From an uncultured Pseudomonadota bacterium (GTDB lineage Bacteria > Pseudomonadota > Gammaproteobacteria > Methylococcales > Methylomonadaceae): DNA of 37,407 bases. This document shows positions 1 through 37,407 of the stretch, one piece after another. Both the position numbers and the translations under genes were made by a program. Position 1 is the stretch's first letter. Each line of letters begins with the position of its first letter. The stretch is taken from positions 1 through 37,407 of the forward strand of contig CAIQZX010000161.1 of the NCBI GenBank assembly GCA_903876445.1, in the 5' to 3' direction. The notes under the pieces are model-generated. The model worked only from the letters and a program-made list of their open reading frames with translations, did no database searches and was not told the DNA's origin.

Positions 1-179
1 CGGTTGATCCTGTCGTTCCGGTTGATCCCGTCGTTCCGGTTGATCCCGTCGTTCCGGTTGATCCTGTCGTTCCGGTTGATCCTGTCGTTCCGGTTGATCC
101 TGTCGTTCCGGTTGATCCCGTCGTTCCGGTTGATCCTGTCGTTTCGGTTGATCCTGTCGTTTCGGTTGATCCCGTCGTA
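1..179 (+). repeat. 18-bp tandem repeat encoding VDPVVP, ten copies
   Basis: Ten head-to-tail 18-bp units (CCGGTTGATCCTGTCGTT type) run from the window edge to 179. They differ almost only at a silent C/T in the Pro codon, and at the last two copies where CCG becomes TCG (Pro to Ser). The period is a multiple of three and in frame, so copy-number change keeps the protein frame. The array probably continues left of the window. Confidence 0.95.
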
Positions 180-2120
180 GCCGCTGCAACACAACTAGCA
201 ACTGCTCAGACTGCATCAATACAAGCAACCACCACTACTATTCTAACGAGTATTTTATCAACTCCTCCTTCATTTTCTGGTGGTGGTGGCGGCTCAACAA
301 TAAGCATTAGTGTATCTAATGGTGCGGCATCTATCGGATCTGCAACGATTACAATGGCAAGCAATGGTTCATTATCCGTTGATAGTACGGTCGATACCGC
401 GTCATCGGGATCTGCAGGCGGAACATCTACAGCCGCTGAATCAACAAGCGATAGCGGTGCTGCGGGTGAAACGAAAGCAACAGCTGAAAAATCAAGTGAT
501 GCCGAATCAGGTTCTGCTAAACAAGCAGATGCTAAATCCGATGGCTCTAAAGATTCGAGTTCAACATCAAGTCCAGCAAAAAGTGCTGCATCTACTTCAA
601 AAACAACGACAGCAAATGCAAGCGGTGCGAAAACCAATGCCGCTGGCGCAAAAAACAACTCTACAACAGCTAAAGCCGATGGTACATCCTCAAAAACAGC
701 TGAAGGGGGTCAAGCAAAAACAACTTCATCAGCAAATACTCCTGCCTCTGCTGTTGCAAGTAAGTCGGAAACTCAAACAACAGCACAAACTGCAAAATCA
801 GACGCTTCTTCTCCAGCGGCTAAAACAGCGAATGCAGCAAATGCTAGCGGAACTAAAACTACTGCATCTTCAGAAGGCAAAACAGCAACCGGAAGTTCAT
901 CTTCTTCTGCAACCACCGCAGTTAAAGCGGCTCCAGTTAGTGTAGCGACAGCAAAAGCGACACTCAGTGATAATATGACCAGCGTTAAAGCAGGCTCAAA
1001 TGGAGTGGAAACATTGAAATCTTCATTAGCAGATGCGGCTATAAAAACAGGCGTTCCCGCTGCAGAAGCAGCAAAAGCGAGTGATTCTTTCGCACAAATT
1101 TTAGTGACAAAATTAGCTGCAGGCTTACCGATGAGTGTTGCAACAGCACAGGCGCAAAACGCATTTAATTCAGCAATTAGTACCCCAGTCGCCACAACAC
1201 CGCAAGCCGTTGCAGCGAATTCACTGGCGGGTGCTTCGACAGCAAGTAGTTTGACTGCTCTTTCTGGAACAACAAGTAACGCGGGTTCTGCAGCATTTGA
1301 AGCCTCACTCAGTGCAAGTTTGGCTAACGGAAGTAGCATGGAACAAGCAATAAAAATCGCTCAAGGTAGCGCACAACAAAGTGAAGCGGCGGCTAAAATT
1401 GATAACAGTCCTCGTGGTGGATTAGTTAATGGATCTGCAAGTACATTGACAGACACTTCACCTGCATTCCAAAATTCACTAAGCAATGCGTTAGCAAAAG
1501 GTATGTCACCAGAGCAAGCCTTGCAACACGCCACTACAGCCGCTAACGAATCTTCCGCTGCCGCAAAAGCCGATGCAAATAATCCTAAAACAGCATTGTC
1601 TTCTGGCAATGATGAATTTGCTAAAACTATTCCAGCCGGTGACTTTAGTAAATCATTAAGTGCAGCTCTCGGACGTGGAATTTCAATGGATCAAGCTATG
1701 AAAAGTGCGGCACAATCTGAAGCAGTAAAACAACAAGGGATTGAAATGGATGCAAAAAGTTCTACCGCAGGTTTTGCAAATGGTAAACCACCTGAAATGC
1801 AAAGTAGTCCTGAATTTGATGGGGCGGTAAAAAGTGCAATGGCACACGGAGCAACACCTGAAAATGCAGTTAAAGTGGCAACGCAAACCGTGAAGAATTT
1901 GCCGAAAGAAGTCAGCACACCTACTAATTCATTAGCGACAGGTAAAAATATCGATACGCTGACATCTTCTCACGGAAAGGTATTTGAAAATGTATTAGGC
2001 TCGGCTCTCGCAAGCGGTATGCCTATTGACGTTGCAATTGCAAAAGCTGAACGTGCTGAATCAGCTGGCAAAGCCCCTGAAAATAAAAATAACACTACTA
2101 TTTCGCCAAATAAAAACTAA
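3..2120 (+). CDS. Large low-complexity repeat protein, 5'-truncated by the window edge
   Basis: The reading frame is open from base 3 to the stop at 2120, so the ATG at 354 is internal and the gene starts outside the window; 705 residues are visible. Order of parts: about ten hexapeptides VDPVVP (the last two VDPVVS), a Thr/Ala-rich stretch, a GGGGG linker, a roughly 200-residue Ala/Ser/Thr/Lys region without predicted globular character, then six degenerate units of about 57 residues. The units begin near bases 1083, 1293, 1461, 1638, 1809 and 1977 and share F-x3-L-x2-A-[LM]-A-x-G-[MI]-[SP]-x3-A-[IVM]-x2-A. No cysteine or membrane segment is visible. The composition suggests a secreted or surface-exposed protein, or a FecR-like or adhesin-like tail, but the N-terminal domain that would decide this is missing. 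The next gene starts 8 nt downstream, suggesting co-transcription. Function unknown. Confidence 0.8.
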   Translation, partial: VDPVVPVDPVVPVDPVVPVDPVVPVDPVVPVDPVVPVDPVVPVDPVVSVDPVVSVDPVVAAATQLATAQTASIQATTTTILTSILSTPPSFSGGGGGSTISISVSNGAASIGSATITMASNGSLSVDSTVDTASSGSAGGTSTAAESTSDSGAAGETKATAEKSSDAESGSAKQADAKSDGSKDSSSTSSPAKSAASTSKTTTANASGAKTNAAGAKNNSTTAKADGTSSKTAEGGQAKTTSSANTPASAVASKSETQTTAQTAKSDASSPAAKTANAANASGTKTTASSEGKTATGSSSSSATTAVKAAPVSVATAKATLSDNMTSVKAGSNGVETLKSSLADAAIKTGVPAAEAAKASDSFAQILVTKLAAGLPMSVATAQAQNAFNSAISTPVATTPQAVAANSLAGASTASSLTALSGTTSNAGSAAFEASLSASLANGSSMEQAIKIAQGSAQQSEAAAKIDNSPRGGLVNGSASTLTDTSPAFQNSLSNALAKGMSPEQALQHATTAANESSAAAKADANNPKTALSSGNDEFAKTIPAGDFSKSLSAALGRGISMDQAMKSAAQSEAVKQQGIEMDAKSSTAGFANGKPPEMQSSPEFDGAVKSAMAHGATPENAVKVATQTVKNLPKEVSTPTNSLATGKNIDTLTSSHGKVFENVLGSALASGMPIDVAIAKAERAESAGKAPENKNNTTISPNKN
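1083..2060 (+). repeat. Six degenerate ~57-aa helical repeats in the upstream protein
   Basis: The translated units are SFAQILVTKLAAGLPMSVA, AFEASLSASLANGSSMEQA, AFQNSLSNALAKGMSPEQA, DFSKSLSAALGRGISMDQA, EFDGAVKSAMAHGATPENA and VFENVLGSALASGMPIDVA, spaced 168-210 nt apart. Each looks like two short amphipathic helices around a Gly turn. DNA identity between units is low, so the repeats are old, unlike the nearly identical 18-bp array at the left end. I do not recognise a named family. Confidence 0.8.
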
Positions 2121-2128
2121 TTTAAAAA

Positions 2129-4900
2129 ATGAAAAAATTTATCGCATCAATACAAATTAACTATAGATGGACATTCTTTACATTGATTTTGCTCACAATT
2201 GGCATTATCGGGACAATAATGTCAGTGGTGACACACTTCACGCTCATAAAAGATGATGCTAAAACACGCCCTCAAATTGCTATCGTCATACCATCAAATA
2301 GTGAAATGGGTGTTAATTTTAAGCAAGGTGTTCAATTATACGTTGACGCACTCAACAATAAGGGTGGGCATAATGAACGCTTAGTTGATGTTTTAGAAAT
2401 TGATGAAACAGTGGATGCCGCTGAAAAAATTGTAGCGGATAAACGAGTGATTGGGGTTGTAGGCTATCTCAATCCAGAAATACTTAAACAATCGGCGAGC
2501 GTTTATGAGAAAAATCATGTTCCATTAGTAACCCCCTTGTTTTTACCAGAAGCGATTGAAAACGTTACTTCGCTTGGAATAGATCCAAAAGATCAAGCCC
2601 GTTTTGTTGCTAACTATGCGAGAAATATCCAACAGCAAAGATTGATGTACGTCGTTCGTGAAGAAGGTACTGAATTTGATTCGTTAGTTGATCCTTTTGT
2701 AGAAGTTTATCAACGATTTGATATTCCAGTTAAAAAAGTATGGACGATTCCAAAAGGTGAAAACTCTGACGCAGAACTTACAAAAGTATTAAGCGAAATC
2801 AAAAATATAGACATTGGTGCAATTTACATCGTAGCTGACGGTGATTTGTCAGGACGTTTGGTTAAAGGTATTCGGGATACGGGTAATTCATTAGAACTCT
2901 ATGGCACGTCACAATTAGCTTCTAATGCGTTTTCAAGCAGTGTATCAAAAACACTGACGAAAAAAGATGCGGCTTCCTTAACACACGGTATTATTGCAGC
3001 GTCCCCTGTACTTTTTGATACAGCAAATGAAAAAGCGCAAAACTTTCAACGCTATTACCAAGAAAAATACGGTCAATCACCTGATTGGTTAGCAACTTAC
3101 GCTTACGATGCAGCGAAAATTTCGCTTTCTTCCAAACCCGGTGAAGATGAAGTAAAAGGGATTCTTGGAGAATTAAATTTTGTTAATCGACAAGCTCAAA
3201 TTCCGATTCAAATGGGAATTTATAGTGGAGAACGCTTAATTTCGGCACCGGTACAATTGTTGCCAATTGCTAAAGGCGCAAATTTTAATTACATCGAAGC
3301 CTTACGCCAAGGGCGTGTATTATATGTAAATGATCGTTTTATGTTTAAAACAAACGTTGTTTATGTTGGCGTTAAAGTCAATGAAATTTCGGATTTAGAT
3401 TTCCAAAAAGAAACCGCAAGTATCGATATGACGATTTGGTTTCGTTATCGGGGTGATTTTGCACCACAAGATTTACATATCTTCAATTCCGTTGAACCTA
3501 TAGTCCTAGAATCACCCGATGAAATTAACGGCGACAATGTACAATATCTGCGTTATCGGCTTAAACAAAAATTCAAATTCAATTTTACAGATGCAAAACG
3601 CGCTTACGGTCAACACGTTGCAGGAATTAGTTTTCGTCACCGTGAACTTAATCGCAACAACGTAATGTATGTTGTAGACGTTTTAGGAATGCCAACTGGT
3701 CATGATTTGATTGCCGATTTGCATAAACGAAAAGTCCTTAAATCAAATACAGGCTGGGCTATTGATGATGCGTGGGAATCGCAAGACATTGTTACTGAAA
3801 ATAGTGATGGTGCGCCGCAATATGTTGGTTTATCAGGTGAGAAACCGCTCTTTTCAAAAATTACGCTTGGGATGTTAATTAAACCCACAACTAGCGCACG
3901 CGATATTATTCCAAGTGAATATTTCATTTATATCGCTATTTTTGGGATTTTAGGTGCTATTTTTGCTGTAATGATGGACTTGCGTCGATGGGGGCGTTTC
4001 TGGTCAATGCAATCTTGGATATTACGACTTATTTTCTGGCCATTAATTTTATTATCATTAGGAAATTTAACTCTCGATTGGGCTTTTACAAAATTATCAC
4101 CCAGCATAACGATAACATTTGTATCGGTTTACGAAAGTTTATGGTGGTTGTTAGGTGCCTTATTGCTTGATATTGGTGTACGTCGATTTGTATGGGAGCC
4201 ATTGGCGCAGTACAGCAGCAGTAAAGTCCCAAATGTAATTAAATTATTTGTCAGTATTTTGATTTTTGCTTTTGCATTTTCAGGGATGTTGGTTTTTGTA
4301 TTTAACCAATCGCCAACCAGTTTATTAGCAACATCCGGTGTACTCGCAATGGTTATCGGTATGGCAATTAAAGATATTATTGCAAACGTTTTTTCTGGCA
4401 TTATTTTAAATTTTGAACGTCCGTTTAAAGTTGGTGATAAGATAAAAATCAATACTGTAACAGGCGTTGTGACCGATATTACTTGGCGGACAACAAGAGT
4501 TGAATCTTCTGAAGGTCACATGGTGAGTTTAGCTAATGGCAAAGTGACTGAAGCCTTCATGGAAAATTACAGTCAAACACCTAATGGTGTATCGGAAGAT
4601 GTGCATTTTTACACTAAACCCGATACAGATCCTATCGAAATCATAACGATAATTCATGACGCGCTGTTAGTATTTTGTAATGACACAACACAGCAAAATC
4701 CGAGTGTAAAATACAAAGGTATTGTGAATGTTTCGGGTGATTGGGTAGCAGATTTTCAAGCTAGCTATCGTTTAGATTCCAGTGGAAAAAAAGCGACGGT
4801 GAGAGAAAACCTTTGGATATATATACACCAGAAGTTTGTTGAACGTGGTATTTCATTATTACCCAGTAATGAAAAATTACCTCTTCTGAGCAAAAATTAA
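2129..4900 (+). CDS. Receptor-channel fusion: Peripla_BP_6-like + beta-rich domain + MscS channel
   Basis: A 923-residue inner-membrane protein. Residues ~14-36 form an N-terminal membrane anchor. Residues ~47-385 resemble the type I periplasmic binding fold of Leu/Ile/Val receptors (QIAIVIPSNSEMGVNFKQGV near the start, then VIGVVGYLNPEILKQSASVY). Residues ~385-590 are strand-rich with MTIWFRYRGDF, reminiscent of the extracellular domain of pentameric ligand-gated channels (inference). Membrane helices follow near 598-616, 629-655, 664-685 and 700-726, then the MscS pore helix and beta domain (~731-825, SGVLAMVIGMAIKDIIANVF and FERPFKVGDKI) and a C-terminal alpha/beta part. E. coli MscS is about 286 residues; here a ligand sensor of about 590 residues is attached. 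The likely role is a small-molecule-gated or ligand-modulated mechanosensitive channel. There is no clear Shine-Dalgarno at the ATG; translation may couple to the gene ending 8 nt upstream. Confidence 0.85.
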   Translation: MKKFIASIQINYRWTFFTLILLTIGIIGTIMSVVTHFTLIKDDAKTRPQIAIVIPSNSEMGVNFKQGVQLYVDALNNKGGHNERLVDVLEIDETVDAAEKIVADKRVIGVVGYLNPEILKQSASVYEKNHVPLVTPLFLPEAIENVTSLGIDPKDQARFVANYARNIQQQRLMYVVREEGTEFDSLVDPFVEVYQRFDIPVKKVWTIPKGENSDAELTKVLSEIKNIDIGAIYIVADGDLSGRLVKGIRDTGNSLELYGTSQLASNAFSSSVSKTLTKKDAASLTHGIIAASPVLFDTANEKAQNFQRYYQEKYGQSPDWLATYAYDAAKISLSSKPGEDEVKGILGELNFVNRQAQIPIQMGIYSGERLISAPVQLLPIAKGANFNYIEALRQGRVLYVNDRFMFKTNVVYVGVKVNEISDLDFQKETASIDMTIWFRYRGDFAPQDLHIFNSVEPIVLESPDEINGDNVQYLRYRLKQKFKFNFTDAKRAYGQHVAGISFRHRELNRNNVMYVVDVLGMPTGHDLIADLHKRKVLKSNTGWAIDDAWESQDIVTENSDGAPQYVGLSGEKPLFSKITLGMLIKPTTSARDIIPSEYFIYIAIFGILGAIFAVMMDLRRWGRFWSMQSWILRLIFWPLILLSLGNLTLDWAFTKLSPSITITFVSVYESLWWLLGALLLDIGVRRFVWEPLAQYSSSKVPNVIKLFVSILIFAFAFSGMLVFVFNQSPTSLLATSGVLAMVIGMAIKDIIANVFSGIILNFERPFKVGDKIKINTVTGVVTDITWRTTRVESSEGHMVSLANGKVTEAFMENYSQTPNGVSEDVHFYTKPDTDPIEIITIIHDALLVFCNDTTQQNPSVKYKGIVNVSGDWVADFQASYRLDSSGKKATVRENLWIYIHQKFVERGISLLPSNEKLPLLSKN

Positions 4901-4933
4901 ATGAATGTAAAAATAGTAAAAATGGTTCAGAAT

Positions 4934-4952
4934 GCGAGTTTTAAAAACTCGC
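4934..4952 (+). terminator. Possible hairpin terminator after the channel gene
   Basis: A perfect 9-bp inverted repeat, GCGAGTTTT / AAAACTCGC with one central base, lies 33 nt after the stop. It is not followed by a U-run, so it may be an attenuator or a processing site rather than a full terminator. Confidence 0.4.
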
Positions 4953-5034
4953 TAAAAGCTCTTGCGTTGTAGGAATTTTAAAAAACATTTACTATTTCGC
5001 TCAAATTCATAAAAACTAGTTGGAGATGATAAAA

Positions 5035-5574
5035 ATGACAAATAATACTTTTAACCCAAACTCTCCCGATGAAAAGCTAGATGAAAGGCTAATAGAGGCA
5101 GAACATCTTGTAAGAATGAGTATGTATTATGCAGCGGGTTTGGGGCTTGTTCCGCTCCCTGTTTTTGATTTAGTTGGTATCACTAGTATTCAGCTCGATT
5201 TATTGAGACGCTTGAGTGATTTGTATGGTGTCAAATTTTCACAAGATATGGGTAAGAATGTTTTGGCCTCATTGATTGGCGGAGGCGTGTCTTATTCAAT
5301 CGCGCCGTTACTGGCTAGTGCAGTTAAAGTAATTCCACTTGTTGGCTCTGTTTTAGGTGCCGTTAGTATGTCAGCTACTGGTGGAGCGACAACTTATGCT
5401 TTAGGCAAAGTGTTTATTGAACATTTTGAATCGGGTGGCACAATTTTAACGTTTGATCCAAAAGCTGTTAAGGCTTTTTACGAAGAGCAGTTAAAAGAAG
5501 GCAATGCTATTTTGGCAAAAGACAAAGCACCTAACTCAGAAACCGCAGGAAAACTTGCGACCGAATCGAAATAG
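5035..5574 (+). CDS. DUF697-family membrane protein
   Basis: A 179-residue protein. The segment from ~24 to 80 (LVRMSMYYAAGLGLVPLPVF, then DLVGITSIQLDLLRRLSDLY) matches the DUF697/YcjF-type pattern, a domain often linked to GTPases or envelope-stress proteins. Two hydrophobic Gly/Ala-rich segments follow (LLASAVKVIPLVGSVLGAVS and SATGGATTYALGKVFIEHF). A longer reading frame begins at TTG 5020, but GGAG at 5022-5025 sits 9 nt before ATG 5035, making MTNNTFNPNSP the likely N-terminus. No GTPase partner is encoded nearby. It sits between the MscS fusion and a second receptor, so an envelope role is inferred, without evidence for a specific activity. Confidence 0.75.
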   Translation: MTNNTFNPNSPDEKLDERLIEAEHLVRMSMYYAAGLGLVPLPVFDLVGITSIQLDLLRRLSDLYGVKFSQDMGKNVLASLIGGGVSYSIAPLLASAVKVIPLVGSVLGAVSMSATGGATTYALGKVFIEHFESGGTILTFDPKAVKAFYEEQLKEGNAILAKDKAPNSETAGKLATESK

Positions 5575-5585
5575 TCCTAAAAAAC

Positions 5586-5615
5586 GTCCAGCTTCAAAAT
5601 TTTTGGGGACTGGAC
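5586..5615 (+). terminator. Probable terminator after the DUF697 gene
   Basis: GTCCAG at 5586-5591 pairs with CTGGAC at 5610-5615. A's upstream and TTTT downstream can extend the stem around one bulged C. It lies 11 nt after the stop. The loop is long (18 nt), so strength is uncertain. Confidence 0.4.
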
Positions 5616-5660
5616 TTTTATGGGAACTTTGATTTTGTTTAATTCAAATGGAAGGCAAAA

Positions 5661-5834
5661 ATGACTGGAATCATTTTAACTGTTGCAGCTTCTTTTATGA
5701 TTGCTTGCTTGGGAAGAAATAAAAGATTTGGATTTTGGGGGTATTTTTTTGGATCTCTATTGCTCACACCGTTCGTCGGATTGATTTTGATGCTTGCTTC
5801 CGACAAGATCTCAAAAAAAGTGATGGTATCTTAA
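5661..5834 (+). CDS. Small two-helix membrane protein (57 aa)
   Basis: The ORF starts at ATG 5661, preceded by GAAGG at 5651-5655 (5-nt spacing), and ends at TAA 5832-5834. The product has two hydrophobic segments (MTGIILTVAASFMIACLG and GSLLLTPFVGLILMLA) separated by a basic/aromatic loop RNKRFGFWGYF, and a short charged C-terminus DKISKKVMVS. Ribosome binding site, hairpin-like topology and positive loop all look like a genuine membrane miniprotein. It resembles the small uncharacterised two-TM proteins common in bacterial genomes. It is on the same strand as its receptor neighbours; function unknown. Confidence 0.65.
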   Translation: MTGIILTVAASFMIACLGRNKRFGFWGYFFGSLLLTPFVGLILMLASDKISKKVMVS

Positions 5835-6080
5835 AGTTTCGGCTTGATGACAATTACATTTAAAAAATTATAAGAAAAATATCATGAAATTATTTACCAT
5901 GCTTAATCGTTTAGAAATAGATTTTTTGCGTTTTCCTGAAACGCTACTAATACCAAATCATTCAACTTAACATTTTGATTACACCAAAAATTGCAGCCAT
6001 GTTTTTAACTAAACTACGGCATTTATCAAACGAAACAATATCGCTGTTTAAAAAACAGTTTAAAGTTGGGAGGACTTATT
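5835..6080. other. Intergenic region upstream of the second receptor gene
   Basis: AT-rich and with no strong terminator. It contains a 28-codon ATG ORF at 5884-5970 without a ribosome binding site, not considered a gene. It probably carries the promoter for the gene starting at 6081, but no convincing -35/-10 pair was singled out. Confidence 0.4.
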
Positions 6081-7562
6081 TTGTCTAAATACTTTAAGTA
6101 TATTTTTTGCTTGGCGGTGTTGATTATATTGCCTGAATTTAGAGAGGATCAATCAGAGCTAGCAAAAACCAGACATGACATCGCAAGAGAAAACGATGAC
6201 CTAGCAAAATGTAAAGTGCTTTCCGAAGATACGAGAGCCTTTTCTGAAAAAGCAATGTGTCAGGCATTCACACAACAAAACGACAGTTGTAAAACATTCG
6301 CGGAACAAAAACCAGAATGCGCTCCATTTTTGAATTCTCCTGATTACGCAGAAACTAAATATAATTGTTCTGTAACAAAAAATAAGTCGAAACATTGTGA
6401 CACTATAGTTCGAGAAAAACTCTGGTATTCCAAAGCATTAGAATATAAAGATAACATTTTAATTAGCTCAATTTTTAAATTGATTAACATTGATTTGAAT
6501 GACGATTGGGGAGAAATGATTTCCCGACTTGAGTTTAAGATAAAAATTGCGATTGTTGCGCCAATGGATACAAAAAAAGAGTTTTATCAAGGTGTTAGAA
6601 TGGCTATCGAACAAATAAATCAAGAGGGTGGCGTATTAGGTCGTTCATTGGAAGCCGTTGAATACTCAAAGCATGTTGATGTAGATGAATCAAAAGAAAT
6701 TGCTTATGAAGTTATCGAAAATACATCTCTTGTCGCTGTTATTGGAGCGCAAACTTCAGAAAAAACAAAACCTGTCACTAAAATTTATGAACGCGGTGGC
6801 ATTTTTAATTTAATTACCTCTGCTACAAATATGGATATTATCAATGCGGATATGCAATATACGTTTAGGATGATTCCAAATAACATTGGTATGGCAGAAA
6901 AGACCGCCGTTTTTTGTAAAAAAAGCGGCTATAAAAAAGTGGCTGTTGTAACTGAAAATAGTGCTTATGCGGAAGAATTAAGTAACGCTTTTTATAAATC
7001 GTCTGTGGAAAAAGGAATTGCCATTAACTATTTCAAAAATTTCGATAAAAGAAAAACCGATTTTGCCGGCATCATTGGTGAAATGATGACTCGTAAGGTG
7101 GATGTTATTTATTTTTCCGGTCGATATAATGCAGCGTCGAAATTTTTGATTCAACTTAGAAATATGGGTGTCCAATCTCCTGTTATGGGAACAGAATCTT
7201 TAGATGCCGCAAACTTTATTAGTTTAGCGGGTACATCAGCTGAGGGCATTGTGATTCCATCAATTTACAACGAAAAACTAAACAGTCCCGAACACACTGT
7301 ATTTTTAGACTTGTATAAGAAAAAATATGGATTAAATCCGAATGCACTAGCAGTTCAAGGTTATGATTCAGTGAAATTATTGGTCATGGCGATAAATGAA
7401 TTAAAAACTACAATTCCCGAAGAGGTCGCTTCGATAGGGCATTTTGAAAAAGATTGGTATGGTGCCAGCGGAAAACTTACCTTCGACAAAGAAAATGGCA
7501 TTAAAAAAGACATCTACTTCAAAAAATTGCATTTAGGGGAATATGAAATTATTGATTATTGA
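6081..7562 (+). CDS. Membrane-anchored Peripla_BP_6 (Leu/Ile/Val-type) receptor with Cys-rich linker
   Basis: A 493-residue protein. The reading frame opens at TTG 6066, but GGGAGGA at 6068-6074 is placed for TTG 6081 (MSKYFKYIF), the start chosen here. An N-terminal hydrophobic segment (FKYIFCLAVLIILP) acts as signal peptide or anchor. It is followed by a charged, probably helical linker with six cysteines within ~70 residues (contexts KCK, MCQ, SCK, ECA, NCS, HCD). From ~residue 155 the type I periplasmic binding fold runs to the C-terminus (KIAIVAPMDTKKEFYQGVRM; EQINQEGGVLGRSLEAVEYS; LVAVIGAQTSEKTKPVTKIY). The family binds amino acids, amides or similar small molecules. No LivH/M/G/F transporter genes accompany it, so a sensing or signalling role is more likely than uptake. 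Confidence 0.85.
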   Translation: MSKYFKYIFCLAVLIILPEFREDQSELAKTRHDIARENDDLAKCKVLSEDTRAFSEKAMCQAFTQQNDSCKTFAEQKPECAPFLNSPDYAETKYNCSVTKNKSKHCDTIVREKLWYSKALEYKDNILISSIFKLINIDLNDDWGEMISRLEFKIKIAIVAPMDTKKEFYQGVRMAIEQINQEGGVLGRSLEAVEYSKHVDVDESKEIAYEVIENTSLVAVIGAQTSEKTKPVTKIYERGGIFNLITSATNMDIINADMQYTFRMIPNNIGMAEKTAVFCKKSGYKKVAVVTENSAYAEELSNAFYKSSVEKGIAINYFKNFDKRKTDFAGIIGEMMTRKVDVIYFSGRYNAASKFLIQLRNMGVQSPVMGTESLDAANFISLAGTSAEGIVIPSIYNEKLNSPEHTVFLDLYKKKYGLNPNALAVQGYDSVKLLVMAINELKTTIPEEVASIGHFEKDWYGASGKLTFDKENGIKKDIYFKKLHLGEYEIIDY

Positions 7563-7682
7563 CAATAAATTATTGTACTCGGAAGCTATAAAAGTTCGAT
7601 AAATTCGAAAATTAACCGTTAAGATTTAGTGTTATCTATATCAGTGATTTGATAACTTTACAAAATGGAGTGTAATCACATC

Positions 7683-8558
7683 ATGTTAAATAATTTACGA
7701 GAAAGTGTTTCTAATTATTCATTAGGACAGAAACTTCGTGCTTGGGTAAAGCGCAGTACCCCTGTACTTGTAACGTTAGGTCTTTTGGTAACATTAACGT
7801 TCATCTTTTTTTTCAACCGCATTGTAATTACTGTTCATTCTGGAGAAGGCGGTATTTTATATAGACGTTTCACCTCTGGAACGGATACCGATTATATCTA
7901 CCCCGAAAAACTACATTTTATTTGGCCTTGGGACACAATGACCATTTATCAGGTGCGTACTCAAGCGGTTAACCATGAATTAGTTGTTTTGACAAACTTA
8001 GGTTTACCGATTACGTTAAAACTTTCGACACGATTTCACCCTGATTATGAAATGTTAGGTTTTTTGCATCAAAAAGTGGGACCTGATTATGTTAATCAAA
8101 TTGTCATTCCTCAAATAGAATCTGTTTTAAGAAAAAAGATTGGTGAATTAACCGCTGAGGATATTTATGCGAATAAAGAAGGCGTGCTTAATAAAATTAT
8201 GTGGGTAGCTGTTGAAGAAACGTCGCGTAATTACGTTGTTGTTGAAGATATTATTATCCGAACAATTGAATTGCCAGATGTAATTAAAAGCGCAATTGAA
8301 AACAAATTGGTTCAAGAACAAAAATTAGCGACGTATGAATTCATGTTGCAAATTGAAAAAAAGGAATCCGAACGAAAAGCAATTGAAGCCGATGGAATTA
8401 AATCCTATCAAGATATTATTTCTAAAACATTATCAGATAAACTCATTAAATGGCAAGGGGTTAATGCCACGCTGGAATTAGCTAAATCACCAAACTCGAA
8501 AGTGGTTGTTATTGGTGCAGGGAAAGAAGGAATGCCAATTATTTTGGGTAATGAATAA
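7683..8558 (+). CDS. Membrane-anchored SPFH/prohibitin-like protein
   Basis: About 291 residues from ATG 7683; an upstream in-frame ATG at 7665 overlaps the GGAG sequence (7667-7670) that probably serves as ribosome binding site, so the shorter start is preferred. One membrane segment at ~24-44 (PVLVTLGLLVTLTFIFFF) is followed by an SPFH-type fold (VITVHSGEGGILYRRF; VLTNLGLPITLKLSTRF; VVVEDIIIRTIELPDVIKSA), then a charged helix (QEQKLATYEFMLQIEKKESE, RKAIEADGIKSYQDIISKTL) typical of the stomatin/prohibitin coiled coil. SPFH proteins oligomerise into membrane scaffolds that organise proteases, channels and transporters. It lies between a receptor gene and an ABC exporter gene. Confidence 0.85.
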   Translation: MLNNLRESVSNYSLGQKLRAWVKRSTPVLVTLGLLVTLTFIFFFNRIVITVHSGEGGILYRRFTSGTDTDYIYPEKLHFIWPWDTMTIYQVRTQAVNHELVVLTNLGLPITLKLSTRFHPDYEMLGFLHQKVGPDYVNQIVIPQIESVLRKKIGELTAEDIYANKEGVLNKIMWVAVEETSRNYVVVEDIIIRTIELPDVIKSAIENKLVQEQKLATYEFMLQIEKKESERKAIEADGIKSYQDIISKTLSDKLIKWQGVNATLELAKSPNSKVVVIGAGKEGMPIILGNE

Positions 8559-8626
8559 TTTGAATTTTTATTCAATTCTGGTAATTGCAATTTATCATTT
8601 AACGTCAAAAAATATTTAAATTAACT

Positions 8627-10237
8627 ATGAAACTACTCGATTTCTTTAACCGTGAAAGCGAAGTTCCCAAAAGGCAGATGATTTTCACTGCTTTAATTTC
8701 GGGTTTGGCAAATGGTTATTTATTGATCATTATTAACAATGCAGCAGAAATGGTCGGAAGAAGTCCCGACTTACAAATACAGAATTTTTTTCTATTTGTA
8801 TTAGATTTGATTTTGCTGACTTACACAAAGCAATATGCGTTAAAGCAAGCCACAATTGCGGCTGAAGATGCTATTCATCGTGTCAGAACGCGCGTCACAG
8901 ATAAATTGAGACACACCGAATTGACTTATATTGAAACAGCCGGTCACGCTTCGATTTACACCCGCATTACACAGGATACAAGTTTAATTTCAGAATCTGC
9001 GATTATGCTAATTAACGCTTGTCAGCAACTTATCGTGGTTTTTATGTGTTTGCTATACATCGCATGGTTATCGATACCGGGATTTATGTTAACCGTAGGT
9101 ATTTTGGGCATGGCTATATTGATGTATTTTTATAATTCAAACTACATCAATACAAAACTACACGAAGCATCTGAAAAAGAAGCGACTTTTTTTAATGGCA
9201 TAAAAAGTATTCTGCTTGGTTTTAAAGAAATTAAAATTAACCGCAAAAAAAATGAAGCCTTATTTTCACATATCAAAATTGTTTCTAACGAAGTCAAAGA
9301 TATTAAAGTTTCAGCGGGACTGCATTTTGTTTTAGATTTAATGTTTGCTCAAACATCATTTTTCATTTTATGCGCCGGCATTATTTTCATTTTGCCCGCC
9401 GTCAGTGTAATAAATTTGGGACAGGTTGTTGGTATTACTATCGCTATTTTATTTTTATTTGCGCCATTAGGGATTGTTATCAATGCGTTTCCAATGTTTG
9501 TACGCGCCAACGTTGCGGTAGAAAACATTTATCAACTTGAATATGAAATTGATGCCGTAAGTAAAAAAGATTCGAATATAGAAACACAGCCCCCTGTTTT
9601 TGAAACTCTCGAATTTGATCAAATCAGTTTTCATTATCCACAACAAAACGGCGGATCAATGTTCGGGGTTAATTCATTGAGTTTCAAAATCAATAAAGGT
9701 GAAATTTTATTTATTGTAGGTGGAAACGGCAGTGGAAAATCAACGATGTTAAAATTATTAACAGGGCTTTATTATCCTTCCATGGGTAACATTTATGTAA
9801 ATGGTAAGCCATTAGATTCAAATGATTACATTCATTTTCGTGAACTTTATACTGCCATATTTACGGATTTTCATTTGTTTGATCATCTTTATGGCATCGA
9901 TAATATCGATTATGACGGCGTCGATTCGTTATTAAAAACAATGGGATTAGAGAAGAAAACATCGTTTAAAAAAGATAGTTTTTCCAATACCGATTTATCA
10001 ACTGGACAGAGAAAACGGCTTGCTTACATTTCATCCGTGCTTGAAGATAAACAAATTTTCATTTTTGATGAATGGGCGGCTGATCAAGATCCCGAATTCC
10101 GTAAATACTTTTATGAAATATTATTAAAAGAATTAAAAGCAAAAGGTAAAACCGTCATTGCGGTTAGTCATGATGACCGTTATTTTTCAGTAGCGGATAG
10201 AATACTGAAAATGGAATATGGACGAATTGTCAATTAA
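8627..10237 (+). CDS. Cyclic-peptide-type ABC exporter (SyrD/PvdE-like), fused TMD-NBD
   Basis: A 536-residue half-transporter of the length typical for SyrD/PvdE proteins. The N-terminal ~310 residues hold six membrane segments (e.g. IFTALISGLANGYLLIIINN; FFLFVLDLILLTYTKQYALK). The C-terminal nucleotide-binding domain has Walker A GGNGSGKST, signature LSTGQRKRL in place of LSGGQ (usual for this subfamily), Walker B IFIFDEWAADQDPEF and the switch His in VIAVSHDDRYF. Relatives export lipopeptides, pyoverdine precursors or cyclic peptides, usually beside NRPS genes. The only NRPS genes in the window are about 15 kb away on the opposite strand, so the substrate here is unclear. It may serve the receptor/SPFH block. 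Confidence 0.88.
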   Translation: MKLLDFFNRESEVPKRQMIFTALISGLANGYLLIIINNAAEMVGRSPDLQIQNFFLFVLDLILLTYTKQYALKQATIAAEDAIHRVRTRVTDKLRHTELTYIETAGHASIYTRITQDTSLISESAIMLINACQQLIVVFMCLLYIAWLSIPGFMLTVGILGMAILMYFYNSNYINTKLHEASEKEATFFNGIKSILLGFKEIKINRKKNEALFSHIKIVSNEVKDIKVSAGLHFVLDLMFAQTSFFILCAGIIFILPAVSVINLGQVVGITIAILFLFAPLGIVINAFPMFVRANVAVENIYQLEYEIDAVSKKDSNIETQPPVFETLEFDQISFHYPQQNGGSMFGVNSLSFKINKGEILFIVGGNGSGKSTMLKLLTGLYYPSMGNIYVNGKPLDSNDYIHFRELYTAIFTDFHLFDHLYGIDNIDYDGVDSLLKTMGLEKKTSFKKDSFSNTDLSTGQRKRLAYISSVLEDKQIFIFDEWAADQDPEFRKYFYEILLKELKAKGKTVIAVSHDDRYFSVADRILKMEYGRIVN

Positions 10238-10250
10238 AACAAAGCGAATC

Positions 10251-10277
10251 GAGGCGTGAAATTCTTACCAACGCCTC
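10251..10277. terminator. Bidirectional hairpin between convergent genes
   Basis: GAGGCGT at 10251-10257 pairs with ACGCCTC at 10271-10277 over a 13-nt loop. It sits between the exporter stop (10237) and the stop of the opposing ATPase gene (10289). T-rich sequence lies on either side (ATCGATTTTATTT to the right, TTTGTTTTAATT on the - strand) but there is no long U-tract. Confidence 0.5.
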
Positions 10278-10288
10278 AAAAATCGATT

Positions 10289-12499
10289 TTATTTCACATT
10301 TTTGTTATCTAAAAAATAGGTTTCAATAATCGAATCGATGCTGTTTTCATCACGTTTTATTTCTATCTTTTTTGAAGATTCGTCTAATAAAGGGCGTGTC
10401 GCAATATGAATACCGCGAATAAATGTAATTATCCAAACCCCTTCAACAATAACGAATTTCATTGGTAACATCAGCACAGCTAACGAAGATAGCAAACTTT
10501 TAGTAACCGCTTGTCGATAATTCAAACTTAGATTTTCTTGGTACGCTTGAGTCAATTCGAACAATGTTTTTAATTGCTCCAAATTATCATCCATCAATAC
10601 GACTTGTGCGCTATCCGTTGCGACATTTGTTGCCCCACGAAATGAAATTGATACATCTGCTCGGCGTAATGCCACAGCATCATTTATCCCGTCTCCAATA
10701 AAACAAACTTTACGACCTTCAATTTGTAACTTATCTATTAAACCCGCCTTCCCTTCTGGTAAAACATTGGCGAAATATCCATCCATTTGTAAGTCATTTG
10801 ATAATCGGCGTGTCGGTGCTTCTTGATCGCCAGAAATAATATACAAATTTAAACCGCGTTCCTTTTTTAACCAACGTGTAATTTCTAATGCTTCAGGTCG
10901 TAAAGTGGCATCTAATTCAATTGCGCCGGCTAATTTTTTGTTTATAGCAACATACGTTAAAGAACGTCCATCTATTACACATCTATCTGCATGTGATTGA
11001 ATTTCTTTTGGTAAATCTATTTTTTCCAGCGTCATAAATCGTTGACTACCAACTAAAATTTCATCATTTTCTATTTTTACTTTTATTCCGTAACCCACTT
11101 CATAATAAGCAGTATCAATAACCGGTAATTCTAAGTTTCGTTTATTTGCTTCGCACAATATCGCTTGGGCAATTGGATGGGTTTGACGATGTTCTGCTGT
11201 CGCCGCAAATCGCAAAACGTCATTTTCATTATGTTCGCGACACGCATGAATTCCAATAATATGAGGTTTATCTAACGTTAATGTTCCCGTTTTATCAAAA
11301 ACCAACGTATCAATATCTTTCAAAGATTCCAACACTCTGCCGTCTTTGACCAAAATGCCGTGTTCTGAACCGGTACTTAACGCATTTAGTAACGTAATCA
11401 TTCGCAAAGGCACAATGCCAACAACATAATTACAACCTAAAATGGCAGCTCCCGTAACAGGACCTCCGACTAATAAACCAAACATCCCTCCCGCTAACAT
11501 GGGCCAAACTGTATGTTCAACACTTGCGAATTCAGCGCGTAAATTATCAACACCATATTCGACTGTATGATTAAGAACGTCTGCAATTTTTGCAGCGGTG
11601 GTATCATTTCCTGATTTTTCTACACATACTCGTAACTTGCCACCTAATACAATGGTCGCTGCAAGAACAGTATCGCCCGCCGATTTTTCTACTGGTTGAG
11701 ATTCTCCCGTTAAGCGTTGCTGATCAACCAATGCCCAACCATCAAGAATTACACCGTCTACAGGAATCATTTGACCGACATCTAAAATCAATGTGTCACC
11801 CAATTTTAATTGCTCAAATGGAATACCGACTTCTACACCATTTACTTCAATCCAAACTTGCTCGGGTTTTTGTCCAAGTACATCAATTAAATCTTCCCGC
11901 GCTCCAATTTGAGTAATCATTTGAATTTTTTGGCACAATCCTGAAAAAATTGCGCCCACCACACCGATAAAGAAATATCCGCCTAACCACATCACAGCAA
12001 AGTAAAGACAAATTAAATGAATAATACCAAAGCGATTTTCTTTAAATGCAAGGCGATAACTTTCTTTAAACCACGGCCACAAATTGTAAATACCAATCAA
12101 AATAACCATTGAGATTAGTGGAATGCCTGTAAAATAAATATCTACCAACAAACCAAATGCGATGAATCCTAAACCTAAACGCCGATTACTGCGTTTTTCT
12201 TGAATACTTAAAGGACGTTTTTTATTTCCGACAATTTCTTGTAAATGTTGATTCCGAGCGCGTCCCGCAAGTATAGGATCAATATAGGTTCGCACAAGCA
12301 TTTGATAATCATCATCCGCTTTCGATAACATCATCATAAACCAACTTGGATCAAGTGGCGGATTGTTCGGATTGGCTTCCGCCACTTCTTGTTTCACCCT
12401 TTTTTCATCATAAAAATCTGCTAACGCAAAAGTGACAATCGATGCGGTAGCCTTAGCAATAACGGCAGCGGAAGCAGCAATAACAAGTAAATGAATCAT
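10289..12499 (-). CDS. P1B-like P-type ATPase lacking the CPC metal motif
   Basis: A 736-residue inner-membrane pump. Diagnostic P-type motifs are present: actuator TGESQPVEK (~residue 260), phosphorylation loop DKTGTLT (~401), the P1B N-domain HP locus (EHRQTHPIAQAI) and hinge GDGINDAVALRRADVSIS (~600). P1B ATPases normally carry CPC/SPC/CPH in the membrane helix before the P-domain; at that place (~357-365) this protein reads VVGIVPLRM, so the usual metal ligands are missing. There is also no N-terminal heavy-metal-associated domain. Instead ~90 hydrophilic residues follow a short N-terminal hydrophobic stretch. The family transports transition metals, but the substrate here cannot be assigned. 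It is a monocistronic gene convergent with the exporter. Confidence 0.85.
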   Translation of the reverse strand: MIHLLVIAASAAVIAKATASIVTFALADFYDEKRVKQEVAEANPNNPPLDPSWFMMMLSKADDDYQMLVRTYIDPILAGRARNQHLQEIVGNKKRPLSIQEKRSNRRLGLGFIAFGLLVDIYFTGIPLISMVILIGIYNLWPWFKESYRLAFKENRFGIIHLICLYFAVMWLGGYFFIGVVGAIFSGLCQKIQMITQIGAREDLIDVLGQKPEQVWIEVNGVEVGIPFEQLKLGDTLILDVGQMIPVDGVILDGWALVDQQRLTGESQPVEKSAGDTVLAATIVLGGKLRVCVEKSGNDTTAAKIADVLNHTVEYGVDNLRAEFASVEHTVWPMLAGGMFGLLVGGPVTGAAILGCNYVVGIVPLRMITLLNALSTGSEHGILVKDGRVLESLKDIDTLVFDKTGTLTLDKPHIIGIHACREHNENDVLRFAATAEHRQTHPIAQAILCEANKRNLELPVIDTAYYEVGYGIKVKIENDEILVGSQRFMTLEKIDLPKEIQSHADRCVIDGRSLTYVAINKKLAGAIELDATLRPEALEITRWLKKERGLNLYIISGDQEAPTRRLSNDLQMDGYFANVLPEGKAGLIDKLQIEGRKVCFIGDGINDAVALRRADVSISFRGATNVATDSAQVVLMDDNLEQLKTLFELTQAYQENLSLNYRQAVTKSLLSSLAVLMLPMKFVIVEGVWIITFIRGIHIATRPLLDESSKKIEIKRDENSIDSIIETYFLDNKNVK

Positions 12500-12910
12500 A
12501 AGGGGATATACTCTGCGATAATTGAGTGAAATTACCCATCTACAATTTAGAAAATGGGAAGCGTTTTACAGTTGCGGTGAATTTTACCGTTTAAAATTTG
12601 ATACACAATCTAACAAGGTTTGAAACAAGTTTGATTTTGTAAGTATGCGAGAATTCTACAATTCTGAAACAGAAAAATCAAAAACAGCTTCGCTAAATGT
12701 CGATACGTTACATTTAGAATTCCGCACTGTCAGTTAAATCTATTTATTTGTTATCATTAAAGATATATTCTCAGACCAAATCTTTTTAAGACAAGCATTA
12801 GGTGGCAACAGTATTTCCCCTTTCGCTTTGTTTAGACGTTAGGTTAATTTTTGAACAGAAGTTACTTTATTCGGCATAATTAAATTTTATAAATTGGAAA
12901 ATACAAACTA
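12500..12910. other. Divergent intergenic region between the ATPase gene and bamB, with an inverted repeat
   Basis: This 411-bp region must hold the promoters for the leftward ATPase gene and the rightward bamB-der unit. The only clear structure is the 8-bp inverted repeat CTAAATGT (12693-12700) / ACATTTAG (12710-12717) around a 9-nt spacer, with no U-run; it could be an operator or a hairpin. No ORF with a ribosome binding site was seen. Confidence 0.45.
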
Positions 12911-14098
12911 ATGCGTCGTATATTTTTATTATTTGCAGCGTTATCGCTTACAGCTTGCAGCACAATGGATGTCGTGAAAGATTCTGTTTCGGGCATTTCA
13001 GATTATTTTTCTGGTGGCGAAGATAACGCCGATCCACCAGCAGTTTTGACTGAGTTAAATGCAGAAGTGCAAATTGAAAAATTGTGGAGTTCATCAACGG
13101 GTGTTGGAGCAAATGAACAAACCGTTAAACTCGCGCCAGCGATTCACAATCAAAAAATTATCACAGCTGACCGCGAAGGTCTTGTACAAGCGCGACATTT
13201 AGCAACCGGCGATAAAGTTTGGGAATTTGATAGTGAATTAAAATTATCAGGCGGGGTCGGTTTAGGTGCAGAAACCGTTATTTTAGGTTCAAGTAACGCC
13301 GATGTTATTGCTTTAAATAGTGACACGGGTGAAAAAATTTGGTCGGTCAGAGTGTCGAGCGAAGTATTAGCGATTCCCGTTGTGGCAAAACACGTTGTTA
13401 TCATTCGCACCACCGATGGCACAATTACCGCGTTAAATGAACAAACCGGCGCGAAATTATGGAGTTATGAACACAATGTTCCTGCGTTAAGTATTCGCGG
13501 TACAGGCGCACCTATATGTGTTGATGACAAAGTTATTGCAGGCTACGACAACGGTAAAATGGTTGCCTTAGATTTGCGAAATGGAAAATATGCGTGGGAA
13601 ACGACGATTTCCGTACCGAAAGGACGTTCTGAAGTCGAGCGTTTAGTAGATTTAGATGTTGATCCGATTGAAATTAACGATGTGATTTATGTCGCCAGTT
13701 ATCGAGGCGGTATCGCCGCAATTTCTGCTTCGGACGGTGATGCAATGTGGCATAACGAAAGTATTTCATCCTATTCGGGTTTAAGTAACGATTTCCGTTA
13801 TTTATATTTGAGTGATTCGCATGGTCATGTTTGGCAAATTGACCAACGCAGCGGTGGCGGATTATGGCAACAAAAAGATTTACATCATCGTCGTTTAACA
13901 GCCCCTGCGACCTATCAGAATTATGTTGTTGTCGGTGATTTTGAAGGATATGTTCATTGGTTAAGCAGCACCGACGGACGACAACTCGGACGCATTCAAG
14001 TTTCTGACAGCCCTATTGAAAATAAACCCGTTGTTGTCGATGATGTCGTTTATATTTATGCTAAAGATGGTTCGATTGCCGCATTGAAAGCAAAATAA
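12911..14098 (+). CDS. bamB: Outer membrane assembly lipoprotein BamB
   Basis: A 395-residue PQQ-repeat beta-propeller lipoprotein of normal family length. A signal peptide with lipobox LTAC (Cys16) is followed by repeated blades of the type ALNEQTGAKLWSYEHN, ALDLRNGKYAWETTIS and QIDQRSGGGLWQQKDL. BamB is the accessory lipoprotein of the BAM complex that inserts beta-barrel proteins into the outer membrane; it acts on the periplasmic face. The next gene is der, the conserved bamB-der order of gammaproteobacteria, although the usual upstream hisS/yfgM genes are absent. Confidence 0.95.
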   Translation: MRRIFLLFAALSLTACSTMDVVKDSVSGISDYFSGGEDNADPPAVLTELNAEVQIEKLWSSSTGVGANEQTVKLAPAIHNQKIITADREGLVQARHLATGDKVWEFDSELKLSGGVGLGAETVILGSSNADVIALNSDTGEKIWSVRVSSEVLAIPVVAKHVVIIRTTDGTITALNEQTGAKLWSYEHNVPALSIRGTGAPICVDDKVIAGYDNGKMVALDLRNGKYAWETTISVPKGRSEVERLVDLDVDPIEINDVIYVASYRGGIAAISASDGDAMWHNESISSYSGLSNDFRYLYLSDSHGHVWQIDQRSGGGLWQQKDLHHRRLTAPATYQNYVVVGDFEGYVHWLSSTDGRQLGRIQVSDSPIENKPVVVDDVVYIYAKDGSIAALKAK

Positions 14099-14110
14099 AT
14101 CAAAAAAAAC

Positions 14111-14138
14111 AGGTTCAAGATATTTTTATTTTGAACCT
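14111..14138 (+). terminator. Hairpin between bamB and der
   Basis: AGGTTCAA (14111-14118) pairs with TTGAACCT (14131-14138), extendable by ATA/TAT. It is 12 nt after the bamB stop and lacks a good U-run, so it is probably a partial terminator or mRNA-stability element within the bamB-der unit. Confidence 0.45.
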
Positions 14139-14167
14139 TTCACCTATCTCTTAATCTTGTAGAAATT

Positions 14168-15565
14168 ATGTTACCCGTAATCGCTTTAGTCGGTCGTCCA
14201 AACGTGGGCAAATCGACCTTATTTAATTATTTAACCAAAACGCGCGACGCAATCGTCGCAGATTTCGCGGGCTTGACTCGTGACCGTCAATACGGACGAG
14301 TCAAAAACAAAGAAATTCGCCAATGCCTTGTCGTCGATACAGGTGGAATCATGGACGACGCGCAAGGTATTGATCAAGTTGCGCGAAAACAAGTGCAAAT
14401 CGCACTCGAAGAAGCCGATATTGTTTTTTTTATGGTGGATGGACGTGCGGGTTTAAGCACCTCAGACAAAGTTATCGCTGATACGTTGCGCCGATTGAGC
14501 AAACCTGTGATTTTAGTCACGAATAAAACCGACGGTGTGGATTCATTTTCTGCGATTTCTGATTTTTACAGTTTAGCATTAGGTGAACCTGTAAAAATTG
14601 CCGCCTCACATGGAACAGGTGTTCCCGAATTATTACGAATGGCAGATAAATTATTGCCAATCGCCATCGAAGAAGAAGTTGAAGACAAAGACGAAATCCG
14701 CATCGCAATTGTTGGTCGTCCGAATGTTGGTAAATCCACATTAGTTAATCGCTTATTGGGCGAAGAACGGGTTGTCGTATTCGATGAAGCGGGAACAACT
14801 CGTGACAGCATTTACATTCCCTTTGAACGTGACGGCAGAAAATTTACGTTAATTGATACGGCTGGAATGCGTCGCCGTTCACGGATTGATGAAGTAATTG
14901 AAAAATTCAGTGTATTAAAAGCCTTGCAAGCGGTTGAAAAAGCGAATGTTGTGATTTACATGATTGATGCCCGTGAAGGTATTACCGACCAAGACGCGCA
15001 TTTGCTCGGTTTGGTTTTAGAAGCCGGTAGAGCGTTAATTATTGGTTTAAATAAATGGGATGGCATTTCGACTGACCAAAAAAATACGATTAGCCGTTTG
15101 TTAGAAGTGAAATTAACCTTTGTAGATTTCGCCGAAAAGCACCCCATTTCAGCTTTACACGGCAGCGGCGTGGGTAAAATGTTCGACCGTGTACAAAGTT
15201 TGTATGAAGCCGCAATGCTTGATATGTCAACGCCGAATTTGACGCGAATGTTGAAAGAAGCCACGTTAGCGCATCAACCACCGATGGTAAATGGACGACG
15301 GATTAAATTGAAATACGCGCATCAAGGTGGACGGAATCCGCCAATTGTCGTTATTCATGGCGCACAAACCGATGAATTACCTGAATCCTATAAACGTTAT
15401 TTGATCAATTATTATCGAACCGCAATGCAATTGAGCGGCACGCCGATTCGGATTGTTTTCAAATCACCTGTTAATCCATTCCAAGATAAAAAACCTAAAA
15501 TAACGGAATGGGAAGTTAAAAAAAGAGCGCGTTTAACACGCCGAGCTAAAGCGAAAAGCCAATAA
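14168..15565 (+). CDS. der: Ribosome biogenesis GTPase Der (EngA)
   Basis: A 465-residue protein with two tandem GTPase domains. P-loops GRPNVGKSTLFN (~residue 8) and GRPNVGKSTLVN (~182) are followed by DTGG and DTAG switch II motifs and NKTD/NKWD specificity motifs. The C-terminal ~100 residues form the KH-like domain (PPIVVIHGAQTDELPESYKR). Der acts in 50S subunit maturation and is essential in most bacteria. It follows bamB by about 70 nt. The long reverse-strand frames inside it are shadows. Confidence 0.97.
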   Translation: MLPVIALVGRPNVGKSTLFNYLTKTRDAIVADFAGLTRDRQYGRVKNKEIRQCLVVDTGGIMDDAQGIDQVARKQVQIALEEADIVFFMVDGRAGLSTSDKVIADTLRRLSKPVILVTNKTDGVDSFSAISDFYSLALGEPVKIAASHGTGVPELLRMADKLLPIAIEEEVEDKDEIRIAIVGRPNVGKSTLVNRLLGEERVVVFDEAGTTRDSIYIPFERDGRKFTLIDTAGMRRRSRIDEVIEKFSVLKALQAVEKANVVIYMIDAREGITDQDAHLLGLVLEAGRALIIGLNKWDGISTDQKNTISRLLEVKLTFVDFAEKHPISALHGSGVGKMFDRVQSLYEAAMLDMSTPNLTRMLKEATLAHQPPMVNGRRIKLKYAHQGGRNPPIVVIHGAQTDELPESYKRYLINYYRTAMQLSGTPIRIVFKSPVNPFQDKKPKITEWEVKKRARLTRRAKAKSQ

Positions 15566-15575
15566 AAATTGGCAA

Positions 15576-15604
15576 AAAAAAGCGGATTTTAAAATCCGCT
15601 TTTT
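15576..15604. terminator. Strong bidirectional Rho-independent terminator between der and secF
   Basis: The perfect 20-nt palindrome AGCGGATTTTAAAATCCGCT (15581-15600) is flanked by an A-run on the left and TTTT on the right. It serves the convergent der (+) and secF (-) transcripts. Confidence 0.9.
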
Positions 15605-15624
15605 CGTTCTTAGACGTTTATTGC

Positions 15625-16551
15625 CTATGGCAAATGTGCGATGTCCGAATTATCTTTTACTGGAATCATCAAATCGGCAGGACTAATTCCCAACATTAAC
15701 GCTGCTGGACTAGCAATAAAAATGGATGAATACGTTCCAAAAAATACACCAAATAAAAGCACTAACGAAAAGTTATGAATTGTTTCGCCACCCAAGAAAA
15801 ATAGCGACACCAATACCAACAAAACGGTTAATGAAGTCATAATCGTGCGGCTTAATGTGACGTTAACCGAAATGTTCATGATTTCTTCGGTAGATTTGTC
15901 GCGGAATTCGCGGAAACCTTCTCGAATTCGGTCATAAACCACAATCGTATCGTTGAGCGAGTACCCGATTAACGCTAAAACCGCCGCTAAAACCGTTAAA
16001 TCAAACTCTAATCCTAGAATCGAAAACAATCCCAACGTCACAATTACGTCGTGAAAGGTAGCGATAATCGCACCGAGCGAAAATTTCCACTCAAATCGCC
16101 ATGCGATATACGCCAAAATCGCCAATGACGAATAAAGCAACGCTAAAAAACCATCTTCCGCCAAATCATCACCCACTTGAGGGCCAACGAATTCAACACG
16201 ACGCAAACGCGCAGGTTCTGCCATATCTTTGTTAATCGTGTCCAAAACTTTGGTGCTTAAATCCGCGCTACTGACACCTTCTTGAAGTTTGAGGCGAATT
16301 AACACATCTTTTGCCGTCCCAAAATTTTGAACGGTGGCATCTTCAAAACCTTCGGTGTCCAGTTTTTGCCGCAACGCATTTAAATCGGCGGGTTGTTGAT
16401 AACCCACTTCGATAAGTGTACCGCCTGTGAAATCGATGCCCATGTGCAAGCCTTGTGTGGCGAGCGAAATAACCGAAATCAATGAAAGTAAGCCCGAAAA
16501 AATCAGTGCCTTATTCCGATTACCAATAAAATTTATAGTTGTTGTTTTCAT
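15625..16551 (-). CDS. secF: Protein translocase subunit SecF
   Basis: A 308-residue inner-membrane protein of typical SecF length. The N-terminal membrane segment is followed by the signature GIDFTGGTLIEV, a periplasmic domain, and the conserved membrane region (FVGPQVGDDLAEDGFLALLY; AAVLALIGYSLNDTIVVYDR; TLSRTIMTSLTVLLVLVSLF). SecDF uses the proton gradient to complete export of preproteins after SecA. In most bacteria secD lies directly upstream and is co-transcribed; here the upstream side holds a repeat and a decayed gene instead, so secD must be elsewhere or lost from this place. Confidence 0.95.
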   Translation of the reverse strand: MKTTTINFIGNRNKALIFSGLLSLISVISLATQGLHMGIDFTGGTLIEVGYQQPADLNALRQKLDTEGFEDATVQNFGTAKDVLIRLKLQEGVSSADLSTKVLDTINKDMAEPARLRRVEFVGPQVGDDLAEDGFLALLYSSLAILAYIAWRFEWKFSLGAIIATFHDVIVTLGLFSILGLEFDLTVLAAVLALIGYSLNDTIVVYDRIREGFREFRDKSTEEIMNISVNVTLSRTIMTSLTVLLVLVSLFFLGGETIHNFSLVLLFGVFFGTYSSIFIASPAALMLGISPADLMIPVKDNSDIAHLP

Positions 16552-16660
16552 TATTTTTTTAGTTTGAGGAAATACAAAACCGTTCGATAGAACAGAACGT
16601 AGCTAGGTTAAGTGAAACAAAAGGCGGATTCAAGTAGCGCGTAAAATTACAGCCAAGAAT

Positions 16661-16689
16661 AAAAAAAAGCCGTTTAAAAACAGGCTTTC
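16661..16689 (-). terminator. Rho-independent terminator on the - strand, upstream of secF
   Basis: AAAGCC (16666-16671) pairs with GGCTTT (16683-16688). On the - strand the stem is followed by a run of eight T's, and on the + strand by CTTTTTT. It is placed to end transcripts from the decayed leftward gene at 16856-17246. Confidence 0.7.
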
Positions 16690-16710
16690 TTTTTTGATAA
16701 GTTAAAGCAC

Positions 16711-16831
16711 ATCCCCCAGCCTTTCAGGCTGCCCCCTTCAAAGGGGGCGAAACCATTTAAAATCAAAAGCAGTTGGTTTTTACTGGTTTTCCCCCTTGAA
16801 AAGTGGGAGGCTGCGAAGAGCAGAGGGGGAT
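16711..16831. repeat. GC-rich extragenic repeat with nested inverted repeats
   Basis: The outer ends ATCCCCC (16711-16717) and GGGGGAT (16825-16831) are inverted. Inside are AGCC/GGCT (16718-16730) and the strong hairpin GCCCCCTTCAAAGGGGGC (16731-16748), with a related CCCCCTTGAAAAGTGGG further right. It is very GC-rich against an AT-rich background and lies between a decayed gene and a terminator. The layout is that of REP/MITE-like dispersed elements; other genome copies are expected but none is seen in this window. Confidence 0.65.
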
Positions 16832-16855
16832 TTTCTTTAAACGTGAATTACAAAA

Positions 16856-17246
16856 TTATTTCGAAACACCCGTAATCGTCACCGTCACGTTTTCCCCTTT
16901 TTTAGCTTTCAAACCCGCCGCCGTACAATTCCATTCCGTCGCGCCATCTGCCAAAGCAATTTTTTTTCTCACGCCTGTTTTCACATTTTTACAGACCTCG
17001 CTGTATTTATGAACGCCTTTGATATTGCCGCTGATACCGCCTAAAGTTCTAAACAAAACATTATCTAATTAAACAGATAACGAGCCATTTTTGCGTGTGT
17101 TACCACCATCGTCTGAACTGATGCCAATAGTTAGCACAATGCGTGATGTGAAATCTGGAATTTGCGTTGAAATCTAAGTTGTATCTGCTGTGCGTTTGTA
17201 GCGAATAAACCAATTTTCAGTCAATCTTTTGTTTTAGGTTGAACAT
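16856..17246 (-). pseudogene. Decayed small gene with one frameshift and two in-frame stops
   Basis: A good start survives at ATG 17246 with AGGAGA at 17255-17260 (8-nt spacing), but that frame stops after nine codons. In the adjacent frame a protein-like sequence continues: TENWFIRYKRTADTT, stop (17176), IPDFTSRIVLTIGISSDDGG, NTRKNGSLSV, stop (17071), then an open 66-codon frame containing two cysteines and ending GENVTVTITGVSK. The two stops share the frame of the surviving 3' part, showing one ancestral gene. The product family is not recognised; a small secreted or surface beta-protein is possible from the V-T-V-T pattern, but this is a guess. Confidence 0.65.
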
Positions 17247-17414
17247 TTTTTGAATCTCCTGAAAAGGAATAAAAAGTTTTAGCGGCATTTACTGAAACAG
17301 CCGATTTGACTTGTAAAGTAAAAAGGGAATTACTACATAATTTTCTGTCAAATTTGAAAATAACGCGCAATGTGTTTAGGCTTTCAAAATATTCACTTTA
17401 AAACGAGTTCAATT

Positions 17415-17660
17415 ATGTGTCTTGCTGTTCCTGCCAAAATTATCAGTTTAAATGCTAACGCCGATGAATTACTTCGCACGGGAAATGTCGATTTTTCAGG
17501 CGTACAAAAAGAAATTAGCCTTGCGTATGTTCCCGAAGCAAACGTTGGCGATTACGTCATTGTTCATGCGGGTTTCGCGCTTTCAGTTTTGGATGAAGAC
17601 GAAGCATTAGCCAGTTTGCAAGCCTTTCAAGATTTAGCTGACTTTGAAAAAACGTTATGA
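17415..17660 (+). CDS. hypC: [NiFe]-hydrogenase maturation chaperone HypC
   Basis: An 81-residue protein. An in-frame ATG at 17370 exists, but HypC proteins begin MCLAVPxK, and that sequence starts at 17415, giving the expected length; Cys2 is the residue that carries the Fe(CN)2CO ligand-bearing intermediate with HypD. The C-terminus reads [18 protein letters not shown], typical of the family. The stop overlaps the hypD start by 4 nt (ATGA), indicating translational coupling. No hydrogenase subunit, hypA, hypB, hypE or hypF gene is in the window. Confidence 0.95.
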
Positions 17661-18739
17661 ATTACACGCAAGCGTTTCGAAATCCTGAACTCGCCCAACA
17701 TTGGATAAGTGCAATCAAATCGCTGACAACACAACGCTGGCGAATTATGGAAGTTTGCGGCGGTCAAACACATAGCATTATTAAATACGGCATTGACCAA
17801 TTGTTGACTGACGAAATCGAATTGATTCATGGCCCTGGTTGTCCCGTTTGCGTCACGCCGTTAGCGTATATCGATAAAGCCTTAGCGATTGCGGCGCAAC
17901 CGAATGTGATTTTTTGTTCTTTTGGCGATATGTTGCGCGTACCGAGTTCGCATCAAGATTTGTTGAGTTTAAAAGCCCAAGGCGCGGATATTCGGATTGT
18001 TTATTCTCCACTCGACGCGCTGCAAATTGCGGAAAAATCACCGGATAAAGAAGTGGTTTTTTTCGGTGTTGGATTTGAAACCACCGCGCCAACAACGGCT
18101 TTAGCCGCGTATCAAGCAAAATTAAAACAACTGAAGAATTTTTCATTATTGATTTGCCATGTTCGCGTTCCGCCTGTGATGCAAGCATTGCTTTCAACGA
18201 AAAATCACCGCGTTCAAGGATTTTTAGGAGCGGGTCATGTTTGTTCAATTATGGGTTTTCACGAATATCTGCCGATTTGCGAAAAATATAAATTGCCCAT
18301 TGTCGTAACAGGATTTGAACCTGTTGATATTTTGCAGGGCGTTTATTTGTGCGTAAAACAATTGGAAGAAGGACGTTTTGCGGTCGAAAATCAATATACG
18401 CGCGTTGTCAAAGAAGCGGGGAATTTATCAGCGCAAGCGTTAATGCAAAAAGTATTTAACGTGGTGAATCGGAATTGGCGCGGTTTAGGTGAAATTGAAA
18501 ATAGTGGTTTAGCGTTAAATTCAGATTATGACGATTGGAATGCCGAGAATCGTTTTTCAGTTGGTGAAATTAACACGCTAGAGCCTGTCGAATGTCGAAG
18601 TGGCGACGTGTTGCAAGGTTTGATTAAGCCAGCACAATGTCCCGAATTTGGTAAAAGTTGCACACCTGAACATCCGTTAGGCGCAACAATGGTTTCGTCT
18701 GAAGGCGCGTGTGCGGCTTATTATCGCTATCGAAAATAA
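17657..18739 (+). CDS. hypD: [NiFe]-hydrogenase maturation protein HypD
   Basis: A 360-residue iron-sulfur protein of normal length. Conserved blocks are present: [47 protein letters not shown] and the C-terminal 4Fe-4S segment [20 protein letters not shown] followed by EGACAAYY. With HypC and HypE it assembles the Fe(CN)2CO unit of the [NiFe] active site in the cytoplasm. It is coupled to hypC by a 4-nt overlap and ends at a hairpin. The pair stands alone here, so the hydrogenase it serves must lie elsewhere. Confidence 0.96.
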
Positions 18740-18752
18740 AATCGATTTTTCA

Positions 18753-18781
18753 AAAGTAGGCAGAAAATTTTTGCCTACTTT
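18753..18781. terminator. Bidirectional terminator between hypD and lpxD
   Basis: The inverted repeat AAAGTAGGCA (18753-18762) / TGCCTACTTT (18772-18781), a 10-bp perfect stem, lies 13 nt after the hypD stop and 13 nt before the lpxD stop on the other strand. The terminal A/T pairs provide a short U-run in either direction. Confidence 0.75.
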
Positions 18782-18793
18782 AATTGCTGCTAT

Positions 18794-19840
18794 TTAATCT
18801 TTTTGTGCTGATTCTAATGCGGCTAGTCGTGCTTCTAATTGCTTAATCGTTTTAAGTAAATCCGGTAATTGACTAATTGCGATTTGTTCACGATACGCGA
18901 CACGTTTTTCTTTTGCCGGACTACCAAAAACTTGAGTTTTTGCCGCAACATCGTTTGCAACACCTGCCCGCGCCATGACAACAGCACCTTGCCCAATTTT
19001 AATGTGATCGGCAATTCCTGCACTGCCCGCTAAAATCGCGTAATCCTCAATCGAACAAGAACCGGAAATGCCAGTTTGTCCACAAACAATAACGTGCGAA
19101 CCAATTTTGTTGTTGTGACCAATTTGAACAAGATTATCGATTTTGCTGCCAGCCCCGATTTCTGTGCTACCTAACGCGCCACGATCAACGCAAGTATTTG
19201 CGCCAATTTCAACGTTATCGCCAATAACAACATTACCAATTTGCGGCACTTTAACGTGAGAACCGTTACGAAATTTATAGCCAAAACCGTCCGCGCCAAT
19301 AATTGCGCCTGAATGAATAATCACGTTGTCGCCAATTTCACAACCATCATAAATCACGGCATACGGATGAATTCGACAATTTTTGCCAATTTTTACATTC
19401 TGACCTAAATAAACACCCGCTAGAATTTGACTGTTTGCGCCGATTTCTACGTCATCGCTAATCACGGCAAATGCACCAACATGGCAGTTTTCGTGAATTT
19501 TTGCGTTTTCAGAAATTACTGCTTGCAGCGAAATTGTTGCCGAATAAATGACATCGGGATGCAATAAAGAAACGGCTTTTACAAATGCCATTTCCGGATC
19601 AGAACAACGCAATAAAACTAACGATTCGGGAACGTTTTCGACCTCAAAATCGCTAGCAATAAAACACGCCGAAGCCTGTGAATGTTCTAAATGTTGGCGA
19701 TAACGTGCCTGTGTAAGTTGTGTCACTTGCCCATTTTTTGCAGTGGTAATATCGCCAGCAGCAGTAATGCTTTGTGAAAAGTCACCATTTTCAATTGTCG
19801 CGCCACAAATATCTGCTAATTCTTGAATCGTCATTGCCAT
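18794..19840 (-). CDS. lpxD: UDP-3-O-acylglucosamine N-acyltransferase LpxD
   Basis: A 348-residue trimeric left-handed beta-helix enzyme that adds the second acyl chain in lipid A synthesis (acyl-ACP dependent, cytoplasmic face). The longest frame begins at 19939, but [20 protein letters not shown] at 19840 is the family N-terminus and AAGAAGG lies 9 nt before it. The N-terminal uridine-binding domain is followed by many hexapeptide repeats (e.g. [20 protein letters not shown]) and the catalytic-His block [10 protein letters not shown]; a C-terminal helix ([19 protein letters not shown]) completes it. The usual neighbours lpxA/fabZ/bamA are absent; it follows moaC by 34 nt on the same strand. 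Confidence 0.95.
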
Positions 19841-19874
19841 ATTTATCAACCTTCTTTTTTTGTGTTCTAAAAAT

Positions 19875-20366
19875 TCAACGTGTTTCATCAACGCGCCAGT
19901 GTCCAGACTTGCCACCAATTTTTTCAAGTAATCGCACACCGCTAATTACCATACCCCTATCAACCGCTTTGCACATATCGTAAATTGTCAATAATGCACA
20001 AGTGGTCGCCGTCAATGCTTCCATTTCCACACCCGTTTGACCATGTGTTTTAGCTATGGTTTGACAACGAATTCGTTTATTTTCTGGTTCAGGTGTTAAG
20101 GTAATTTCAACGTGTGTCAATGGTAACGGATGACACAATGGAATCAAATCCGCTGTGCGTTTGCTTGCCATAATTCCGGCAATTCTTGCGATTCCCAAGA
20201 CATCGCCTTTTTTATGTCCGCCCTGCAAAATCATTTCTAATGTTTTTGGTTCTAATGAAATAAAACCTTCTGTTATTGCGGTTCGTGTTGTGAAATTTTT
20301 ATCGCTCACATCCACCATGTGAGCATCACCGGCAGCATTGAAATGCGTAAATTGAGAAGTTTGCAT
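19875..20366 (-). CDS. moaC: Cyclic pyranopterin monophosphate synthase MoaC
   Basis: A 163-residue protein of the expected length. The signature blocks are [51 protein letters not shown] and [11 protein letters not shown] with the catalytic Lys. It makes the second step of molybdenum cofactor synthesis with MoaA. The frame runs on upstream to 20534 through the neighbouring mini-element, giving a false 56-residue extension ([20 protein letters not shown]); the family start [20 protein letters not shown] at 20366 is chosen. No strong Shine-Dalgarno is visible. Its 5' flank, where the promoter would be, is directly next to the mini-element whose left end is at 20390. Confidence 0.95.
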
Positions 20367-20389
20367 GATAGTTTTAATTAAGTGCTTAT

Positions 20390-20755
20390 TTAACTTACTG
20401 TGTGAAATTCCCCACCCAGAGCTGATGGGATTGGGTGGGGATGGATAGCACTCTTCTGGCGAAGCCGCTTTTGATTTTCTGTGTTCATATTGTAGAATCT
20501 CCATGTACTTGCATTTGTGGTCATCGAAAGCCAACAGACTATAAATGCGTAAAAAGTAAATCTATTTGCAATCTCAAAAAATTGGGATTGTGTAACCCCA
20601 TTTGAGGCGGCAGGTTCTGTCGTGACTGTAAAGCTTTCCCCAGTGTCTGACGAGTCAAAGCTCGTGATAATGCGAAAGATACTGATGAAAATATCAGTAC
20701 GGGTCGGTCGAAGCCAATACTTAGAACGCGATAGCGTTTAGTGGGGGTATTTCAC
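20390..20755 (+). mobile_element. IS200/IS605-like mini-element (PATE/MITE type), copy 1
   Basis: A 366-bp element highly similar to the copy at 23270-23635, with constant offset 2880. A TTTAAC motif (20389-20394) overlaps the left end. The left part has the hairpin CCCCACCCA (20410-20418) / TGGGTGGGG (20432-20440). The middle reads on the + strand CICGHRKP...SICNLKKLG and then stops, resembling the decayed zinc-ribbon tail of a TnpB protein (inference). The right part has consecutive small hairpins, ACGAG/CTCGT and TACTGAT/ATCAGTA. The right end GATAGCGTTTAGTGGGGGTA plus TTTCAC is shared with copy 2, but here the left arm of the terminal hairpin is mutated. No complete transposase gene is present. 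Confidence 0.65.
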
Positions 20756-20841
20756 CAGTTATCATCATTGTACCTATTGGATTTGCCTATCGCTAGCGGC
20801 TACACTATAGCGACTTTTACTTTATAACATAGAAAACGAAC

Positions 20842-21546
20842 ATGACTGATAACGTACACGCTCACGAAATTTATAAATTTGGTTCAATGGCAGAACGCTG
20901 GTGGGACAAAAAAGGCGAATTTAAAACATTACACGCCATAAATCCGCTGCGTTTAAATTTTATTCAACAATTCATTTCAATTGAAGAAAAGCGCGTTGTA
21001 GATGTCGGTTGTGGAGGCGGAATTTTAACGGAATCATTAGCGCAAGCCGGTTCGGATGCGTTAGGGATAGATTTAAGTGGGGATTTAATTGATGTGGCGG
21101 ATTTGCACGCTTTGGAAATGGGTGTAAAAACCGTGCATTATCAAAAAATTGCTGTCGAAAAACTCGCTGCTGAACAACCCGATAGTTTTGATTTTGTAAC
21201 GTGTATGGAAATGTTAGAACACGTTCCCGATGCCGGCTCAATCGTTTCAGCTTGTGCAAAACTCGTAAAACCGGATGGCATGGTATTTTTCTCAACCTTA
21301 AATCGTAAGCCAAAAGCGTTTTTATTGGCAATTGTTGCCGCTGAATATGTTTTGCAAATGCTACCAAAAGGCACACACGAATTTAAAACATTTATTAAGC
21401 CTTCTGAACTTTGCCAAACCGCACGCACTGCCGGTTTAGAATTACAAGGCATGATTGGGATTGAATATAATCCTCTGACACAACGTTTTTCACTTGGTAA
21501 AGACGTAGATGTCAATTATATTGCGGCATTTAAAAAAACGGCTTGA
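20842..21546 (+). CDS. ubiG: Ubiquinone O-methyltransferase UbiG
   Basis: A 234-residue class I SAM methyltransferase catalysing both O-methylations of ubiquinone synthesis. Family blocks: FGSMAERWWDKKGEFKTLHA, SAM motif I VVDVGCGGGILTESLAQAG, CMEMLEHVPDAGSIV, VFFSTLNRKPKAFLLAIVAA. Normal length. The gene lies 86 nt downstream of mini-element copy 1, so its promoter lies in that gap or in the element. It is followed after 10 nt by a HAD phosphatase gene and then ispB, a grouping consistent with quinone synthesis. Confidence 0.96.
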   Translation: MTDNVHAHEIYKFGSMAERWWDKKGEFKTLHAINPLRLNFIQQFISIEEKRVVDVGCGGGILTESLAQAGSDALGIDLSGDLIDVADLHALEMGVKTVHYQKIAVEKLAAEQPDSFDFVTCMEMLEHVPDAGSIVSACAKLVKPDGMVFFSTLNRKPKAFLLAIVAAEYVLQMLPKGTHEFKTFIKPSELCQTARTAGLELQGMIGIEYNPLTQRFSLGKDVDVNYIAAFKKTA

Positions 21547-21556
21547 TAATTAAAAA

Positions 21557-22216
21557 ATGAAAAAATTTTCCTGTGTTTTGTTTGATTTAGATGGCACATT
21601 GGTTGATACCGCGCCTGATTTAATTGCTTGTTTGAATTTTGCGTTAGAAAAACACGGTTTTTCAACAGTTGCCGCAGAATTTGTAAAACCTCATGTTTCA
21701 TTTGGCGCATCAGCAATGATTAACGCAAGTTTTAAGTTAAACGACGAAAAACACGCCCAAATTTTAGCCACAATGTTGGAAGCATACGAAACCAACATTG
21801 CTAGACATAGCCGATTTTTTGATGGCATTTTAGATGTATTGGATTTTATTGAGTCTCAAAATTTATTGTGGGGAATTGTAACGAATAAACGCGAGCGTTT
21901 TACAACGCCGTTAGTAACTGCTTTGGCATTGGAAACTCGCGCGGCGTGTATTATTTCAGGCGATACTACGGCACATTCAAAACCCCATCCCGCACCATTA
22001 TTTGAAGCCTGTAAACGTGCGAATGTTTCTGCAATGGAATGTATTTATATTGGTGATGCTAAACACGATATTGCAGCGGGAAAAAATGCGGATATGTACG
22101 CCATTGCGGCAACTTATGGTTATTTACCGGCAAATGATAAGCCTGAAAATTGGGGGGCAGATTTATTGATTAGTTCACCGCAAGAGTTGCTCGCGTGGTT
22201 GAAAAATTACGCTTAG
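21557..22216 (+). CDS. HAD phosphatase, Gph/MupP type
   Basis: A 219-residue HAD-superfamily hydrolase. Motif I LFDLDGTLVDTAPDLI (nucleophile and acid Asp), a cap domain, motif II/III region TNKRERFTTPLV and SKPHPAPLFEACKRA, and motif IV GDAKHDIAAGKNADM. Phosphoglycolate phosphatase (Gph) is the default family name. However, the position directly after ubiG is also that of pseudomonad MupP, the N-acetylmuramate-6-phosphate phosphatase of peptidoglycan recycling. Sequence alone cannot decide, so no gene symbol is given. Confidence 0.9.
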   Translation: MKKFSCVLFDLDGTLVDTAPDLIACLNFALEKHGFSTVAAEFVKPHVSFGASAMINASFKLNDEKHAQILATMLEAYETNIARHSRFFDGILDVLDFIESQNLLWGIVTNKRERFTTPLVTALALETRAACIISGDTTAHSKPHPAPLFEACKRANVSAMECIYIGDAKHDIAAGKNADMYAIAATYGYLPANDKPENWGADLLISSPQELLAWLKNYA

Positions 22217-22279
22217 TTCAAACAGATAAAACGCAGTTATAATGTGATCTACTTTCACTTTTTAGACCCAAAGAAATTC

Positions 22280-23266
22280 ATGAGTTCATCATCTTCCATC
22301 GATTTTAACGCCATCAAACAATTAACACTGACTGAAGCAAAAGCCGTTGACCAGTTAATCATTAGCGAATTGAGTTCAGACGTAATTTTAATCAACGAAA
22401 TCGGGCGTTATATCGTTTCAAATGGTGGCAAACGTTTGCGCCCCATGTTGTTATTACTCGCAGCAAAAGCCTTAGGCGAAGTCAGCCAAAATCATTTAAT
22501 TCTCGCAGCGGTTATCGAATTTATTCACACTGCGACATTACTTCATGATGATGTTGTTGATGAATCTGATTTGCGACGCGGGAAAGAATCGGCGAATGCA
22601 GTTTGGGGAAATGCAGCAAGCGTTTTAGTCGGTGATTATTTGTATTCCAGTGCGTTTGAAATGATGGTTCGCACAAATAATATGCGTGTAATGGGATTAT
22701 TATCTAAAACAACCACTGCCATCGCAGAAGGCGAAGTTTTGCAATTATTGAATTGCAATAATCCAGAAACGACAGAAGCCAAATACTTAGAAGTAATTGC
22801 ACGAAAAACGGCGATTTTGTTCAGTGCAGCAACACAACTAGCGGGAATTATTTCCGATTCAGGTGAAAAAATCGAAACAGCTTTAGCTCTTTATGGTCAA
22901 CATTTAGGCATTGCATTTCAGTTGATTGATGATGCCTTGGATTACAAAGCGAGTGCCGAAGAATTAGGAAAAAATTTAGGGGATGATTTAGCAGAAGGAA
23001 AGCCGACGTTACCTCTTATTTACGCAATTCAAAATGGAACCCCCGAAGAAGCGGCAATTATTGTAAGTGCCATTAAAACCGGAAATCGAGATGTTTTCAA
23101 TGATGTTTATGCGGTTGTTCAACGCACGCAAGCCATCACTTATACCGAAAAAAGGGCTGATGAAGAAGCACAAAAAGCAATTGACGCACTCGTTGTCTTA
23201 CCTGAATCTGAATACAAAAATGCGCTGATTTTGTTGGCAAAATTTGCAGTTCAACGGAATTATTAA
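22280..23266 (+). CDS. ispB: Polyprenyl (octaprenyl) diphosphate synthase
   Basis: A 328-residue trans-prenyltransferase. The longer frame from GTG 22244 is rejected in favour of ATG 22280 (MSSSSSIDFNAIKQLT), giving the normal length. First Asp-rich motif LLHDDVVDESDLRRG, second motif QLIDDALDY, plus GGKRLRPMLLLLAAKALG. It makes the long isoprenoid side chain of ubiquinone. It follows the phosphatase gene in the same direction and ends 3 nt before mini-element copy 2. Confidence 0.95.
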   Translation: MSSSSSIDFNAIKQLTLTEAKAVDQLIISELSSDVILINEIGRYIVSNGGKRLRPMLLLLAAKALGEVSQNHLILAAVIEFIHTATLLHDDVVDESDLRRGKESANAVWGNAASVLVGDYLYSSAFEMMVRTNNMRVMGLLSKTTTAIAEGEVLQLLNCNNPETTEAKYLEVIARKTAILFSAATQLAGIISDSGEKIETALALYGQHLGIAFQLIDDALDYKASAEELGKNLGDDLAEGKPTLPLIYAIQNGTPEEAAIIVSAIKTGNRDVFNDVYAVVQRTQAITYTEKRADEEAQKAIDALVVLPESEYKNALILLAKFAVQRNY

Positions 23267-23269
23267 AAT

Positions 23270-23635
23270 TTAACTGACCGTGCGGAATTGTCCATCCAAG
23301 CCTACCGGCTCTGGGTGGGGATGGATAGCACTCTTCTGGCGAAGCCGCTTTTGGTTTTCTGTGTTCATATTGTAGAATCTCCATGTACTTGCATTTGTGG
23401 TCATCGAAAGCCAAGAGGCTATAAATCCGTAAAAGGTAAATCTATTTGCAATCTCAAAAAATTGGGATTATGTAACCCCATTTGAAACGGCAGGTTCTGT
23501 CGTGACTGTAAAGCGTTCCCCAGTGTCTACACGAGTCAAAGCTCGTGATACTGCGAAAGATACCGATGAAAATATCAGTACGGGGCGGTCGGAGTCCCCA
23601 CTATAACGCGATAGCGTTTAGTGGGGGTATTTCAC
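23270..23635 (+). mobile_element. IS200/IS605-like mini-element (PATE/MITE type), copy 2
   Basis: The second 366-bp copy, same orientation as 20390-20755. A TTTAAC motif (23269-23274) is again at the left end. The region from ~23312 rightward is nearly identical to copy 1, while the first 40 bp are more diverged. The right-end palindrome is intact here: CCCCACTA (23596-23603) / TAGTGGGG (23619-23626) with an inner AACGC/GCGTT, ending GTATTTCAC. The hairpin CACGAG/CTCGTG near 23531 is conserved. It separates ispB from the biosynthetic cluster, and with copy 1 it brackets ubiG-phosphatase-ispB as 2880-bp-spaced direct repeats. Confidence 0.68.
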
Positions 23636-23647
23636 TGCAAAACGCAG

Positions 23648-23666
23648 GGCGCGATTATTTCGCGCC
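23648..23666 (-). terminator. Terminator of the leftward biosynthetic operon
   Basis: A GC-rich stem GGCGCGA (23648-23654) / TCGCGCC (23660-23666) with a 5-nt loop lies 2 nt beyond the stop of the last cluster gene. On the - strand it is followed by CTGCGTTTTGC, so the U-run is weak. Confidence 0.6.
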
Positions 23667-23668
23667 AT

Positions 23669-25816
23669 TTAGTTTGCGACAAATTCTAATTCTAAATGAC
23701 GAGTTAAATGAATGAGTTTTATGTGAAATGAACCGTCGTGTTGATTTTGAATTGGTGCAGGATATGCTAACTTATATTGCGGTTGTTGAGCTGTTAATAC
23801 ACTGAACGCATCATGGAATTGCTGCACAGTTTTTTTATTTCCAACATTGATTGAATAATGCCAAATGTTATCGTTCTGAAATAAATAATTCATCGCCAAA
23901 TGCTTTTGATATGGCATTTGCGTCATTAGCAAATTTTCACCTGCTGGCAATATGTTGGAAATGGGACGAACAATGTCGAATAATTCTAACATCAATAATT
24001 GATCATCAACTTGTAACCACAAGCACAAAATCTCGACAGCAGCATTTACCCGTTTTCGAAATCCCGCTGACACCGAAAACCGCAATTCTTTTTTTAATAT
24101 AACGTTTTTTTTAAGCATCAAACTCAATCTTTCCAGCCATTTTGGTAAATTCTCCATCACAATATCTAAAGGCTCACAAATTTCAAAACCGATATGACTT
24201 AATTTGTAATTATGATTCGTTAGCATTTCAGGAATCGGATAATCATGAAAAAAATTATTTAATACTTGTTCGATATTTATAGATTGAATTTCTATTAAAG
24301 CGTGATGTACTTTTTGAAAATCAAAATATAAAACATCAGATAAAATTTTTTCATCTGTAATTTGTTTTGCTTTTAATAATATGGCATAGCGAGCGAATAA
24401 TGTTATTTCGTTCTGATTCTGCAAGGCTTGATAATTTATTTTTCCACTAGATAAAAGTGGAAATTCGTTGAGTATCCAAATTTCATCTGGCACAGCATAT
24501 TTGGGTAATACATTTTTACAGTCGGAACGAATTTGTGCTGTTTCAATAAGCGAATTAGGTTTTAAAATGCAAAAAGCAATGAGTTTTTGCCCTTGAATGT
24601 TTTCGGATTTTTCGGTAATGACAGCAACTTGTGAAATATAAGCCAACTTTTCAATCAGTCTTTCTATTTCAGCCAGCACTATTAAATAACCGCTACGATT
24701 TACGCTGTTATCAGCACGCCCTACTATGGCGATAGAATTATCATCATGGCAAGTAGCCATATCACCCATACGTTGCCATTCTTCCGCTCGGCTCAACCAA
24801 GTTCCCGACTCATCGATATACCCCTCAAAAGAATAGCGATGTTTACAATAAAGATTCCCATCTTTTTCAATTCGCAATGCCACATTATTCATTGGCTGAC
24901 CAATGCTTGTTACACGCAATTCTAATAAATCGTCTGACAAACATGCCGCGATTGGTCCCATTTCGGTACTGCCATATTGATTCACTAATCGATTTCCACA
25001 CAATGGATCAAAAGCACGAAATAAATCCTCTTTAATTCGCTGACCAGAAACAACAACTATTTTATAAGGGCGCGGATTTTTTCGTCCTTGTAACAACATT
25101 TCACACAGAGTTGGCGTAATAAATGTGACCGTTGGATTAAAGCGACGTTCTCTGTCCAAGTATTTGAGTAAATTGGTATTTTCTTGTAAATCTATCGAAG
25201 CACCTAACAAAATCGCCGGTAAAAATTCTGCACCAAAACCGTAAAGATGAAAAATAGGAACAGGAATAGCAAAGCGATCTTCGGTTGTGAATTGATATTT
25301 TTCAATGATGTTTTTTGCGCTACCCAACAAATTTTCATGGCTGTGTACGACAATTTTTGCAGCGCCCATACTGCCAGAAGTGCGTAAAAATAATTTTCCA
25401 TGCGTTTCTAAGCGTAGCACCTCGGCATTATGAGATTCCACTTTTAAAAACGAAGCTGGATTTTGTAACGCATCCACTGCATTAAATTTTGGAACAGATT
25501 TAATTATCAATCGGTATTGGCAAAATTGTGGTACGGGTTTTAACTCTGAAATTCCGTCTTTTTTTTCTGACGGAGGAAGTAAAACAAAGCCTTGTTGTTT
25601 TTTTAACAATAACATTAAAACCAAAGCACTTGGAACAGAGTTAAGACATTCAACAGCTACACAATCACTCTCTTGAACACCTTGTTCTCTTAAATAGTCG
25701 TCAAGAATTGATAGCAACGTTGGGATTTCAGCATAATGACAGGTTAATAATCCATCCGTTAAAAAGTTCTCATTTGCGGTAGTTGTGATATGAGTAAGAT
25801 TTTCTGCAAAATTCAT
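23669..25816 (-). CDS. AMP-forming acyl/aminoacyl ligase with unknown C-terminal domain
   Basis: A 715-residue protein. Residues ~1-470 form an ANL-superfamily adenylation enzyme: P-loop LRTSGSMGAAKIVVHSH (~145), FHLYGFGAEFLP, YGSTEMGPIA, GDMATCHDDNSIAIVGRADN and the A10-type Lys in LLSSGKINYQAL (~455). Residues ~470-715 are not recognised and look globular (FDFQKVHHALIEIQ; HDGSFHIKLIHLTRHLELEF). The enzyme probably activates a carboxylic or amino acid and loads it on a carrier protein; the free ACP at 33043 is a candidate partner. The start overlaps the stop of the condensation-domain gene by 4 nt (ATGA), so the two are translationally coupled. It is the last gene of the cluster. Confidence 0.85.
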   Translation of the reverse strand: MNFAENLTHITTTANENFLTDGLLTCHYAEIPTLLSILDDYLREQGVQESDCVAVECLNSVPSALVLMLLLKKQQGFVLLPPSEKKDGISELKPVPQFCQYRLIIKSVPKFNAVDALQNPASFLKVESHNAEVLRLETHGKLFLRTSGSMGAAKIVVHSHENLLGSAKNIIEKYQFTTEDRFAIPVPIFHLYGFGAEFLPAILLGASIDLQENTNLLKYLDRERRFNPTVTFITPTLCEMLLQGRKNPRPYKIVVVSGQRIKEDLFRAFDPLCGNRLVNQYGSTEMGPIAACLSDDLLELRVTSIGQPMNNVALRIEKDGNLYCKHRYSFEGYIDESGTWLSRAEEWQRMGDMATCHDDNSIAIVGRADNSVNRSGYLIVLAEIERLIEKLAYISQVAVITEKSENIQGQKLIAFCILKPNSLIETAQIRSDCKNVLPKYAVPDEIWILNEFPLLSSGKINYQALQNQNEITLFARYAILLKAKQITDEKILSDVLYFDFQKVHHALIEIQSINIEQVLNNFFHDYPIPEMLTNHNYKLSHIGFEICEPLDIVMENLPKWLERLSLMLKKNVILKKELRFSVSAGFRKRVNAAVEILCLWLQVDDQLLMLELFDIVRPISNILPAGENLLMTQMPYQKHLAMNYLFQNDNIWHYSINVGNKKTVQQFHDAFSVLTAQQPQYKLAYPAPIQNQHDGSFHIKLIHLTRHLELEFVAN

Positions 25817-27360
25817 AAATTATTGAGTGTTTGGGAAGGATTAGATACCATTGCTGTTAAAATTTGCTGAAATGACAAAATCATTGATTTAACAGTTTTT
25901 TCAGCAATAAAATCACGCTTATATTGCCAGCATCCAATAAGTATTTCACCTTCATCCGTTATTCGCGTCCAAAATGTAGGATATAAATCAGGAAACATAA
26001 AAGCACCATGTACCTTTTCCATAAACGTGACTTGCATATTATCCAGCGACAAAATGTCATGTTTATTAAGCTCACCTAAAAAACTAAAAACTGATCTGAA
26101 TAACGGTGTATTGCGCGGTTTTTCTGGAAATAAAAAAGGAGAAATACTTAAAAAAGGAATAGATTGTTGCTCCGTTGCCAATAAAAAAATTTCACGAGCT
26201 TGCTTTATTAGACTGACAATATCTAAATTATTAGAAAAATCAAAACGTAACGCTAAAACATTCAATAATGAGCCAATGACCGGCTCTAATTTCCAATGAT
26301 TACGATTAGCAAAAGTTGTCCCTAAAACAATATCTTCGTAACCACTATGACGTTTTAAAACTAATGCGTAAGCCACCAAAATTGTGTTAAAAAATGTCAC
26401 ACTTGTTTGCTGACTAAGTGCTTTTAAAGCTGATGTTAATTCAGGAGATATTTCGCACCAACAAGTTCCCGCTTCAAATGTCGCAGCGGGTTCATTTTTT
26501 CCAGCAATAGCGAAAGTAATTTGTGGCGGTTCGCCCCGTTTAAACCATTCTTGCCAATAAGCTAAACGCGGTTGCAAAGCGGATTCAGACAATAATGCTC
26601 TTTGCCAATTTACACAATCAACGTATTGCATTGGCAATGCAAGTAATGAACAAGGTTGTTTTGTCACTAAAGCGTGGTAATGCTCCTTGAGTTCATACAG
26701 TAAAGCTCGTAACGCGCCCATATCAAATAAAACATTATGAACACAAAGTAAAAGTACCGCCTCATTTTGTGAAAATTGCAGCAATCGTACGCGCAAACTC
26801 GATTCATTCGCTAAATCAAATGGCGTGTGACATTCAATATCGATGTGTTTTTGCAAAATTGCCGCGCGATTACTTAAATTATCAACATGAATCACTGTTA
26901 TGTTTGCAACCGTTTTTTGTGGTTCATAAGGTGTAATAATTTGCTGTAAATTCCCCGCTTCGTTTTTCAACGTAGTACGCAAAAAATCGTGGCGTTCAAT
27001 AATGCGATTGAAACTTTCTGTTAATAATTCAACGTTCAATTCACCGTCTAACTGAAAACCAAACGGCACGTTGTAATAACACGTTGAGGGATTACGCAAC
27101 TGCAAACTACCAAAATGTTGTTGGGAAAAACTTGGCGGAATTACGTCACCTTTTAAAAAAGGCAAATTTTGTTTTGATGAATAAACGCCAGCTTTATTTA
27201 AACGCGCCATTATTTCTGGTTTGACTGCTTGCAAACGTTGCCGTAATTCAATTGTTAAAGCATTTTCAGGTGCATTAAATCGTAACTTTTCATCCTCCAA
27301 CCATAATTTAATGTCAGCGCGGTCTAAATCGACTAACAACGTTTCGATTTCGGCATTCAT
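25813..27360 (-). CDS. NRPS condensation-domain protein with TubC-type docking domain, degenerate active site
   Basis: A 515-residue protein. Residues 1-58 match the TubC N-terminal docking domain (ETLLVDLDRADIKLWLEDEK; LRQRLQAVKPEIMARL). From ~70 to the end is a condensation domain (PPSFSQQHFGSLQLRNPSTC; HDFLRTTLKNEAG; GTTFANRNHWKLEPVIGSLL). The catalytic HHxxxDG motif reads H208-N-V-L-F-D213-M: the second, catalytic His is Asn and the Gly is Met. It may therefore be inactive, structural, or catalyse a non-canonical reaction. It is stand-alone, without adenylation or carrier domain. The start overlaps the stop of the A-MT-T gene by 1 nt (TAATG); the docking domain suggests it meets an upstream NRPS partner. 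Confidence 0.88.
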   Translation of the reverse strand: MNAEIETLLVDLDRADIKLWLEDEKLRFNAPENALTIELRQRLQAVKPEIMARLNKAGVYSSKQNLPFLKGDVIPPSFSQQHFGSLQLRNPSTCYYNVPFGFQLDGELNVELLTESFNRIIERHDFLRTTLKNEAGNLQQIITPYEPQKTVANITVIHVDNLSNRAAILQKHIDIECHTPFDLANESSLRVRLLQFSQNEAVLLLCVHNVLFDMGALRALLYELKEHYHALVTKQPCSLLALPMQYVDCVNWQRALLSESALQPRLAYWQEWFKRGEPPQITFAIAGKNEPAATFEAGTCWCEISPELTSALKALSQQTSVTFFNTILVAYALVLKRHSGYEDIVLGTTFANRNHWKLEPVIGSLLNVLALRFDFSNNLDIVSLIKQAREIFLLATEQQSIPFLSISPFLFPEKPRNTPLFRSVFSFLGELNKHDILSLDNMQVTFMEKVHGAFMFPDLYPTFWTRITDEGEILIGCWQYKRDFIAEKTVKSMILSFQQILTAMVSNPSQTLNNL

Positions 27361-30300
27361 TAAATTTCGCCTTCTTCGCGCTCTTCAAATCTGGTGAACA
27401 CGGAATTTTTTTCTAACTCCGGATATAAATTCACTAAATATGGCGCAAAGCTAGAAATTGTTGAAGCGTTAAATACGCCTAACGCCGGAATATCTCGCCC
27501 AAATAAACGTTGTAATCGACCTGCCATCATCATGGCTTTTAATGAATTGCCACCTAATGCGAAAAAATCATCCTCAACACCAATATGTTTTAAATCCAGC
27601 ACATCCACCCACACATCGGCTAATAATTTTTCAAATGGATTATTATGGGCTTCAACTGAAATTTCATCGCGCACAAAATCGAAATCTATTGGCAATTCGG
27701 CTAACGCTTTGCGATCAATTTTACCCGACGGTGATAAAGGCATTTCATCCACCAGCGTAAAAATAGTGGGAATCATATATTCAGGTAATTGTGTTTTGAG
27801 TGCCTGACGCAATTGTGGAATTAACTGTCGATTTAATTTGGTGTGCTGCTGATTATTCGCGTAATTTGTCAGTGTGCGATTTGGTGTTGTAGTTGTAAAT
27901 GTTGCCAATTGTTGTGGCAAATCATCGCGCGTAAATACGGCATCGTAACTCCCATTCAAATCGCTATTTAACCAACTGAGTTCTACGCGATAACCTAACG
28001 GTTGCGCTAATTGACGTATATTTTCAGGTTCGACACCGATGCCAGTATATTTCGCAACATAATCCCGACATTCAGAAATCAGCGCGTCAGAATGTGCGTT
28101 ATGCAACCAATTTAAGGCACAAACATCTGAACTTAAACGCGCATTTGGAATGTTACGCACCGCTAAAAACGGCGGCTTTTTACTCAGTAATTTTCCAATT
28201 TCAATGAAGTTTTGCCATTCAATTGAACTCAAATTTTGTAAAACTGGTTCAGAATTTCCAAAATGTAACACTACGTCTTGGCGGAATAAAGTCAATTGAT
28301 TGTGTGAATGCCCCGATTTAGGTTCGACTTGAACATGAGATAATTTTGGCATGTGATGCGTTAACGCAAGGAAAAAAGCGGGCGAAAACTGCAAATCTTT
28401 TTCAGCATCCATTTGCTGATGTATTCGCTGCCAAACTTGCGCCACCGTATCATTATCGGTTGCGCGATAAATGGATACCGATGAATGAAACGTTTCACGT
28501 TGAAGAAAATTCGGTACGTCGCCAACAAAAATACGCCCACCTTCTTTAAGTAAACGCTCTGCCCCTTGCAAAACTTTTAGTAAATACGCAACGTCCGGAA
28601 AATGCTGAATAACAGAGTTGATAATAATAGTGTCAAAACTCCCCTCAGCGAAATCCGCCAAATCATCTGCGGCGCGTTCCAGCAAAGTGATATTGTCCAA
28701 TCCATCGATTTTTTTTTGTATGGTGCGAATATGTTCTAAGCCCGTTGCTGAAATATCTGCGCCAACATAATGTTCACAATGTGGTGCGATACGCGACAAT
28801 AATAAACCCGTTCCACAACCGAGTTCTAAAACATTTTGTGGCTTTAAAGCGAGTATTTTATCAACTGTTTGTTCAACCCATTCCCGCATTTCAGCTTCAG
28901 GAATTGGCTGGTTTGTGTAAGTGCTGTTCCAACCATTGATATTAAAATTTAAATCGGCGGCAGTAGCGATGGATGTTTGCCGATAAGTTTCTTCATACAA
29001 CGATTGCCATAATGAAACATACTTTTTGGCATCATCAGCTTGTGCTTCAGCAATGGCTTCTGGATTAGCGACGATATAAGAAACCAATTGTTTGTCACCA
29101 AATTTGTCTTCGTATACTAAAACGACGGCTTGTTTAACGGTTGATTGTTCGATTAACGCCGTTTCAATTTCGCCTAATTCAATGCGGAAACCATGCAATT
29201 TAATTTGAGTATCAATACGTCCAATATATTCAATTTCGCCATCGGGTAAATATCGCGCTAAATCGCCGGTGCGATATAAACGCCCTTCCGAAAATGGGTT
29301 TGGAATGAATTTTTCAGTCGTTAATTCTGGGCGATTATGATAACCACGCCCGACTTGAACGCCGCCAATGTGCAATTCACCAGCCACACCAATAGCGGTT
29401 GGTTGTCCTTGCGAATCTAAAATATAAAGTTGAGTATTTGCAACGGGGCGACCAATTGGAACAACGTTTAATTTGCTGTTAGCCTTGCATTGCCAATAAC
29501 TGACATCAATTGCCGCTTCGGTAGGTCCATATAAATTATGTAATTCCGCTGATGTTTGTGCGAAAAAACGTTGTTGTAATGAATAAGGCAAAACCTCACC
29601 GCTACAAATCACTCGTCGAATGGAAGTGCAATGCGATAAATCAGCGGTTTCCAACAAAATATGCAGCATAGATGGCACAAAATGCAAAGTTGTGATTTGC
29701 TGCTCTTTAATAATTTTGATGAGGTAATTCGGATCTTTATGTCCTTCAGGTTTAGCGATGACTAAACACGCGCCAGAAATTAACGTCCAAAAAAATTCCC
29801 AGACAGACACATCAAAACTAAATGGCGTTTTTTGTAATATACGATCCGATGAATTTAATTGATAAGTCGCTTGCATCCACAATAAACGATTACAAATACC
29901 ACGATGTTCATTCAACGCACCTTTTGGTTTGCCAGTCGAACCCGATGTATAAATCATGTAGGCTAAATTATTAGGCGTAACATTTAATTCAGGATTTGAA
30001 TAACTAAATTGAGCAATCGTTGTCCAATCACTGTCGAGGTAAATAGTTTTTGTGTTAAAAAGCGGTAAATGTGCAACCAAATTTTGCTGAGTTAATAGCA
30101 CGTCAACGTTTGCATCTTCCATCATAAAAGCCAAACGCTCTTCAGGATAACTGGAATCAAGCGGAATATAAGCACCACCCGCTTTAATGATTCCTAAAAT
30201 ACCAATCACCATTTCTAACGACCGCTCGACACAAATACCCACTAACGAATCCGCTTTTACACCTAAAGATTGCAAATAACGAGCAAGCTGATTCGCGCGA

Positions 30301-30494
30301 TTATTTAATTCACGATAAGTAAGTTGTTGCTGATTAAAAATCACCGCAATCGCATCGGGACTACGTTCAACTTGTTCATCGATTAACTGATGTAGACATT
30401 TATGGCGTGGATAATCTGATTCTGTTGCATTCCAATCAAATAAAATTTTTTTGCGTTCTATATCAGTTAAAGGTTTTTGCGCTAACGTATTCAT
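27360..30494 (-). CDS. NRPS module A-MT-T, predicted serine-activating, no condensation domain
   Basis: A 1044-residue protein. Adenylation core: TYRELNNRANQLARYLQSLG, YTSGSTGKPKGAL, PFSFDVSVWEFFW, YGPTEAAIDVSYW, YRTGDLARYLPDGEIEYIGR (A7/A8 near 431). A SAM methyltransferase (LELGCGTGLLLSRIAP, ~553) is inserted between A8 and the A10 Lys (SPSGKIDRKAL, ~918), the known place for NRPS N-/C-methylation domains. A thiolation domain ends the protein (DDFFALGGNSLKAMM, Ser ~983). Reading the ten specificity positions by eye gives D-V-W-H-I-S-L-I-D-K, which matches serine codes. The absence of an N-terminal C domain makes it a loading or stand-alone module. Its starter would be a (methyl)seryl thioester. 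Confidence 0.93.
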   Translation of the reverse strand: MNTLAQKPLTDIERKKILFDWNATESDYPRHKCLHQLIDEQVERSPDAIAVIFNQQQLTYRELNNRANQLARYLQSLGVKADSLVGICVERSLEMVIGILGIIKAGGAYIPLDSSYPEERLAFMMEDANVDVLLTQQNLVAHLPLFNTKTIYLDSDWTTIAQFSYSNPELNVTPNNLAYMIYTSGSTGKPKGALNEHRGICNRLLWMQATYQLNSSDRILQKTPFSFDVSVWEFFWTLISGACLVIAKPEGHKDPNYLIKIIKEQQITTLHFVPSMLHILLETADLSHCTSIRRVICSGEVLPYSLQQRFFAQTSAELHNLYGPTEAAIDVSYWQCKANSKLNVVPIGRPVANTQLYILDSQGQPTAIGVAGELHIGGVQVGRGYHNRPELTTEKFIPNPFSEGRLYRTGDLARYLPDGEIEYIGRIDTQIKLHGFRIELGEIETALIEQSTVKQAVVLVYEDKFGDKQLVSYIVANPEAIAEAQADDAKKYVSLWQSLYEETYRQTSIATAADLNFNINGWNSTYTNQPIPEAEMREWVEQTVDKILALKPQNVLELGCGTGLLLSRIAPHCEHYVGADISATGLEHIRTIQKKIDGLDNITLLERAADDLADFAEGSFDTIIINSVIQHFPDVAYLLKVLQGAERLLKEGGRIFVGDVPNFLQRETFHSSVSIYRATDNDTVAQVWQRIHQQMDAEKDLQFSPAFFLALTHHMPKLSHVQVEPKSGHSHNQLTLFRQDVVLHFGNSEPVLQNLSSIEWQNFIEIGKLLSKKPPFLAVRNIPNARLSSDVCALNWLHNAHSDALISECRDYVAKYTGIGVEPENIRQLAQPLGYRVELSWLNSDLNGSYDAVFTRDDLPQQLATFTTTTPNRTLTNYANNQQHTKLNRQLIPQLRQALKTQLPEYMIPTIFTLVDEMPLSPSGKIDRKALAELPIDFDFVRDEISVEAHNNPFEKLLADVWVDVLDLKHIGVEDDFFALGGNSLKAMMMAGRLQRLFGRDIPALGVFNASTISSFAPYLVNLYPELEKNSVFTRFEEREEGEI

Positions 30495-30514
30495 GGTGTT
30501 GATCTTTAAATAAT

Positions 30515-31135
30515 TTATTTGAAATTAAACATTCGCTCGTAAACCCAAACCTGTAAATTTACGTCGGGGTGCGCTTTAAATCGACCGTGAAATGGCTCTG
30601 TGACAGCCACAAATTTCCAATGTCCTTGCTTTTCTAACGCATCCATTTTCGATTTAAAATCTGTGTTGTCATAAAATTCAGGACGCAAAGTAAAAATAAT
30701 ATGTCCATTTGGTTTGGTGATTCGCAATAATTCATCAAAAGCATTACTGCGAACGTGTGCCATTACAAACACACCAATGATAATAATTGCGTCAAAAGTA
30801 GCATCCGGAAAATCTAAAGTTTCGCCTAATACTTGTTGGTGTAATTTGTTGTAACATTTTTTGAAAGTTGCTTGCTGCAACATTCCTGTCGATAAATCTA
30901 AACCCTCTAAATTAGAGTAGCCGTGTTCAGCTAATAATTGTCCAACTAATCCCGTGCCACAACCCGCATCTAAAATTCTCGCGTCCGATGCAACATATTT
31001 TGCAAGTTCAGCAACCGCTTCACTTGGTCCTCCATGACCAACTAAATCATTTTCATAAGTGGCTGCCCACTTGTCATAATTCATGGCTAATTCAGCATTA
31101 TTTGTCGCTGCAAAAACAGCGTCAACATTACTCAT
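30515..31135 (-). CDS. Class I SAM-dependent methyltransferase
   Basis: About 206 residues from ATG 31135 (MSNVDAVFAATNNAELAMNY); AAGGGA lies just upstream, which favours 31135 over the adjacent ATG 31138 and the longer frame from 31210. Motif I ARILDAGCGTGLVGQLLAEH, motif II region LEGLDLSTGML, and IIIIGVFVMAHVRSNAFDEL. The Methyltransf_11/25 fold also covers homologues named after the Williams-Beuren region. The substrate is likely a hydroxyl or carboxyl of the cluster product. It is 20 nt upstream of the NRPS gene and 19 nt downstream of the sulfotransferase gene, so probably one operon. Confidence 0.88.
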   Translation of the reverse strand: MSNVDAVFAATNNAELAMNYDKWAATYENDLVGHGGPSEAVAELAKYVASDARILDAGCGTGLVGQLLAEHGYSNLEGLDLSTGMLQQATFKKCYNKLHQQVLGETLDFPDATFDAIIIIGVFVMAHVRSNAFDELLRITKPNGHIIFTLRPEFYDNTDFKSKMDALEKQGHWKFVAVTEPFHGRFKAHPDVNLQVWVYERMFNFK

Positions 31136-31154
31136 CATATTTCCCTTTATTTGA

Positions 31155-31814
31155 TTATTCTGAAAATTTGTAACCGAATAATTGAATATCCGACTTAAAA
31201 TGCTCGGCAACTAAATTTTGCGTGTAATTGTTATAATAACTACGGTAATCGTCATGTTTACTTTTATTAAGGTGCGGTAATTTTTCTGAAATGACTAACT
31301 TTTGACAGATAAATTCAAAATCTTGATGCAAGGTTTCGTAACGCCCCACAAAATCCACTAATAAGTTACCATTCTCATCACAAAGCATTTGTTGTTGTAA
31401 TTTCGTAATGCCTTTAGGGTATGGAGTCGGCGTTTGAATCACCCATTCAATGAACGCTTCAAAAGAACCTAACGCTTTCACTTGTGAATAAGTGCTAGAA
31501 GTCGGTTCGCGTAAAATAAAGTGATACATCGAAACTTGTAAATCCCAAGGATTTCGCACAAAGGCAAATTTATAAAAAGCGTTAAATAATTCAGGCGCAA
31601 ACTCCTTTTGAGCATCGCTTGCTTTGGCGTGAAGCAATAAGGTTTTCCATACGTCATACATTTTATTTGGTTTGCTATCTATGATTTTAGCGGGACGCAG
31701 AATTTTAAATTTTTCAGGTTCTTGAGCGTAAGGTTCTAAAATGTTACGCATACTTATACCTCCCGTTTTGCCGGTATGAAAAAAAATAAAACGATGGCTA
31801 TTTGAAATCAACAT
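31155..31814 (-). CDS. PAPS-dependent sulfotransferase (Sulfotransfer_2-like)
   Basis: A 219-residue cytoplasmic enzyme. The 5'-phosphosulfate loop is FFHTGKTGGISMRNIL (compare HIPKTGGTS in the family) and the 3'-phosphate motif is FAFVRNPWDLQVSMYHFIL. A C-terminal part with RYETLHQDFEFICQKL follows the usual family order. It would sulfate a hydroxyl or amine of the cluster metabolite or of a carbohydrate. The start overlaps the end of the reductase gene by 17 nt, indicating tight coupling within the cluster. Confidence 0.87.
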   Translation of the reverse strand: MLISNSHRFIFFHTGKTGGISMRNILEPYAQEPEKFKILRPAKIIDSKPNKMYDVWKTLLLHAKASDAQKEFAPELFNAFYKFAFVRNPWDLQVSMYHFILREPTSSTYSQVKALGSFEAFIEWVIQTPTPYPKGITKLQQQMLCDENGNLLVDFVGRYETLHQDFEFICQKLVISEKLPHLNKSKHDDYRSYYNNYTQNLVAEHFKSDIQLFGYKFSE

Positions 31815-33039
31815 TTTGATTCTCTTTAAGAGGAGGTAAAAAACCCGTTTTTTGCCAATAAGAAACGTATTTTTTAATTAACTTTTCATCAATGTTTGGG
31901 CAAAAAATATCGCTGTTCGCTAAACCTAATTCAATATGACTTCCATCAAAAGGTGGACGGGAATGAAATAAATAATGTGAACCCGTAAAAACAACCATTA
32001 ACATGGCAAAAAAACGTTTACTATCGGTATCTTCCGGATTATCGGATGTTGCATAACGTCTTAATTCGTGACTCCACTTTTCCGAACTGACTTCGTTCAT
32101 GACATAACCGATATTATTCAAAATTATCATTAGATTGCGCCACTCGATGGGTGTAGGATTAAAAAGGTGAAAAGCCCTTCCCCAATTGTCTTCTTGTTTC
32201 GCTAAATGCACCATCGTGCTACTAACATAATTAACAGGAACCAACGTGATTGCAATATCCCATGCAGGATAAATCCCCATTTTAATACAGCCTTTTAGTA
32301 ACCGTGGCAATAACTCACTATTATCATTCAATGCACCTGTTTTACTACAGCCCATAATGCGAACAGGGCGATAAATACAAGCGGGCAAACCTCGAGTTTG
32401 AGCGTTTGCAACTAATCTATCAGCGACCCATTTACTTTTACCATAATCTGCTTTTAAGCTGGAATGAAAAAGTGGAATCGTGTTTTCGTACAAAATTTCA
32501 GTAGCAAAATGCGCGTCACTATAAAAAACCGCAATACTCGAAACAAAATAAAAAGGCTTTGTTTGCACTAAACTCGCTAAACGCAAACTATTTTCAACAC
32601 CTGTTACATTGATTGGTTTAAGCCGCTCGTAAGGATAAAGCAAATTTATCCGGCCGGCACTGTGGTAAATTACGTCAATCGTGCTGGCTAAATGACAAAA
32701 CTCGCTATCCGTTAAACCAAAGAAAGGTTTAATCAAATCACCAACAATGGGTACAACCCGACTTTCAAATTTTTCTTGCCATAAATTATACGATTCTAAA
32801 TGCTGAACAAGTCTTTGTTTCGCGGCTTGAATATCATCCGCTCGCACTAAACAATAAATAACAGCATCTGTTTTTTGTAATAACTCTTCAAGCAAAAAGC
32901 CGCCAACCAATCCTGTTGCGCCAATTAAAAGTATATTCTTAGGATTGAGAGCGTATTTTGATAATGGATTTTTGAATTGAATTTCATGATTTAAAGTCGC
33001 TTCGTGTTCAAAATAGGTAGGATTATTTTCAAATTTCAT
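31798..33039 (-). CDS. Thioester-reductase-like SDR (NAD-binding_4)
   Basis: A 413-residue extended SDR of the Lys2/carboxylic-acid-reductase R-domain or fatty-acyl-reductase type. NAD(P) motif LIGATGLVGGFLLEELL, CLVRADDIQAAKQRL, GDLIKPFFGL, IYHSAGRINLLYPYERLKPI, FYFVSSIAVF, and catalytic Y-x3-K in DYGKSKWVADRLV. The family releases carrier-bound acyl thioesters reductively as aldehydes or alcohols. It directly follows the ACP gene (3-nt gap), suggesting that it off-loads the ACP-bound chain. It is the probable release enzyme of the cluster, since no thioesterase is encoded. Confidence 0.88.
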   Translation of the reverse strand: MKFENNPTYFEHEATLNHEIQFKNPLSKYALNPKNILLIGATGLVGGFLLEELLQKTDAVIYCLVRADDIQAAKQRLVQHLESYNLWQEKFESRVVPIVGDLIKPFFGLTDSEFCHLASTIDVIYHSAGRINLLYPYERLKPINVTGVENSLRLASLVQTKPFYFVSSIAVFYSDAHFATEILYENTIPLFHSSLKADYGKSKWVADRLVANAQTRGLPACIYRPVRIMGCSKTGALNDNSELLPRLLKGCIKMGIYPAWDIAITLVPVNYVSSTMVHLAKQEDNWGRAFHLFNPTPIEWRNLMIILNNIGYVMNEVSSEKWSHELRRYATSDNPEDTDSKRFFAMLMVVFTGSHYLFHSRPPFDGSHIELGLANSDIFCPNIDEKLIKKYVSYWQKTGFLPPLKENQNVDFK

Positions 33040-33042
33040 TGA

Positions 33043-33342
33043 CTAAACAGAGCTGTTTTTATGAACAATAAACGCCGCCAACGTTTGTAAGTTAGCAAAA
33101 GCATCCATGCTTAAATCGTTTTCTGCAAAAACAAAACCAAAGTTTTTTTCTAGCAAGATAATAAACTCAACTACCATAATCGAATCCAAGCCTAATTCAT
33201 CTTCTAAAATTAACGCATTGGAATCAATTTCTTCCAATTTAAGATTCGGATTGATTTTAGAAACCAGCAATTGTTTTAACTGGTCAATCACATCGGCGAC
33301 ATGAGGAGCTAAAAAGTCAGACGGAGTAAGGTGGTCAATCAT
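33043..33342 (-). CDS. Stand-alone acyl/peptidyl carrier protein
   Basis: A 99-residue carrier protein. The phosphopantetheine site is GLDSIMVVEFI with Ser54; the protein is acidic and predicted helical (VADVIDQLKQLLVSKINPNL; DLSMDAFANLQTLAAFIVHK), slightly longer than AcpP. It is 3 nt upstream of the reductase gene and 10 nt downstream of the antiporter gene. It is likely the docking point for the chain loaded by the adenylating ligase at 23669-25816 and released by the reductase. A housekeeping AcpP role is unlikely in this context. Confidence 0.9.
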   Translation of the reverse strand: MIDHLTPSDFLAPHVADVIDQLKQLLVSKINPNLKLEEIDSNALILEDELGLDSIMVVEFIILLEKNFGFVFAENDLSMDAFANLQTLAAFIVHKNSSV

Positions 33343-33352
33343 GTTTAATTAT

Positions 33353-34552
33353 TTATTTCGATTTTAAAATAAGAGATTTCATACGGTTTAACATCGGCGA
33401 AACCATTGGGATAGTCAACATTGTACTGCCAATTGCCATCAATAATAACGCAGTAAAGGCTTCATTCGTAATGATATTTTTGTCTAACAAGATATTCACA
33501 AAAATGATCATAATCAATGCTTTTGTTTGCAATAACCAACCAATAATAGAGGCTTCTCCAGGTTGCCATTTTAAAATTTTACCCGCAATTTGAAGACCTA
33601 ATAATTTACCCGTAACGGAAACGACTAATAAAATACCGGCGACTAAAAAGACGGCAGCCCCACCCATTTGCCAATTTGTTTTTAATCCCGTACTCAAGAA
33701 AAAAACCGGCATAACGGCTAAAAGAATATGGTGACGTAATAAATCCATATGTTCTTGATGAAACCACTCTGAATCAAGAATAACACCAGAAAGAAACGCA
33801 CCCACCATAAAATGCAAGCCCGCCCAATCGGCGGCAAACCCGCAAAATGCCAACCACATCAAACCAATATACCAACGATCTTTGGGCGGAAGCCAAGCCA
33901 TCAATTTTCGAATTGCATAAGCAGAAATAGCATAGCCAACAAAGAAAAATCCTTGATGTCCTAAGCGTTCCCAATCCATTAGAATCAGTGCTAATACACC
34001 CCAAATAGCAATATCATCTAAACTGGCATAACGCAGAATTCGCTGTCCAATCGGTTTTCTTAGAATATCTAACTTTTCCATAAATAGGATAAGTATAGGG
34101 AGCGCAGTTACCGCACACGCCATTCCTATTCCGACGACAAATTGCCATGTTTGCCCCGCTGCTCCCATCCACCCTGGATATTGAACTAAGAATACAGCCG
34201 CAAAACTGCCGAATGCTAAGGGTGTTCCCAACGCAAACCCAGCTGTAATGCTACTTTCAACTCGATTTTCCCATGCTTTTTGGATATTGAGTTCAATCCC
34301 CGCTATCCAAACAAAAATCATCACCGCCCACCAAGCGATACCATTTAACGAACCGATAACAGGTTTACTAAAAACGAAATTATAAAAGTCAGGATAAACC
34401 GCTCCTAAAACCCCCGGTCCTAATAAAATACCGCAAATTATCTGAACAACCACTAAAGGGGCGTAATAATCCGTTCTTCCAACACGCCAGATTAAATATG
34501 GCACAGTGAAAATAATAGACATAGCGATTAAAAAAATTTCGGTTGTACTCAT
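33353..34552 (-). CDS. CPA2-type cation/proton antiporter
   Basis: A 399-residue inner-membrane protein with about 12 hydrophobic segments and no soluble regulatory (TrkA-N) domain. Features typical of CPA2 (Kef/NapA-like) antiporters are VVVQIICGILLGPGVLGAVY in the first third and paired Asp residues in a membrane helix, ASLDDIAIWGVLALIL (~178). It would exchange Na+ or K+ for H+. It sits 10 nt from the ACP gene inside the cluster, unusual for a housekeeping antiporter, and may give self-protection or export-coupled ion balance; this is inference. Confidence 0.87.
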   Translation of the reverse strand: MSTTEIFLIAMSIIFTVPYLIWRVGRTDYYAPLVVVQIICGILLGPGVLGAVYPDFYNFVFSKPVIGSLNGIAWWAVMIFVWIAGIELNIQKAWENRVESSITAGFALGTPLAFGSFAAVFLVQYPGWMGAAGQTWQFVVGIGMACAVTALPILILFMEKLDILRKPIGQRILRYASLDDIAIWGVLALILMDWERLGHQGFFFVGYAISAYAIRKLMAWLPPKDRWYIGLMWLAFCGFAADWAGLHFMVGAFLSGVILDSEWFHQEHMDLLRHHILLAVMPVFFLSTGLKTNWQMGGAAVFLVAGILLVVSVTGKLLGLQIAGKILKWQPGEASIIGWLLQTKALIMIIFVNILLDKNIITNEAFTALLLMAIGSTMLTIPMVSPMLNRMKSLILKSK

Positions 34553-34571
34553 GATATTACTCAGTTAAACA

Positions 34572-34610
34572 GTTTAGTTAGACTAAACAACACATTGGTT
34601 GTTTAGTCTA
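34572..34610 (-). promoter_or_regulatory. Mutually exclusive hairpins between the GST and antiporter genes
   Basis: A perfect 13-bp stem TAGACTAAACAAC (34579-34591) / GTTGTTTAGTCTA (34598-34610) has a 6-nt loop. Next to it, a third segment GTTTAGTTAGACTAAAC (34572-34588) can form an alternative 6-7 bp hairpin that uses one of the same arms. Neither is followed by a U-run. On the - strand the pair lies between the GST stop (34626) and the antiporter start (34552), so it looks like an attenuator, terminator or protein-binding operator for the operon below. Confidence 0.5.
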
Positions 34611-34625
34611 GTAACAAAAATTGTG

Positions 34626-35273
34626 TTATTTTTTCATTAAATTAGCCATTGCAATGGCTCGATCAGCTGCCACTTTTTGTGCGCTTGAACGATTTTCAAC
34701 GGCTTTGTTGTAAGATTCAATTTCTGGAATGGCTTGAGCGACCATATCTACACCATAAATTTTTTGCGTAGCGATACCGACCATTGATAAATGTAACCAC
34801 GCAACGCAATCAGCGGCAGTAAAAGTATCACCTAAAATGAAAGGTGAAAATTTTGTTAATCTCACCAAGCCTTTTAAGCTAATTTCCAAACGATCTTTAA
34901 CTTCCGCTTTTGTTTCGTCAGAGGCAGAACCCCCGAAGAAAACTTCTTTGTACAAACGACGGGCGTGTAACTCAATGTTAAGTTCCAAATGTTGAATCAA
35001 CTCACGACATTTTGCACGTTCATAAATATCAACAGGATAAAGTGGATTGTTAGGATATTGCTCTTCCAAATACTCTAAAATCACTTGTGATTCAGATAAA
35101 CAACCGTGTTCCGTTTCGATAAAAGGAATTTTGCCAAGCGGGGAACGTTTTAATAAAGATTCATCTTGTGATGGAACGACAAATTCTTCAGAAAATTCAA
35201 TTCCTTTTTCGAGCAAAACTAATTTTGTTTTGTTGTAATAATTACTAACTGCAAAGCCACATAATTTAATCAT
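34626..35273 (-). CDS. Glutathione S-transferase
   Basis: A 215-residue cytoplasmic GST. The N-terminal thioredoxin-like domain (MIKLCGFAVSNYYNKTKLVL; SPLGKIPFIETEHGCLSESQ with cis-Pro and the glutathione gamma-Glu contact ES) is followed by the all-helical domain (SPFILGDTFTAADCVAWLHL with the N-cap/hydrophobic-staple motif). GSTs conjugate or add glutathione to electrophiles. In a biosynthetic cluster it could act as a maleylacetoacetate-isomerase-like tailoring enzyme or as detoxification. It is flanked on both sides by hairpins, so it may be transcribed separately. Confidence 0.9.
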   Translation of the reverse strand: MIKLCGFAVSNYYNKTKLVLLEKGIEFSEEFVVPSQDESLLKRSPLGKIPFIETEHGCLSESQVILEYLEEQYPNNPLYPVDIYERAKCRELIQHLELNIELHARRLYKEVFFGGSASDETKAEVKDRLEISLKGLVRLTKFSPFILGDTFTAADCVAWLHLSMVGIATQKIYGVDMVAQAIPEIESYNKAVENRSSAQKVAADRAIAMANLMKK

Positions 35274-35300
35274 TGTGAATCCTCATAAAATAAAAATCTC

Positions 35301-35340
35301 AAAAAAAAACCTGACCAACCTTTGAAATCAGTCAGGTTTT
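35301..35340 (-). terminator. Strong Rho-independent terminator after the flavoprotein gene
   Basis: On the - strand, AAAACCTGAC (35331-35340) pairs with GTCAGGTTTT (35306-35315), followed by a run of nine T's down to 35301. It lies 20 nt beyond the stop of the flavoprotein gene and upstream of the GST start. Confidence 0.85.
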
Positions 35341-35360
35341 ACAACGAATAACCAATATAA

Positions 35361-37178
35361 CTACATATTGAGTAGTTCGTTCTGTACATCCGTTATTGGC
35401 GTGTCATAAATTAGCTCAATCGGCATAACTTGTTGACCGCCAACTGTTAAAGTACAGCGTTGTAAACCATGATTTTGAATGCGCGGATCATTTTTTTCCC
35501 AAGGAATAAAGCCACCACGATCTTCATTAGAACAAAAATGCTCTTCAGAATACACTGTATCCGTAACGTGAACCAAGCTATTGATGAAATTCAACAACAT
35601 ATTTCTTGGTTTTTCGTTTGCTAAATCACCATCAAGTAAATCAGCGGCTTCGTCAAAACGAACTACAACTGAACTGCGTGTATTTCCACCTTTTATAAAC
35701 TCCCCGTTTTCGTAATAACGGAACACGGGATGTAAAAACGCCGCTGAACCTGGACGTTCTGGATCGTTACGGCGAATGAAATTAAGTGAATCCTCAAATC
35801 CATTTTCAAAATTGTCAAAGCCTAATTCCAAAGTCAGAATAACGATTTTTTTATTCGTAAATTTTGATTGTGTCAATACATAAGCAACCGGCAATTCATA
35901 TAGTAATTCCGCTTTGCCATTTTCTAAAACCAACACATCACAAAGTGTGCCGAATAATTGATATAGTGCAGAAGTCGTGCTTAAACGAGTAACTAAATGA
36001 GAGCCTAATTTTCTTAAATCATCTTCATTACTCAACTCAAATTTATCAATTGGTAAAGGTATATCATGGTATTTAGATTCCAATAAACGGAACAGCGTTC
36101 GTACATTGTAACGGAAACCATGAATAAATCCCGAAGCGGATTTTTTATCACGCGCCGCCATATTCGTACCAATGAAATACATATCCGAAACACTACTTTC
36201 CCATGTTGAATTTAGCACTGGATACTTTTTCATTTTATCTACATCCGGCATAATGTCTGACGCGAACATATTTTGTTCAACATATCTGAAACCGGTACTG
36301 CGAATCACATGATCTACTTCAAACCAACCGTGTGCAGTACCTGGTGTATTCCAATGTGGCAATTCTTCGGTGTAATAAACTCTAATCGAACCATCTTCTT
36401 GTTTCACAAGTTTTGTAAGCGTCGAACCTGTGACACCGTGCATGGCTTTAAGTTGAAACATATCTAAAATGGTGTTATTAAAGGAACGCAAGTCTCCAAC
36501 AAAATGACTATTCCAAGCGTGTCGCAGAAGTCGATTTCCAATCATGATAAAAATAATCGCGGCATGACCTGCTAGATGATTGGCGGTTTCAAAAGCAGAA
36601 TTTCCCCGACCAAGAATAACGACTCTTTTGTTTTCGTAACGCTCTGGATGGTTTGCATCATGATCTTCATAACCCTCGGCTAATTCTATACCTTCAACTT
36701 CTGGGATATTTGGCTTTACTGGACCGGTTGCTAGTAATAATTTTTTACAATGGTATTGGTTCCCGTTGGCATCAGTAAGTACAAAATACTTACGCTCATC
36801 GGTATTGCGGGTAATATGTTTAATAGCTGTATTATATTGAATTTTCAAGCCAAATTTAATTGCAAAATCGTTAGCATAACGCACTAAATCGGTATTTTGA
36901 GGGTATAAATCTTTAGAATAATCTGTGAATAAATGTGAATTATCATAAGTAATCAATGAATTCCAATCGTGACGCAAATTAAAATCGGGTTCAGGAAACC
37001 AGTTATTGCGCTTATTTAGCGAAATCATAGTTCCATGACGCGGATAATGTTGAAAAAAAGAAGCAGCACTACCATTAGCTTCAAGAATTAGATAGTCACG
37101 CCCTGCTTGCTCCATAAAATAGCCCATTTGCAATCCAGCAGGCCCTGCACCGAGAATAATATATTCGTGATATTTCAT
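35361..37178 (-). CDS. FOXRED2-like FAD/NAD(P)-binding oxidoreductase
   Basis: A 605-residue flavoprotein. FAD Rossmann motif ILGAGPAGLQMGYFMEQAGR near the N-terminus, a second dinucleotide motif VVILGRGNSAFETANHLAGH (~190), and blocks HYPRHGTMISLNKRNNWF and FNLRHDWNSLITYDN that resemble the eukaryotic FOXRED2 protein. The C-terminal ~200 residues have no clear family assignment. Bacterial flavin monooxygenase-like proteins hydroxylate or oxidise amino acids or thiols. The residues around the start (MKYHEYIILGAG) fit the FAD fold directly, so the start is secure. No Shine-Dalgarno was seen; an upstream fragment ends 14 nt before. Confidence 0.85.
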   Translation of the reverse strand: MKYHEYIILGAGPAGLQMGYFMEQAGRDYLILEANGSAASFFQHYPRHGTMISLNKRNNWFPEPDFNLRHDWNSLITYDNSHLFTDYSKDLYPQNTDLVRYANDFAIKFGLKIQYNTAIKHITRNTDERKYFVLTDANGNQYHCKKLLLATGPVKPNIPEVEGIELAEGYEDHDANHPERYENKRVVILGRGNSAFETANHLAGHAAIIFIMIGNRLLRHAWNSHFVGDLRSFNNTILDMFQLKAMHGVTGSTLTKLVKQEDGSIRVYYTEELPHWNTPGTAHGWFEVDHVIRSTGFRYVEQNMFASDIMPDVDKMKKYPVLNSTWESSVSDMYFIGTNMAARDKKSASGFIHGFRYNVRTLFRLLESKYHDIPLPIDKFELSNEDDLRKLGSHLVTRLSTTSALYQLFGTLCDVLVLENGKAELLYELPVAYVLTQSKFTNKKIVILTLELGFDNFENGFEDSLNFIRRNDPERPGSAAFLHPVFRYYENGEFIKGGNTRSSVVVRFDEAADLLDGDLANEKPRNMLLNFINSLVHVTDTVYSEEHFCSNEDRGGFIPWEKNDPRIQNHGLQRCTLTVGGQQVMPIELIYDTPITDVQNELLNM

Positions 37179-37192
37179 ATAGTTTGAAAAAG

Positions 37193-37406
37193 TTAAGACG
37201 GTTGTAGAAATCTAAATCCTGAATCATACCACTTTTTACCTTCAAGATTTTCAGCGGATTCAAGTCCAATGCCAAGAAACTTGATATACGTCAGCGACAG
37301 ATTTACCAAAAAGACGTAGAATTTTTTGTTTTAGAGGTGAAATTCCTTCAATCACTTGATGACGTTGCTCTCCGAGCGAAATATCCAAATAATTTATCCC
37401 GTACAA
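37193..37406 (-). pseudogene. 3' end of an unidentified gene, with an apparent frameshift
   Basis: The frame entering from the right edge reads LYGINYLDISLGEQRHQVIE, GISPLKQKILRLFGKSVADV and stops at 37260. The next frame continues with FLGIGLESAENLEGKKWYDS, GFRFLQPS and stops at 37193. Both parts look protein-like and share no overlap of good sequence, so a shift, possibly a 2-nt slip in TATAT near 37291, is likely; a sequencing error is equally possible. The family is not recognised. The fragment ends 14 nt before the flavoprotein start on the same strand. Confidence 0.4.
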
Positions 37407-37407
37407 C

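Follow-up and report, generated by a model that had tools for sequence, protein, structure and literature searches.

A predicted gene system for the biosynthesis and export of a small sulfated compound in a Methylomonadaceae bacterium

We describe a gene cluster in an uncultured methane-oxidizing bacterium of the family Methylomonadaceae that is likely to produce and export a small, as yet undescribed sulfated compound. The cluster lies on contig CAIQZX010000161.1, all 37,407 nt of which were analyzed and are referred to here as the window. On balance we favor the prediction that the genes serve to make and export a small compound that is derived from serine, methylated, sulfated, and released by reduction, and by their sequences they look functional. 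The system reaches beyond the ten-gene operon at 23669–37178, and from sequence comparison we assign to it a P-type ATPase gene at 10289–12499.

All ten minus-strand ORFs that the initial annotation placed between 23669 and 37178 are present there, and they are indeed mostly overlapping or separated by less than 20 nt. From the first gene to the last, the gaps are 87, 73, 10, 3, −17, 19, 20, −1, and −4 nt (six of nine below 20 nt, one of 20 nt, and two larger), assuming that the methyltransferase starts at 31135. The functions named for these genes also agree with their Pfam and NCBIfam matches, which for the flavoprotein labeled FOXRED2-like are to a generic oxidoreductase family. No stop codon interrupts any of the ten, and upstream of the start of the first gene, FAD, 229 nt are left before the end of the contig. 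Within the window, ARAGORN found no tRNA and there was no Rfam match at the gathering threshold. A pmoA family gene is present, and the window's genome has one PF01648 match, a 216-aa frame with the motif WTRKEA that we predict by eye to be an Sfp-type PPTase.

The same ten-gene order is found in a second species of the genus (G010), with 76–93% identity to the window, or 61% for the C-terminal part of the ligase. Between these two species, dN/dS is 0.04–0.18 for the ten genes (0.13 for the condensation protein) and purifying selection is seen on all 16 genes tested, with some ratios being rough because dS exceeds 1 for those genes. Because the order is kept in a second species and dN/dS is 0.04–0.18, we conclude that the gene set is more than a chance association. 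The cluster is present in 2 of 18 congeners, and versions related to it are seen in further genera of the order, where the core order ACP-TR-ST-MT-AMT-C-LIG-VOCL-P-ATPase is intact in G228 and G218, found in pieces in G230 and G227, and rearranged in G285. These genomes are related, so their co-occurrences are not independent. When genome contigs were scanned for TR with two close sequences and two short peptide patterns, a single stretch out of 100 was confirmed, the G010 record itself; the scan is not evidence of absence because the genome search found further carriers.

The 1044-aa A-MT-T protein (27360–30494, minus strand) consists of an adenylation domain (TIGR01733, 465.7 bits; cut-off 317.4) with an inserted methyltransferase, a T domain matching PF00550, and a C-terminal REEGEI tail that is present in 6/6 proteins. 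The attachment-serine motif of the T domain, GGNSLK, is kept in all five aligned sequences. Adenylation domains specific for serine have a code near DVWHLSLIDK, and the serine-type code DVWHISLID is found in four of the five scored (the window, G010, G228, and G218), with the same serine-type motifs in G227. The fifth, from G285, has the code DLFNNALTY, and therefore serine is not general. A plasmid-borne twin of A-MT-T was considered and rejected: 2926 plasmid records matched, of which the best among the 15 listed is 43.8% identical over 97%, with one record outside those listed in the 60–80% identity band.

The next protein, C (25813–27360, minus strand; 515 aa), had been described as a split C domain, and this description had to be dropped, as Pfam shows a complete stand-alone protein with a TubC_N domain (PF18563, 59.5 bits; cut-off 26) and a whole condensation domain (PF00668, 199.2 bits). 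At the site of the canonical HHxxxDG motif, the sequence is HNVLFDM (as in the window), HILIYDQ, or HNVAFDT, so that the catalytic second His is missing in 6/6 genomes and C is not a canonical condensation domain. C probably docks via TubC_N on A-MT-T, as suggested by the REEGEI sequence in which the latter ends.

The last ORF of the operon encodes 715 aa and was initially annotated as an adenylating ligase, which is right for its AMP-binding part, LIG (24437–25816, minus strand; PF00501 and PF13193), but not for its last ~250 aa, VOCL (23669–24436, minus strand), a separate family without a Pfam match and with a conserved H/E pattern. VOCL is its own gene in the relatives seen, and in G010 the ligase is split over two ORFs. 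LIG aligns with fatty-acid ligase profiles of NCBIfam, every one below its cut-off, and by our reading of the alignment it has no equivalent of Asp235. In VOCL, residues H81, E85, E151, H193, E249, and E251 are kept in 12/12 members, and we regard it as a possible metalloenzyme. Enzymes of the VOC metalloenzyme superfamily have H/E/H/E ligands. No VOC family is among its Pfam matches at E ≤ 1; the nine families that do match at this level (best, 2OG-FeII_Oxy_2 at 0.014) were rejected as chance because each is matched by only 1 of the 12 members. Against solved structures, the VOCL profile hit short stretches of yeast OST6 (lowest E 0.0056) and one further entry (E 2.1), none of them relevant, and AlphaFold with two sequences gave a mean pLDDT of 47.8. 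VOCL occurs in 12 of the 311 order genomes; in a sample of 120 genomes from the phylum, none of the other 119 has it.

Upstream in the operon is a free acyl carrier protein, ACP (33043–33342, minus strand; 99 aa; PF00550, 31.8 bits), with its GLDS motif kept in 7/7, followed by a free-standing 413-aa thioester reductase, TR (31798–33039, minus strand; TIGR01746, 283.8 bits; cut-off 213.35). Thioester reductases have a hallmark YxxxK motif, and TR is one by both profile and motif, with YGKSK present in 6/6. ACP adjoins TR in all six loci in which both are seen together (G000, G010, G230, G228, G218, and G285); in G259 they are on different contigs. Because the free ACP is the neighboring carrier of TR in 6/6 loci, TR more likely acts on an ACP-bound chain.

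The 219-aa protein ST (31155–31814, minus strand) matches PF03567 (Sulfotransfer_2) at 56.8 bits (cut-off 22). PAPS-binding blocks are characteristic of PAPS-dependent sulfotransferases, and the blocks K..G.S and VRNPWD..VSMYHFI are kept in 7/7, so that by profile and blocks ST is classed as a PAPS-dependent sulfotransferase. A search of solved structures found no relative of ST, the three matches having E values of 0.18 or worse. An APS kinase gene lies two genes downstream of the G010 cluster, at this one locus only, which strengthens the sulfation reading. The stand-alone class I SAM methyltransferase, MT (30515–31135, minus strand; PF08241, 64.1 bits), follows; we corrected its start from the upstream TTG at 31210, from which the protein looks too long, to 31135, in line with the alignment of six homologues.

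The P-type ATPase (10289–12499, minus strand; 736 aa) is P1B-like and scores just over the cut-off of the heavy-metal profile TIGR01525 (351.5 against 346.25 bits). In P1B heavy-metal ATPases, the helix that precedes the phosphorylation site carries a CPx motif. The motifs DKTGT, TGE, and GDGIND are present in 13/13 of these ATPases, but CPx is absent from the helix before DKTGT in all 13, with three proteins having SPH or APH far upstream only; the P1B profile is thus matched without the P1B metal motif. The ATPase adjoins the cluster, next to VOCL, in five relatives, and among the 311 genomes the eight with the best-scoring P-type ATPases are the eight with the best TR.

Other genes on the plus strand may belong to the system and are tentative members. 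These encode an ABC exporter of the cyclic-peptide (SyrD/PvdE) type (8627–10237; TIGR01194, 348.9 bits; cut-off 286.2), which is in the same place in G010; an SPFH/Band 7 protein (7665–8558); a periplasmic binding protein of the Peripla_BP_6 type (6066–7562) with 28% identity in G218 and G227; and a DUF697 protein (5020–5574; PF05128) about 59% identical to cluster-adjoining homologues in those two genomes. The SPFH homologues of G218 and G227 are divergent from the ACP-TR end. SPFH was rejected as a marker of the system, as 45 of 311 genomes have a homologue.

The first three genes of the operon, all on the minus strand, form a separable accessory unit that is unlinked from the biosynthetic genes in G227 and G218. 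FAD (35361–37178; 605 aa) is an FAD/NAD-dependent oxidoreductase matching the generic profile Pyr_redox_3 (PF13738, 124.5 bits). Its top matches among solved structures are flavin monooxygenase and YpdA, confined to the N-terminal ~210 residues, and AlphaFold with two sequences gave a mean pLDDT of 33.4. Strong matches to FAD occur in 5 of 237 genomes of the family (the window counted in), with a contig-end fragment in a sixth, and within the family FAD tracks the NRPS-bearing version. The glutathione S-transferase-like protein GST (34626–35273; 215 aa; PF13417, 62.5 bits) adjoins FAD and the antiporter in G010, G227, and G218 and has no match in the G285 locus. The antiporter (33353–34552; 399 aa; PF00999, 93.2 bits) is a CPA2-type Na+/H+ or K+/H+ antiporter. 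We rejected a Kef-type K+ efflux system because PF00999 was its only Pfam match, with no KTN regulatory domain, and TIGR00932 scored 70.2 bits, under its cut-off of 238.3. At E ≤ 1e-60, antiporter homologues are found in 28 of 311 order genomes, including all eight cluster genomes and 20 others.

From the genes and their families, conservation, co-occurrence, and intact or missing motifs, we infer substrates, bond formation, and product as follows. LIG would activate a carboxylic acid other than a standard alpha-amino acid and load it onto the free ACP, and A-MT-T would activate and methylate serine and keep it bound to its T domain. Docked by TubC_N on the REEGEI tail, C as a separate protein would bring Ser-T and the ACP-bound group together; by this docking logic serine would be the donor. 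As it lacks the catalytic His, C would either condense in an unusual way or serve as a scaffold. TR would release the ACP-bound chain as an aldehyde or alcohol, ST would add sulfate, MT would add a further methyl group, and VOCL may make one more change to the product. The P-type ATPase, perhaps with the ABC exporter, would handle the product or its membrane effect, and FAD, GST, and the antiporter would provide accessory redox or protection functions. The initial proposal of an NRPS-like biosynthetic cluster is supported by the serine-type code, ACP, TR, ST, and the methyltransferases; an N-acyl-serine aldehyde or alcohol as the product assumes an active C, yet the catalytic His is missing in 6/6 homologues.

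Chelators such as methanobactin are well known from methanotrophs, and methylolanthanin is known from a methylotroph; the product could instead be a metallophore, with the P-type ATPase moving a metal ion and the sulfate and reduced end group acting as metal ligands or solubilizing groups. The match of the ATPase to TIGR01525 would fit, as would the resemblance of the exporter to the PvdE/SyrD type, PvdE having a role in siderophore export. We nevertheless think a metallophore unlikely, given the missing CPx motif in 13/13 ATPases and the annotated genes of the cluster region, among which neither a TonB receptor nor a typical gene for siderophore ligands was seen. About equally improbable is a product that stays in the envelope as a sulfated lipid or anchored molecule instead of being secreted, for which LIG would load a fatty acid, TR would make an alcohol, and the ATPase would be a flippase. 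The fatty-acid ligase alignments of LIG (all below cut-off), its missing Asp235 equivalent, and the membrane functions of the nearby SPFH, MscS-fusion, and ATPase genes all point that way, but a basic envelope lipid is an unlikely fit because presence is patchy, at 2 of 18 congeners. Finally, the degenerate HHxxxDG of C and the scattered or rearranged genes of some relatives could mean a decaying remnant that makes no product any more. This is very improbable, since the ten genes are free of stop codons, their dN/dS ratios are low even for C, and the identical His loss extends across six genomes in which the docking parts are kept.

Tentatively, and with more doubt than conviction, we suggest that methanotrophs of the order share an undescribed class of biosynthetic systems, with a recurring core of acyl ligase, ACP, ST, free TR, VOCL as a new family of metal-binding-like enzymes, and CPx-less P-type ATPase. 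In this view, A-MT-T and a docking C without the catalytic His would be NRPS components of some lineages only, and the ATPase would be a dedicated pump for the organic product. We know of no such role for P1B-like ATPases. To our knowledge, few methanotroph specialized metabolites have been characterized; tundrenone is named as one in passages of PMC11964084. As a conserved but patchy system for a sulfated product, the cluster would offer a testable lead. Three of its components stand out on their own: a stand-alone C that keeps its docking parts without the catalytic His in 6/6 genomes, a metal-pump-type ATPase without the metal motif that is tied to biosynthetic genes, and the ~250-aa VOCL family. 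Our searches of full-text papers showed no cluster with this gene content, and no paper was returned for a P-type ATPase, sulfotransferase, and thioester reductase together.

Among known systems, sulfazecin is a beta-lactam with a sulfonated nitrogen. As here, bulgecin/sulfazecin-type clusters combine NRPS components with a sulfotransferase in a proteobacterium, according to passages of PMC5472815. Bulgecin needs a glycosyltransferase, and no glycosyltransferase family matched in Pfam among the present ten genes. The best NCBIfam profile for A-MT-T is that of SolG, although the score (NRPS_SolG, 661.4 bits) is far below the cut-off of 2200. In passages of PMC10204066, SolG of the Dickeya solani solanimycin cluster inserts serine, as judged by labeling and prediction, and that cluster likewise has a lone serine module and a free-standing carrier protein, with a non-canonical C motif that is discussed there. 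Solanimycin differs in that it contains Gly-(Dha)5 and is made by a PKS/NRPS, the C motif of SolG, HHxxDDx, keeps both His where the present C does not, and those passages name no sulfotransferase or P-type ATPase (PMC10204066). TR aligns with the terminal reductase domain of the myxochelin NRPS MxcG (247.8 bits, not reaching the cut-off of 2300), but TR stands alone, with 413 aa and a free ACP next to it, and is not fused to an NRPS. In loci of G060 and G286 that we label aryl-polyene-like, a VOCL homologue lies near a gene for an AMP ligase about 22% identical to LIG, and the G060 locus has ketosynthase, lipid A acyltransferase-type, and halogenase-like genes. With P1B ATPases, the present ATPase has DKTGT, TGE, and GDGIND in common, but it is without CPx in 13/13 and is linked to ST, TR, and NRPS genes.

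The genome that carries the window as contig C161 (37,407 bases) is 2.8 Mb in 223 contigs with a completeness estimate of 96%, and it contains a pmoA-family gene (PF02461, 431 bits) that 0 of 14 control genomes match. We infer that the host is a gammaproteobacterial methanotroph, most likely of the Methylococcales. All ten minus-strand ORFs that the initial annotation had placed at 23669–37178 were found there, with the short operon gaps it described, and profile matches bore out the domains it had named: an FAD protein, GST, antiporter, ACP, thioester reductase (TR), sulfotransferase (ST), methyltransferase (MT), A-MT-T protein, condensation protein (C), and an acyl-AMP ligase (LIG) whose ORF ends in about 250 residues that we call VOCL. 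Its "split C domain" did not hold up, since C has a TubC_N domain ahead of a full condensation domain. The MT start is most likely 31135. Only in the window do LIG and VOCL form one ORF (23669–25816); in each of the eight other loci that showed both, of which one is partial, they are two ORFs. The genes ubiG-gph-ispB are flanked by a direct repeat of about 327 nt (20388–20713 and 23268–23594; two blocks, 90% and 94% identical), whose end is 75 nt away from the 3′ end of the cluster and which may mark a past rearrangement.

Conservation and selection are both evident in the cluster. Its genes recur, in unchanged order and at 76–93% identity, in a second species of the genus (G010, contig CAISXF010000082.1); there the ligase is encoded by two ORFs, and the second shares 61% identity with the C-terminal portion of the window's ligase protein. 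Between the two species dN/dS was 0.04–0.18 in 16 of 16 genes tested (11 from the cluster, counting LIG and VOCL apart, and 5 from the second locus), some values being rough because dS exceeds 1. TR and VOCL are present in 2 of the 18 genomes of the genus.

Beyond the genus, VOCL relatives occur in 12 of the 311 genomes of the order and in 0 of 119 other genomes of a phylum sample. In G228 and G218 the core order is ACP-TR-ST-MT-AMT-C-LIG-VOCL-P-type ATPase (AMT being the A-MT-T gene), while in G230 P-ATPase-VOCL-LIG is divergent from ACP-TR-ST-MT-AMT, which reaches the contig end, and the parts are divided between two contigs in G227. They are rearranged in G285, from another family, where an exporter set (ABC, HlyD, outer-membrane efflux protein) is followed by AMT, C, LIG, VOCL, the P-ATPase and three further genes, and then by two FAD genes, an MFS gene, one more gene, the antiporter, ACP, TR, an alginate-export-like gene, ST and MT. 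G276 has LIG-VOCL, the antiporter with TR, and the P-ATPase on three small contigs. Reduced versions are found in genus g9 (G257, G258, G259): the G259 locus holds LIG, ACP, VOCL, ST, the P-ATPase, a radical-SAM gene and two additional sulfotransferase genes, with no NRPS gene matched at that locus and TR on a different contig. VOCL is also found in G060 and G286, there close to an unrelated AMP ligase.

The P-type ATPase is part of this system. It adjoins VOCL in five loci (G228, G230, G218, G227 and G285); the window homologue (10289–12499, minus strand) lies 11.2 kb from the cluster beyond housekeeping genes, and that of G010 is on contig C86, the cluster being on C82. ATPase matches at E ≤ 1e-60 occur in 90 of 311 genomes, and the best eight genomes (at least 803 bits; next 740, G298) are G000, G010, G218, G227, G228, G230, G276 and G285. 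TR matches at E ≤ 1e-40 occur in 57 of 311, and the same genomes make up the top eight (at least 459 bits; next 375, G257), an overlap that is to be read as co-occurrence and not as a probability because the genomes are related. Each of the 13 aligned proteins keeps DKTGT, TGE and GDGIND; in the helix preceding DKTGT a CPx motif was found in 0 of 13 and GCNY in 9 of 13, and SPH or APH occurs in three, far upstream only. As a counterpoint, the ATPase is narrowly above the cut-off of the heavy-metal profile TIGR01525. In G298, which has three GCNY-kind matches including two on other contigs, one such ATPase (714 aa; locus L126 on contig C150) comes after a 1713-aa ORF that has matches to the A domain and to TR.

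Neighbours of the ATPase in both the window and G010 are genes for a cyclic-peptide-type ABC exporter (above the TIGR01194 cut-off), SPFH, a periplasmic binding protein and DUF697, and homologues of the last three (about 40, 28 and 59% identity) are divergent from the ACP-TR end in G218 and G227. We assign these neighbours to the system only tentatively because 45 of 311 genomes have SPFH homologues, including congeners G001 and G005 at 75% identity, which have no TR or VOCL matches. Also in the window, a plus-strand ORF (2129–4900) fuses a periplasmic binding protein domain to an MscS-type channel domain, an unusual sensor/channel fusion, and a contig-end ORF (3–2120, plus strand) without a Pfam match contains a VDPVVP tandem repeat along with long stretches rich in Ser/Thr/Ala.

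FAD, GST and antiporter genes lie together, apart from the NRPS genes, in G227 and likewise in G218, where the contig end cuts FAD; in G285 FAD and the antiporter are inside the cluster, which has no GST match. FAD matches at E ≤ 0.001 occur in 26 of 237 family genomes, strong ones are confined to G000, G010, G218, G227 and G228, and in G230 a fragment of 21 residues stands at a contig end; the next best is 37% identical (G111). Within the family, A-MT-T was seen in just these six genomes, and G257 and G259 have VOCL but lack FAD. The antiporter has homologues in 28 of 311 genomes, the eight that carry the cluster plus 20 more. The three proteins would be protective, for example against a reactive aldehyde. 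At loci L039, L041 and L079 FAD homologues form tandem pairs, with an MFS transporter gene near by in L041 and L079.

At the HHxxxDG position C has HNVLFDM (window, G010), HILIYDQ (G228, G218, G227) or HNVAFDT (G285), the register being confirmed by alignment to Txo1. The A-MT-T C-terminus, REEGEI in 6 of 6 proteins, is a plausible partner for the TubC_N of C, and docking domains of broadly this type have reportedly been published (PMC6195595, PMC9113145). The A-domain residues are DVWHISLID in the window, G010, G228 and G218 (G227 has the same motifs). These come close to the code for serine, and the top NCBIfam profile for A-MT-T is SolG, a module that inserts serine (PMC10204066). For LIG, alignment of its profile to LgrA places, in our reading, a Tyr at the position of Asp235 of amino-acid A domains. 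The G285 protein (L098, 1594–4728) has the code DLFNNALTY, yet keeps the MT part and the tail, which suggests that its substrate-binding region was exchanged, because residues 251–400 are 36% identical to the window's and the MT insert 62%. VOCL keeps H81, E85, E151, H193, E249 and E251 in 12 of 12 proteins, a pattern that recalls VOC metalloenzymes, although no profile or model agrees.

In ST, 7 of 7 proteins share two conserved blocks. Two genes follow VOCL in G010, one matching DHHA1 marginally (26.0 bits, cut-off 25.9) and one for an APS kinase (220 bits); they could remove PAP and supply PAPS, a linkage seen at this one locus only. Loci L117/L118 (G258) and L123/L124 (G293) have several sulfotransferase homologues, TR, a P-type ATPase, a multiheme cytochrome/TPR protein and a sulfatase-like gene (arylsulfatase profile below cut-off in G258, called by eye in G293); here a sulfated precursor is possibly desulfated later.

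For C, ST, TR, VOCL and the P-ATPase, G285 is closer to the window than is the same-family genus g36 (ST 73% versus 59–61% identity; C 52% versus 39–41%), whereas AMT goes the opposite way (50% versus 63–64%) and MT gives an equal or lower identity (65% versus 65–73%). These percentages hint at inter-family transfer with gene exchange.

Families, conservation and co-occurrence are established for the system. We conclude that the product is probably a small serine-derived, methylated and sulfated compound, and we infer the substrates, bond formation, release product and transport: it would be put together on A-MT-T and the ACP, released by TR and exported, with serine as the probable donor because of the docking logic and the ACP-TR adjacency. 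The cluster is real, conserved and an orphan with three odd parts and, while equal to none of those compared, it resembles known NRPS-like clusters in kind.
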